Source: Ceratodon purpureus
Taxonomy: Eukaryota > Streptophyta > Bryopsida > Pseudoditrichales > Ditrichaceae
NCBI GenBank assembly: GCA_014871385.1
Contig: CM026426.1
Location: 82,503,566 to 82,567,565, forward strand
Direction of reading: 5' to 3'
DNA length: 64,000 nucleotides
Below the pieces are notes generated by a model, which saw nothing but the letters and a program-made list of their open reading frames with translations, searched no databases and was not told where the DNA came from. This document shows positions 1 to 64,000 of this stretch, piece by piece. The position numbers were made by a program, and so were the translations under genes. Positions within the stretch are counted from its first letter, which is position 1. Every line of letters starts with the position of its first letter.

Positions 1-278
1 GCATTTAGCTCACAGTGAGCTAAATTGACATCTTCTCTCACCAGAAATTGAACCCGATTGTAGTACATCAATGTCTACTACCCAGAATTCGAGACCACTA
101 GAAATTGAACGTTATTGTGGGAAACTGTTCTTTGATTTGATAATTCGTTCAGTTCTTATGTACTTTGCAAGAAGAGTCAATAGACACATTGTTTATACCT
201 TATTTGCAATCTTTTCTAAGTCACATGTGTGCAGAAAACCAAAATTAATAACATAGTTCTTCAACCTGTTGTTTTCCA

Positions 279-1608
279 GCGGTTCCTGGAGCTCCTGATC
301 AAACGGTTTCAGAATATTGATCCCAATAAACATGGTAAGAGTGTACAAGGGCCATCGGATGTGAAGAACGAGATGGTGATTATCAACGCAGCAGAGGACC
401 ATTTCATGTTGTGGAGGGAATTCATCACAAAGCATAGCACATGTGAACTTATTGATCGCGAGACTTGCAAGCGCTTTAATCAGAAGAAAGGCTTTAAGGG
501 TGGTAAAGCATTCCAACTTGAGCGTAGCTTCTTCCGCAGTATGGGCTTCATGACATAAGAAGAAATGAAGGCATTGGTTCGTCATCTATTGTTGCTTACC
601 AAGAATTGGAAGTACAAGTACCCTAAAGCCTCTGTATACAAGACACGTGGTACGGTGTTACCGCATCACTACTCTTCTGGGTATTGGATGGCGAGGAAGA
701 AGCGTAAGAGGATATGCATCCAAGAGCTTCACGATGGCAACCCGAGTCTTGGGCTCTCCAATCCTGATTATACGATTAACAAGCAGAAGTGGCACGATTG
801 GAAACGCGAGTACGGTGTTTCTAATACGACATTTAATGTCCTCCTCAATCGGCGTGACAAAGGATTCTACGGATTCCGCGCCGAGAAAAAGAGCATGTTC
901 AAGAGGGCACAGAATTTGACGGAGAGGTGGCCCGAAGTTTTTCCATTCTTTGCCAGATTCTTGGAGGTCAAAGGAAACTTTGTGGCTCCAACTGGTCGAA
1001 TCCGAACTCGGCTATTCAACGCTGTGAAGATGGTGTTTGGAGTACAATGGAAGTATGATAACATCCTTCACCTGAGCCTAGCACTGCTGGATCCTTGCGA
1101 CACACCAGGTCATTCTACCAAAGACGACTCAATGGATAATCCTTTCTTCAAGGCTTTCCTGAAGAAGATGATGGGGGTGAAGGGGCCTTCAATCTCGGAC
1201 CCGGAAGTGTGGGTCAGGATATCTGCTACGCAGCAACAAAATGCCCAAGCGATCGCGTACGCCGAGAAACACATGAAAGGATATTCACTAGTTCCTTCTA
1301 GGTACATACCGGCTAATAATGAACGCCTCAACGACCACACCACCGGAAACTCTTGAAAGGACGAACTATACTTGGAGTTCTTGTTGCGTGCTGGTGGTAA
1401 ACATGACAAGAAGAAAGTGAAGGTTTCTTATACAGCTCCAAATACGAACTACTATACAGTGTATGGGCTGTACAAGGACGCTCATCTACGGCTCAACGCT
1501 CGGGAATTGTGAATGAAATTCTACTTGGAGTTACTGAATACATTTTGTTTGTCGGGTGAGAACTTATGGGGGGTCTTCAGTGGAACCAAGTGCATGTTGG
1601 CAGCTCGG
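279..1608 (+). pseudogene. A-domain exon of the FCP1-fusion gene, element A copy
   Basis: The exon opens after a TTTTCCAG acceptor (AG at 277-278) and closes at a CGG|GTAAG donor. It encodes about 440 residues. It is clearly paralogous to the minus-strand block 42070-43482. Shared landmarks are KYKYPK after a short helix, a later NPFF followed by a variable loop, then a P-x-NERL segment, and a closing FYL-x-x-x-x-TFC stretch just before the donor. I recognise no characterised domain in it. The frame is broken more than once (for example an in-frame stop at 556-558 and a frame change near 1356). It is the upstream part of a gene that continues into an acidic linker and an FCP1-like domain. An upstream exon must lie before position 1. 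Confidence 0.65.
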
Positions 1609-2446
1609 GTAAGCTTCCTTTTATTTGTTTCAAATAAAGAAATTCATTTGGTCTAATTGTGATGTGTTTATCTTATCTAATATTGCTCAACGTGAGCTTA
1701 ATCAAATAAGCTCAGCGAAGCTTATTCAACTATAGGCGAACTTAACTAAGATATCTCTGAACTACTTAGCTCACTGTGAGCTAAACCTTATATCTAAAAT
1801 ATTGAATATACTATTAACCTGGAATGTTACCTTACTATTCTACTACATGATGATACACAATATAAGGTGACATCTTTTAGTATGGTTGAGATGTGCTTTT
1901 CTTATCTCTTTCTATGTTTTGTATTTAATAAATATATTTTGCTCACTGTGAGCTAATTCATAAAAGCACAGAGTGGCGTAGGCAATTCACTTTTCTAAAA
2001 GCTTAATGTACTAAGATCTTGCTGAACCGTTTAGCTCATACTGAGCTAAATGTTTTATCTTCATCTTTAAATGTTATATCTAATTGTTAACACTACTAGC
2101 CTGGAACGTATATAATGTATAGCCGCATATATCTAATGTATGCGATTTTATTATATAAGGCAGCGTCTTCTGTTTGTAGGGGATTGATTTTCTTAGCACT
2201 TCAAATGGAGTGTTAAATAGAAGTTTAGCTCCTCAGTAAGATAGGTAGGCCATTTACCTCATTGTGAGCTAAGTCCGGCAGATCCTTTTCTACATGTGCC
2301 ATGAATGCTCATTGTGTAATTTGCTTAGTAAATTAAAGTTCTTTTCTTGTAACACTATGTGTCTATGACATTTATTCTATGTTAATAAACTGTCTAATTA
2401 TCCATGCCATTTGAAGGTTACTAACACGGTTAAGACATGTGTATAT

Positions 2447-4098
2447 GTTCCAGATATATGGTATGTTTTACTATGGAATCATTGACCACAATTTCGATGA
2501 GTGTTACAAGGAGATATTAAAGATTGTACCAACCCTGGATATCAATGATTTAATCCACGAGGACTCTGTCTATGATTCAGCTGGAGAAGCACAGCCCGCA
2601 CTAGCGAGGCAGCAGTTCCTTGAGAGCGAAGAGTTTGATCGTGGCATTGATGTAGACTTATCCACCGACGACGAAGACGAAGATTCTCCTGATGACATGG
2701 ATGAAAATGGTGGTGTTGATGCTGAGCTTGGTGAAGATATTGGGGCTGGCTTCGAAGAAGGGAATGCGCCACTACCTAGCCCACGGACAGAGCCTCGACA
2801 GCTGCTTTTAGCTCACAGTGAGCTAAACAAGTCTGCACGGGCTCGAGGCTCGTGCGTTCTACCTGAATCCCGCTTCAGAAGTCAGAGTTCTAGTTTAGGT
2901 CGCCGGTTAGTGAAGAAGTTTAGTCTTGATCAAGACCGCCATACTGATCTTGTGGAATCATCATCTAGGAGGAGTAGCGAAGCCAAGGAGGAAGACACCA
3001 GGGATAAGGAAGACATAGTTGTTCCGGAGCAAATGGAAGATACAATTGAGGAGGTGCAAGTCAATGGCGGGGCTTCAAAGGAGGTTGCCTTAGTACCACT
3101 TAGCAACTCCGAGGACGATGATGGAGATGTGCCCCCTCCAAGTGCCAATTACCGAGGCGAATCCTCGAGACCGGTTATTCCTATGGTTGATGTTCCTTCG
3201 GAATCAGTTGCAGAGAATGAGGAATAACGCCGCCGAAAAGGCTCCGCATCCTGAGGCACCAATCGTTAAGAGAGACATTGATTGGTTTGATTGGAACAAG
3301 GCTCGAATAAAGAAGAAATAGGAAAAGAGTGAGAGGGCAGCGGAGGCCACTCGGATTCTTGTGGAGGAGGCTCGGCTTGCTAAGGAGAGGGCAGAGACTC
3401 AACTCACGGAACAACAAGAGAAAGACAAGCAATGCGACAAGGAGATTGTTGACATGAAAGCCATTCTCGCTCTAATGCAAGCTAGACATGTCCCGGTACC
3501 AGAGCAGAGCAAAGCCCAAGTTCTCCCAGATGATAATCCAAGTAGTAGTCTTATGGTAGCTCAGACCTTTGGTTCCATCTCGGCTCCATCCTTGGAGCCT
3601 TGTCCGAGTCCCAACCAGACGATTTTAGCTCACAATGAGCAAACAAGTTAGGATGTATCCGGTAGTGTAAGCTCGGACACCGCTATGACTGAAAATGCTC
3701 CCCCTTTAGGATTACCTTTGATTACCCCTATCTTGGCTGGTACAGACTTTGAGGAAGATTTGCACCAGCCGGTTCCCAAGACTACCTGCAAGCCTGACAC
3801 CCAGTGCCTCAAACTCTCGATGACAATGATGACATTGGTGGAGGTGTTGGTGGTGACCAAACCACGTTAGAGGGTGTTAAAAATATTTCTATAGTGTCTG
3901 AGCAGGGGCAAGGTACCTCGGTGAATAAGCATACGTCGAAGGATGGGCCCTCAGATTGCCACTTGGATACAAATGCTCCTGCAGATGGCGAAGAGGAGGA
4001 GTTGGTCGATTATGAAGACTCTCTGGAGACATCACTCTCACTCCCAGATGCTTTGCCCATTGTCTTGGAGAGCCAAAAGGGTGCAGACAGTCTTGAGG
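2447..4098 (+). pseudogene. Acidic and coiled-coil linker exon of the FCP1-fusion gene, element A
   Basis: This follows an intron of about 840 bp and has a possible TTCCAG acceptor at its start. The first part (to 3227) is strongly acidic, with runs of Asp and Glu and clusters of Ser, and reads like a disordered linker. The part around 3361-3480 is rich in Glu, Lys, Arg and Gln with heptad-like spacing, suggesting a coiled coil. Frame changes separate the pieces. An AG|GTATGC donor lies at 4098/4099. Two of the 21-bp palindromes sit inside this coding sequence, at 2807-2827 and 3624-3643, both read in the phase Leu-Ala-His-(Ser/Asn)-Glu. The matching region in the second copy (41024-41857) is also acidic and helical but poorly conserved, as expected for a linker. 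Confidence 0.5.
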
Positions 4099-4559
4099 TA
4101 TGCGGTTCAGGAACTTACGTAAATCTAAAACTCTAAGTGTTAGTTCTGCATCGTTCTTTGCTTAAACAATTTACCTTATCTGAATGATAAGTGATTGTAC
4201 AAACATTTTGAAGTGTCGTAGTGCACATTTATAAAGCTTAAAACTCCACATCCGACCATATTTTGCATTCGGGTTTCAATTTCAGACTAATACAAACATT
4301 GTATTCACAACAGTTATTGTTTTATATTAGAAATGTTTTGACTTTTACAAGAACTTGACTTGTTTAAATTGTTGTTTTGAATGGATGGTCAGCTAGAAGC
4401 AACTGACTATGTTCATCGCCCGGTTGCTGTTAAATCTCTGGTTAGCGAGGTGGAATTGCGTTCAAATTGTTCAAATCAGAAATTCAAATTGTCCTCGCCT
4501 TTTCGTCCTTCTGCATTTCATCAGGTAACGGTTTTTGTCTTGTTTCATTGCTTTTCCAG

Positions 4560-5353
4560 GCTGAAGCGTCTACAAAGGTCTCAGGAGGTTTCAAGGGTGT
4601 AGCTCCCAAGAAGTGGCAGAACGTTGTATTGGACATTAATGGAATTCTAAGTAAATGCATCGACAGGCGGAGTGGATTGAAGGACTTAGTGACGAACCAC
4701 GTTAACCTAGGAGTTCTAAGCCCAACATTCCCCTTTCTTATAGGTCCTAAGGCTGTGTATGTTCGGCCGGGATTTTCAGATTTTATATCATTCGTGAACA
4801 CTTTCGCTCATGTCGTCGTATGGAGTTCAATGAAGTGCACGACATCGATGGATGTTGTGAATTACCTGTTCAATGGCTTGCCAATGCCTTTGCTTATGCT
4901 TAGTCAAGAAGATTGCGACCGTATTGAAACATCTCGTCGTACTATCTTGAAGTACCCGGACGGAGACAAGCCAATTTTTCTCAAAACTTTGTCAAGGGCC
5001 CTTTTCGGGGAGAGTTCCACCTAGGACACTGCAAACACAATCCTGATTAATGATAGTCTAGAGAAGAGCAAATGTAACAACACTGGAAATGCGGTTTTCT
5101 TAAAATCATGGGTTGAGAAAGATGCGGACGATTGCGTTCTTATGTCCATATTGGCCCCATGGTTGTCAAAGTTGGACAAGAATGCGGGAAATGGGAAACT
5201 AGTAGAGTACGTTGATGCAAACAGAATTGGAGTCCCTCCTTTGTCCTTAGACGATCCACTATTTCATCACATTTTAGAAGGGATGGCGATTTCAACACGG
5301 AACATGGGTGTCAGATTTAATGTTTGCGGCATTCGCAAACATAAGGCTTTTTG
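4560..5353 (+). pseudogene. FCP1/NIF-like phosphatase domain, element A copy
   Basis: The domain begins after a TTTTCCAG acceptor. Residues VVLDINGIL match the N-terminal catalytic motif of plant FCP1-homology HAD proteins, where DLNG replaces the DxDxT of true CTD phosphatases. It is followed by YVRPGFSDF, then VVVWSSM, then a FLK motif, and near the end the ILINDS loop that corresponds to the second acidic HAD motif. The order and spacing fit the family. HAD phosphatases use the first Asp as nucleophile; here the second acidic position is Asn, so activity is doubtful even without damage. One in-frame stop at 5022-5024 interrupts it. The paralogue on the minus strand at 39805-40434 has the same DLNG motif and WS pair. 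Confidence 0.72.
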
Positions 5354-5554
5354 ACTTTATTTAGGACGGACTGAACTTGCTCACAGTGAGCTAAACTGTT
5401 GACTATTTTGTAAATGTATTTCTTAAACTTTCTTAAATGTTCTTGTAAATGTTTTTTTGGACTTTCTTCCACCTGAATTCCCATTGATATTGATTGTCAT
5501 TTCCAATCTTTTATCTAATGGATCCAAATGCTTTTGTTCGTATCATTTCTCCAG

Positions 5555-6357
5555 GTTCGACGAGTACACTCCGTTTCTGGTGGCCTTGATTGTAGGTACG
5601 ATAGTTCTTTGGGAGCGCCATCCATACTCTCAAGTGGGAAGGTGGTCGGTACATGCTCCACATCCAAAGGTGGAACATTAGGAGGTCAAGAGTACTCCAA
5701 ACCGTTTTTACTGTTCTCGGCAACTGATGCTGCTTCTACGGGTATTGATTTCTCACGAGGGGACTTGGAGCAGGATGTTGTGAATAGTCCTCCTAGCAAT
5801 GCAGGGGGTCGATTTGTAGTTAAGTCACCTTCTCCTTTGAGGTCGGTTGGAAGATGCACTCCGAGACGGGAGCGTTCTACCTCTCCAATGGTTCAGACAT
5901 CATTGACCCCTCAAAGGCAATTATACGGGGCCCTTGGGTCAGAATGTGACCCTCTCATAGTCAAGACATTAGCTAATCCCGTTGTTAATACTAGTGAAGA
6001 CCATGTTGTAGAAATAAAATCCTTAGTTAGAAATATATCTTTGCATACGCCAAATAGTGAGCAACGTGGTTGAGATCGTGGTGTTTCGAAACAGGTAATG
6101 CCGACAATGTCAAGCGGTGCCCCTAAACCTCCTCGATTATCAAGATTTCAGCCAACCCATTCCCGTTCCTCTACAGGCCCAGATCTAGTGACCTTGAAGA
6201 GGCAGATGAGAGACTCTTTAGCGCACCCAATTCTTCGACTTCAGTCAAAGACTTCTGTTTTTGCTGAATCCCACCGTAGAACACTTTCGCGGAGGGGCGC
6301 GATCATGAAGGCCATGGAAGAACTCAAGGCAAGAGAGAAGATGAAGTCCCGTGTATG
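5555..6357 (+). pseudogene. Serine/arginine/proline-rich C-terminal tail of the FCP1-fusion gene
   Basis: After a TTTCTCCAG acceptor at 5554 the plus strand is open in two overlapping frames to 6357. The product is rich in Ser, Arg, Pro and Thr, with repeated SP and TP steps (for example RSVGRCTPRRERSTSP) and no recognisable fold. It ends about 570 bp before the terminal repeat of element A. It is probably the C-terminal end of the preceding gene, because it follows in the same direction with a plausible splice site. No matching exon is evident in the second copy. Confidence 0.4.
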
Positions 6358-6485
6358 AAATTCTAGTGGCCAATTACTTCATTTAATTTATATCAATGTT
6401 TCATTTTTTCCACATCATGCATTAAAATGTGATACAATGTGGTATCTGTTCAGTATATTTGCCTTTGAAGAATAATGATAATGCC

Positions 6486-6650
6486 ATGATGTTAGATGAA
6501 ACCGCTTTTTTTTGTTGAATATTTAGCTCACTGTGGACTAGATGCATACTTCAGTGTTAAAGAGTATTGATTATGCGATGATGTTAGAAGAAACTGCTTT
6601 TTTTGGTTGAATTTTAGCTCATTTTGGACTACATGCATACTTCAATGTAT
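6486..6650 (+). repeat. Tandem duplication of about 83 bp containing a palindrome half
   Basis: Two adjacent copies share the landmarks ATGATGTTAGA, a T-run, GTTGAAT, TTTAGCTCA, TGGACTA and CATGCATACTTCA. Each contains the left half of a 21-bp palindrome with a decayed right half. It lies near the right end of element A. Confidence 0.7.
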
Positions 6651-6930
6651 TGTGTAATTGTTTATCTAACGTATGTATTATATCCTACATGCCTCACATA
6701 GGTTTCCTGAATCAATATAACCCTACACATACACCACATAAGGCAATTGCCTCAATGGTCCCTATGGTTTACAACATTATTAGGAAGCAAATATATTAGC
6801 TCACAATGAGCATTATTTTATTCAGCTCAATAATTGAGATAATTTAGCTCATTGTTGAGTTAGGTGTGGATTTAGCTCATGGTTGAGGCTCCCGAAAAAC
6901 TAGGGTTTTAAATCCCAAAGTCGCCATTTT

Positions 6931-6955
6931 GTCCCAGATTAATGAATATGGTGTT
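6931..6955 (+). repeat. Right terminal inverted repeat of element A
   Basis: Read on the minus strand this begins AACACCATATTCATTA, against AACACCATATTCGTTA at the right end of the 15.2-kb element. The class of palindromes typical of element A stops here and a different tandem repeat starts 176 bp further on. The partner terminus is outside the window. Confidence 0.65.
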
Positions 6956-7130
6956 CCAAGTAACCATGCTTTCCAATAGCTTTTGACGCATACTCCTTCG
7001 AATAAGGGCACGTGCATGGTAGAAGTTGCAAAATTGTCAAGTAATACTGCTAGGTCTTTAGAGGTGTGGTCAAATCCAATTAAACAATGCATCGAAGGGC
7101 AAGGGATGAAGGCATGCCCAATCTTCACAG

Positions 7131-7690
7131 GGTCCCTACGCCTCATGCAATGCTCCCAATGACCCTCTCATGAACATTTGATGTTTTCTAAAATTTTCGT
7201 TCCGGTATTGATTTCAACGCTGCTGCTTCCAAATTCTGTTGGAATTTCAAGGCCTCCAAAGTTTCTTCCGTGCCGAAGACACTTCAAAGGGTCCCTACGC
7301 CTCATGCAATGCCACCAGTGACCCTCTCATGAACATTTGATTGTTTTTAAAAATTTAGTTCCAGCATTGATTTGAATGCTGTTGTTTGCAGATTCTGATG
7401 GAATTCCAAGGCCTCTAAGGTTTGATCGGTGCCAAAGACACTTCAAGGGGTCTCCACATCTCATGCAATGCTCCCAAAGTCCATCTCATGAACATTTGAT
7501 TTTTTTGGGAAATTTGGTTTTGGTAGTAATTTGAGCATTACTCTTTGTTAATTTGATGAAATTTTGGTGCCATAAGAAGTTGTATTGGGCCCAATACACC
7601 TCCAAAGAGGCACCAAATCTCATGCGAGTGGTCCTAAAGACCCGCACATGAACACTTCAACCTTTAAAGAAACTAGATTTTTGTTAATCA
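7131..7690 (+). repeat. Four tandem copies of a 159-160 bp repeat
   Basis: Copies start at about 7131, 7290, 7449 and 7609, recognised by TCATGCAATG near each start, then CTCATGAACA, an ATTGATTT stretch and AAGACACTTCAA near the end. The first three are similar; the fourth is worn. This is a small satellite-like array just outside element A, with no coding potential. Confidence 0.75.
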
Positions 7691-7699
7691 TATTGTTTT

Positions 7700-10600
7700 C
7701 AAGACAATATTGAGTAATGTGTTTAATAGAGAATTCAAGCCCAAAACATATCTAATGGCTTTTACACAAAGATAATATTAAAAAAATTAGTCATTACTGG
7801 GGCATTTTAATGTTGTTTGGGGCCCAAAACATTAACCAGAGTTTTCCAATTTTCTTGAATTTTATAATTTCTAAGTGGAATGGCGAGAGGTTGGGATCAA
7901 ACATCTTGCTTTTGGATTGCCTGCTTGGTGTCACAACTAAGTTCTACAATCGATAATCTTTTGTGGAAGCTGCAATTAGTTTGAATTAAGGATGGGTTTT
8001 GTTGACAAGTCTAGCTAGACTTACCAAATGAAGCCAATTTTTAATTGTGGCGACGCGCATAGGTTTGAAACCTCAGAGACTGTGTATGTAATTTTGGATC
8101 CAAAACAACATTCATAGTCTAAGTGAGCTATGGATTGGGAACATTGCATTAAGTAAAGGAATTGAATCATTCTACATAGATTGGTTGTTGTAGTTGTAAG
8201 TGAAAGTTTATACTAACTCTATTTGTGCTTATCTTGTTTGTGTGCTTCTAATTATGCATTGTTCTTGATGGTCAAATTTGACCAACGGGATGACCCTACA
8301 ATCAATTATTTATTTGTAACTTGTGTTGTGCGAATAGTGGTTACCTGCAATTCATAGAAGGTTGGCTAGAGCTTTTTATCAAACCTTCAAATGCAATAAA
8401 AACGCCATGTTCATTAAATTGGCCAATTTTGTTTATAATGGCAGCCAAACTAATCAAATAAAATGAAAAATGGACTGAAATCATACTATTTGAGCGGCCA
8501 ATATAATCAAGATTGGCTAATATAACAGATATGGCGTTTAATTTTTTATTTCAATTGAAAACCAAGTAATTTGGATACGTTTATTGATTGTAGAACCATG
8601 TCAAGAAATGGGTGCTGCTTTTGCATTGAAAGTTTTTTGCTTGATATGTTTTGACATTTATAATGATTGTTGTTCAAAGACAATATATTGTGACTTGCAT
8701 TATCTTTGAATTTTGTGAATTTTAGCCATTTGTACAACCATTTTTTAAGTTATTGAGCAAGCCCTTTGTATATCCTAAGAAACAACAACTTGAATGTTCT
8801 TATAAATGTGGTAAGCACGGCCTACTACCTAATTTACTACATTGTCTATGCAGCATTCCAAAAAGAAAAAACTTGACTTTACAAAGGTTTTGTAGAGGAC
8901 CTCTCCTATGTAGATTTATGTCTAGCGATATGTTTAGAGGTCTCTTTGTTCTTGAAATTCTAATCTACTTACCTCTATCTATGCATGGAATAAAAAATTA
9001 AAAGAATAGTTGTTGCCCACATTCAACTTTGCAAATCACTACTTTTATGATGATGGTGCAATAATGATAATTCTTCCTTTTCCTGTGAGTATGATTTCAA
9101 ATACTTTTAGATACCAAAAATCCTAAGGCTTTTAAATACAAAAGGAATGGTGAGGATGAACCGCTTGCACCTTACATCTCTTCTTAATATATCTATAATT
9201 GTAAGTTTTATTTGCATTTTCTTTAGTTGAACTTCTTGTTTACCATTGTAGCTCTACAATTAGGTTGCATTTGAGTCATTTCAAGCTGACCATAGGTGAG
9301 TAGCTATGATTGAATTGAGTGAATAATGGATGAGCATCTGTGACTATACCATAGTCAGTAATGGAGATCCAAATATGCTTGCTTAGTATGTAGTTTTGGA
9401 TCCAAAACAAGTATGTGGGCTAGCATATTGAATTAGATCTGACCAATCCATTTGGTGTTAATGAGCAACATTTTTATTTTTCCAAACCATGTGTATATCT
9501 TAAGTGGTGAAGAGCTTGCAGAGGTGCCAAAATCCAAGTTCAGTTTTCAATCCATACTAGTTAATTGATTTTTTAACTCAATAGCATACACTTGTTGGAA
9601 TGATAAGGCACTTGAGGGCATTCCTGTCCATACACACTTTGCTCATAGTTTGCTTCACCTGATCCTTACTCGACAGTGTTTAAGGTGAGAATGATAGACT
9701 GTATAAAAGTATTAGGATACATTATCCAAGAGTACTACCTTCATACGTGATCAATGTTGCTCATCAAGTAGATGGAGTTTCTTATTGTATTTTTTGCATG
9801 GTTAAGGTAAAGCCTTAGTTTTTTGGATATAGAAGATCATGAATCTGATGCCAAGGCATCTTTTAATGCAGATAGTGCTAACTTCTCTGGTTTTGCATCT
9901 TCATGTGATCAGACATGTTCAGATTCCATGGCATGGGTTAAGTTATGTCTCCTTTATATTACATCACTTTTGTTGTTGTGGTTGATTTTGTTCTACTTAA
10001 AATGTCACTTTGAATTTTGATCAATGTTCTTTTTTTTTGCTCTTCGGAGAAGCATACTTTGAGAAGAAGGCTGTTCAGACAAAAAATTAAGTAATGAAAA
10101 AACAAGAATTGGTTGGAAATAAAAATAAAAAAATCAAAGAAGAACCAAGAAATGGAAAGAATGGGTAAACAAATGCAAAAAATTAAAAAATTAAAGTTTA
10201 AAATACCAATTCATTAAAAACCAAAGTTTGAATCCATTGTGCATGCAGGGCTATACACAAAAAAAGGCTGAAAATAAAAATCAACCACAAGTTTAAAATC
10301 AAAAAATTAAAAAAATTCCAAATCAGATTATTTCCTTTCTTATGTATATATAGTATTTTAAAATATGTCTATAATAACATAAACGCGCCTACCAAAAATT
10401 TGAAGTTTCTCTAGGCTCAAAAAGTTGAATATAATTGTTGTAGACACTGGTATCTCAAGAACAATCAAAAGGCTGTTTCCTCTCAGTACTGAAATTGCTC
10501 TATTCATGTTGATTTGTTATTGTGAACCTCAATTCTTTTGCTTACACAGTCGTCTAAATATGGTTAAATTTTGGATACAAAATTTCCTCTAACACGCGGA

Positions 10601-10800
10601 AATAAGCTCTATTACATCATTTTGATTTTGATTTTCTCAAAAATATACTTAAACCACGCGGTTATAAGGCCTTTATTCACCGACACAAAATATCAAAAAT
10701 TTGCAAAAGTTATCGCAACATGAAATCGCAAAATGAAGTCTTCAAATCACATGTTGCTAAGCAGAGGATGAAAGGAGTTACACAACTTCCAATTGAAGAT
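7700..10800. other. AT-rich intergenic DNA with no supported gene
   Basis: There are only short open stretches on either strand, none with recognisable domains or a convincing codon pattern. A-rich runs occur around 10090-10310. No terminal repeats or RNA genes were found. Confidence 0.6.
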
Positions 10801-10808
10801 GGATGGAT

Positions 10809-10892
10809 TGGAGTCAGTCAACTCCAGATTGAGAAGATGTGCACTGGAGTTGGACGACTCCATATATAATGCATTGGAGTCAGATCGCTCCA
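10809..10892. repeat. Three 18-bp palindromes, TGGAGT-n6-ACTCCA
   Basis: The copies are at 10809-10826, 10845-10862 and 10875-10892. The first two have perfect 6-bp arms; the third has one mismatch. Spacer bases differ between copies, and the spacing between copies is 30-36 bp. The first and third are followed by AGATTGAGA. Partial copies follow to about 10950. Confidence 0.75.
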
Positions 10893-11828
10893 GATTGAGA
10901 ACATGTGGACAAGAATAAGACAACTCAATATGAGGTGCACTAGAATTGGACTACTGATGTTATCTTATTTTAGACATAGGAATAAAGAAGATAGATGGTA
11001 TATTTAAGTAATTATGGATAAAACGCTCAATTATGGACTACTTTGCATCATCAATAAACGTCCATTTGATGTGTTTTCTCTCAAGTTTCAACAGGAAGAA
11101 GGGAAATATTTATGAATAAGTGCAGACGTTGTACAAGGGATTAAGTAATATGAGTGAATTTTAATATAATGTTCAAATCTAGACATCCATGTCCCCTTGT
11201 CATGGCCAATCCCCTCAGCGAGCGCCTGACTGAAAACCCTAAATCCTAGAAACCCTATCCTTAGAAATCTACATTTTCTAATTAAAGGAAATACATCTCC
11301 TGCGAAATTTGGATTTGTGAAGTGAAGCGGGTGAAGGGAAGATAGTCGGCGACCCGCTGAGTAGATACCAATGCCACGCTTCTCTCATTGAGGAGTATCT
11401 CCGTGAGGACTCCAGAGTCGTCCTTTAGAACGGAACAATATTCTTGGTTTAGGGTGTTCAAAGTCCAATCTAGTCGGCTGGCTGCTGACTAGGAGAGACA
11501 ACCTCTTGCTTACTGAACCGACATGTGGAATTTGATATGCATGTAAAAATGACGAGAAATTGTCAGATACTATGGAATTCAAAATACATCAAAAAGAAAA
11601 GTTATCCATATGGTTTGATTTCTGTTGTTCGCCTAAATCAACGTTCAAAGGAGACCCTGGGTGGTCCTGATTTTGGAAATTTGGATAAGTTGTCATATGC
11701 TTGTGCAAGGCGTGGCAAGGTAGGAAAATTGTCCCCTTCAAAGATAGACCATACCACCAGAAGTAAACAATGTGGGTTAATTACGCTTAGATAAATATTT
11801 GCCAAAAACGTTAAGTTACTTCCAGTTA

Positions 11829-12069
11829 GAGGACTATAATTGTTACTTTGAGACAATTTTTTATCTTTGAGACTTTTTGCCTACAATTTCAGCAATTGTT
11901 TTGAGACAATTTGAATTTTTTTTACTTTCTAATTATAGATTATCCTTGACTCGAGGATAATCTTCCCATATATAGTCAACAAGTTTTTGACAAATATAGA
12001 ATCAATTAAGACTACAGTCAAGCATTAAATTGAGACTATGAAAAGTCCCAATTTAACGAATATGGTGTT
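11829..12069 (+). mobile_element. MITE 1 with the large-element termini
   Basis: This is a 241-bp element with a TTAG target duplication at 11825-11828 and 12070-12073. Its right end, read inward, begins AACACCATATTCGTTA, the same as the 15.2-kb element. The left end is more diverged (about 17 of 25). It contains an internal inverted repeat GATTATCC...GGATAATC. The body is closely similar to MITE 2 at 28543-28797. It is non-coding and probably a deletion derivative moved by the large element's enzyme. Confidence 0.85.
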
Positions 12070-12338
12070 TTAGGTTAGTCCTAGTTAAGCTAGTCCTAGT
12101 CGGCTACCCGCCGACTAGGAGAGTAGGCGCTACTAGGCTACGTCCACGTTGGCTAGTAGTCGTCCAAAAACTATAGAGAAGTGGATTACTAGAACTTTCA
12201 CCAGTTCAATAGAAGAACTACAGCAGCCGCTTCCAGTAATTGGTACTGAACTTCCTTCGCCATAGCAGGTGAGCGCCACAAGTTTTGTTAGCCAGTCGCA
12301 TACTCTAGAAGTTAGCAGAGAGCGAATATTTCGTCGTT

Positions 12339-12620
12339 ATGTGGAGGCGAAGTAGGAATGTAGGATATCCGCAGTATCAAGGAACACCTGCTAACGTTGA
12401 GGAGCTCCGGCCATGGTTTAGGGCGGTGGACACCCGTTCTCGCAACACCCCCATTCTTGCTTTACTGCACATAGCACGACTTCTACAGCCAGGTGCGGAG
12501 TGGTATTGGAGTATTGCTCTTACCATAGAGTTGATTGAGATCTCTGACGCTTCCGGCATCGCCTTTCCCCTGACGTCCGAGGAGTCGAGAGTATTGGCAG
12601 CGTTCACTTCAGCCACATAG
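12339..12620 (+). pseudogene. ELRPWF-family fragment 1
   Basis: About 93 residues are open from an ATG. The motif VEELRPWF, followed by IARL-x-Q-x-G-x-EW and then a helical stretch ending near LTSEES, is shared with the fragment at 48255-48569. I do not recognise the family. Both copies lie within 1.5-2.5 kb of a DUF7869-type gene, so they may be a small accessory gene of the same class of element. The orientation relative to that gene differs between the two places. Upstream there is a plausible splice-like stretch but no clear first exon. Confidence 0.4.
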
Positions 12621-13492
12621 GGGAAGTGTCAATGCACTCGATGTCAACTACGGGGTGGCTCCCCGTCATTGACAAAGCACACGACGTCTCGTTTGGTGCT
12701 GGAAGTCGTAACTCTGGCCAAGATCACTGGTGCAGACTGAACGCTAGCCCATTGTCGTCGTATTCGTCATTTGGTTCCGGGATTCCATCCGTAGATACAG
12801 GGTGTAGTGCTGTCTGAGCCAAGTCCAGTGCGAAGGATCGCACGGTGCATGGATGTTAGCGACCATATGAGGCTTCTCTCCATGTACAATGTCTTCAGAA
12901 GAATTAGTGTGTGTTGACATTGTCCAGCTCGTTCTGGATAGAGCTGCCTCTCACAATCAGATAGTTGTAGTATTCACGGTTAGTAGTTGTTATTGAGGCT
13001 TTAGTAGTAGTGGCATCACTGATGTTTACCAGATACAAAGTAACATGTAAAGGGCAGAACACTACCGTTGTACTCTACTAAGAATATAATGAAAAGGAAA
13101 AATACTTTTGGGCCAGTTTCTCCAAGCGCTTAATGGATTTACTAATGTTGTGAGAAGCGTCGGCGGGCAGTCGACTAGTACCTAGTAGTCATGTAACATT
13201 GTCCATAATAAAAATCACAGGTCGTGCAATGTAGACCAACCTCACGGAATCACTGTCAAGATGATTATCTAATATGGCCAGAAGCATCGGCGGACAGCCA
13301 ACGATCACTCAAGAAAGAAAAGGAAGGCCTCACATCAATAAAAGGAAGACCAAGCATAATACAATTGGTAATGTACAATTCTTGTTCAAAGGAATCACAG
13401 TGTTTACAATATTCAACTATAACGCCGGCAGAGGAAACCATCACAACCTTTGTCTTATAATGCTAAGATCACAATCGTCGGCGGACTGCCGA

Positions 13493-14597
13493 CTACTCTT
13501 CATCCTCGTCATTCCAATTTATCAGAATTCCATGCGATTCGAGGTTTGCCATGGCAGCAATTTCAACCTCTTTGGTTATTAGATGAGACTTTGGAGGCCC
13601 CACATGCATATTTTTCTTGGTCCTATGAGTGTACACAACGGGTTTACACTCCACCCACTCCGCAAGAGTCAACTCCCTGTCCCACCGTCTTGTCCAACAC
13701 TCCCTCGCAACTTTCTTCTTACCTTCCTTCTTGCCCTTCATCGGAGTCCACCATTCAACTTGAACTTACCATAATTAGGATCAGGCTCTGTTAAAACAGG
13801 CTATATCGCCCTACCCATCCAAATGGGTAGGAGGTCTTGCTTACTCGGACGACACAACACCCAATCACCACGTAACATGTCACGGTATGGGTTAAACACA
13901 GACTTTGGCCTAGTATTGTGCGGACCGTAGAATGAATAAGGCTCCACTTCATCCTCGTCCCCGAGACAAATATCCGAATCCCCTATATAATCGTCCTCTG
14001 CATTGAATGTGGTGACGTGGTCCCGTTTCTTGTCTGAAATAGGCCAAAATCCTTCTTGTAAGGTGGCGGAATTAGGAGGGAGTGGCTCATTGACCTCCTT
14101 TAAAATTTGCTCACATTACTGTACATACGGTAACATGTCTTGTGCGTATTTCTTATCCCGAGCCATGCCAGTTCTCTAGTACTCAATGTACTTAGATATT
14201 TCACTTTTAATGAAATTTCTCTTCTCTAAACACTCCTTTACTCGTGCCACCTCTTTATCCGCGTTCTTCTTGCCCTTATCGACTTCAACACTACCCCATA
14301 GGTGCTTATAAGGAACTGGTTTGGGATCACCGACGGACAAACGTGGTTCACCTACTTTGTCTGCCCTCCACATTTTCACGGGTTTGCTAGGTCAGCCATG
14401 ACATGACAGATCAGTTGCACGCTTCTTGTACCTCATCACGGGCCACCCCGCATCCTCTTCATCCTCCACTACATAGAACTTAAAAAGATGCCTTTCACTG
14501 TGACCTTCTATCGCATTACCTCCGTAGTGATGAAAATCAGCAATGTAACTTTTGAAGTCTGCCACTTCCTGAACAACCTCCAAAACATAGTTGTCAT
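13493..14597 (-). pseudogene. C-terminal half of a split DUF7869-type gene
   Basis: Read on the minus strand, this begins with VVQEVADFKSYIADF, then a GH-x-E stretch, LFKFYVV and PVMRYK. These match, in order, EVPDFKKFIAEW, GHTKAH, FKFYV and PIMKYK in the DUF7869-type gene at 50597-53240. The matching first half lies at 26510-28400 on the same strand, also breaking off at this point. About 12 kb of unrelated DNA now separates the halves. The remainder to 13493 is acidic and basic linker sequence, interrupted several times. Confidence 0.6.
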
Positions 14598-14689
14598 AAC
14601 AAACCGACCGTCCGTCAGTCCATTAGTCCGTCATGGTGACAAGAGACACCCAAATGTCCGTCCGATAAGGGCGTTAACCATGTTGGCGC

Positions 14690-14960
14690 AAGCAGTACTA
14701 CGGGCGCAAGCATCTGGGCGAGAGCGCCGTCACGGCTGCGTGCAGGAGTGTAGGAGAGCGAAGGCGCGAGCGTCGATCGGGCACGGGCGCACTAACGGGC
14801 GTGTGCGTCGCGGGAGGCGCAATTTTGTAGACGATCGCAATCATGATTATCGGGCGCGATCATATGGGTGCGAGCCTGGATTGGGCGTGATCGCTGCGGC
14901 GGGCGTGCACAATATTGGGTGCATGCGTTAGGACAAGTGCGCTGGGCCACATTGGGCAAC
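14690..14960. repeat. GC-rich degenerate array, GGGCGCGAKC units
   Basis: Units of about 14-18 bp begin GGGYGYGAKC or similar and are joined by variable 5-8 base spacers, for example at about 14855-14930. The array is sharply GC-rich against AT-rich flanks. Open frames across it are composition artefacts. Confidence 0.7.
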
Positions 14961-15116
14961 ATCACAAGAGAGGCCATGCATTTCAGGAGAGGGCAATTGT
15001 GAAGTGCTATGTATATTGAAAAGTATTGCAAATTTGTGGCAATAATCCACTTAAAGAGGATGTTCTCTCATATAACAAACTAGGAATATCACATTTCAGT
15101 TACTACTTGCGTACTT

Positions 15117-16685
15117 CTAAATCTCGTAGCAATAACAACACTCTAGAATCTGGAAATTGTAGGGAGAAGATGTTAGAGTAGCGTGGGCCAACTGCAAGGT
15201 CGAGTCGATCTTGGGATCGGGATTTGCGAGCTCCTTCAACACCACTGCAAATCTAGACTTTCCCGCTTTGTCCTTGAAAAGATCAAGGTCGTCCTCATTA
15301 TTCCAAATCATATTTGCTACCACTCCAACCGAGTACGCATCAGCATCCTGCGTATATAGATGTCTCCTCCTTAGAGTTTCCAATGAGGTCTCCAAATTTG
15401 GCTTACCATAAGTGTACCACAACTCCGGAGCGACAAAAGTACCACGTTGCTTGAAGGCAGCCTTACGCGGCGATGCAGTTGGGTAACCGTACCTTAAAGG
15501 ATTTGTCTCACAAGTGCAACTTGCAAGGCCTCAATTGCATACTCCAATGTAAACTTGGTTCACTTTATCCTCAAGCAAGACATTTAACGCGGAGCTGTCA
15601 TTATGCTGCAAATACCCCTTATGGACCCGGTCCACAATACAGATTAATGCACAAGCTAGCTTGGCCCTATGTGTGCGGAAAGCATGAACACGTTGAAGTG
15701 TTTCCCTGGGCTGACCTGTAAGCTTCTCGACATTACGGTTTCCAATACCCTCCGAGACTGCTGAATTCTCTTTGTGAAGAGAATTCTGGATACAGTCCCC
15801 GTTCCACCAAATTGTGTATGCTTCCATGGTCCAGTCATTGACTGCAAAGAACATAATAATGCCGGGATGGTCAATCCTGCAAACCATGGCTTCTATCGCA
15901 GTCTTGTGTCGCTTCTTGGTGTTTTCCTCTCCCTTGGACATCTTCCCTGCAAAGACACAAGTCTCAGGTATGGTTGCCATGCCTACAATACGTAATTTTT
16001 GGACTTTCTCGAATCCGCCTTTAGTAGAGCTAGACATCGGAACCACCCTAACCCCTCTGGAAACCGAGACCACGGCTCCCCACAAGTATTTATCCATTGC
16101 GCTTTTGAGTCCAGCTTCATGCCATGGCCTAACCCTCGTCCTACTACTCGAGAATCTCCTACAGGCCTTCTGGACATAATCCAGCTTCTCTAACTGCTCT
16201 TTCTGCCTTGCGAGTAGCCCTCCTTGGGCTTCTTGTTGACACACTCAAACACATGCACAATGTGTGTAGTGTTTGTTGTTATTTGTTGGTCCATCCTCTT
16301 AAGGTAATGATAGTAATTAATACAATCATTATATCTCTCGGATTATTCAGTTTGTTCCACAAATCGAATTCTAAGTCATTCTTTAATTTTGTAATTCCCG
16401 CCTCTCCCTTGTCAATGTATGTTCGGGTAAACATCTTGCGTTTACGCAATCGGTACCATTCCTATGCCTGCTCTCTAATAAAATCCTAGTACCGAGGAGG
16501 TGGGTAATCTCAGGTCTCGGTCCCGTTCACTCGCCCGTTCCCGGTTCTTCTTCCCGAGGAGCTCGATGATGGGTTCAAGCCTGTCTAAGATGGTGCTGTG
16601 GAGGTTGCCACCACCTTTTCTCCTGAAGCATCAAGATCTACATACGCGCGAAGTTTCCCAGATCCACAAGAGAGGGACATAGATG
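15117..16685 (-). pseudogene. Decayed protein-kinase-like gene, copy 2
   Basis: This is homologous to the intact kinase-like gene at 62540. Landmarks on the minus strand are an N-terminal stretch near 16.4-16.7 kb, RIDHPGII and WWNG near 15.8 kb, a degenerate catalytic loop HNDSSALNVLL and YIGVCN near 15.55 kb, and a C-lobe with DADAYSVG near 15.33 kb. Compared with copy 1, the loop HNDLSPDN and the following DWG are damaged, so it cannot be active. It lies inside the 12-kb foreign segment between GC-rich arrays. The frame is interrupted several times. Confidence 0.7.
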
Positions 16686-16864
16686 GGAGATGAATTGTAC
16701 ACCAAAAGAAAATTTCAAAAATCCCCCTGCCTCCGATCTGATGCTCCTACTTCCTGTAGTTCCAAACAGAGCACGTGGAGTCACAAGCTAGGACAAGGAG
16801 CCACTTGAAAGAAGAGACTTTGAAAAGTAGAAAATAAGGGTTAAGGGGAGCCTTTTATGCTCTG

Positions 16865-17065
16865 CGTTAATGCTCGCGCCCGTAACGGCGTACAGGGCTT
16901 GCACAAGCGCCCGAACACAGACTATGCACGCGCCTGTCAGCCGCGTTCGCACGCGCCCAACGTGACTATGCGCTCGTCCTCCACCCCACGTGTGTGCGCC
17001 CTTGCCGCGTGCGCGCGCCCGTAACCTTGCACGCGCCTGTCCTCTGTATGCGCTTGGATATGCAT
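16865..17065. repeat. GC-rich degenerate array, minus orientation
   Basis: This contains repeated GCGCCCG, TCGCGCCC and GCACGCGCC. These are the reverse-complement form of the GGGCGCG units seen elsewhere, so the array is inverted. The next 300 bp to the right are AT-rich and empty. Confidence 0.65.
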
Positions 17066-17372
17066 TATAATATACATTTTGGACTAGGACATACTCGTCA
17101 ATGAACTGAATACAAAAACATTTTAATGGTAAATGGAATTATATTAACTCCATTGCCGCACATAAATTAATACGGAGCACAACCATACAATGCTATTGAG
17201 GTAGAGATACTAAACTTGGTTGTCTCTAAGTAAAAGTATAGGTCTACGTAATAAGAACATACTATAAAAAAATAAATCGGAATACTAACGTAGTATTCTT
17301 TTTTTGGTTTTAGCCGATACATTTTACGGTTAGATTTACTGCTACATCAAGCGCCAAAAAAGTGACCACAGT

Positions 17373-18473
17373 CTATTCTTCCCGTGTGCTGCGGTCCCTT
17401 TTCTTGCCGGGAGGTTGTTTTTTCGGAGCCAAAGAGGGGCCCAATTCTTGCCGGATTATTACATCCTTGTCTGATGGCGCCTCATTGCAATCCAGATCTT
17501 CCTCCTTTGAGCGCTCGTTGTCACCTTCATCTTCAGGAGCACCAACCACTCGAGCTCGTACCTCTCCTTCCACCTCCAATGTAATATTGCGCACTTGAGT
17601 GGAAATTTCCCCCGGATTGCCATCTCTGGCACTTACCAAGCGCTTCATAGGCCTCTTCATCTCTCCATTACGGATGGCTGTGATGCCATCCACACTGATT
17701 CCGCGTGTGCGAACAACCCCAGTTCCAGTAGATGGTCCACCTTCAGTGTACCCTCCATAGAATGGGAGTGGATCAGCTCTTGTTCTTTTGTTTGTCTTAC
17801 ATGTTCTTCCACAAGGTTCTTGTTATAGTGGATCCCTAACAACCTTTTCTGTGGATTTCTTTGCACCACACTGGGCCACAGTCTGTATGGCGTCGTCTAT
17901 AGCTGGCACCACGGCGTCCTTGTTGACGGTAGAGGCGTTGCGATGACTACGAGTAGCGCAATGGAGAGGAGGCCTGGCCGCTGCGAATGGTCTATGGCGT
18001 CTAGCAATTGTGGCACCCGCCGAGATTGTGGACTTCTGAGCCAAGCCTCCATCCACATTTGTATGTGCTTTGTTACCTCGTACCTCAATTGGTTGTGATA
18101 GAGGTATAATTTGTGCGGGGATTGCATGAACGGTGCTTCTCTCATAAGCAGGAGGAATCTTTTAGGGCAAGCTTGAGTCTCCTTGTATTGAACTTGCTCC
18201 CTTGTTACCCTCTCTACTGACAGGACCGGTCCAATGAGGTCCGCATCCATCACTTCCATCACCCCCTTCGTCATTGTTGTCGTCATCACTGCCAGCACAG
18301 TTATCGTTATTAAGATGGTCCTCACTAGAGCAATCATCCGCATATCTGTCATTTTTATCAGGATTGACATGGACTGGAGTAGCATTTCCTTCATCACGTG
18401 CGTCTCGTCCTTCTGCATAAGCCGCTTCATCAAAAACCGGGAGTGTTGGTAATTCGTCTCCATGGATGTTCAT
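17373..18473 (-). pseudogene. Acidic Asp/Asn-rich coding remnants downstream of the hAT transposase
   Basis: Minus-strand open pieces at 18162-18473 (rich in Asp, Asn, Gly and Glu) and 17373-17869 (Glu, Arg and Lys rich, containing VEGEVRARVVG) follow the hAT C-terminal dimerisation region in the same direction. They could be a low-complexity tail of that transposase or another decayed gene. There is no recognised domain. The CAT/CGT-rich plus strand gives spurious hydrophobic frames here. Confidence 0.3.
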
Positions 18474-18637
18474 GTCTGGGTTTTCCTATCATATTCTGGT
18501 TCATTGTCGAAGTCATACGCATCACCATTATCATCATGGTTGTTGTTGTCATGAGGATCATCGCGATTAGCGTCATCACCTCCGTCGCCAAAGCCGTCGT
18601 TGGGCCCATTCATGTCAACGTCATCGCGATCATGTCC

Positions 18638-20561
18638 CTAGACATCATCATCACCATCATATGCGTGGTCATTCGGCATGCCGCGATCGTCGTCACCGTT
18701 GTCCTCTTTGCTTGTATCTCCCTGAGGATCTGACTCCTCTGACCATGCATTGTTCTCGTACCATCTGAGGGGGTTGGGCATTGGTCGTTGACGGAGGAGT
18801 TTGCTATTCGTATAAATGTACACCAAAGCCTCTGACTTCTCCACCCTCAGGCGGTTACGTACCTTGTTGTGAACAAACGAATACATGCTCCAATTCCATT
18901 CACACAATGAAGCGGAGAAAACCTGAGATAAAATGCGCTTTGCAATGATTGCCAAGCGCCCGCCTCCAATCCGTTGCTACCATTGATGGTGTTCCAGGTC
19001 TGCTGCTGCAAAATTGATGGTAACTTCTGGGCTGTAAGGGCCACGTTCCTCATCAAACAAGGTAATCTCTGCCACGAGTTTGGCAAATGGAATTCACATT
19101 TGCCCACCCACCTGATGAAACACTTGGTTGAGTGCTGCCTTCACTTCTCTTATGGCTTGTAGGCCGCGATGTTTTTTGGTCCAAGGGTTCAAGAGCGCCG
19201 CGGCATAATGAAGATCGGTGTGCATCATGTCCCATCTACGGTTGAAATGTCCCTCCAGCCTTGCTACCATGTCCGGTGGAAAAAGCAAGGTTCTCTTCGG
19301 AGACTGTACACGTGACCTTAAGTTTGCTCATTGTAACCCATGCCTTGCCCATTGTGGGCTGGTTTCCATCGAACGTTCTCAGAGCTACAAAGGTTGGTTT
19401 TACCATGTCCTTGAAGTTGCTACAATGATTCTAGAATCTATCATCACGGATTGTTTGACGTACTAGGCTTGCGCGTGCATGATTACGCACCCCCTCGGTT
19501 TGGTTGAATAGACCGTCAACATAATCGAACCACTCCGGTGCCATGACCACTTGCTCCAAGGCAAATTTAACGTCCATAAGGCGGTCTATCATCAGATAGT
19601 TACAAGCAAATCTGGTTTCTGCGTAAACCACCAAGGACAACTTTGGGCAATGTCGGCGGAAAAGGGCCATAGGAACATGATGTCTCTGAATGTAATGACA
19701 CACGTGTTCAGTTTTGGCGACCGAATCCTTCACAAAGCGTTCTTTGTCCCAGTCCACCATAAGAAGATCTAGAATATGGGCACAACATCCCTGCTTGTAC
19801 ATGTGAGGATATTCCTCTAGGATATTATCCATGGCGCCAAGCATGTTGCTTGCATTGTCCGTACAAATCTGGACAACATTCTGAGGGCCAATTTCTCAAA
19901 TATACTTCTTCATCTCCCCGCCAATGTATCCTATTGACTTCTTCTTGTTAGTCGTATCAACAAACCCAAGAAATACATCGCCTGCCGGACATACTAGCAT
20001 GACATTCATCAACGGTCGGCAATTCACATTATCCCAACCATCAGAGTAGATGGTAGCCCCGTATAACTCGGTCGACGTTTTCGTTCGTTCATCAATCTTT
20101 TCCTTGATTTGCTTCTTTTTTTCTTTGATGTGCGTTGTTCGCATTGCGTTATAGGAAGGGGGATTGTAGTCAAATTCGGCAGTCGAGGTTAAGCTCACTG
20201 CCTTTATAAATGCTGGGTGCTTGACCATGTTGAAAGCTACATTGGATTCGTAAAAGAAGGATGCCCAGAGCATGTCCAATTCCTTTCGCTTGGAGATCTG
20301 GTATGCTTCATTCATATCCTCTTGTTGCAAACTCCTTGTGGTATTTAAACTGGCCCTACTAGGCGCCGCACTACAATCAATAGGGTCCTCTTTGGTATCA
20401 TTGTAAGAGGGTTCAAATCCACCGTACAGAGTTTCATCTGTAGAAGCACTAGTACATGGACGTTGAACTGGTGCGGAGGATGTTGGCCTCATACCATCCA
20501 TCTCCTCCGCTATAAAGGGGCCGGGAACCTTTCCACCGGAGAACTGAAAACTCCTCCTCAC
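18638..20561 (-). pseudogene. hAT-family transposase (DUF659 type), decayed copy 1
   Basis: The minus-strand order is a DUF659-like region (19896-20561, with IYSDGWDNVNCRPLMNVM and VFLGFVDTT), then a central block (19431-19844, with CAHILDLLM and ETRFACNYLM), then LHYAAALLNP (about 19.15-19.2 kb), and finally the dimerisation region near 18.75-18.95 kb (AIAKRILSQVFSAS, WNWSMYSFVHNK, NRL and LVYIYTN). This is the usual hAT order. No BED zinc finger was found upstream, because a solo LTR and a GC array occupy the next 700 bp. The frame is interrupted several times. No hAT terminal repeats or 8-bp duplication were located. Confidence 0.8.
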
Positions 20562-20587
20562 TACTCCTAGAGGGATTTCTACAGGAG

Positions 20588-21066
20588 TGGTAAAGGGAGG
20601 ATCTAACCACTAAACCCTAGCCTTCACAACCCCATCAATACCCAACAAAACCCAACTAAACTAAGTGCTCCAAACCCTCATAGAATGCTGGAAATGTACA
20701 ATACAAGTGCAAAAAGAGGTCAAAACTGCATGAAATGGGTCAAAACAGCCCCAAAATATGGTACAGCAGCTCCTAACAGCTCTCAGACCTCTCAAACTCT
20801 ACCATCTCTAGTGTAGAATGATCTCCCAAAACCCTAAACTTGCCTCTTAAACACCCTGAAACGGACAGAATCATCCAGTCGGCTTCGACAGAGTTCATCC
20901 AGTCGGCTTCGACAGAGTTCATCCAGTCGGCTCCGACAGAGTTCATCCAACCGACTGACAGAGTTCATCCGCAGGAACTGGATGACTGTTGGGACACTTC
21001 CTGGATGAAACTGAGAGGGGATTGTATGGGGTTAAAGGGAGACACGAGTTGGGTCTCCAGTTAACA
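20588..21066 (-). mobile_element. Solo LTR, copy 1
   Basis: This is a 479-bp fossil LTR starting TGTTAACTGGAGA (minus strand) and ending TTTACCA, flanked by a 5-bp duplication AGGAG (20583-20587 and 21067-21071). It contains several tandem copies of a roughly 24-bp unit with ATCCAGTCGGCT. It matches the solo LTR at 35630-36059 over its whole length. No internal retroelement coding region is adjacent. Confidence 0.85.
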
Positions 21067-21071
21067 AGGAG

Positions 21072-21805
21072 CGACCGTGCGGGTCGAGGACGACGCTCGC
21101 GAGCAGTGGAGCGTGCGTTGGAGTGTAGGCGCAGGTGAGCACATATGCGCGCGAGCGTAGGCGGAAGCGAGCGCAAGAGGGCAACTGCGTGCTTGCGAAT
21201 GGCGGTGCGCCCAAGAATAAACATGCGCGCGCAAGCGTAGTCGGGCGGAATTGGGCGAATTGGAGCGCGATCCAATTCCCGAATGCTGGCGCGATTTAAG
21301 GGGCGCACGCAACGTAGTGAAGAGCGATGATATTGGAAGGACAAAATAAAAAATAAATAAATAAAACTACCGACCTATGAAATTGACCCTTTAATCCAGT
21401 GAAGGCTAAAATTTTTAAATAAATGTAAAGCATCCTATTTAGATTTCACGTTGTAACACATGTCAGATTTACCTAAACCTATGGGATAAACTATTACTGT
21501 TACACCGTTAATCCGGTCGCAAATGCATTGGCGCGCGCATGTGACCCCGTTGCAGACGGGCGCGTGCATTCGGACGCGAGCTATTGGCCGCGAGCAATTG
21601 GGGGGTGCACACTCGCAGGTTGAATGAAGGCGCGCGCGCGCGCAGGCCAACGCGCGCGAGTGTGGTTTGGTGCGCGCGAAATCGATAGTGTGCGCGAGAG
21701 TAGTCGGGCCCAAGTCGGTGACCTCTGGCGCGTCCCAACGTGCATATACGGCGCCATCAGACAGGCGTGCGCGCTCAGGCGGGCGCGATTGAACGGGCAT
21801 GCACA
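21072..21805. repeat. Two GC-rich degenerate arrays (21072-21312 and 21515-21805)
   Basis: GCGCGCGAGCG, GGGCGCGATT and similar units are spaced 12-20 bp apart, in blocks separated by about 200 bp of AT-rich DNA. They belong to the same repeat class as 14690-14960. The first array begins directly at the solo LTR's target duplication. Confidence 0.65.
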
Positions 21806-21829
21806 ATTTAGTAAAAAGCCTCGAGTATT

Positions 21830-22640
21830 GAAAGAGAAGAAAATCAAATTTATAAAATTAAAAAAATGAGTATGGACCACGGAGAAAAATAAATGGACAG
21901 TATGGGAGATAAGTGGAACTAGAAGTATAAAAATGAACAGATCAAATAGGCATTCAAGTGAATTGAAGAATGTTAAACAAAAAAATTACATTAGAGGGTG
22001 TAGGAGTATTAAATGAAAATAAAGGGATAGGATGGGAGAGTGGTGGAATTAAAAGTGAAATGAATTGAAAGAGGGAATAAAATGATAGCATAGTGTTGAA
22101 AGGAATGAAAATAAAAATTAAAGAGGTGGATAGTGCTTGTAGGGATATTAGAGAAAAATGAAGGGATACCTGGATAGGATGGGGAAGTGGTGACCAAAAT
22201 TCAAATGAAAGAAGAATGTATAACAAAAAAAATAAAAAAAATTAAAGAGGGTATTCATATTACCAGAGGCAAATAAAGAGATAGAATGAGGGGTGGTGGG
22301 ATTAGATGTAGGAGAAAAAAACATAAAGAAGTGCTTATTGGATGATAGAAGAATGTTAAACAAAAAAATAAACAAATTAAAGAGGGTATTCATCTTTGAG
22401 AAAAATAAAAGGATAGGATGGAAGAGTGGTGGGATTAGATATATAAATATAAACAGTCGGAAGCGGAAATTGAATGATAGAAGAATGTTAAACCAAAATA
22501 AAAATTAAACAAATTCAAGAAAGTAGGGTTATAAAGAGAAGTTAAGGGATAAGGGAAAACAAATTGAAGAGAAAATCAGATGGAAGAAGCAAGGGATCAA
22601 GAGTCTAAATTGAAGAGGCAACGGATAATAATTAAACATG
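21830..22640 (+). repeat. Purine-biased A-rich tandem repeat
   Basis: The plus strand is almost entirely A and G with scattered T and few C. Recurrent landmarks GAAGAATGTTAAAC (about 21966, 22340 and 22480, plus a variant near 22210) and GGGATAGGATGG or AGGATAGGATGG (about 22024, 22170 and 22410) show imperfect repetition with a unit of roughly 130-150 bp. No coding potential. Confidence 0.6.
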
Positions 22641-22724
22641 ACGAGTCAAGATTAGAAAGTGCTAGAGTATGAAGTGTTGGAATACGAACGAGAACATACG
22701 AGCGAGTGCATACCTGCGGGAGAT

Positions 22725-23220
22725 CTGTAATGCGCGCGCGCAACTTCGTGGAGGCCAAAATCATGCTAAGTTCTAGAAAACGGAGGTTGGGCAAGGTGGC
22801 TTTTGCCCATGCGTCTACGGGCGCGATCATTTTGGGCGCCATCATATCGGGTGAGTAGACGTGTGCAGAATTCAGAAACACTAACAATCTCTTATTCGAA
22901 AATCCTGAGGATTGCGCGCGTGTGCTGCGGGCGCGAGCAGTCCAGCGCGCGCAACAATGGGCGCATGCAACGCCGTCGCGACATTCCCAAGGAGAAAATT
23001 ATTTCAGGGCTCCGGAGGCAGTGCGCGCCCCCATGGTTCGACGGGCGCGAACAATTCGGGCGCGCGCGTAGGGGCGCGATCCTTTGTTCAGAACAAAGTG
23101 TATTTGTCAGGAGGATGCGGAGGCTGGCGTGCCCGCACGCGCACGCACTACGGGCACGTATAAACACGCGCGGGCATACGGGCGCGCAAAAATGCACGCA
23201 TGCATGTAAGCGAGTGTACA
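22725..23220. repeat. GC-rich degenerate array, about 500 bp
   Basis: This contains many GGGCGCGAKC or GCGCGCG units, for example around 22828-22850, 22917-22980 and 23035-23090. Same class as the other arrays in the foreign segment. Confidence 0.7.
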
Positions 23221-23699
23221 GTTCAAATCCACTATAAAATTCAGAGTTTCACGTAAAGAACTTGGAATTTGTGATCCATCATATTCTTGAATCAGAACTG
23301 AATGGTGGCGGGAACAACCGGATCCCTTTTGAGGTTCATGTGGACATTCAATCTCAAATTTAAATGACGAATATAAACGGAATAAATTGGTACGTGAATT
23401 ATTTTAAGTGTAGAATAAAGTGAGGAAAGTAATAGTCTAGAACGTCCATGGAATATCCATGCAAAACATTTCTGTGTGCACCAGAATTATGTAAACAATG
23501 ATCATACGATGGAAGGTTGATGAGACAAATGATGGAATGAACGACATGTTTGGCGACCAAAAAAACACGGAACCTATGCAAGGAGAAGAATATAGTCTTA
23601 GAAGTCATGAACAAATCCGGAATGAAAATTAACATCCATTGTTTGAGTTTCACAAACATGAAACGTATCAATGTAATCCTAAGCCAATCTAATTCCCTA

Positions 23700-24626
23700 T
23701 GCCTTCTACACGTATTTATATTCCGATATCTTTTTACAAAAACGTAGTCTTCATTCATTGATCTCCACGACGTCATGTGCAGAGGAACTCGATCCACCTT
23801 CATCATGTCGTGCACAGGAGCTACCCGCTGCACTACTTTCTGCCCCATCCCAGCGATGAGTTTCCGCTTGGCAGAACAAGTTCTCTTAGCTAGGCCATCT
23901 ACTCCAAGTACTGCTTCCATGAAGCTGGTCCCCGGCATTCGACGGAGCACTTTAAGGGACTTCGGACTATGTTCTTTGCATAGAAAATCCAAAGCTTCGC
24001 CCTTGAAAAGGCTTATCCATTCAGATTCCTCCATGTTCAAGGCACAGCGGATGTCGAGTTCCGCTTCGCTCATTTGATGTTGCTCCTTGTGCTAATGCAC
24101 AAGCAGTTTCCCTTTGGAATTCCACTTAAATTCTTGAGGATGAGTCCCAAATTGGAATGTCTTGTTTTCTTCATCCCAGTATCCACCAAGTGTTTGGTGA
24201 ATAAATTCATCCTTCCCTCAATTTCTTCTACAGTCCCGCCCCGTATGACATTTTGGCAAATCCTTACAATCTCCTTAGGATTTGTGCCCCATCTCCACTG
24301 CGCGCTCATTTCATTCTTGTAGGTCGCGTGCTTTCCCATAAGCCAAATCCAAATCAAGTCTTCACCCCACTTATCCGGATACTCAGGAGTATTTTCCTCA
24401 TTTTGCTCCTAATGCGGTGGCATGTAGGTCTCCAAGCCGAACTGCTCATAAAGACGCTTGTGGAAGGGGGACTTACATATTGCACACCACCGACGTTTCA
24501 TGGCATTGGAAATCAAGCACAGTGGATGATACATGCAGCGGGAAATACTTCCCAATGTGGCACCATTCAATGAATTCGTCACACGTAGCTAAAGTCCACG
24601 GTTGCGGTGCGGCTTCCCACCCTTGA
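23700..24626 (-). pseudogene. Unrecognised multi-piece gene
   Basis: On the minus strand an open stretch from about 24.62 kb includes CAICKSPFHKR (a possible metal-binding CxxC), then IWIWLMGKH, an RWGTNPKEIVRICQNV helix and a basic end (about 24.07 kb). A second piece at 23700-24073 starts MSEAELDIRCALNM and contains KEHSPKSLKVLRRMPG and AKRKLIAGMGQKV. The second piece follows on directly, so both probably belong to one protein. I cannot name the family. Below 23.7 kb the frame looks like intergenic DNA read through. Confidence 0.4.
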
Positions 24627-24954
24627 AATGCAAGCTTTGCAGGATTTGTTAGGACGTGAACTCTCTTACGTTGGTTGTTTCCATGCCTTTCCCGTCCTTC
24701 ATCGTTTTCCTGCTTTTCCTATTCAGCCGCCGAGGGCGGATTCTGTCGTTGCTGTTCCATCTAAGCTCGAGCTAGATCGTTCTTCAAAGTCTTCTGAAAG
24801 CGCAAAATTAGATACCTACGATTACCCCAATACCTCAATCTCATTTACAAATTATGAACATTTACAAGATTTTCAAATATACCACACGACCACTATAGAA
24901 TTTTCAAGTGAAAGTGCGTACACGTGTCAATGTGCTAGGATCCACCTGAGTAAC

Positions 24955-25455
24955 AAGCAATCAGATACTCTTAGGCTGTTGAAGGCAAGGTGCATAAAGG
25001 GGGGTAGTGCAAAATGGGGGGGGGGGGGGGGGGGGGGGGGGGGATTGCCCTTACATACTCACAGGCGCCACGGAACGGGGGCGAGCAGAGACCCTACGCG
25101 CGAGCGCGGGCACTGTAGGCAAGATCTCGGCCCTGTATGCCTCCACGCTTGCGTAAGAAGCAATGGGCCAGAGCGAGTATCATGGCGAGTATAGAACGGA
25201 CGCAGTCAAAATTTTACGCGCGCGCGTGGGTAGCGACCCGGTCTTCAACGAGCGCAAGCGGACTTTGTCCTAATATGTAACGGGCGCACACGAATATCGT
25301 TGCGCGCGTGCGGTTATGGATTGGGCGCGTTCAGAATTGTACAGGCGCGACCACTGCTTTCGGGCGCGATCGCTGGATGGACAGTTGCGAGCACTGCTCC
25401 AGGACGGGCGCGCGCGTAACCGAAAATGGGCGCCACCACAACTCGTACACGGTTA
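24955..25455 (+). repeat. G-run plus GC array repeat, copy A
   Basis: This begins AAGCAATCAG, followed by GGCTGTTGAAGG and a GTGCATAAAG stretch, then 28 consecutive G (25016-25043), then GGGCGCGA-type units, and ends at GGGCGCCACCAC near 25428-25440. Copy B at 25997-26415 has the same order of parts. Confidence 0.75.
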
Positions 25456-25549
25456 AATATCAGAAATAAACAAAAAAGAACTTGCAAATTCATGGTAAAA
25501 AAAAGAACTTTATTTATTTTGTAAATTTATCTCTTCATTGTAATGTCAA

Positions 25550-26002
25550 TTACAGTGCCATGCTCTCTAGATACCGGTCCTCTAAGTCTTTCAAGTGCGT
25601 CCTAAAGTGGTTCTTTTTAGTAGTGGAGACAATAATGGGAACACAAAGTATTGCCATCTCCTTCTTCAGTTCTTTGATGAGATTGCCAATCCCACAACCA
25701 AGTTCTTCAACAGCTGCTTGGGTTGCCAACTGCTCTTCACTGGTTAAAGGCAGAGGCCATCCATTCTCTGCGTATGCCACCAATTTGTCTCGACAAGAGA
25801 TCCAATCCTCGAACAACTCGATCAATTTCCGGAGACGCTCCAACATTGACCAAAAAATTGTGTCTATTCGCTGTGCGGTGTTCGGTGGAGATGCACCATT
25901 CATTAAACTCATGTACGACTTGATTTGTTGACAATTACATGCGTTGAGATTCATGTTGGACGGTACAGCGATTGTTGTGAGACCCACCGTAATACTAAGC
26001 AA
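25550..26002 (-). CDS. Helical hypothetical protein between two G-run repeats
   Basis: A clean 150-codon minus-strand frame is rich in Leu, Glu, Lys and Arg. It contains RLRKLIELFEDWISCRDKL and EELGCGIGNLIKELKKEMA, consistent with helices. There is no recognised domain. Its ATG lies near the start of repeat copy B, so the true N-terminus may be upstream and lost. It may be a surviving exon of a larger gene in the foreign segment. Confidence 0.4.
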   Translation of the reverse strand: MLSITVGLTTIAVPSNMNLNACNCQQIKSYMSLMNGASPPNTAQRIDTIFWSMLERLRKLIELFEDWISCRDKLVAYAENGWPLPLTSEEQLATQAAVEELGCGIGNLIKELKKEMAILCVPIIVSTTKKNHFRTHLKDLEDRYLESMAL

Positions 26003-26415
26003 TCAGTTACCCTGGGGCTATTGAAGGAAAAATGCACAAAGTCGAGAGGTGCGAATCAGAGAAGGGGGGGGGGGGGGGGGGGCAATTTATACACACGGGG
26101 GCGACAGTATGGTCTCGCGCACCCTGGTACGGGCGCGAGCAGATTGATCCTATAAGCGCACGCGGTTCTCGTAGCCAGGGTACCTGGCGGGTATAATTAC
26201 GGGCGCCCACGGGTCTCAGCAGAAGAGTTTCGGGCGAGAGTGGTATGCTACATGCGCGGGCGACCCTGATCGGGCGAGAACAATCGGGGGCGATCGCTGC
26301 TGATGATGCGTGCGCAAGTACAGACGACACGCATGATGAACCACAACTAATGGGCTTAAAGAGGCGCAAATACGCGCGCGCAGGCAATGACGGGCGCCAC
26401 CCATGGTAAACAATA
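25997..26415 (+). repeat. G-run plus GC array repeat, copy B
   Basis: This starts AAGCAATCAG, followed by GGCTATTGAAGG, GCACAAAG, 19 consecutive G (26064-26082), GGGCGCGA-type units and the end GGGCGCCACCC. It is a direct repeat of copy A about 1.04 kb downstream. Confidence 0.75.
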
Positions 26416-26509
26416 GTAAACTATGAGGACAATAATTTTACTTGCACAAGGGAGCTCGTCCGATAAGTGCGTTCGATAGTCAGATAAAAAATCGTCCGTC
26501 ACATCCGTT

Positions 26510-28400
26510 ACGTGACAAGACAAAAATTTTATGTCCCGTCCGTCCATCATGATAACCCTGCCCCGGAATAATGGCAACTGTCTTCTGTGAATTCATGATT
26601 ACCTTCATAAGGGCGGCAAGGTAGTATGTATTCTTCCGCTTGTTGAGCTTCAAAAGGTGACTGAAGTGGGCGTCGATGTCCTCATGCGTGTGTCCCACAA
26701 TCAAGAAACCAACTGTAACTTCTTTGAATATTTGCCTCGCCCTCAGCAACAAGCAGAATGCTAGAAGAAAACGGTTCTTGTTGTTTTTAGCTGAATTATC
26801 AAGCTGGAAATGCAACTTCTTTGGCAAAGGAATGGTAGGCCTACCAGGCAGAGGTGGAGGGAGTGGCTCGTCTCTACAACCTGGAATTGAGGGGATGCAA
26901 CGTGACGTTCTATGCATTAGCGCTTCAAAGAATTCATTCTGTGGCGGAGCCTTGAAGAGTGCTTTCGTCTACCGGACAGGTAGTCTCGCCAAGGAACTCA
27001 GTAGGACTCTGTATAGATAGGGTTGACCACTCGTAATAAATGTTGCGACAAGCTCGTTGATAGTTCAGATGCTCGTATCCTTTGTCAAGCTCTGCCACTC
27101 ATCAGACCCTCTCGCATACTTTGGAATGAGTTAAACGAGGAAGTCACACTCGGTGCACTTGGAGAAATTACTTCGTACCGCCTTGACCTCAAGTACTCCT
27201 TCCTCATGCGACTAACAGAGGACTGTGAAATCGGCTTTGAGTTCCACTGCTCATTCACCACGATAGCATAGAGTGAGGACAATCAGTTGGCGAGTTTGTG
27301 ATCCAATCAGCGGGCCGCCAACGTTAGTAGTGACCAATATCCACAAAATTATCCAGAGTGAAAGAAGAAGAGGAGGAACTTACGGCATTGGCCATTTTGT
27401 GCATGTGATTCCATTTCATCGGGAACGGGAGTACTTTGAGTGTGCCCGCTCTCTTCTTGCCAATCATCCAAAACTCATTGGCCATTTAGTCTGCATTCTC
27501 ATTAACAATTGTGGTCAATGTTGCACGCGCCTAAATTGTGTGAATTTGGGGACGATGTACACCAGAATTTCCGTGACTTCCACTGACACGGCCACTTCTC
27601 GCCGAAGCTTTGTAGCTGTAGTACGCGGATTTTGAGACACCCTAAATAAAATACCATGCCACTTTGCGTACGTCGACGTTTGCAAGAGTAACATAGAGCT
27701 TCCACTTACCAAGTACAATATGCAACTGTCCTTGCACACCAAAGGACATTTCTCGCCTCGCCTCGAAGGTTGTTGCGTAAAATCTACGACAAGTATGTAT
27801 AGTATCTTCCCACCTAAAGGTTTGGCAACATCGATCTTTGCAACACCGCTATAAGCTCACCAGGCGGCATTCAGCAGGCACAACCATTCGTCAAAGCTTA
27901 GTAGAAGAGACGTCATCTTTTTCGCAAACTTTCCTCTTAACCGATAGATAGGCATTCTTTGGAACACCATCTAGACCATCGTCTGCGTCTGCTAAATTCT
28001 TGGAGGTGTACATAATTATATCAGAGAGAAGGTGACCCCCTTCTAATCGTCTGTGAATTAGACGCCATCTAGGAGTTGTAATCTGTAGATGATCGTCTTC
28101 TGAGACAAAGAGAACCCCAACCTATGTATCCCCTAGGACTTGATCACCACATGCCTTGTCCTGTAAACATACATGAATCATTGCTCTACCACGGACTAAT
28201 AGGTAATCATTAAGAAGTTCGACATAACGATTTCTCTAGAGGTGGCGGTCAGGATATGAAGCGTCTAGAGTGGAAGGAGTACCCGAGGTTGCGGATTTCG
28301 AATTCCCCCGGTTCAAACACATCGTCGTCACTGCTGTGATTTGTTCGAGACCTAGTCCCTAGATCCTGCTCAGACGTTGACTTTAGGGGAAATACGGGGT
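26510..28400 (-). pseudogene. N-terminal half of the split DUF7869-type gene
   Basis: On the minus strand, the stretch near 26.6-26.85 kb reads LHFQLDNSAKNNKNRFL, then IFKEVTVGFLIVGHTHEDID, then a KVIMNSQ segment. This matches the core of the gene at 50597-53240 (LNVQMDNAVSDYKNRFV, FMLVGHTHDDID and a matching KSFMKN). Asp in QLDN and the HTHEDID acidic cluster sit where an RNase H-like DDE enzyme would keep catalytic residues; that is inference. Upstream pieces to about 28.4 kb are worn, with an acidic start (SSDDDV) like the other copy's SSDDEV. The second half lies at 13493-14597. Confidence 0.6.
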
Positions 28401-28542
28401 CTGCAATGGGCCTTGTAAGACAGCCCGAAGGTAGGTGAACTGCTGCCCATGCATGCCTCTCTAAGAAATCTCATTGGTGGATATCCTGCCCGCTGACAAC
28501 AAAATTCGCCCCGCTGACAAAAGAATCCGCTACTGTCCAATG

Positions 28543-28797
28543 ATGACCATATTCGTTATTTTGAGACAATTTCAGAACTTTGAGACTTTTTGAAGAAAAT
28601 TTCAGCAATTGATTTTAGACAATTTGAACTTTATGTGACTTTCTAATTATAGATTATCCTTGACTCGAGGATAATCTTCCTATATATAGTCAAAATATTT
28701 ATGACAAATATAGAATCAATTAAGAAATCAATGAAAAAGCTATAGTTAAGCATTCAATTGAGACCATGAAAAGTCTCAATATATCAAATATGGTATT
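28543..28797 (+). mobile_element. MITE 2 with the large-element termini
   Basis: This is a 255-bp element with an AATG duplication (28539-28542 and 28798-28801). The left end ATGACCATATTCGTTATT and the right end match each other at about 20 of 25 bases, and match the 15.2-kb element's termini. An internal GATTATCC...GGATAATC hairpin and overall similarity link it to MITE 1. It lies just upstream of the split DUF7869-type gene. Confidence 0.88.
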
Positions 28798-28799
28798 AA

Positions 28800-30200
28800 T
28801 GGGGTGACAACAGTGGGCACACGCCTTCGCTGCTCGCGAGTGGCTGGACCCCTTAAACGCCGATTTGGCGACTTGCTGGCACCATTGGTGCCAGTAGGGA
28901 AAGTGCACGCGCATGGCCAAATTTTGAGGCACAAGTTCCAAGCAAAGGCCCATTGCAGACCTCATATTTCCCCTAATGATAATAAAGCCCAAAATGAGTA
29001 AAGGCCACTCTATCCTTCCACCGCCCCAATCGGCCATTCCTTAGAAACGTCTGGATTGGCTCTACTCCCATTGGATAGAAGTAGAAGACCCTGTCATCGA
29101 GCTGCCATTAGGGTCGATGGGAAGTGTCCCCGCCGACTAAGAAGACTCTATCCGCTAGCGGTAATCTAGCCTCCGCGGGCAGCCGACGTGGATCAGACAA
29201 CACGAAATGTGCACAGAAATAGTATCCGCCGACAAAGACTCATAGTTCCCCCAACAAAGAATGCATTAGACCTTTCTTGCAATGCAATACAGTGTCCTCT
29301 TACCTGGGGTGAAAGTACACTAGATCCTTGTACTTTTGTATGTCACAGTGAAAAAATGTCAAAGTACTTCAAGTTGTACTTTGAATAACTCAATGTTGGA
29401 GGTCGTTTTCTATTGATTTGTTGTGTTTCCTATGTCATAAAATACTTAAGGGGGACTTATCCGATAGGAGTTGAGGAAAAAAAATTTAGGACATATGTAT
29501 AAATGATATTGTTGCAGAACCTTTGGCGGATGTCACAAAGTACAAAAGTATCAGAAAAGTACAAAGTTCATGCATCATTCGGACTTGAATGACACCAGTC
29601 GCTTCTTGGAGAATATCTCACATGGAGGCTACTAAGATGGGAAATGAATTGCCATGGTAGCATGATCTAGCAAAGAAGTAACAGTTTTTTTTGCAGAGAA
29701 AAATTTGTGCAAAAGTTGTATTTTTTTATATTTCTCTAGCAGATTCTGTAAGAGCAGGATCCAACCCAGGATGGCCAACCGTCGAATCAGCCAAAAAACT
29801 CTCTACCGGATATATCTTTTTTTATTTGTGGCTGCGCTGGCGCTTGTATTCAAAGTCCTAAAAGTACTCTTTGTACTCCGACGCAAATACGTGGCAGTCC
29901 ATGTTGCCTGTCAACCGGTTCATCGGACGCCAAGCCTGGAATAGTTGGTCACTGCGGCGCATCATTATGCGTTGAGGCGGCGCTTTAGTCTCCATCACTC
30001 TTCAGTCCTCTCATGAGCTAGTGGAAGGTGTTTCTTTGAATCCTTCATTCTGCTGTTATTTATGTGCCCATACTTGCGTTGTCCATAGCTAGTTCAAAAG
30101 TTCATGTCAACTTCTTCTCTGATTGTTCCTTCTGCGTCCCTCCACGTTGAAGACTTAGCAAAACTTTCCTTTGAAGGATCTGGTCATGGAAAATACCAGT
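28800..30200. other. Interval without a supported gene
   Basis: This holds half-sites of the TAGTCGGC class (28.49-29.24 kb), the GTAC palindromes, and a 58-codon plus-strand frame at 29771-29944 with one hydrophobic stretch that I do not trust as a gene. Confidence 0.5.
29312..29384. repeat. Two AAAGTAC...GTACTTT palindromes
   Basis: At 29312-29336 the arms AAAGTAC/GTACTTT flank 11 bases. At 29359-29384 the arms TCAAAGTAC/GTACTTTGA flank 8 bases (TTCAAGTT). Further AAAGTAC elements follow at about 29540-29560 and 29865-29880. The same layout with an 8-base spacer is what the 15.2-kb element interrupted at 38990/54215. Confidence 0.75.
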
Positions 30201-30699
30201 GTTGGACTGTTATTGCGGGTTGACCCTGGTATCAGCAAGGATACGGGTAGGGTATGTGCCAAACCGAGCAGACTGTTATCACAAGTTTCGAAACCCTAGG
30301 ATTACACATACTGTGTCTGGTATCTCCATTTCCGAAACTGCGCTTCCAAACAGTCTGTGCGGGTTTGTGATGCGGTGATTCAAGTATTGGAACCGGACTT
30401 CATTATTTTGATGCAAGTACGGTAGGTTATGGGTGAAGGTGGGGATCAATGTAGCATGGATTCGATGTAGCCTAGGTGATTAGCATTTGTTGCAATTCAA
30501 TGTATCCCGGAGTGGCTCTAACTGCACATTGGGGAGTAGCTGCGGGCTGTAATGCTTCCCAAGAGATCGGCAACAACACTCAAGAGGTAATCCAATCTGA
30601 AATTCTGAGTTTGCTACGTTTTTGTGTCTAAAACTAAACAGATCTCCACCTAGGGTTTGAAGACTTTGCTTAGGGTTTTGGGTGTGTGTTGAGCCCACA

Positions 30700-31158
30700 A
30701 TGTCGTCTTTTGATCAACAAGATCTGTCTGAAACTGCAGAGCCTAGTCATTCTGTTCACGGGGAGAGCGCCCAGAGGATCTCAGATGTATTGCCAAGTCT
30801 GGATTTGGTGGGTGTGGCAGATGAGTCCGAAGCAGCTTGGAGGGTTTTCTATACTGCATTGAGGGCGAATGCTCTATTCTGGCGGCCCTACCATTGCGGT
30901 AGTGCAGTGGGGGCATTCTACCGACCGAAGGGGGAGGACATGGTTGTCAATGTTAGTGTGGCACAGAAGTTGCGGTGTTGGGTTTGTCACCCAACTGAAG
31001 CTGAGTCATCAAATTCAAGCCGGAGGGGCACAAGGGGGAGGAAGGGTATTCTTCAATACAACCCGGCACATGGGATCACGAGCATGAAGACCCATGTGGA
31101 GAATGAGCATGGCCAGGAACTTGCGAGGTTTGTGTTCGACCCTGGTGTGTTTATGTGA
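30700..31158 (+). CDS. hAT copy 2, first exon with BED-type zinc finger
   Basis: From the ATG at 30700 the product begins MSSFDQQDLSETAEP. A BED-like finger follows: CWVC, a Gly/Arg/Ser-rich loop, then H-V-E-N-E-H, giving the CxxC...HxxxxH pattern. BED fingers bind DNA in many hAT transposases. The frame closes at 31156-31158; a donor before this is likely but not clear. The next recognisable exon begins at 32551. Confidence 0.7.
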   Translation: MSSFDQQDLSETAEPSHSVHGESAQRISDVLPSLDLVGVADESEAAWRVFYTALRANALFWRPYHCGSAVGAFYRPKGEDMVVNVSVAQKLRCWVCHPTEAESSNSSRRGTRGRKGILQYNPAHGITSMKTHVENEHGQELARFVFDPGVFM

Positions 31159-31249
31159 ATTTTTTTATTTATTTTAGATTCAACAGTGGCAGGGTGATGA
31201 GGGGCTATGCGTATATCTTGATTGATCCTGAGTATGCAAACAAAGCAAT

Positions 31250-32280
31250 CGTGCTTGCTTTATTCACAGAGTTCTTGAAATGAGTAAAACCTGCGAATTG
31301 AGTCTTTGAGCTAATTGAGTCTTTGAGTTAAATTCGAAGCAAGCTGCGAATTGAGTTTGTGAATTGAGTCTGCTTGCTTTATTCACAGGCTGTGTGAATT
31401 AAAACCTGCGAATTGAGTCTCTGAGCTAAATTATACATTATTTCTACAAATAAATATACACTCTGTGACTGATTCAAGTGAAATGAATTGGGAAATATCA
31501 AACAATTACGGTTTGCTTTTCGTGTAAGCCTTGGGATCCTACTCTGCTTTTTTGACTTGGGTCCTGCTCGTTGGCTGAACAAAGGGACTACCGCCATCTG
31601 CCTCTACTTTCAACCATTGGTTAAGAGCATAAGAATCTCCTCAAAATTTTACTTTAGTACGTGCATATATATGCCTCAAATAAGTCATGAATCCTGCATT
31701 TTGTATCACGGATATCTTTCCAACTTCCAGGGCATTTATTAGCAAGCTGTGGCCCGCTCCTGGGAGAAGACGGCCCACATGTGGGGATCTTTGGACTTTG
31801 GCCTTTCAGATACCGTTTCTTTCAATTAGTTAGACATGTCTTTTCTTCCCATCACTCAACTTCTGAAAGTTCAGAAGATGAGGAATCTTTGAAGAGCTTT
31901 TGAGTCAAGGCTCTGTAAAATTTTAGGAGGGATAAGGTTTGCAATTTGGGTGGTACCAGATCGATGGATCATGGCACTATGTTACTGCAAGAATCATAAA
32001 ACAATCTGTATGAGTGTCATTTGTGCAAGCTAAGGTTGGTCGACTGTAAAAATCATAAAACAATGACAATCTGAATGAGTGTTATATGTGCAAGCTAAGG
32101 TTGGTAGACTTGGCAGCATCTTTCACTGTCTCGGATGGATGGTTGCATGCTTCTCAAAAACACAATCCAAATGCATACGAAAGTAGAGAAGAGTTAGCTC
32201 ACGATTGAGGTTTTTGTTAATGACTGTTATTCTGATCATGTGTTGGACTGTTATTCTGATCATGTGTTAATATTGTGCAG
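31250..32280 (+). repeat. Intronic tandem duplications in hAT copy 2
   Basis: Three are visible: about 118 bp at 31250-31440 (landmarks GCTTGCTTTATTCACAG and CCTGCGAATTGAGTC), about 60 bp at 31990-32110 (AATCATAAAACAAT and GTGCAAGCTAAGGTTGGT), and about 24 bp at 32224-32270 (ACTGTTATTCTGATCATGTG). None has coding potential. Confidence 0.65.
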
Positions 32281-32550
32281 AATATTATGGTTTTTCTTTT
32301 TTTTCTTTATTCAAATGTTAACTGCGGGAAAAGGAATTAGATTGAAGTCCTGTCTTCTATCGGTATCCATTGAGGGATTCGGTTCTGCATTTTTGATATC
32401 AAGTTGGGTTCAGAGAAAGTGTGAAATCTTCGAGTTACATCGCATCTGCTGACTTGTTAAACCGAGAGGCCTGGAAGATTGCACATAAGAAATGATATAA
32501 GTTAATTATTTGTATTCTGATCATGTGTGAGTGCGACTTATTCTTCGCAG

Positions 32551-33225
32551 GTATGTTTGGTAGGCAGCAGCGGAAGAAGGAGATACAGCGAGGCAGAAGA
32601 CAAAGAAGAGGAAGGGGGCACCACCAACAGACATCACCGCATATTTTGGTAATGCAAAGCCCTACGCAAAAAACGATGTGCAGCAGCAGCAATTTCTAGA
32701 GGATTTAGTTCTGTTCATCGCTAAGGGATACGAATCCCTCAGCATTGTGGAGTCTGCATGGCTGCGGAGGCTACTGCTGCGCAGGGATCCGAAAGTAGTA
32801 TGCCTGAGTCGGAAGCAATTGGTGCGTGAGCATATTCCTGCGATGCTCAACAAGACAATGGAGCGGTTTGTGATTCCGCTCATCACCAGCTGTCAGACTG
32901 CTTCAATCACTTTCGAACTGTGGATGTCGCAAACCGGTTGGGATACTTTTGCATTGGTGGTGAATTTCATTGATGAGGGCTGGGTTCCAAGACATGTAAC
33001 AGTTGGACTGTTCGAGGCACAAGACACATCAGGAGCAGCGTTGGCCGAGATTGTCAAGCCCTTGTTAGAGCAGTTCAAGCTCACTGAGAAGATAGTGGCA
33101 TGTGTGAAGGACGAGGGTGCGAATCTGGTGACGTTGGAGAAGGCTCTGGAGCTCACAGTGTCGTGTGATGTGCTGGGGTTACCAAAGCCCTTCTCATCTG
33201 CTTGTTTTGGTCATATCATGTCAAA
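32551..33225 (+). pseudogene. hAT copy 2, second exon (start of catalytic region)
   Basis: An exon between a TTCTTCGCAG acceptor and an AAAG|GTATGC donor. It reads ITAYFGNAKPYAKND, then SLSIVESAWLRRLL, TFELWMSQTGWDTFALVV, WVPRHVTVGLFEAQD and CVKDEGANLVTL. This is the standard N-terminal catalytic section of plant hAT transposases, with the first catalytic Asp normally in the TFDLW-like motif; here that position is Glu. The frame is otherwise well kept over about 180 codons. Confidence 0.75.
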
Positions 33226-34839
33226 GGTATGCAATCCTCTTATGCGAATGTGTTTTGTGTTACTCGCATATGTGAATTTCAATTTATAACAATTTGGGTG
33301 GTAGCTTGGCTATCGTGTACGCTTGTATCAATGTACGGGGCAGTCAATTTATTTTTTATGATTTATTTTTTAAATTGTTGTTTCTGAATGAATGAACATA
33401 AGCAACTTCAGTCAATGTCTTGCAATTATTAAGTTCGATTAATTCATGTATCCCGTAAATCAGTCATTCAGATCGTGTTGTTCTTTTTATCAATTTCAGT
33501 TGGTGATGTTTGGGTTTTTTTTAAACTACAAGGTGTGCCGAATAGGAGTCATTCTCACTCCGCATGGCCAGCAATTTTAATCGACAGTCCTGTTTCAAAG
33601 GTCCAGGAATTTAAATCGAAAGGAACCTTAATGAGATCTGCTTGGAGGAACTTGGCAATGCTTGTTGTCTGTCTGATTCATTCATGGCTGATGTGGGAGG
33701 TTTGTTTCTTTGGTATTGCAATTTCCCAGGTCTGATGCATGGTTCACTACGCTCAGATGTATGGTTGCTGCAGACCTATTGTATGTATTGATACATTTTG
33801 TCTAAGTCAGCAGCTGTGGTGTTTTGATTCGGGGAAATTTGTGAAGTCGGAGTCATAGCTTGCTGATTGGGTTTGTGGTCCGAGAGAGATTTGGTGTTTT
33901 CTCTTGTGCTTTAGAGTACTGTATGAATTTCAGTTTTCACTTTTGCATTTGCTTTTTTACATCACATGGAAAGTGGGGAGACCCGGAGCCAAGGGCTTGG
34001 GGTGCCCAGGCCAAGGGCTTGGAGTTTATAAAATTACTTTTATTTTATTTTTACTTTATTTTGTTATTTTACTTGAAGGTTGCTCATGTTGTTCTAGTTT
34101 TTTCAACTCACTGAGCTTGAAATCCTTTTGCTTCGTTGGAGATTTTTATCTTTCAGGGGGAAAGGTGAGGCAATCTCTTTTTTTCTTTTGGATTTTTGGT
34201 TGATGTTTTCCTTTTACTTACTTCCCCAGGTATGGGCTTTTATTTTCATTTTTTTGATTTTTTATTTTAAAGTTCTGTATACTGCAGAATCAAAATCTGA
34301 GTATGACCATCTTCACTTTGCTCTTCCCAATCTCTGTAATTTTTCCTCTCTTCTCTTCTTATGGTATGGTTCTCCTTGTTGAGTTTGGTGACTCTTTGCT
34401 TAGGGGAGAATTATTGTATGAGGTTTGTGGATCATTTGGTTGGATTTGTTGTGATTTTGATACGTTTGTGATCTCTGGGATGATGGTGGATTACGGGCTT
34501 TTCTGGATTGAGGGATCGAGGGATTTTGTTCTTTGAGTGGGGAGCGTAGGTTGTCTATGCGAGTGTGGAGTGTGATTTTAGGATGCTGGATGGGATGGGG
34601 GATTTGAGAAGTTGGAAGTTGTCAGGGGTTTGTTTGGAGGTTTTTCAGTGGGTTCTAATCTGCAACTATGGCACAAGCTGGTAATTGCTGCGAGTCATAA
34701 TCGATTGAGTTTATGTGCTTTGTCTATGCTCGCTGCCACATTACGTTTGTGACGCAGAAGTTGCTAAAGATTTATTATGTGTCAATAGGATGTGCCCATG
34801 GTGATTAATTCATTGTTACTTGAACCCTGTATGAGCAGG

Positions 34840-35230
34840 TATGCCAATATGCCACCAACAATGAGCAGATGTGCAAAGGAATGAAGGAGGTTAGTTTGAA
34901 GGATGCTCAGAAGTCTCTGCGATCCTGCATCTCTTGGACCAAGAAATCAGGAAAAGGACTTCAAGAGTGGGACAAGGCCTGCATCGACGCGGGGCTACCG
35001 ACAAGAAAATTGAAGACACATGTGAAGACACGCTTTGCCTCTAAGGTGGTGCTATTCCAGGAGACTCAGGAGTATGCTGATGCTATTAGCATTTGTTACA
35101 GAAGACAGTCCTTGAAGCTGCAAGCTCGCGTTCCGAGTGGAATGACATGGGCAACTGCAAGAACCGTAACTCAGACCCTAAACCCAGTTGTGCAACAATG
35201 CGTGTTGAATCAAACCCGCGGGTACTGGTT
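34840..35230 (+). pseudogene. hAT copy 2, third exon
   Basis: After a GAGCAG acceptor the frame reads VCQYATNNEQMCKGMKEVSLK, then WDKACIDAGLPTRKLKTHV and TRFASKVVLFQETQEYAD, the middle section of the same hAT family. The last part, from about 35.13 kb, drifts out of the expected reading. The intron before it (33226-34839) is T-rich and holds no gene. Confidence 0.7.
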
Positions 35231-35238
35231 GCTTTCAG

Positions 35239-36498
35239 ATGTCCATTGAGTTGCAGGGGGTGTATGATCAGAGTGCCAGTGTGTTTCCCCCTCTGCAGGT
35301 GGGAGATTTCGAGTCAGAAATTGAGATTCTCAAGGCAAGGATGGCGAAGACTGCGGTGGATGTTATGAAGCCGTTTCTCAGATTCTCAATTCATTTTGTA
35401 GCAGATCAAGCTCAGAACATGCTATCTTTGATGCTGGACCCTCGCTTCAAGGGGCTCGAGTTGGTGATTCTGTATGTGGGAGTAGCTGCTGCGAAACAGG
35501 TGGTGGAGGACTACGACAGAAAAATCCTCATCCCTTACCTCGTGAAGGTGCACAAGTATCTAAACCCTGGTGATTCCCCGGCGACGCAGTTGGACCCTGC
35601 TCCATCGTCAATTCTGTTTGGTGCACCTGTGTTAACCGGAGATTTCTCAATCTTCCCTCTCTCAGTTTCAGTAGCCTTTTTCGCAGTTTTTCATCCCTGG
35701 CTCCGACAGTCATCCAGTCGGCTGGATGAACTCTGTCATAGCCGACTGGATGAACTCTGTCGTAGCCGACTGGATGTTTTCAGCTAGGTTCTTAAGGCAA
35801 GTTTTAGGGTTTCTTGGATCATTCCTCACTAGTGCACTCATAGTTAGGAGAGACTGAGGAGCCTTTATGAGCTACTGTACCATGATCTTGGGGCAGATTT
35901 GACCCTCTTTATACAGTTTTGACTCACTTTTCCACTTCTTTTGAGTGTTTCCAGCATTGTATGAGTGTTTCAGCACCATTGCTAGTTGGGTTTTGTAGGG
36001 TTTGTAGGGTTTGATGGGTTGTGAAGGTTAGGGTTTTATGGGAAATCCTCCCTTTACCAACCTGCGTCTGCTGAAGAAGCCTGTGAAGGTATTCTAACTG
36101 CAGAGCTTTCTTTGTTCCGTCGCCTGACTATCGTGCATCCTGAGGCAGAGGAACCCCTAACTTGGTGGAAGCTGAATGCTTCCCGTTTCCCATCTGTAGC
36201 CTTTCTTGCACGTCAAATCTTGGCAATTCTAGGATCTTAGATTGAAACGGAGCGCATTTTCTCAATTGCTGGTGTGTTCACTAGTTTGCGTCGTTGTCGC
36301 CTTGGTCTGAATAACCTGGACAGTTTGATAATGATCAACAAGAATTGGCCTGAGGATTCTCGGCATGAGTGTGAGATTACCTCGGTAGTCAAAGATGTGA
36401 AAGAGTATTTTGGGAAGGAGATGGAACAGGTTGTTGATTTTGAAGCTGAGATTGAGGAGGCTGGTTACTTCGAAGAGGAGCCTGAAGATGATGAGTAG
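35239..36498 (+). pseudogene. hAT copy 2, C-terminal region, split by a solo LTR
   Basis: The part before the insertion contains VADQAQNMLSLMLDPRFKGL. After the insertion a stretch with EEPLTWWKLNASRFPSVAFLA precedes ETERIFSIAGVFTSLRRCRLG and an acidic end. This is the hAT C-terminal dimerisation domain with its hallmark ER-x-FS-x-AG. The LTR lies between 35630 and 36059. One further in-frame stop precedes the ERIF motif. Confidence 0.8.
35630..36059 (+). mobile_element. Solo LTR, copy 2, inside hAT coding sequence
   Basis: This is a 430-bp fossil LTR from TGTTAACCGGAG to TTTACCA, with a 5-bp target duplication ACCTG at 35625-35629 and 36060-36064. It has the same family and internal tandem units (ACTGGATGAACTCTGTC) as the copy at 20588-21066, in opposite orientation. 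It is younger than the hAT copy it interrupts. Confidence 0.9.
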
Positions 36499-37691
36499 CA
36501 TGTTCTGTATGACAGTTGGAGGTATGTGGAATTTACTTGTGGATTTTTTATTGATCCTTGCTGCTTGTGTTGTATCGAGCTGCTTGCTGTCATGTAGTGG
36601 CAATGAAGGTTGCTTATACTCTTGTTACCATCTTAATTATTGCCGGGGATGGGTGGAATGTAACCAAATTGAGGATTATCCGTCGGGACATGGTTTGATG
36701 ACATGGTGCGGAGTATTCTGAATGATTAGGTTTCATTTGGCAGTGTCAAGAAGTTCGAATAACTGCCGATGATACAGGCTACACATGCATTCCGGAAAAG
36801 TTACAATGAAACTGAGGTCCAGGAGCTGATATGTTTGAGAATGATGTTGCTTCCAGGGAGCATTGGAGCGAGGCAGGAATCGATTTTGAGTTGCAGTGGC
36901 GGTGGATTGCACGTGTACCCTTTCGTTTGGAGCACTTTGCTTGATCAATTGTTGTTGCAGCGCATCTTTACGCGGCTGCCCTTTCCAGAAATTAATCAGC
37001 TTCGAAGTCTTTCCAAGCTGTCAATGTACGGGCATTCAGTGAATTAGCTTTCGATCATGTGCTGGTTGCCGTGAATTTGCAAGGATTGGCTTGGGATTCA
37101 GCTCACTGCTCCACTTTAAATTGGTCATGTTAATGTTTGTTCGACTCTGCTATTCATGTTGTTGTAGCTTCACTGCATCTGTTGGATACCGATTTGTGTC
37201 AAATTCTCTTATGTTTTGTTCACCGGCATATGTGCTGGGATGATTCGAGCTTGTGATGCGCTGGTTTTCTGTATCATTTCAAGGGCTGGAAGGGTATTGC
37301 TGAGTGAATTGTTTGTTTCTGCAGCTATTGTGACAGTGTTTTTGTGCATGTGGTATCGTTGAGTTGCATGAGTTTGAGGTTTCTGACTGTCAATGTGTGG
37401 TGCGCCCAGTCCACCCATGCGATTTTTGTTTAGCACCCACTTGCTGAAGTCTTCTCTTTCAAAACTATGTTGCTTTGTAAGTTTCGGTTGATAAGCAGCA
37501 TTGTAACTGACTCATCCCTGTGTCTATGCAATTTGTGTCGGTGTTGCCAAAAAAAAACCCTGGCATGTGTGAATGTATTGCAAAAAAAACCCTAGCACAG
37601 TGTGAATGTGTTACAAAAAAAAAAAAAAACCCGAGTTGATAATGGACTGTTATCAAATGTGTTGATATTCATATTCATATACTGTTTGGAA

Positions 37692-38555
37692 TTTGCAGCA
37701 TTTGACGTTATTCATATCAGTACCATATTTGTGAAAGTTGGAAATCTAGAATACCATGTACCCTACCCAAAGAGGCGGAGAGTAAGAGAGGAATTAAGTC
37801 GTCCAGGTCCAGGTGAACGTGCTGCCGAGGTCGAAGCCCTAGAGGTAGAAAGACTAGTTGCTGCTAGTGCAGCTTGGGAGAGAAAAGCAAGGCAGAGAGT
37901 ACGTGACAGGGAGAGGGTAGCAGAGTCTGTAGTTCTAGCTCATGACAGGGCGGAGCAAGCTTTAGCTCAGACTTTTAGAGTGAGAGAGAATAGTAGTATA
38001 TCGTTGCGAATCTGTCAAGCCACTATTCAAGAGTTCAAACAGTGTCCTAATCTAGTTGGGCGGAGAGATGTCATGGAAAGGGTCCTTCGTCATTCTACAG
38101 TTTCTCCCTTTCTGCGTGATTGTTATCACTGTCCACAAGAAGCCCGAGCTAGGGACGAGTTCATTGACAACTTTAAGAATGAGCTTCGTTTAGTGAAGGT
38201 TGCAAATTCTCATGATCTGTTAGCTCGGAAATCAGCTCTTTTAGATGCCGAAGTTAGTTTCGGCTCCAATGTCCGAGTGGGTGCGTTGTCTAGAGTTCAG
38301 GACACAACTAAGGAGAGTATTAGCATTGCTTTGAGAAGGAGGTTGCCAGATGAGGATTCTAGTGGATCACTACCAAAGTTACGTTTGTCTAGGCAGCCGA
38401 GGGCTGGTCTTTCTGATTATGTCAAAGAGTGCATACTCCGTTGATGGGAGATACAGACCAAAGTTTCTTTGAACAAGAAGGATATTGTTAGGCACAGAAT
38501 AGGACGCAAACTCTGACTTCCACCTCATCCTACTCATTATCTCTGTGAGACGCAA
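37692..38555 (+). pseudogene. N-terminal part of a split BAH-like/DDE-like gene
   Basis: Open from about 37692 (after an ATTTGCAG acceptor) to 38441. The sequence is basic and then helical and coiled: VEALEVERLVAASAAWERK, CPQEARARDEFIDNFKNELR. Beyond the stop at 38442, the same frame still shows VSLNKKDIVRHRIG and HPTHYLCETQ, with a donor after CAA at 38555. The next expected segment begins 15.8 kb away at 54345, in the same phase. The 15.2-kb TIR element lies between them, inside the intron. The combination resembles uncharacterised plant mobile-element proteins that I recall but cannot name. Confidence 0.6.
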
Positions 38556-38645
38556 GTTTTCCTATACAATAATTCTAACTACTTTTTAAAAACCCTGTTG
38601 TAGATTCTACGGAGCGTGCTTCGACTTTTGATGTGTTCACTAGAA

Positions 38646-38957
38646 TGTACTATTCCTCCACCTTTGTCATTAAAGAATACATTACGTCGCAATAGTCTAT
38701 GCTGTGTACTTTCAGTACCTTGCCTCGGGGTACATTTGTATTCTCTTGGAATATTCAGATAATTTTTGTACTTTTGATGGTGTTAGAGTACAGCCATTTA
38801 CGCGATCAAGGTTTAGGGTGTTCCGAGGTGTACTCACACTGTACTAGTTCTACTGAATGTAACAAAATCATGTACACCTTGTATCCTTTTCGAACAATGT
38901 ATCATCGGATGCTAATTTCATAGGTAGACTAGAGTATCATTTGTATCACACTTGTAC
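38646..38957. repeat. GTAC-rich intronic tract
   Basis: Ten GTAC tetramers lie in 312 bp (about 1.2 expected at random), several in inverted pairs such as GTACTTTCAGTAC at 38706-38718. The other side of the same intron (54215-54344) has five more in 130 bp. Confidence 0.7.
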
Positions 38958-39804
38958 TTTGAAGTAATTCAGTAATTTCAAAGTTATTCAAAGAACACCT
39001 TATTCGTTATTTTGGGAGATATTCTTGAATTTGGGAAATCAGCGTGTAGAGAAATGGCCACATTCCTGCTTTCCCATTTACTTTGACCTCGGGCAAATCA
39101 ATATTGAATTATTAAAAACACTTTAAAGGAACAATGAGGCCTATGTCATTTAGGTCGAGTGGACCTAAATGCACGAACATACAGGAGAGAACTAAATAAT
39201 GTTCAATGATTCTTTAAGAACATATTTAAGGAAGGATGATGGTTATGTCATTTAGGTCGATCACACCTAAACGCAATATTAAACAAGAAAGAAGAGTAAA
39301 CCACGTTTTTGTATTTATAGTAGGAACTATCCGTTACCTTTCTAAACCTAGGTTTTGGAAAAGGCAATGTCCAATCACATAAAATACATTTGGAATTTTG
39401 AAGAACGCGAAAAGAGTGCATGACACTGAGGCAAAAATGGCAGACGAGAAAATTGGACAAACAGTTCAATCGTTTTATTCGAAACATAATTACACTGAAA
39501 TAACACAGAGAACTCTTATAATCCTCTCTCCATTGTCTGCACCATTGCTATACACTACATACTATCCACTATATGGTTATGGAGTCCCCCCGTAAGCCTC
39601 AATTCTTGACTTGAAAAATTCCTGTTGACGCTGACGTGTCCACGACATTCCCTTGACCTGCATCATTGGACTATCAAGAAGACGTTGCAACTTCTGTCTA
39701 TGCCAATCACCAATGCTTGACTCTGGCAGAGAGTGGCGACGGGTACAAGATGGTTTAGAGTGGGAGTCGCCAGACTTCCTTGCCCCGGATCCTGTAGTTG
39801 TTGA

Positions 39805-40434
39805 TCATAGCCTCGGCATCTGGAAAGGGGATAAATTAGCATTGGGAGGAGATTTTGGTTTAGGTCGAATCGACCTAAACTCCTGAGTGCAAGTGTAAAG
39901 GTCGAACGGACCTTGAAGGAAGCTGACATAAGCTAGCACAAACCTAGATGAAAGTAGAAAACGATCAATCATTTTAGGTGGCTTCGAGCTAAAATAAGGG
40001 CATATAGGAGGCAAGAAAGAGATGCGAGCAGCTACCATCACCTCTTGACCTAGAATTCTGAGCGGATAGACTAGACGAATCTGACTGAACAGATAGTCGC
40101 AGATCAATTTTGTCGTTGAAGTCTTCATCAAACTCCAGACGGTTATGGTTGTGAACGTTGACAACCTTCGAAGGAAATAAGCACAATTTGACCTGACACA
40201 AACAAGCTTGGGGCCGACAACTGCTGGCTTGGACGCTGAGTGGATGTTAAGGTCATGGCTAACGAATGATTGTCCACGGCACTTAGGAGTATTGGAGCAG
40301 AGTATTCCATTGAGGTCGAGGACAACGTTCAACCAACCTCTCTGAGGACGCGTCGGGACAGGTCTCAATTCCTCACTAGAACTTACGTCACATCCAGATG
40401 CCTTGCGCACCTGGAGAGGAAATACCGACGACAA
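39805..40434 (-). pseudogene. FCP1/NIF-like phosphatase domain, element B copy
   Basis: After a TTTCCTCTCCAG acceptor on the minus strand the protein reads VVLDLNGILC, then VGPKLVCVRSNCAYFLRRL and ITVWSLMKTSTTK, then a less conserved part. It matches the domain at 4560-5353 in order and spacing. The DLNG motif places it with plant FCP1-homology HAD proteins. After about 150 residues the frame appears to drift, so the C-terminal half of the domain is not recovered. The gene points to the left terminus of the element, mirroring element A. Confidence 0.7.
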
Positions 40435-40465
40435 ATGGACATTACTATATTATACTAGGACAGAG

Positions 40466-40768
40466 TTATACGAATGATACAAAGAGGACAGTCGCAGGGC
40501 AAGTCAATATCCAAGAAAACAGTGCAACAACATATAATGATGGATGAAATACCTGAACATCCTCGGCTTGTTCTTCTACTACATCCCGATCCTCCACATG
40601 TCCCATTGACCCTAACGAATCCTGGGGTTCATCGTCAGGAATGACCTCTACGCAGGGTGATAAGGTAAGAGCACATTGGGCCGTGACATCTAAATCCTTA
40701 TTTGTGCGTACAGGCACATCCGCAGTTTGGGCCATGACAACATCATCCATGATCGAAATATCGTCCAC
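40466..40768 (-). pseudogene. Acidic exon of the FCP1-fusion gene, element B
   Basis: A minus-strand frame starting MDDISIMDDVV, with PDDEPQDSLGS and EDRDVVEEQAEDV. It is acidic and probably disordered, and lies between the linker exon and the phosphatase exon. It corresponds by position to the acidic part at 3804-4098 in element A. Confidence 0.4.
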
Positions 40769-41023
40769 TTCCTCATGTAATTTTTGACCTGGGCATTGCT
40801 AAAGAACTATAGAATCATCAGAGAGTGATCAAGGAAGCTTACATAGAAAGGATTGATAAAAAAGTTGAACAGTTTAGCTCCAATTGAGCTAAATAGCCCA
40901 TTTGTATTAATTACAGTCGCTTTGGTACAAAATGCACATTTCAGTGAACTACTCCAGTATTAACACCTCATCTATAAATTTCTGAGTTCCAAAAATCTAA
41001 GTTTGGAAGGGACCTGAAGATAT

Positions 41024-41857
41024 CTAGGGAGCATCTCTCTGAGTCTGATTGTGGGAGGGAGAATGGGGTGCGCTCGGACTAGGGTCACGCCTGACCAGGT
41101 CGGTGCAATGATGGCTTGGCACAGGCACTAATGGAGGATTCGGATCCGACTCTGGCAATTTTGCACCACCGGTAGAGGAGCCCAAAATCTTTTGTACTCG
41201 CGAAGTAGGCGGGGCACTATCTATCGGCTGGACGTTGGCCAGAACTAGACCCGCATTCGGGAAAACAGCGGCATGCCCCATGCCTTGCAGAGCACCCTGC
41301 AGTGCCGCATGCACGGTCTTGTTTATATCCAAGCTCCGCTTCTCCATCCTATCTATTAAGGACTTCTCCCTTTCCTTGGACGCCAGTAGTTCTGCAATAA
41401 GAACTTGAATATCCGGATCGGGAGCGGCTCTCCTCAACGGGAAGGCTTGCCGTGCTGGTGGGTAGACCCTCTTTTTCTTCTGTGCCTGTTTCCCAGTACT
41501 TCGCCCACCACCGATCTTTTTCCCACTTCCTGATCACAGCTCCGGTGCTGAACCCGGTCTCTCTTCGTCTGTACGCGTAATATCCACCTTAGGAAAATCG
41601 AGTCTTCTCCCCACTCCACCTTTAGATGCTGTCTGACTCACCGGATCTGAAGGCGGACCATCGCCTTCATTGCTGATGTCTGCAGTACTGGAGGAAAGGG
41701 TTTGTTCTTTGGTAATGGCATCTTTCTCCACATCTACATCGTCACCGTCCTCGAGAGTTCTGCCTTTCCCTTTTTGCACGGCTTTGCTATATTCCGGAAA
41801 ACATCCCTTATCGATATAATATGCGTTGACATGAAAATCGATTGGGTCTAGAGTCAA
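41024..41857 (-). pseudogene. Linker exon of the FCP1-fusion gene, element B
   Basis: Minus-strand pieces 41534-41857 and 41024-41437, with overlapping frames between. The first contains PIDFHVNAYYIDKGCF and then an acidic tail. The second has a short helix (VLIAELLASKEREKSLIDRM) and a Pro/Ser-rich end. It corresponds to the linker exon at 2447-4098 in element A, with little sequence conservation. An intron with two palindromes separates it from the A-domain exon. Confidence 0.45.
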
Positions 41858-42069
41858 ACCAAGGGACTAGGCATCGCTCATATTACCTCAGTCACTATCA
41901 TCCGCGACGACGAAAGCCGAGATCGAGAGCCTCTGAAAAACGGAAAGCAAGGTAAACAAGGTTTAGGTCGACTTGAGCTAAAGTGTAGAAGTGTATGCAT
42001 ACACGATCCATAGAATCTAAAATGTAGAACAATTTAACTCGACTCGAGCTAAAGTGTGGAAACACTTAC

Positions 42070-43482
42070 CATGGCAGCGAGTAGGGGCTTCGTTCGACCA
42101 TAGAGCTGATACACTGCACCCCAGTGATTGCAGAAAGTGTCGTGGACCTGGAGGTAGAACTCCATCCTTAACCCCGATGGATTGGTCGAGTACTTCCTTT
42201 CGTTCAACTTCATGTTGTCCTTGTACAGTGGGTGATCCGGCGTTCTTTACTTGCTCAAAGGTTCTGGCGGTGACACTTCGTTCTCAAGTAAATCTGTATC
42301 AATGAGAAACAAGAGTCGGACGGGTTCCATCGCGATTCTGCTCTTTGGGAGGTGTCCACCGAGACGCTCGTTAGGAGCGGGGAAATATTCAGTATCGACT
42401 TTCTTGCGACCACTCAAGGTGCTACGCTCTACCCACGTTAGCACTTGGGCAAAGTCCTTATCGTCTCCGCAAATCAGAAGCCCGTGCCAAACATCGTTGA
42501 AATGGGGCTGTCCATAGTCATCGACCATATTGAAGAATGCCATGAAGAAGGGGTTCTCCAAAGTGTAGTTATGCATCGTCATGTAGGTTAGGAGGAACCG
42601 GAAGTCGATGATTCCCAATGTGAGAGCGTCGCACCACAACCTCCATACATTGGAGGGCCAAGATCCAAAGGTAAGTCGAGGCTCTCTAATGAATGGGAGA
42701 AACCACATCTGAGCTGATGGACTTTGAAATCCATCTCGCACCTGAAGGAAGGTTCTAAAGAACTCAACCACACATAGGGAGAGATCCTTGGTGGACGCGT
42801 TGCGGTACTGTGTAGCTCTAGAGTTAGTCCAGTATGAGTCCGGAATACTCCAATCAAGCAAAACGTGCTTGGACTCCTTGGAGACATGGTAAGCCTTCTT
42901 GAACTGCTTCCAAGCCGGTACATCAAGTACGCCTCTCTTGATTAGATGTAGGGTCGGTTTTATCTTGTTCAGTTCACCCTGTGCAACAGCCTTACGTTTT
43001 CTCTGCTCTATCCACTCCTTGACCGTGTAGCAGTCCTCCAGTACATTCGAATTCTGCTTAATGACAACCTTCGGATACTTGTACTTCCGACTTGGCTCAG
43101 ACTTATGCAAGATGTGTTTACAGAGCCTCTGGTGATCGGCTTCTGACAAGTTCCCCAGCCATCTGAAGAACTCCCTCGGAAGCGTTCCATCCTTGTCTGG
43201 AACGAACCTGGCACTCTGATGATATTTCTTGTGAGGTTCTTTGCTGTCGGGGTCTATGAGACCACCACATGCCGCAGGCGCAATCACCTCCTTCCACAGG
43301 TCCCAAGTTTCATCACTGGATGTGATAATCTTCAGCTCGTTTGTCAGGGAGATATTGTTCTTCCCTCCCTTCTTCGCCACCAGGGTTTGATGCTTGGCCA
43401 CATCGATCATTGCGAAGCGCTCCCTGATTGCTTCCACAAAGTTGTGCATAGACACAGGAACTACCTTAGATGATGCTTTCAC
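42070..43482 (-). pseudogene. A-domain exon of the FCP1-fusion gene, element B
   Basis: On the minus strand the frame is open for 411 codons (43482-42247) and continues in a shifted frame to an ATG|GTAAGTG donor at 42070. Landmarks shared with 279-1608 are NFVEAIRERF near the start, KYKYPK, NPFF, PAPNERLGGH and the closing FYLQVHDTFC. The longest open piece of this family in the window, it may encode a folded domain of roughly 400 residues. I find no match to a named domain. Neighbouring introns carry 21-bp palindromes at the same relative places as in element A. Confidence 0.68.
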
Positions 43483-43576
43483 GCAATTACACTTTAGCTC
43501 GAGTTGAGCTAAAGGGCGTTAGATATACCAGTTCATTGAAAACAAACAAGATTATATACATTTAGCTCGACTTAAG

Positions 43577-44305
43577 CTAAACTGCACATGCTAATGAGTC
43601 ATAGAACTTACGGCGTAAGTTTAAGGATGGATTTCTTCTCGCCCCTATAGTCCTAGACTCGGTTGCACTAGCGTCGGCATGTTTTGGTTGCGGCTTTTCA
43701 TACTTTAGGCACACTATCCTAGCGGCGATGATATTGCTTACCCATGTTAGCTTAAAGGGTGCCAGATGGTTCACTCGATTATAAAATGCTGAGATCTTCC
43801 GCAGCTTATCATAATCATGGGTCCAAACGATGTGCGCGTCCCACCTCCTGAAGTCCCTCACCGACTCCTTTGTTGCGTTATCCTCGATGAGTGATTTGGA
43901 CGCCGCAACGCTGTGTTGTCTGTTGATGATCCAGAATGTACAGCCCTTTAGATCACCTTCTTCTCGGGGTCTGAGCTCCGTGTCTCGCATCACACACAGG
44001 GTTTGCTTCTGTGTTCTATCCAGCATGTTCATCAAGTAATTCTTCATCTCCTCCATGCCTCGCTTTTCATATGCACGGATAGTCCAATGGGCCGGTGCGG
44101 GCTTGCATCTCGTCACGTCCACACTAATCTTCTTTGGTTGCCCATCCTTTTTGAAGACAAACTCCTCATGGCAATCAGCAAAGAAACCCTGGTAAATTCG
44201 ATTGGCACTATCAAAGTCCAAGACCTCTCCAGCCTTGTTCTCCTTCGGAAGTTCCACGAGAACAGAGTTCAAACTTGTTGCTAGGTCCTCCGCAAATAAG
44301 AGCAA
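43577..44305 (-). pseudogene. ParB-like region of the FCP1-fusion gene
   Basis: A 242-codon minus-strand frame. CTFWIINRQHSVAASKSLIED resembles the G-x-H-R-x-x-A signature of ParB/sulfiredoxin-like folds (usually DGQHR or GGQHR), and KLRKISAFYNRVNH is the sort of helix that follows. Nuclease or CTPase activity cannot be claimed from this. It is joined to the upstream exon by a frame change at an A-run near 44.34 kb. The equivalent in element A would lie before position 1. Confidence 0.45.
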
Positions 44306-45058
44306 GTCTTTTTTGAACTTCGGCTTCTCAGTCTTCTCCCGAGGCCTTTTTTCTTCGCTGGTGAGAGGGGTGTGGGAGTTGCAGAAGCGGTCCGACTTTG
44401 CGAAGGAACTATTGCTCTGCCCCTACTGCGTCCGGACTGTTGGCTTTCCAATTGGCTCATGCTTGCTGTCACTCGAGACACGTCTATTGAAGATTTGCCA
44501 AGGGTTAGCCTGGCCTTTGCCTCCGTTGCGGCGAGCGTAAGGCTGTTGACAACATTCCTCAGTTTCCAAGCTAGGAACTTTGCCTGGAGAGTACGTCCAT
44601 CTTTTGTTGCCCATTTCTTCTCTATTACCTCTTGCCTCAATGTCTTCTCTATCTCATCGAAGCGAGAAGGCGACAGACTTTCCATTAAGGATATTGGGTC
44701 AAAGAGGTTCTCTGCTACGTCTACTACCATGGTGAAGAGGTATATATTATTCCCCATAGATGAGCACATAAGCTTTATAATCTCTTTCCCCTTATGGTCA
44801 AACTCAGTGACCTTCGTTTCCATATCGATGACCTGAGGATCTTTGACTTCAGCCTTGAAGATCGTAGCGAATGTAAGATACAGGGTGTGCGGGATCCGTC
44901 TTAAGGTCCAACGTTTCATCTTCGAGGGGTCTTTGAAAGTCCACGCCTCAAATGTCCTTGAGTCATCCCCGTCATCATCATCCGAATCTGAATTTGGTAC
45001 AGGCTTGAAGAAATGTTGTAGCGCCTCAAGTACCCGAGCTTTCTCCTCACTGCAAGGA
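44281..45058 (-). pseudogene. First recognisable exon of the FCP1-fusion gene, element B
   Basis: A minus-strand frame with WTLRRIPHTLYLTFATIFKAEV, TEFDHKGKEIIKLMCSSMGNNIYLF, an EVIEKKWATKDGRTLQAKFLAWKLRN helix and a Ser/Arg-rich end. It is helical with no recognised domain. It starts just downstream (in gene direction) of the palindrome cluster at 45.09-45.53 kb, which therefore lies in the 5' leader or first intron. Confidence 0.5.
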
Positions 45059-45154
45059 GGAGACCTTAAACATTAGACAAATTTGAAGCCATTTAGCTCG
45101 ATTCGAGCAAAATGGTGGTTCAATTAAGAAGTATAAAACATGACATCCTAGCAA

Positions 45155-45279
45155 TTTAGCTCGAGTCGAGCTAAACTGCAAGGGGATCATGGTAGGGGTT
45201 GAGCAGTTTAGCTCAACTCGAGCTAAACTGTACATCTACCACCATGATTCCCTTGCAGTTTAGCTTGACTCGAGCTAAA
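45155..45279. repeat. 125-bp nested inverted repeat built from three palindromes
   Basis: Three 21-bp palindromes (starts 45155, 45207, 45259) are spaced 52 bp apart. The sequence between the first pair (GCAAGGGGATCATGGTAGG) is the reverse complement of that between the second pair (CCACCATGATTCCCTTGC), with a few differences, so the whole 125 bp folds on a centre at about 45217. Confidence 0.85.
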
Positions 45280-45397
45280 CTGCTTGGACTTTAGAAGGGA
45301 GCACTCACAGTTTAGCTCGAGTCGAGCTAAACTGTAGGTGACTCTCCTAGGGAATAAGGGGGAGTTGCACCTCTATTTGAGCTCAAGTTGAGCTAAA

Positions 45398-45464
45398 CTG
45401 CAGAGCTCCCACAGTTCTCAACTTATAAATTAGCTATAAGTTGAGTATTGTGAAAGCTCTGCAG
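45398..45464. repeat. 67-bp hairpin between two palindromes
   Basis: Outer arms CTGCAGAGCT/AGCTCTGCAG, then ACA/TGT, then CTCAACTTATA/TATAAGTTGAG around a 7-base loop AATTAGC. It is flanked by further TTTGAGCTC and TTTTGCTCGA palindromes, extending the imperfect symmetry to about 130 bp. Confidence 0.85.
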
Positions 45465-45539
45465 TTTTGCTCGACTTGAGCTAAACTGCAAAGCTCCTTA
45501 CAGTTTGGCTCGACTTGAGCTAAACTGTTGACGTTGTGT

Positions 45540-48200
45540 ACGGAGATTTATACAGAATTGGCATTCGGTTTGTTACCTCTCTGCCATTTCCAGATGGATT
45601 TATTCAATTTCTGGAACGAACGTCTTGTCAACTGTGTTCTTCCCGCAAAAAGTAATGGTTGCAGAGGATCTGAACATGCAATCTATTATTGAAATGTTGT
45701 AGAATTGTGCCAAAAAATATAGGTGAATAGTACAAATATACTTGGATTGCATATGTACATTTCCCATAATATGCTAACAGGATCTAATAAGCATACAGTG
45801 AAACATGTGAAGGTGAGCATTGGCGCCAAATTGTACCCAATTCGGAAAAAGATGTGATTGAATATAACTTCAACTACAACACCAACTACATCTGAATGCA
45901 GTCACCTCATCCATAAAACCTATCAATTCCTTCACACAGCAATGATACTCATGCAGAAATAGTCCTAACACACATTAAAAATCACTTGAAATGCATGCAC
46001 TCTGATCCCAATACAAATAACACGAGAATTCCTATCTAAACCTAGCAATTACAGTCAAACATTGAACAAACACAAGCTGAATCCAATTACGGAGACTCAA
46101 ATCCTCCATGATTCTGTGCATATTCATTGTAGAGACTACTAGACATGATACGACAGGATTCGATTACACGATTTGTTGTCCACAATATTAATTTCCAACC
46201 GAATTTGCAAAAAAGTGACTGAATTTACGATATAGATAGCACCGATAGAAAAGAAACACACAGACAAAACTGCAAGAAGAGGGGGAAGATGATGACTGAC
46301 CTAGAAATGGTCTCAACAAACGGTTACTTTGTACACCTCCGCAATCTCCACTACACTCCGCATTTGTCGATCCAGTCAGAACTCAATTACCGCAGTCTAT
46401 GCAAATCACCGCAAGTTTGTCCTAACAAAATACATGAAACCCTAAAAGTTTTGTAGCTATTCAAACACTCGGACGCACAACCCTCAAAGTATATCCCTGC
46501 AACAAAGTATGCACAGAATCCCTAAAACAATTTCGGTATACACCTCAAAAAGCCTCCGCGCACAAACCCCTCTCAACCATGCACCAAAAACCTAAACCTT
46601 CAACATCGAAAACCCTGTCAACTAATCACGTCACATTGAAACAACTCAACGCCAATGGAGCTAACAAGTCTATAACGTAAAACCCAAAGAACTCGCGGGA
46701 AACAATCCTAAAACACAAAGCAAACTACTACAAGGAAACAAATTTGCGCCACAAGAAAGCAAACTCGCGCCACAGAAAAACCCAGAAACAAGAACAATGG
46801 ACAAGCCCGTGGACGAGGTCAGGGGTGGAGGTGAACTGTTCCTCGCCCCTGCGGGGGCCGAAGACCGCGCCGCCTAGAAGATAAACCCCGTCACCGGGGG
46901 GTCCAAAGCCGTCCCCACGGCTTAAGAGTTTTGAATTTAAATTTAAATGCTAGGAGTTGAAACTATTGGAATTATTGGTCTTTAGGAGTGGGAAAATAAA
47001 TTTATGTGTATTGATAGGTAAGAATTAAAATTGAGGCCCAAATAAATTTCACGCCAATTTGAAGGTTTTGAAATAATACACAATTTTAAACTTTGAAGTA
47101 GGCAAATTATTAACAATTTTTAAAGGATGACAATGTTTAATTTTATTCAAGAGAAGTAAATATTTATGACATTGAATGCCTCGAAACATTGTCATGAAAT
47201 TAATTAAATCTTCGTATATATTAAAATTAATTGATTCAATCAAAATTGAACTCCAATTGTTATTTATGTATTGATGCACGGTTTAAGAAATTTTATCAAA
47301 TTGAGGTCTAGTTTATATTCCAAATTTTTTAATATTAATTGAATATGAGACGTCTACAAATTTGATTAGCATAATAATCCTTTCAGATATATGAAGTTAA
47401 AATTTGTTTGAAGACAAATTTAATTTGACTACACAAGAGTAGAGTTTAAATAATAATTTGTAATTTCATAATGAAAGCATCAAATTTGAATACACTATTA
47501 GCAATGAAAAGTAATTTACTATACTCTAATTGGAAACGTATATACGTAAATGTTATCATCATATTCCTAAAGTACATGTTAGTATCATAATTTATCTATA
47601 ATATAATAATATATTATAGTATACTAAGGTACTAATATATTCATTTTCAATTTTATATTTAATTAATGATTATAGTACGAGAATAATGAACTATATTCTA
47701 ATATATATAAATCTTAAAATGATATACAAGTATATTCAAGTATATAGACGAAGTACATTGTTAAAAATAATAGTATTAAATTATAGAATTCAATTCATTT
47801 ATTATGGCAAATTATTTACATTTTTTAGAAGATTGAATTTTTTATATTTATTCATGAGACGTAAATATATATACCATGGTATGCCTTGTATGATTGGCAT
47901 GTAAATTACATAAATCTAAATCAATTCATTAACGTTCTACCTTGACTTATATTTGTACAATTTTATTACATTCTAATAAGAAAGTGGAATATTTGGTTCA
48001 TTCATATAATTTCAAAAAACAAAATTCATAATTCATGGATTCAAACGAAACGTCTTAAATCAATGATCATAATTATAATTGTAATATTAATATGATATCG
48101 AGTAAGGCTTTAGATGCTTGTGCAAGCATACAATCCCATTAATCAATTCTTTAATACTAAATTAAAATGCCACATTTAAGTAAATCTGGTTTTTCAAAAC
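45540..48200. other. Middle of element B: AT-rich, no gene, one GC hairpin cluster
   Basis: From 45.54 to 46.8 kb there is moderately AT-rich DNA without coding frames. At 46845-46921 three short GC hairpins occur in a row: GCCCC-TGC-GGGGC, CCCCG-TCAC-CGGGG (46886-46899) and GCCGT-CCCC-ACGGC (46908-46921). From 46.93 to 48.2 kb the DNA is strongly AT-rich with no supported feature. Confidence 0.55.
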
Positions 48201-48254
48201 TCCACATCGGTCAAAGTCCTGTTATCGACTCTGGTCAAAGTCGGCTTCGTTACT

Positions 48255-48569
48255 ATGGTACATTCGGCCTCCTGGTCGAGCCCCTTCATAAGCATAAGTT
48301 CCTTTGAGCGACGAAACAGCTGTTCCATTCTTAGTTTCCCTTCTATTTCATCTGCTTCTAGTTCATATGCCGTGATGAGGAGGGCAGGTGGTGGTTCTAG
48401 GGTGTCAAGTTACCCGCCAGACGAGTGGGAGCCGGTTGTTTCTCCACAAGGAGTGGAGGAGCTTCGTCCGTGGTTTATGACGGTGGAACGTGCCCGTGGT
48501 CGCGCCGTAGCCATTCCCGCGTGGAACCGCATTGCACGCCTAATGCAATTAGGTGTGGAGTGGGATTAG
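48255..48569 (+). pseudogene. ELRPWF-family fragment 2
   Basis: From the ATG at 48255 the frame runs 104 codons and contains VEELRPWF, IARLMQLGVEW and, past the stop, a worn stretch (MEIMNASD and LLTSGE) that matches fragment 1 at 12339-12620 (IEISDASG and LTSEES). The N-terminal part is Ser-rich. Unknown function. It lies 2 kb upstream of the DUF7869-type gene in element B. Confidence 0.45.
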
Positions 48570-49745
48570 ACTCTTGCACATTCTCCATAGCAAATGGAGA
48601 TTATGAACGCTTCCGACATTAAGTTTCTCCTCACCTCCGGGGAGGTCTTTTCTACGGCTGATTCAAATGAGGAGGAGAGCGGGGATTTGGGGAGCCCACC
48701 ACATCAGTGACGAGGTGAAATGTTGTCTCCTCGTAACCCTTAACCTCGCCCTTAGTTCGATGTTTTCATAGTAATAGATTACGGTTGCTGTATGTCTTGC
48801 ACAGAATTCCATTGCCTGATGCTGAGTTCGTGGTGAGTGTCAAGAGGATGAGTCCCTGCTTTTGACCTGCACTTTTCGGTTTTAAACCCTAAACATCATA
48901 CCATCTGATCTTCTTTTTCTCTTTTCTCCTAAACTTGCAGGCATCTTTGATATACTCCTGCGGTTTAACTTCTTGCTGCTAATCAGCTCAGATATAGGAA
49001 GGGGACTTCAGCAAGTAGTTAGCAGGACCGTTATATCATACGATATTTGGCAACCATATATGTAAAAACAGATCACTTTCATCTTTTGGTAACTCTTGCC
49101 GAAGGTGACCCCCGTGTGGGTTGTAAACTATTTTTGGAATGGAATGCCTTCAAAACAGAGTTGTTTTGAATAAAAAACAGAGTTTCATTTAATGCTTTCA
49201 TATTTGTATATTTCGTATTCTAATATTTCCATGGTTTAATATAGATTTAGTAGTAGCAAGTCTAGAAAATATTAAATACATTTAAAATCATACTTCCCTC
49301 ACTTTGATTCTTAGAAGTCCAAAAGTCAGAAACTAATGTAAATTTATAAAGTTATATGAGTCAAAATATCTTCTCATATGTTAAATACTACAAATATATA
49401 ATTATTCTAAATATCATAAACGAAAAAACAAGTCTACACCATTCATGGCGAAATGAACACATTATGAAATAAATAAAGACATAAATAAACATACATGAAT
49501 ATATATATATATATACATGATAATTATATCTAACTAAATATTTAGAATAAAGAAATAATTCTAGATTTAAAAATATATCTACCTAGGTATATCAAGAACT
49601 ATTCATCAACTCACATATAATGATTTGATTTCCCACATCATATATAATAATGAAATCAAGCAAAAATACATACTCTAGTACATGGAGATATGAATTTTCG
49701 AATTAATTTTATTCCATATACGAGATATTTAATGTCATTAAAAAT

Positions 49746-49830
49746 GCCTAAACCCTGTACCCTAAACCCTTAACCCTGGACCTAAGACCCTAAACCGATA
49801 ACCCTCAACCCTAAACCCTAAACCCTAAAC
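49746..49830 (+). repeat. Interstitial telomere-like repeats (CCCTAAA)
   Basis: This is a degenerate tract of CCCTAAA-like units ending in three perfect tandem copies (49809-49829). CCCTAAA is the Arabidopsis-type plant telomere unit. The tract lies inside the 15.2-kb element, in AT-rich non-coding DNA. Confidence 0.8.
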
Positions 49831-50427
49831 GCTAATAGAAGATGATAAGTTTGGAGTCAAAAGTCAATATTCTGTCTTGCGCTATGAAGTGTCCAATCCA
49901 TCCCATTTAATACAATTAATGCACCAAATATTTTGTATCTGCATCTATGTAAAGGGCCAAGAAGTATGGAAAGTTGTATTTCCCGCGCTCGCTCACACCA
50001 CCAAATGTAGAGGGACGAATGGTCATGCATGATTCCCGCCTATTTCAAAACTGAAGCAACATGAAAACGGTCACACGTTAGAGAATGACCTCTGGAATTG
50101 TCCCCGCTCGAAGTCTTTTCTCTACTCACTTGCTTTTCTCACGTGTACGAGCTCTCGGCGCTCACCTAGAGTTCGTTGTTTTCTGGATGGAAGCTGTATT
50201 GCGTCGTTTCTCTTGTACGTCTTTTCTTCAGTTTTCTCCAATCATCAGCACACATCATTGATTTTTGGTTGTTCTATGCTTGCGATTGTTGCAATTCTTG
50301 GTGTATTGGTAGTGTCTTTCTTTACTACTGGAAAACGTTTGAGAGCGGAATCCGTCAGCGTACTCTGACTCTGCGATTTTGAATTCCGACGATGTGAGCA
50401 CTTATTAACGCGCCGATTTTTGCGGAA

Positions 50428-53400
50428 TGCAGTTTAGCTCAACTCAAGCTAAACTGCACGGCCCTGTTGATCCAGATCAATTTAGCTCGAGTCGAGCTAC
50501 ACTGCGCCTGAACTATGGTCTCTGACTGGCAGATGAAATCTCTTCAAGGAGTATAATATATTCTCATATAAATGGATCTGTTGCATTCAAGGTACAATGG
50601 ATTTCTCCTCAGATGACGAGGTACCGGTTGAAGCGCCTATAAACCCAGAGCTTCCAGACTTTGTGGTTGTATCCTCAAGATTGTGGCAAAACAAGACTGT
50701 GACAATTTACAGTGACGACAATATCCCTTTAGCAGAGGGTTTGATCCATATCCCATAGTCCAGCTTGGTATCAGACATGGTTGGCCCCCTTGGTGATTCC
50801 GTTGTCGTCGTCTAGGTATCACGTTCGTTAGTCGAAGAAGAGTGAGAGGATGATTGGAGGTACTATTTCAAAACGTGGCCTATCAGCCACGTCTATTTGG
50901 ATGGAGTTAGTCTACAGCACCATAGCGAACGTAATGTTTATAAACGTTGGATTGCGGAGCGTAACCGATCCCTGGGAGATCGTACCCGATCCTATGATAA
51001 CTCCTCTAGGAATACCCCCCCACCTATATCACGTATCGCTGAGTTTCAGATGACGCAGCCGTCAATTAACTTTGTATCGGCAAACACGTGATGCGCTTAG
51101 CTGTGCGTCCAACACTATCCCGGAGATAAAATCTCTACTCTACGGTCGCGTATGTACGACAAGACCACAGTGCACTTCCGAAACCTCATAAAACTCGACG
51201 TGCATAGACTGATTCACAAGAATTCAGTGGGGAGGAGTGTGGTGATTCCGGAAGGCATAGATGTTTGCCCCTTTGCCTGGATGAAGATTATGGGAGTGAG
51301 CTCCAGTACATTCTATAGAAATGCCAAGTATGCTGCTGCTAGTTTTGAAGCTCAATTTCACGGTAATACTGGTTTCCGTAAACCTAGAAATCACACAGTG
51401 GTAGCAATTGCGGTCCTAGGGGCCATCCTTGACAGGCATGCCGACCACATGCCCCACAAGAGTCGTGTTCTGCCTACAGGGGAGACAGTTGTTGCTAAAG
51501 TTCTACCTTCCAATTTTCAAATGGAAGGACCAGATTCCATACCTCGATAAACATCTAGCCGACTCTGGATTGCCTTTTATGTCCGCTTTTAACTTGAGCA
51601 AGATCAAGAGGCTTAGCTATCCAGAATATTACGCCAAACGGGCAGGAGACAACTTCGCACGTTGCTCAAAATGTGATGAGTTCCAGTCCTAGAAGAAGTT
51701 GACATCAACAGGCTCTCAAGCATCACTATTATGGTCTAGGAAAATGAGGCTGCACAATGACTCTGCAATGGCGCATAAGGACTTGTACTACCTAAATCAA
51801 TTCAGGTCGAAGGCTACTCCTCATGAAGTTCTTACAATTATGCATGACAAGATGGACCACTCCAAGACAAAATCCATCTCCAGGGAACTCTTTCAAGAAA
51901 ATCCGTCTCACCCATTGTATGCCGCGCTTTTGCATGGTTTAGAGATGTGTCTGGATCCTCTTGGCCCTTCTCCTGAGGTTCCTGTTGCTGCTAAACCATT
52001 ACCTCCCATTCTTAACGTCCAAATGGATAACGCTGTCAGCGATTACAAGAATAGATTTGTATTTTCATATTGGTCCCTATTAGTCGCGAAGCGGGTGTTT
52101 CGCGAAGTGTACGTGAACTTCATGCTGGTCGGCCATACTCATGACGATATTGATGCCCTTTTCGGACTATGGAGCATGGCTTTGCGGAGGGAGGACTTCC
52201 CCACAGTACCTCTCCTCATGAAGTCCTTCATGAAAAATGAAGCTGTACCAACAATTCCTCATCTCATTCAGGAGGTCCCAGATTTCAAGAAATTCATCGC
52301 AGAGTGGATGCTTGATGGCGACGATACGTTAATGGGTCACACTAAAGCTCATTAGTTCAAATTCTATGTAGATTCTTTAGGATGTCCAATCATGAAGTAT
52401 AAAATCTATTGTCACGACGACGGCTGGTTGCCAAAAGGAGATGGTTGTGGCATTAAGTTGTCGAAGGAGGATTTAGAAGTTCGATCTTTATGGCCCCGTG
52501 GTGTTCCTGGTGCCGTGGCGCCTCGCGAGATGCGGCACCTGCCTGATGTGATTAAGGGGTTGTCGGGTTTTGTAGATCATTATGAAAGGCTATCTTCTGA
52601 TTCAGTCGAGTCTAGAAGAATCTATGAGCCACTCTCATACTACTCGAACGATGTTAAAGAGGCTCTTGCCATCCCCTTTAATGCAGTCCCTACCTTGGGG
52701 CACGGTTTATGGCCATCCACTCGGCTCGCTCACTCCGTCGAAGACGAGTTTCAGGAAGATGGAACTTTGCGCGAGGAGTTCGCAGAGGATGATCACTTTG
52801 TTGGTCACAAACGAGATCGCCCAGGACCGTCATTCCGTATTGCGCGAGACCTTTTTGGAGGGTACTTCTTAGCATTACAACCCTGCGATGAAGACGACTG
52901 TCCTTTCTACCTTGCGAGGGCCTTGACCAATCCTAATTCGAACCCTGACCTCCCAAACACGATCCAAGTAGAGTTCTACCTTCCAATTTTCCGTGATGAA
53001 AAGGTTTTGAAATTCTATACCGGTTGGGATGTGGATGGGAGACTTCGTTGGACAGTTGAGAAGGATGTACCCGAGTCGTGGCAGAGTACTGATGCAGTCA
53101 TAACTGCTTGGAAATCCAAAGTGAAAAAAAATGTCAACGAGCGGGGGCTTGGCAAGGATCCAACGCTGAAGATCCCACTCAAACAATTGGACATTATAAA
53201 GGCCTCCTTGGAGAGATTTGTGTCTCCGGATTCTGAATAAACATGTAGCTTTCAAGTTGGTAGTCTTGAAGTTCTGAACTAAGTCAGATCACTTATATTT
53301 GTTTGAAGACGACTGAACTGAATTTCGTTTGTCCCTTCATCCATCATTATGTTTTCTAGACAAAGGTAGATGTTTAGCTCGAGTCGACCTAATGAGTTAT

Positions 53401-54165
53401 AGCGTATTAGTTCTAGCGTATTTATGTTTTGAATACTAGCAAATTACATATATTTTGTTGGAGGGAACACTACATAAGTGTTTCAGTCCCTTCCTTATTT
53501 ATCATGTGTACCACATTATAGGCCGCAGTTTAGGTCGAGGCGACCTAAACTGCATTTGGCGTTGAAGTTTGTACTTTACGAGTGCGGGATACCAACAGGT
53601 CACCTATAGTTCTTCGTGTAGATTTTTACTTAGTACCCTAAAGCGTTGATTCTATATCATATGTACTGCCACATACCAGCCATTTAGGTCGAGGCGACAT
53701 CTAGCGCTGAAGTTCCTAGTTTGGATTTCTGAAGTAGAGCCGTTAACATACATTTGTTGGCATGGGACTATACTGAAGTCCGTATGTTCTTTGATTGTAT
53801 ATCATATTTTCGAAACTGTAGGCAACTATGTTGGTCGAGGCAACTTGAATGTTTGTACAGGTTTGAAAGGGCCCGTCACGGATTCAACATTTAAGGAGTG
53901 TCGACCTAAATTGTATTTCCACACATATATATAATATAAGTTTGCCCAAGATATCCGTTGGGTCCATTTCTTGTTATATGCATGATGTTCATTTAGGGTG
54001 GTTCGACCTACCTTGTACTTTTTCATATATTTCTAGTAAACCATCCAGTTTCTCATTTCCTATTACTACTGTGTGATCATCTCCCAATTTAATGGAAATT
54101 GCTTATTAGCTTTTCCTTGCCAAGTATGAGACCATTGTGCCCATTTTAGCTCGACCTGACCTAAT
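50428..54165. repeat. Dispersed 21-bp palindromes, right part of element B
   Basis: Copies: 50428-50458 (31 bp with TGCA extensions), 50481-50501, 53373-53392, 53525-53553 (29 bp, TTTAGGTCG arms), 53683-53703, 53890-53910, 53991-54013 and 54144-54165 (mixed arms). All flank the DUF7869-type gene; none lies within it. TTTAGGTC copies predominate close to the terminus, as they do near the left terminus. Confidence 0.8.
50597..53240 (+). pseudogene. DUF7869-type gene, probable DDE-like enzyme of element B
   Basis: From the ATG at 50597 the product begins MDFSSDDEVPVEAP. Later parts read CPFAWMKIMGVSSSTFYRN (recognition-like helix), CSKCDE (metal-binding-like), KMDHSKT, LNVQMDNAVSDYKNRFV, VNFMLVGHTHDDIDALF and a C-terminal region of about 280 clean codons (52392-53240). 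KMDHSKT, QMDN and HTHDDID each offer an acidic residue in the order of an RNase H-like DDE triad; this is my inference. The domain name is from memory. A few interruptions spread over the first 600 codons make this copy probably non-functional. It is the best transposase candidate for the element. Confidence 0.65.
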
Positions 54166-54344
54166 GCAATTTTTTGGGAGATGATAAATCTCCCAAAATA
54201 ACGAATATGGTGTTAAAGTACTTGAATTTGTACTAGGATGTGGTTATCTTGTAGAATATGTTCATTATTAGTACTTTCAGTATCCGGAATGGTAGTTAAG
54301 TACTAACAGTTAGCAACGTGTACTACGTTGTGATGTTTTTACAG

Positions 54345-56181
54345 ACATCGTATTTCCAACGTTTCCTCAAAGTCCACCCTGAATGCAATGTTCGACAGAG
54401 GGCATTCAAGTGGTTGAAGCTGTGGTGGGTATAGAAATTAAAAGAGAGGAATATATGTTGCTGCATCTATCATGTTGAGATGGACATGATGAAGGCTGGA
54501 TTAATCAATCTCAGGGACAAGTTGAGGGGTTTTCATACCTTAATATGCTCACAATTCTGTTTTCAAGCACATTACAGCCATGTGGGAGGCTTGTCTATAT
54601 TTAAAGGGAGAGTTCCAGAGATGGCATAGGTTAGAGTGTCTTATGGGTGATTGTACACAATGTGGCTTTCATTTATTCAAGGTCTATCCATTAGAGTTAT
54701 AGGATTCTCAGTCGTTCCTACTGAAGTGAAAGTGCTTTGAGTACTACGAGGTTAGAGTGCATGCAGAGACAGGGCAGCCAAAGAAAAGATTGAGAGAGGC
54801 ATTCAAGGAAAAGCCCGTCCATGAGTTTCTCTCGTACATGGAGAAGACAGTGACTACTTTTGTGACACACAATTTCAGAGCGAGGTGGCAAGATGAGCAA
54901 TGTCAACTGATGATGAAGAATATCCCAGAAGGAGTTCTTGTGTCCCATATAAACTATGCTGAAAATTATACATTTGCAATTCAAAACGAAGTGCAAAGCA
55001 TGTATTACTTCAGCACTAGTGTTACAATTGTTGTACATATTACAATGTGGTGGGAAGGTGACGAGATCATGAAGCAAACGCATTATTATATTTCAGATGA
55101 TAAGGCACATGATTCTGCGTTTGTGCAACATTGTTTAATGTTGCATTGGGACTGGGTCGTTGATGCTGGACTTACCATAGAGGAACACTGGGTATTCAGT
55201 GACGGCTGTAGTAGCTTGTTCAAGTGTGCCACCGCCATGTTTTTTGTTGCTTGGTATCCGTCGCTAACTAGGGGGTGCTTGATGAGGTGGAATTTTTTTG
55301 AATCAGCTCACGGGAAGGGGGAGTGGGATGGTGCAGGTGTGGTGGTGAAAAGGGCGTTGAGAGCCAAACAGATTCGGAATCCCCAGAGACCGCTTCAAAA
55401 TGCTACACACGTTGTCGAATTTTTGAAAGAAAACTACTCTGAGCGTGTTTCTAGGACATACGCTTAGTCAACAACTGACCCAATCTCTCGCGTTTTTTGG
55501 AACATTGGAGAATTTGAAGTAGATCACAGAGATAGTAGTATCAGATGTCGCACTTTGCCTGGCTCTAAAAGTTTGCATTCTGTTATGGGTTTCTCTTTTT
55601 CTGACCCTACTCTTCTTAGAACTCGGGAGCTATCATGCTTTTGCATCCGTTGTGTCGATGGTAATTGGAATAACTGTGAGAACTCGTCTCATGTGCACGA
55701 GTGGAAGGTACAGCGTCTATAGCCACTTAGTACGGGCGCTGTAGCAAGCCAGATTGATGTGCTCGATGACGACACCAACTGGATTCACGATGGCATTTCC
55801 CTGGAGATAGGTGATTTGGTGTGTGTTGGCGACAATTTCATGATCCCAGCGGAGAGTGACAACGAAGACGGAGTTGATTACTACATACTGCAATGTCAAC
55901 GTACGAAATTTGTATTGCAGGAGAGTTTGTCATGTCCATGGGGCGGTGTTTTTTCTGCTGGGGACAAGGTCATCCGAGCTAAGTACTATAAGAAGTATGG
56001 AAGAGGTGATAAAACTTACGTGTTTTGTGACAGGGCCGTTGATGCACATATAGATGCTCATTTGGTCAGAGCTTGCAAGTTCCCAATGGTTCTTGCAGCC
56101 CATAGAGTTAAAGGCAGCCTCGTTTACAAGATTACAGCTGAGTCAAAGAGAATTTGTGAGGATGCGTTGAGGGACTGGTAG
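54345..56181 (+). pseudogene. C-terminal part of the split BAH-like/DDE-like gene
   Basis: Begins after a TTTTTACAG acceptor at 54344 with TSYFQRFLKVHPECNV, then KERNICCCIYHVEMD (Cys-rich). A clean 237-codon stretch (54757-55467) contains VFSDGCSSLFKCATAMFF and WNFFESAHGKGEWDGAG followed by KRAL, which resembles the core of RNase H-like mobile-element enzymes (SDG and HGKG motifs). The last 140 codons (55759-56181) include YYKKYGRGDKTYVFCD and look BAH-like. A CFCIRC cluster lies between. It is interrupted a few times. Confidence 0.6.
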
Positions 56182-56269
56182 GCATTGAACGAAGAATAGA
56201 AGTCCACAACATACCATCATAACTGTATTTCCTAAAGCTTAAGACAAAATCTCAATGCCTTTGCCATCT

Positions 56270-57960
56270 GTTTAACCTTGCTGATTTACTATGTCCAATA
56301 TGTCCATTGTGTACACTGTCCAAAATATGTACAAATTGTCATTCTAGCAATGTACGACATATACAGTGTGTACAATATGTGCTCAGTGTACTCTAGGTAG
56401 AACAAGTACTTAGCAAGTCTACTTTTCCCTTGCATACAGAACTCTCACACTTGCACTCAAAGTACGGTAGATCAGGGTCATATCTGCTGAAGTTAGTTCC
56501 GTAATCCCATGTTAGTTCCTCCATTGGCTGAATCTTGCGTTTCGTGAAGAATGCCAGCTGGTAAAAGCTCCTATCTAGCCTTCCGACTGGGACTCGGAAA
56601 TCTATCAAGTTCGAATCTTCGCACCTGTAGACATAGAGAACACAAGGGATTAGAAGTATGGAAATCTACGTATAAACCGGCTGAGACCATACGGTGCAAA
56701 TAGAAGTGGGACCCACCGGTGATTGAGGAATCGGGCCACATTTCCGAACCGGGTTGCATCAAGGCACAGAGCTCAGTTGTCATCCAACACTACTTCAGCA
56801 GCCCAATCGGCATCTATCTGTAAACTATAAGAGGAGCCCCCCTCCACACCCCGGTTCGTTAGCATTTGTTCAGCATTGGTCAAAATCTCCCCGTCATCTC
56901 AAACACAAACGCCCCTCTAGGGATAGGTACTCTTACTCTGATACCCCAACCCATGTGGGCTGTATGAAAAACCCCTACACCGTATCTCATCCCTCGCTGT
57001 ACAACACGGTTCCCACAATCGATACGACATCCACACTTTGCAGTGCACTCAGAAATAAAGGCGCCCGACTTGTGAACCCCACATGTGACAACACTCTCAA
57101 TACAGCGTAGCTTAGTACAGTAGCACTGTAGAGTACTAGTACAGTCGTGGGCCTCATTTATTCGTTGTTGGAGAAAAGAATCCTTGAGGAATCCGCTTGC
57201 CCTAGATGCAAAGCTACCACCGTTGGCAGTTGTTGCACATGTACAAGGACACTAGGCGGTCAAGCAGTCCCCTGATGGGCATGAATTGTACGATCCCTTG
57301 CCTAGATCTCTCTTCAAGCACGATAGGTAGAGTTGCTGCAGGCGCATGAAAGGAGAAGCTTGAAGACTCTCCGGCAATCATTCGAGGGTTTAGTGTAAAC
57401 TTAATCACAAAGTACAAATTCTGGTTAGACGAATAAAAAAAGGACAACATAGTACCTCTAACTAGACCCCAGTGTACATTCTAGACAGACATTGGAGTTC
57501 TGATACAAACAGTAGACTCGGTGTCATACAAACGGTACTCAAAATGACAAAAGTAGAAACAGTGCAAGAGCAGTGTACCTAGGCTAGGAAATTAGTACAA
57601 GGCCACAGTGACGCTACACACATTGTTCAAAGAGTACTATACACTTAGTACTATAAGAATCAAATCGAGTAAAGTATGCACATAATTTAAGTATACTGTA
57701 AACTCAGCTGCTATAGCATTGTATCCCCATTGACCATATTGTACTCAGAATATCACACATATTGCAATGGAATGCGCGCGCGAATGGACTATATCAAAGA
57801 AAAGTACATTCACATAGAAATGCTGCAAATTGATATTAGAAATCCCACAATTTGGAACCAGTAGACCACGGTAAGTACTCAATCAAATGTGCAAATTCAT
57901 AGTCATGGTACTTTAACTATACGAAATTTACGAATATCACAAACACTGACCTATTTGTAC
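56270..57960. repeat. GTAC-rich DNA around the SET pseudogene
   Basis: About 27 GTAC tetramers lie in 1.7 kb (about 6-7 expected), some in AGTACT pairs (57132-57142 and 57630-57650). This is the same composition as the intron at 38.6-39.0 kb, suggesting that both belong to one host element or region. Confidence 0.55.
56391..57450 (-). pseudogene. SUVR-type SET-domain histone H3 methyltransferase, broken copy
   Basis: Minus strand. Pre-SET cysteines occur near 57.2-57.27 kb (GDCLTA, then CPCTCATTANGG and GFLKDSFLQQ). SECTAKCGCRIDCGNRVVQRG and GWGIRVRVPIPRGAFVFEMTG lie near 56.95-57.07 kb, then ILTNAEQMLTNRG after a 1-base loss, then LCLDATRFGNVARFLNHR near 56.73-56.77 kb. After an intron with donor CG|GTGGGT and acceptor CTACAG, CEDSNLIDF continues to LAFFTKRKIQPMEELTWDYG and a post-SET CKCESSVC. 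The order and the NHRC and WDYG motifs are those of plant SUVR1/2/4 lysine methyltransferases. A stop precedes LCLDA, so it cannot make a full enzyme. Confidence 0.85.
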
Positions 57961-58356
57961 TGAGCAAAACAGTCGCACAGAATGGACAATGAACTTACCA
58001 TTTGATGGCAACATCGAATTTGCAAAATCAGCCCTTGCTTGGAGAACCTTGCTTCTCTCCTCAGTGACGCCTAGCTTTCTTCCTCGATCACGCATCTCTA
58101 TCGATGGATGTCCCCAACCAAAGCTGTTGTACCAGTACGGATGGGGAATTGCTCCGCAGCCCTTGGCCAAGCAAGCACCGCAATTGACAAATACCACAGA
58201 TGCACAAAATGGATGGTAAAGGTGTCTACAACTAGATAACACAACATCATTGCACGGGAAGGGAAATATACACAAGCAGCAGGGTGTCATTGGCATAGAA
58301 ACCAAAACTTCAGCACTACCAACAATAGGTGAATCAATGGGCTCCGAGTACACCAT
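57937..58356 (-). pseudogene. RING-like C-terminal part of a moss-type gene
   Basis: Minus-strand frame of 139 codons with CCLCIFPFPCNDVVLSSCRHLYHPFC, then CGACLAKGCG and HPYWYNSFGWG. The cysteine/histidine spacing (CxxC, C, H, H, C and then CxxC) resembles a RING or related zinc-binding fold, possibly an E3 ligase module. The upstream segments at 58645-59743 run in the same direction and probably belong to the same gene. Confidence 0.5.
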
Positions 58357-58644
58357 AGGACGTGGCGAAATAGAAGCATTGCTCTTCCCTTGCTTCAGCT
58401 GGAAGTTCTCGGCAGAAAATGCGTCAAATAACTTCTGCCTCCCTTCTGCCTCCCTTCTGCCTCCCTTCTGCCTCCCTCCCTGCCAGGCCCTCGAGCTCCA
58501 ATTCAGCTACTTCTGTTCAGCCAAGTCCACCCACATCTGAGCCTCCTCCTCCTTCAGCTGCTCTTCAATCCCTTCCATCTTGATCTTCTCCCGGACTGAG
58601 TTCTGCCCCTCCGACTCCAGCACGTCGCTTCTAACTTTTTTCTG

Positions 58645-59743
58645 CTAAAATTGTTGCTTGCAGCTATCCACCAAGCAGGTCCTCTGCTTGCACTTCGACC
58701 TCGCAGCCTCTGTTCTCTCCAGACACTGGACCTTTCTCACTGCAAACGCCTTCAACTCTAAGTGCAACACCCCCATTAATCCTTCTAACTCCTTCAGTCT
58801 CTCATCCACCAACCCCTTCTTCCAGCCCACCAATCCTTCACTCCAATCCTAGACACTACCCAGCACATACACGCGAGACCCCATCCCACTCTCAAAGGTT
58901 CCCATCACAATTCCTAGTCTCTCAAAGGCAAGACCCCAAACCCCCTTCCACTCCCTCCTTCTTCACAAGCAGCCGCTTTCTTCCACTGTCGAAGGTCCCT
59001 CCCCCAGCATCCCCTTCTGTCCCGAGCTCCACCTTGATGCTGCGCCACTCTTTTCCCCGCACGCCGACATGACCCTTCCCCTCGAACGTCTTCCTCAACG
59101 CCAGTAGCTTGGCCAAATCCTACTTGTACCATGACCGCTGGCGCTCGTTAGTCTCGGCACCGAAAGCGCACCAATCCACGAACCCTGCGCCTTCCTCATA
59201 CTCAAACGTGACACCCTCTGCAAACTTCACCTTGACATTGTTCAAGATTTCTCCTTGCCCATGCTGGTACAAGATAGTGTGTAAGAATTTCACACGCGCC
59301 ACGACCTCTAGAACCTTACAGTTCAGACAGCAGAAACCGGCGCGCCCCCCATCTCCATAACGATCCCCCAACAACTTCTTCACAGCATCAGCGCGCACTA
59401 TATTCTTCTGAAATCGATGAGGGTTGTCACCTTTGAGAGGAAGGTTGTACTCCCTGTGAAAATCTTCTCTGGTCAGAACGCGAGGGGGCGCCTTCAAACG
59501 CCAAAATTCTGCCTTAACGTCCTCCACGGACTCGATCTTCTTCACGGATCTCCCAGCCTTCTTCCGATTGGACGTTGGAACCGCCTCCTCAACCCGGACC
59601 ACGTCCACATTGCCCCCTCCCTTGTCGTTGCATGCCTCCGTCGCACTCTCCTTTCTCCTGCTTGAATACCCGGACTTCGACTTAAGTCGTGACCTTCTCC
59701 TAGTCCCAGCCGATGGTGTCCGCGCCGTCAAGCTCTCTTCCAT
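58645..59743 (-). pseudogene. N-terminal and coiled-coil parts of the RING-like gene
   Basis: From the ATG at 59743 the minus strand is open for 207 codons: a basic Ser/Arg-rich start (RRRSRLKSKSGYSSRR), then REDFHREYNLPLKGDNPHRF, AGFCCLNCKVLEVVARV and FVDWCAFG. After a stop the same frame continues with DLAKLLALRKTFEGKGHV to about 58.92 kb. A coiled-coil piece at 58645-58833 (GLVDERLKELEGLMGVLHLELKAFAV) follows. The FCCLNC pair could bind metal. The overall layout resembles uncharacterised moss proteins that I recall. The gap 58356-58645 holds a CCTCCCTTCTG tandem repeat around 58439-58475. Confidence 0.5.
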
Positions 59744-60099
59744 GACGACAGTAATCCTAACAGCTCAATATTGCTAAGGCATAAAAGTTGCACACGCTAA
59801 AACCCTCCCTCACGATGTCCACAAGAAACAGAGCAACGCACGACACACAGGTGATTCAAAACTAAGCTTCACTAACCCCCCGCCAAACTGAGGTGCGAGA
59901 CGACGACCTGCGGTCACCGGTCATCCGGCCGAGGTACTTGCGGTCACCGGTTTCTGGCGTTCACAGCAAATGCAGCAACTGGTGACCATCGGTTACCACT
60001 AGAAATGACCCCCTGTATCACAAACTGAAATGAATAACTCATTAATTTCCACTCATGGAATATCGGTCATTTACAGACGGGGCTATTTTTATTTAAAAA

Positions 60100-60642
60100 A
60101 ACTTATTTTTAAGAAGATGGATATATAGAAAATAATTAATGGATGAAGAAGAGGGAAAATAAAAATAAATCAATTGATTTGAACTTTTAAAAAATAAAAA
60201 TAAAAATAAAATAAAATAAAATAAAAAGAACATGAAGGGGAGAAAGAGTAAATGATAGATGTCTAGGAAGATGGTATAGGTTGACTACAAAAAGATTGAA
60301 CAATAAAGGAAAAATAAATAAATATATAAATTAAGATTGTACTAAAAAAAATAATGAATGGATGGATGAAGAAGAAGAAAACAAACCAATAAACAAAAAA
60401 AACAAAAAATAAAAATAAAAAATAAAAAAAAATGAAAATGAAAATGAAATTATAAAGAACTCACAAGGTGAGTAAATGATAGATGTAGAAAGATGGTATA
60501 GGATGTCTAAAGAAAGATTGAACAATGAAAGACAAATAAATAAATAGATAAATAAAGATAGTACCCAAAAAAAATATGAATGAATGGATGAAGAAGAAGA
60601 TTACGAATATTGAAGATCAATAAATTAGTATTTGAAAAAACA

Positions 60643-60702
<60 letters not shown>

Positions 60703-61140
60703 AATAAAAAAATATATATATACTATAAACAAAAAAAAAAAAAAAAAATTGCAAATGAAATTATAGAGAACTCAGAAGGTGAGTAAATGATAGATGTAAG
60801 AAGATGGTAAAGGTGGGAGAGAAAAAGATGGAACACTAAAGGACAAATAAAAAAATTAAAGAATAAAGATAGTACAAAAAATTAAAAAATGAATGGGTGA
60901 AGAAGACGAAAATGAATATCGAAGATCAGAAGATTAGAACTTGGAATAAAAAAAACCAACCAACAAATAAAAAAATAAAAATAAAAAAACAAAAACAAAA
61001 ATGCAAATGAGATTATGGAGAACTCATAAGGTGAGTAAATGATAGATTTAGAAAGATGGTATAGGGTGCCTATAAAAAGATTGAACAATAAAGGATCAAT
61101 ACATATACAGATAAACAAAGATGAAAAAGAAGAAAGCGCT
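60100..61140. repeat. A-rich tandem repeat, about four units
   Basis: GAGTAAATGATAGAT recurs at about 60247, 60470, 60780 and 61033. Each is followed by AAGATGGTA and, about 40 bases on, GA(A/T)GGAACA or GATTGAACAAT and an A-rich spacer, giving units of 220-310 bp. A long A-run (about 50 bases) lies at 60643-60700. There is no gene here; hydrophobic Phe-rich minus frames are artefacts. Confidence 0.7.
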
Positions 61141-61199
61141 AAAAAGAAGAAAGCGCTAAACTTATAAAGCATCATTAAGGATAATAAAAATTCAATTTT

Positions 61200-61556
61200 G
61201 GATATAGGATTTAGTAACTACTTAATTAGTTACGACATGTTTGTTAACTTTAATATGTTCATGATAATTTACTGTATTTGAATTTATAGTTCTTTCCCTT
61301 GTAAAATGTCGAGGTGTGCATTATTAAGCCTACAAGAAACTCCTTATGCATACCATGACAAATATATGTAGTACTAATGAACTCAATACCATGTCTTGTA
61401 TCACAAATGTACCCTACATAAAATTAATGAACAAGGAAGACCCTGAACCCTACACACAAAATTTACAAGTTCAATATGGACACTAAAATTCAAATTACAT
61501 ACAAATTGTAATCACATTAGCACACCACAGTGTATCTCTTCTCATCAGGGTTGTTC
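61200..61556. other. AT-rich interval with no supported feature
   Basis: No coding frame, palindrome class or terminal repeat was recognised. Confidence 0.5.
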
Positions 61557-62257
61557 AAATAGACGTCCGACCCGGCTCCGGACGTCAAGACGTCCGACCC
61601 GGACGTCCCCCGTCCCGGACGTGGCGTCCCCGACGCTCGAGAATTACGTCGCGGTAATAATTTGGCGACTCCGGAGGGATAAAAACATTCCCCAGCCGTC
61701 CGATCGGCCGATCCCGCCACCACGCCCCATCTCGGCCGTCCGTTCCCGGGGACGGCCGCAGGGACGGCCGCGGAGACGGTCACGGGGTCCTTGGGGACGG
61801 CCGCACGTCGATCCGACGGCCAAGATGCGGCCGTGCTAACACATCGCGGGCCGTCGGATGTGGGCGGCCCTCCTGGGCCGTCGGATCCCACGGCCGTCGC
61901 CGTGGCCGATCGCGGGGACGGCCTCGGGGACGGCCGCGGGATCCGACGGCCCGGATCGACCCCGGTGCGGGCCATCAGGGACCGCTCGATCGGCGCGGCC
62001 GACCGCGGGCCGTCCGATCCCGCGGCCGTCCGCGTGGGCGACCGCGTGGAGACACGGCCGTCCGCGTGGCCGACCGCATGGAGACGCGGCCGACCGCGGA
62101 GACGGCCGCGTCGGTCGGACGGCCACGCGGCGCCATCGCCCGACGCGGCCGTCCGATCGGACGGCCAGCGCCTTCGGGCGGAGTCGCGCCGATCGGACGG
62201 CCGCGGGGGCGTAGATCGGACGGCCGCGGAGACGGCCGTGGGGACGGCCGCGAGGTC
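61557..62257. repeat. GC-rich GACGGCCG / CGGACGGCC array
   Basis: About 700 bp of very high GC with dozens of overlapping ACGGCCG, CGGCCGTC and GGACGGCC words, each containing the palindrome CGGCCG. The left edge has GACGTCCG repeats (61562-61620). It ends abruptly at a TATA-containing palindrome just upstream of the kinase gene. The 285-codon minus-strand frame across it is a composition artefact. Confidence 0.75.
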
Positions 62258-62282
62258 GGCTTCCCCTATATAAGGGGAAGCC
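62258..62282 (+). promoter_or_regulatory. Core promoter candidate: TATA box inside a 25-bp palindrome
   Basis: GGCTTCCCCT and AGGGGAAGCC are perfect 10-bp inverted arms around ATATA, so that TATATAAG (62267-62274) lies at the centre. It is 266 bp before the kinase ATG, with GC-rich repeats upstream and a pyrimidine-rich leader downstream. This spacing fits a TATA promoter with a 5' leader of about 240 bases. Confidence 0.55.
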
Positions 62283-62539
62283 GCCTCTTCATTTTTTACC
62301 TTTTTTCTCCCTTTTCGTGTGAGGCTTATTGCTACTGGTGGGGGATTCGATCCTTCTCCGTTGGTCGTTCTCACCGGGAGGAAAGGGGTCCTTCATTTTG
62401 GGGGGGGGACTTTTCGAATTTTTAAACGGTTTTTTTCAAAACCCTTTGGATTTGTATTGCTCTTATTAATCATTGTGGGAATTGAGGGTTTCTTTGGAGT
62501 TGCGGTTACGATTTCTTGAAGCCTTGAAGGCTTTCCACG

Positions 62540-64000
62540 ATGCCGAAGAACAAGAAGCAGAAGAATGTGGGGGAATGGGCGTACAAATTCGATGACATGC
62601 CGAGCTTACGTTGCAGGGATTATATTGTGGCATTCATCGTGGAATTTTACCAGGAGAATACCCTTGTTTCATTGAATAGTCGTTACGTTCGGTATCGAGA
62701 AGATGGGCCCAGGAAATTCAAGTCAGAGATGGAGACAAAGATTAAAGATCGTTTGATGGATCGGTGCTGGCATTTGGATACACAGAAGCCCGGTTACGAT
62801 CATTTCGTGTCACAACGTGCACACGATGCGTTATGGAATGCTAAAGAGGTTATTACTAAGTATGCAAAGGCGCAAAGGGGGGAAGTCCAGGCCTTCAAGG
62901 ATACTATTGCAAAGGCAGATTGCTTCACGAGACTAATGGCGCCCCTAAGCTCAAGAAAGCATCGACGGGCGTCTATCACTTGGTGGAATTCTCCGATTGG
63001 GATGGAGACGGCGGCTGACTTACGTAAACGGCATTTGACTATCTTGGCAGACTTTGCAATTTTCTATTACTTGGACAAGGAAGTCCAGAGAGGTGGTTAT
63101 GCTACCATACGTAGGGTTCGTATCGAGGGAAACCCGGAAATCCCACCGTACTGGGAGTTTGCTGAGAAACGGCCGCTCAATTGGTCTATTAGGCCGGATT
63201 TGGCACGTGTGGACCACAACAATGAATCTCTTGCAATAAGGATTCCCCATCCTCATGTCATCCGCTTCATGGCCATTCATCAGTTGGAACATGTGGGATT
63301 CATGTTCTGGTGGAACGGTGGGACCCTTCGAGCCATGCTACAGAGAGACAACGAGGCCCCGGGTGACCTCCCCATCGACTACATCTTCAGAGAGAATGCA
63401 GAGGATAGTCCGATTCTAGGGAAGCGTCTCCAACTTTTCCAAAGTAAGCGTACAGAGCTTGCTTGGGCATTGTGTAACATCATAGATGCTGTGCACAAAT
63501 ACGGTTACCTCCACAATGACTTGTCACCGGACAACATCCTACTTCACTTTCCGGAAGATGAGTCCAAGATCTACATCGGGGTTTGTGATTGGGGCTTGAT
63601 GACGAAGACACTAGAGAACAGAAGGTCGCCTTGGGTTTTTGAGAGTGTCCATCAGAAGGAGGAGACTATGAGGAGGCGATTCTGGGTGGATCCTCGCGTA
63701 GTATACGTACACAAGGAAAACCAAGATATTCAAATCATTCCAGATTTGACGGTTGCATCGGAGGATTTCGCAGCTGCGAAGATTGCGGCGAAGATCAACA
63801 GGGGCAACATGTGCACGGCATACCACGAAGCCGAGCCAGTAGAAACACGCCATTTCCAGAATATCGGAGAACTCGCAATGGTTTTCGAAGGTTACCTTGA
63901 GAGAGTTTGCCAAAACAACAGAGGAACGATTGGTAGACTCAGACATCTTATTAACCGTTTCAGAGATACACACAACTGGCCCACTCCCATCGAGCACTAC
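62540..64000 (+). CDS. Protein-kinase-like gene, open to the window edge
   Basis: From ATGCCGAAG at 62540 the frame is open for 487 codons to the last base, with no stop. The N-terminal 150 residues are basic and helical (MPKNKKQKN at the start). VIRFMAIHQLEHVGFMFWWNG resembles the strand before and after the hinge. YLHNDLSPDNILLHF is the catalytic loop (HND for HRD, with Asn in SPDN). CDWGLMTKT stands for the DFG motif. Asp in HND and DWG are present, while a standard VAIK lysine is not obvious. Family: divergent kinase-like, related to the decayed copy at 15117-16685. The C-lobe continues beyond the window. It is the only undamaged large gene here and has its own promoter-like upstream region. 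Confidence 0.85.
   Translation, partial: MPKNKKQKNVGEWAYKFDDMPSLRCRDYIVAFIVEFYQENTLVSLNSRYVRYREDGPRKFKSEMETKIKDRLMDRCWHLDTQKPGYDHFVSQRAHDALWNAKEVITKYAKAQRGEVQAFKDTIAKADCFTRLMAPLSSRKHRRASITWWNSPIGMETAADLRKRHLTILADFAIFYYLDKEVQRGGYATIRRVRIEGNPEIPPYWEFAEKRPLNWSIRPDLARVDHNNESLAIRIPHPHVIRFMAIHQLEHVGFMFWWNGGTLRAMLQRDNEAPGDLPIDYIFRENAEDSPILGKRLQLFQSKRTELAWALCNIIDAVHKYGYLHNDLSPDNILLHFPEDESKIYIGVCDWGLMTKTLENRRSPWVFESVHQKEETMRRRFWVDPRVVYVHKENQDIQIIPDLTVASEDFAAAKIAAKINRGNMCTAYHEAEPVETRHFQNIGELAMVFEGYLERVCQNNRGTIGRLRHLINRFRDTHNWPTPIEHY

Follow-up and report, generated by a model that had tools for sequence, protein, structure and literature searches.

Element-encoded proteins that bind many short sites in the element's own DNA are known from En/Spm (CACTA), where TnpA also affects promoter methylation, and both En/Spm and Ac have subterminal sites that are bound for excision. 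For an element protein that recognizes family-specific tags throughout its own non-coding DNA, the only close parallel that we know of is VANC of Arabidopsis, a protein that carries DUF1985. VANC21 is described as binding short motifs specific to its own VANDAL family, which lie in introns, between genes, and in non-coding DNA at the element ends, and methylation is lost there (PMC5735166). Among transposons with short target duplications, Sola2 elements are described with short terminal inverted repeats (TIRs) of 12 to 21 bp and AT-rich 4-bp target-site duplications (TSDs) of the form AWWT (PMC3627910), and Kolobok and piggyBac elements follow a TTAA target rule (PMC9587614).

The window, a stretch of 64,000 nucleotides of Ceratodon purpureus DNA that was analysed as a whole, contains a 15.2-kb element (38994-54214) that the first-pass annotation had proposed from its inverted termini and the AAAG on both sides. 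This main element is confirmed as a real, complete TIR mobile element with a 4-bp duplication. Its TIRs (38994-39020 and 54188-54214) are identical at 26 of 27 bases, and the proposal is borne out as well by the TSDs of two MITEs and by shuffles. A 24-base consensus of the ends has nine matches in the window at six or fewer mismatches, compared with a mean of 0.15 per shuffled window in 20 plain base shuffles, and the TIR pair is beyond chance. Eight of the nine matches are element ends used in this analysis, while the ninth (37719, 6 mismatches) was taken as chance. The near-perfect termini had also been read as a sign of recent movement, but this conclusion is unwarranted: the transposase keeps the terminal repeats similar to each other, and their identity does not measure age. 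The two ends differ in type, with the second copy of a TTTGRGA motif being direct in one and inverted in the other (Table 1). The arrangement and spacing of the 'direct' end recur in the end of a second full-size element, E1, and in the left ends of both MITEs, and the 'hairpin' type recurs in both MITE right ends, each MITE having one of each. The main element is the only complete full-size one in the window, as E1 is cut by the window edge and no gene 2 is visible in the part of it that lies inside.

Table 1. Positions of the features discussed in the text, counted from the first base of the window
Feature	Position	Strand	Remarks
Left TSD, AAAG	38990..38993	.	directly outside left TIR
Right TSD, AAAG	54215..54218	.	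directly outside right TIR
Left end, 'direct' type, gene 1 side	38994..39036	+	27-bp TIR and second, direct TTTGGGA at position 37
Right end, 'hairpin' type, gene 2 side	54172..54214	-	27-bp TIR and second, inverted motif copy
Gene 1	about 45072-39805 (39805..45072)	-	broken by an in-frame stop and a frame change
Gene 1, N-terminal part	44281-45072	-	frame of main copy
Gene 1, ParB-box exon	43577-44422	-	frame of main copy
Gene 1, intron 1	43461..43611	-	GTAAGT donor about 43611; acceptor tentative; two dyads
Gene 1, large conserved domain	42049-43460	-	frame of main copy
Gene 1, intron 2	41930..42070	-	GTAAGT donor about 42070; acceptor approximate; two dyads
Gene 1, coiled-coil/acidic frames	41024-41866	-	frames of main copy
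Gene 1, FCP1-like (NIF) domain	40042-40341	-	PF03031 match, E 1.1e-5
Gene 2, DUF7869 gene	about 50597-53240	+	DUF7869 profile match within 51693-52355; several in-frame stops and a frame change
Four dyads 3' of FCP1 domain	39149, 39251, 39859, 39973 (39149..39993)	.	mostly GGTC/GACC arm variant
Five dyads between gene 1 coding blocks	40873, 41962, 42033, 43493, 43561 (40873..43581)	.	four in introns 1 and 2
Eight-dyad cluster directly 5' of gene 1	45092, 45155, 45207, 45259, 45311, 45377, 45465, 45504 (45092..45524)	.	
Two dyads 5' of gene 2	50433, 50481 (50433..50501)	.	
Three dyads 3' of gene 2	53373, 53529, 54145 (53373..54165)	.	54145 just inside right end
Dyad-free stretch between the two divergent genes	46930..49850	.	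AT-rich in 4 of 6 500-bp windows (20-31% GC)
E1, right part of second full-size element	1..6955	+	'direct'-type end 6929-6955; left end beyond window
E1 gene 1 relative	blocks 193-1338, 1462-1614; FCP1 4608-4910	+	same multi-domain FCP1 gene
MITE	11830..12069	.	related TIRs; TSD TTAG/TTAG; one central dyad TTATCCTTGACTCGAGGATAA at 11940-11960
MITE, same family	28543..28797	.	TSD AATG/AATG, perfect; dyad 28654-28674 identical to that of the other MITE
Second, broken DUF7869 gene	26480..27830	-	38% identical over 126 codons

The two MITEs align end to end with a mean column identity of 89%, their flanks are unrelated, and their 4-bp duplications are perfect but different. The left end of the MITE at 11830-12069 has 7 mismatches to the consensus; since shuffles yield 1.75 matches at this level, the end is placed by the alignment to the second MITE and by the duplication. 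A third small pair of ends (8401-8538) has an imperfect duplication (TAAA/TAAT). The short TIRs and AT-rich 4-bp TSDs (AAAG, TTAG, and AATG) are like those of Sola2, a match in length and A+T content only and not to AWWT, since all three TSDs end in G. Sola2 was compared by description only and differs in its TIR length, 12-21 bp against 27 here, and in the description's passages on it neither an accessory gene nor dyads appear (PMC3627910). Kolobok and piggyBac were rejected, as none of the three different duplications is TTAA. We found no name for the transposon family to which the main element would belong.

The product of gene 1 would be a nuclear protein of several domains: a ParB-like box, a large domain with a methylase-like end, an acidic and coiled-coil middle, and an FCP1-like module. 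The first-pass annotation had joined a ParB-like region, a large unknown domain, and an FCP1-like phosphatase in one gene, and this order holds up, with the joins themselves predicted: the ParB-like box followed by the unknown domain recurs in two independent contigs from elsewhere (L024 and L025, below), where the frames are open and the GTAAG introns conserved, and the FCP1 part is confirmed in L024 only because L025 ends before it. NIF profile scores of 25.6 bits in the main copy, 23.9 in E1, and 53.8 in L024 all exceed the curated cut-off of 21.8. The FCP1/NIF catalytic signature is DxDx(T/V); all three aligned copies read D-[LI]-N-G-I-L, and phosphatase activity is doubtful because the second Asp has become Asn. 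The ParB and methylase homologies are only suggestive and are taken up with the readings that depend on them. Both window copies of gene 1 have in-frame stops, and gene 2, besides its stops and frame change, is without a stretch found in its intact relative, in agreement with the earlier description of the genes as worn; the main copy is broken in both genes, and open-frame relatives exist elsewhere. Between the main copy and E1, codon position 2 of gene 1 is far better conserved than position 3, and dN/dS between L024 and L025 is 0.14, 0.11, and 0.26 in three gene 1 exons, a pattern suggesting that the genes are under selection. The gene 1 relative in E1 reads toward the same end type as in the main element. 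When E1 and the main element are compared as DNA (blastn), most of the best matches fall on dyads and terminal repeats and one on a short FCP1 stretch, and the remaining matches listed are short, with E about 1 or worse.

The DUF7869-type gene reported as facing the other end is equally well founded. Gene 2 is a clear member of the DUF7869 (PF25273) proteins (E 2.1e-29), the only Pfam match that it gave, and it is 62% identical over 456 aa to an open 943-aa frame in contigs L008 and L022 (E 1.6e-42 for the L008 relative). Copies of DUF7869 have DN...KN and GHTH[DE]DID in common, and the main and L008 copies also share HDKMDHSKT. Judging from its place and conservation, gene 2 is probably the transposase. 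The Pfam title states no function for DUF7869, our literature search found no paper naming it, no PDB sequence matched the protein, and a structure model (pLDDT 39) was too poor for fold comparison. No element ends or dyads were recognized around the second, broken DUF7869 gene of the window.

Within the main element are 22 copies of a 21-bp dyad, TTTAGCTC-N5-GAGCTAAA, at three or fewer mismatches. E1 has 11, with a different centre that is mostly of the ACNGT type, and there are none in the remaining 41.8 kb of the window (32 kb leftward to E1 and 9.8 kb on the right); the dyads are a property of the element. In each of five window shuffles, with spacers of 2 to 8 allowed, one or two sites appeared at three or fewer mismatches and none at two or fewer. 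The first dyad of the main element lies 155 bp in from the left end and the last stops 49 bp short of the right end, and none of the 22 overlaps the hand-set coding blocks, compared with 9.0 expected, a count as low as this arising in 0 of 20,000 placements. Those at 39859 and 39973 lie inside the open frame 39805-40449, past the NIF match, and single dyads in E1 (2807, 1 of 11) and L024 (778) sit in long open frames. Each of the eight gene 1 introns that we inspected (intron 1 of the main copy, L024, L025, and L026; intron 2 of the main copy, E1, L024, and L025) has at least one dyad, located 16 to 30 nt after the GTAAG donor in seven and 72 nt after it in the eighth (E1 intron 2). The dyads are the most striking feature and were absent from the first-pass annotation.

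Open-frame relatives of both genes are carried by contigs misbinned in a cyanobacterial MAG, and each relative has its own dyad class: TTTAG, TTCAG, or TTATCC. Across the 4.8 Mb of this MAG the three classes have 18 sites at one or no mismatch (3 + 11 + 4), every one of them on four gene-bearing contigs, a backward control gave 0, and none of the four has a second class at that threshold. L022, a 4.3-kb contig with no gene 1, has the open DUF7869 frame with three TTTAG dyads 5' (0-1 mismatch) and three weaker ones 3' (2-3 mismatches). In L024 and L025 the gene 1 exons are open and introns 1 and 2 contain TTCAG dyads, and L026 has a diverged gene 1 with TTATCC dyads, the class of the window MITEs. 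No TIR was found on these contigs at three or fewer mismatches, and one match with 7 mismatches is at chance level; because no convincing TIR is present, their status as transposons rests on genes and dyads.

Under the reading to which we give an even chance, the main element is a DNA transposon of the cut-and-paste type with two genes, and the protein from gene 1 would regulate or un-silence it by binding to its dyads. That the dyads are found nowhere else nearby and that the relatives have their own versions suggests an element protein recognizing its own DNA. Gene 1 (less likely gene 2) would encode a protein that binds as a dimer to the intronic dyads, to the cluster at the promoter, and to those close to either end; we infer both the binding and its function, and the choice of protein is a guess. 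As each family has its own dyad class, the protein would act on its own family only, and its most likely purpose would be to maintain transcription of the element in the face of host silencing. The FCP1-like module would contact the RNA polymerase II machinery and, with Asn for the second catalytic Asp, would probably serve for binding rather than as a phosphatase. A wider proposal is made tentatively and may well be wrong: the elements may form a new eukaryotic DNA transposon superfamily in which each family pairs a 'self-recognition' protein of several domains (FCP1-like, ParB-like, and methylase-derived modules, probably inactive as enzymes) with its own 21-bp palindromic tags in introns, promoters, and ends, the pairs diverging together, such that one genome could hold several mutually blind families, each un-silencing or mobilizing itself only.

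Typical MULE features differ from a DUF7869 transposase, a 4-bp TSD, and the end structure seen here, none of which makes the main element MULE-like. Where VANC has DUF1985, gene 1 has the ParB-like box, the methylase-like end, and the FCP1-like module, and the element frames scanned gave no Pfam match to VANC/DUF1985 or to a MULE transposase. Like En/Spm TnpA and Ac, the main element would combine an element-encoded protein with many short sites in its own DNA, but the En/Spm and Ac sites are subterminal and the dyads occur along its full length, in introns and promoters. The likeness to VANDAL (MULE) elements and their VANC proteins, as described for Arabidopsis, lies in a non-transposase element protein with short family-specific motifs that are dense in non-coding parts and rare elsewhere (PMC5735166, PMC10398659), and the dyads have this layout within the window and one MAG. 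The VANC motifs are 8 to 9 bases in one-orientation arrays (PMC5735166), whereas the dyads are 21 bp. An apparently unrelated transposon, with another transposase and other protein modules, thus seems to reach a VANC-like layout. At least four tag types (TTTAG/GASTC, TTTAG/ACNGT, TTCAG, and TTATCC) are available for comparison, and since the tag code can be read from sequence alone, specificity is testable by exchanging tags and proteins. For expression, gene 1 exons and a DUF7869 frame are available in open form, and the unstudied DUF7869 family would gain a function if the reading is true.

The alternative that survives best is that the DUF7869 transposase (or a helper) binds the dyads and through them locates, bends, and brings together element DNA so that it can be excised, as happens at the subterminal sites of En/Spm and Ac, with gene 1 a passenger or helper. 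The dyad-flanked DUF7869 gene of L022 on a contig lacking gene 1 agrees with this, as does the dyad at 54145 adjoining the right end, and the MITEs, which have moved, keep one dyad each in one of the parts where the two copies agree best. The dyads are not concentrated at the ends, however, but lie in introns near the donor and in the cluster of eight before gene 1, and those of the MITEs are central rather than subterminal, so we regard this alternative as unlikely, though a serious one.

Improbable, in our judgment, is a present or past modification of dyad bases by the methylase-like domain of gene 1 (adenine or N4-cytosine methylation) that would set the element apart from host DNA. Palindromes are typical methylase targets, and the dyads are palindromic. 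The N6_N4_Mtase profile PF01555 aligns in the expected register near the domain end in L024 (E 0.033; 14.6 bits against a cut-off of 26.7) and had no match in gene 1 of the main element, E1, L025, or L026; hhalign finds the same stretch (P 0.022; 0.32 for the reversed query). These scores are near noise; a reversed ParB-box query scored better against the methylase profile (P 0.0017), and the N6_N4 signature motif [DNS]PP[YFW] is absent from exons 1 and 2 of L024 and L025 and from the main and E1 domains checked. A precedent exists in ParB-type domains fused to N6_N4 methylases, which are reported as enriched in phages (PMC12704722). Gene 1 is like these fusions in having a ParB-like box and then a methylase-like motif, with homology only suggestive, and differs in its C-terminal FCP1-like module and its eukaryotic transposon setting.

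Still less probable is that the dyads act as RNA, forming hairpins in introns or untranslated regions that influence splicing or serve as a source of small RNAs. Their presence in every inspected gene 1 intron, mostly close behind the donor, and arms that can pair (over 31 bases in intron 2 of L024 and L025) would fit. Against this, the central base has no strand preference (13 G and 12 C on the sense strand among GASTC-centred sites), and the symmetry includes the centre, whose bases would be left unpaired in an RNA loop; by both signs the dyad is a double-stranded DNA site rather than an RNA hairpin. Dyads also occur 5' and 3' of the genes and in the gene-less MITEs.

A ParB/parS-like clamp, with gene 1 protein loading at the dyads and spreading along the element to hold copies together or on chromosomes, is very unlikely. 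There are many palindromes per element, and the box K-F-x-[IL]-I-N-G-Q-H-S-V-x-A-S of L024, L025, and L026 is like ParB box II and falls in the correct register; hhalign matches the box to a ParB profile at P 0.0027 (0.64 with the query reversed). Yet GxxR of box II is GxxH in these three contigs (GQHS) and NxxH in the main copy (RQHS after N), and the gene 1 copies scanned matched no ParB model in Pfam, NCBIfam, or PHROGs (ParB_N, PF02195, in 0 of 4 copies), nor did a ParA-like gene turn up incidentally. What stands of the earlier label 'ParB-like' is one box with this weak profile match, set against the P of 0.0017 that the reversed query noted above reached with the methylase profile. That two separate MITEs face each other around unrelated genes, named in the first-pass annotation as what would undo the element, is hardly credible and, within the limits of a single window, is excluded: MITEs with such ends are present, but this interval has one end of each type, matching TSDs, and dyads within it only, and E1 has the same gene beside the same end type. 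The dyad-free stretch between the two divergent genes is possibly a nested insertion or foreign filler.

The 15.2-kb element that the first-pass annotation had delimited stands as a complete TIR transposon, with termini that match at 26 of 27 bases and AAAG flanking each side. At its left end a second copy of TTTGRGA lies in direct orientation at position 37, and at its right end the second copy is inverted and gives a hairpin, so that the gene 1 side has a "direct" end and the gene 2 side a "hairpin" end. Two MITEs in the window, each with one end of each type, can be aligned over their full length at 89% mean column identity, although the worn left end of the first has 7 mismatches in 24 positions to the end consensus. 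Because their duplications are perfect and differ from one another, ends of the main-element kind are mobile in this genome, where their insertion duplicates 4 bp. The elements form a mobile TIR family, and the main element has two divergent genes. Recent movement, proposed earlier from the identity of the TIRs, was rejected since TIRs are not a clock. A reading of the main element as two MITEs facing one another was also rejected, to the extent that a single window permits. The TIR consensus had no exact match in the genome-contig collection.

Features of the window and of related contigs (window positions unless a contig is named)
Feature	Position	Strand	Ends, duplication or dyads	Observation
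Main element	38994-54214			
E1, second full-size element, entering at the left edge	1-6955		"direct"-type end at 6929-6955	second gene 1, reading toward this end as in the main element
MITE	11830-12069		one end of each type; perfect duplication TTAG	
MITE	28543-28797		one end of each type; perfect duplication AATG	
Small pair	8401-8538		related ends with 5 and 6 mismatches, a poorer fit than the two MITEs; flanks TAAA/TAAT, no perfect duplication; lacks second motif	perhaps a relative with a different end code
Dyads near both ends of main element	39149-39993, 53373-54165		mostly GGTC/GACC arms	
Inner dyads of main element	40873-50501		mostly GCTC/GAGC arms	
DUF7869-like fragment	14425-14586	-	no recognised ends or dyads nearby	resembles the DUF7869 gene at 52254-52403
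Short frame	12384-12584			just right of the MITE end at 12069; related to the next, 48% over 68 aa
Short frame	48441-48644			within the main element's filler
Telomere-like repeats	49747-49833			plant type (CCCTAAA), in filler between the main element's two genes
Broken gene	54730-56181	+		directly beyond the right duplication; SDG...FK and HGKG...DG motifs, transposase-like by eye; no Pfam match in two pieces scanned
hAT-like remains	19431-20609	-		with DUF659
hAT-like remains	35209-36498	+		hAT C-terminal-like residues by eye
Inverted sequence similarity	~20.6-21.1 kb, 35.6-36.0 kb			
Gene remains	15534-16022	-		related to the next, 30-33% identical
Gene remains	63089-63712	+		weak protein kinase match, below cut-off
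SET-domain gene	56393-57480	-		cysteine-rich pre-SET-like stretch; SUVR/SUVH-like by eye
L013, contig	1-5162			more distant DUF7869 gene, 28% identity; filed as Bacteroidetes MAG
L015, contig	1-6432			more distant DUF7869 gene, 24% identity; filed as Bacteroidetes MAG
L024, L025, MAG contigs	C243, C269		dyads TTCAGCTC-N5-GAGCTGAA	large open gene 1 exons
L026, MAG contig	C74		dyads TTATCCTC-N5-GAGGATAA, class of the window MITEs	diverged gene 1

Both gene assignments made from the sequence were borne out by profile searches, and the genes are indeed worn. Gene 2, reading rightward, encodes a DUF7869 protein (E 2.1e-29) with several in-frame stops and a frame change, and it lacks a stretch that is present in its open relative. 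Gene 1 reads leftward: an N-terminal frame is followed by the exon that bears the ParB-like box, then by a large domain that is conserved, an acidic/coiled-coil region and, last, a domain like that of FCP1 (PF03031, E 1.1e-5). In-frame stops interrupt both window copies of gene 1. The large domains of E1 and the main element have 30% of residues in common over 367 aligned codons, with identities of 0.54 at second and 0.32 at third codon positions (about 0.26 when shuffled). This excess at second positions argues that the gene 1 protein was kept by selection through a long separation. Between the relatives L024 and L025, dN/dS was 0.14, 0.11 and 0.26 for three exons; gene 1 is under purifying selection, and codon-position bias in DUF7869 points the same way. 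In all three copies of the FCP1-like module that were aligned, Asn occupies the site of the second catalytic Asp, and the module may therefore bind rather than cut. In the literature searched, nothing links NLI interacting factor with DNA transposons or FCP1 with a transposase, the name DUF7869 does not appear, and no similar system was seen.

The first-pass annotation had overlooked a 21-bp mirror-symmetric word, or dyad, of two arms around a five-base spacer. Its consensus, TTTAGCTC-N5-GAGCTAAA, was taken from repeats found within 37000-56500; at a spacer of 5 and up to 3 mismatches to the arms, it has 22 copies in the main element, 11 in the visible part of E1 and none in the remaining 41.8 kb of the window. 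Each of five shuffled windows held one or two at this level of mismatch, with spacers of 2-8 permitted; at 4 mismatches and these spacers, matches also appear outside the elements, at the shuffle level (21-28 per shuffled window). The dyads of the main element are limited to its non-coding parts: 0 of 22 overlap coding blocks, against 9.0 expected, where the blocks were drawn manually on the basis of homology, open frames and the edges of introns, and the open frame 39805-40449 was counted over its NIF match only, which scores the dyads at 39859 and 39973 as non-coding. Eight lie in the 430 bp immediately upstream of gene 1 and two upstream of gene 2, with others in introns and near the ends; in E1, one of 11 falls inside a long open frame. 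In a blastn comparison of E1 with the main element, dyads and terminal repeats make up most of the best matches, alongside a short stretch of FCP1, and the other listed matches were short with E about 1 or worse.

Dyad centres of the main element resemble GASTC, with G at -2 in 18 of 22, and those of E1 read A...T in all 10 copies scored, the eleventh, at position 4, being omitted as too near the edge. Since GASTC-centred copies have G and C about equally often as the central base (13 G, 12 C), without a preferred strand, and the symmetry runs through the centre, the dyads resemble sites in double-stranded DNA. Two kinds of arm pair occur, GGTC/GACC and GCTC/GAGC; both arms mostly switch together, and some copies are mixed. 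Each window MITE holds one central dyad of another class, TTATCCTTGACTCGAGGATAA.

Relatives were sought in a prokaryote genome collection, where the degenerate pattern GHTH[DE]DID occurs on 14 contigs. By tblastn, three of these (L008, L013 and L015) carry DUF7869 relatives, and the other 11 reached at best E 0.15. The closest, L008/L022 (CADCWO010000071.1), has an open frame of 943 aa, which over 456 aa shares 62% identity with gene 2. Three TTTAG dyads with 0-1 mismatch lie upstream of it, and three poorer ones, with 2-3 mismatches, lie downstream. In L013 and L015 a search that allowed 3 mismatches found no TTTAG dyad, and none of the three classes (TTTAG, TTCAG, TTATCC) occurs there at up to 1. 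L008/L022 is filed as a Synechococcales MAG, AVDCRST_MAG81 (cyanobacterial in GTDB), and three further contigs of this MAG carry gene 1 relatives; among 386 genomes of its phylum, it was the only one with such relatives. One profile match to L024 takes in a stop at its extreme edge. The gene 1 contigs contain spliceosomal-type introns (GTAAGT...CAG), which argues that they are eukaryotic and misbinned, and with L008/L022, L024, L025 and L026 evidently eukaryotic, the MAG is contaminated. If up to 1 mismatch is allowed, the three classes have 18 sites across its 4.8 Mb, namely 3 TTTAG on C71, 11 TTCAG on C243 and C269, and 4 TTATCC on C74, with none elsewhere and 0 in the backward control. The dyad classes go with element families. 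Intron 1 was inspected in the main element, L024, L025 and L026 and intron 2 in the main element, E1, L024 and L025, and each of these eight introns has at least one dyad; the first dyad follows the GTAAG donor by 16-30 nt in seven of them and by 72 nt in E1. The MAG contigs are short, represent only parts of elements and showed no recognisable TIRs. The viral contigs scanned gave no confirmed match to DUF7869, gene 1 or the dyad, and three tblastn queries found no match in phages and plasmids. As to the host of the window, the plant-type telomere repeats and the SET gene with its pre-SET-like stretch suggest a member of the plant lineage; tRNA and Rfam scans returned nothing.

The ParB-like and methylase-like readings of gene 1 are suggestive at the level of sequence comparison. 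The box aligns with real ParB proteins in the expected register, at an hhalign P of 0.0027, yet it has GxxH for GxxR; reversed queries run against their own profiles gave clean controls (P 0.64 and 0.32). A reversed ParB-box query, however, reached P 0.0017 against the methylase profile, so hhalign scores of such size are untrustworthy. For the ParB profile 11 of 20 loci were kept, and for the methylase profile 15 of 20 were extracted and 12 kept, the dropped loci in both being in the wrong frame or empty. The large domain ends in a stretch similar to methylase motif I (PF01555, E 0.033, one copy), and [DNS]PP[YFW] is absent from the gene 1 sequences checked. PDB sequence searches returned no meaningful match, and AlphaFold models of the ParB-box exon (pLDDT 32) and of DUF7869 from two rows (pLDDT 39) were too poor to be useful. 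ParB-methylase fusions are known in phages (PMC12704722), and the ParB/methylase reading is for this reason a lead rather than a finding.

In the working that we propose, DUF7869 (gene 2) would be the transposase, and an element-encoded protein would bind the dyads as a dimer. The gene 1 product is the favoured putative binder, since gene 1 is the non-transposase gene and has a dyad cluster at its own promoter. Such binding may serve regulation or un-silencing, a purpose favoured by the close parallel with VANC, and the FCP1-like module would link regulation to RNA polymerase II. VANC has family-specific motifs in introns, intergenic regions and terminal non-coding regions (PMC5735166). Although the main element is like VANDAL/VANC in layout, it is no member, as the scanned frames hold no MULE or VANC domain. 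Kolobok and piggyBac are TTAA-specific, whereas this family is not; by the length and composition of its duplication, it could be placed near Sola2 (PMC3627910).
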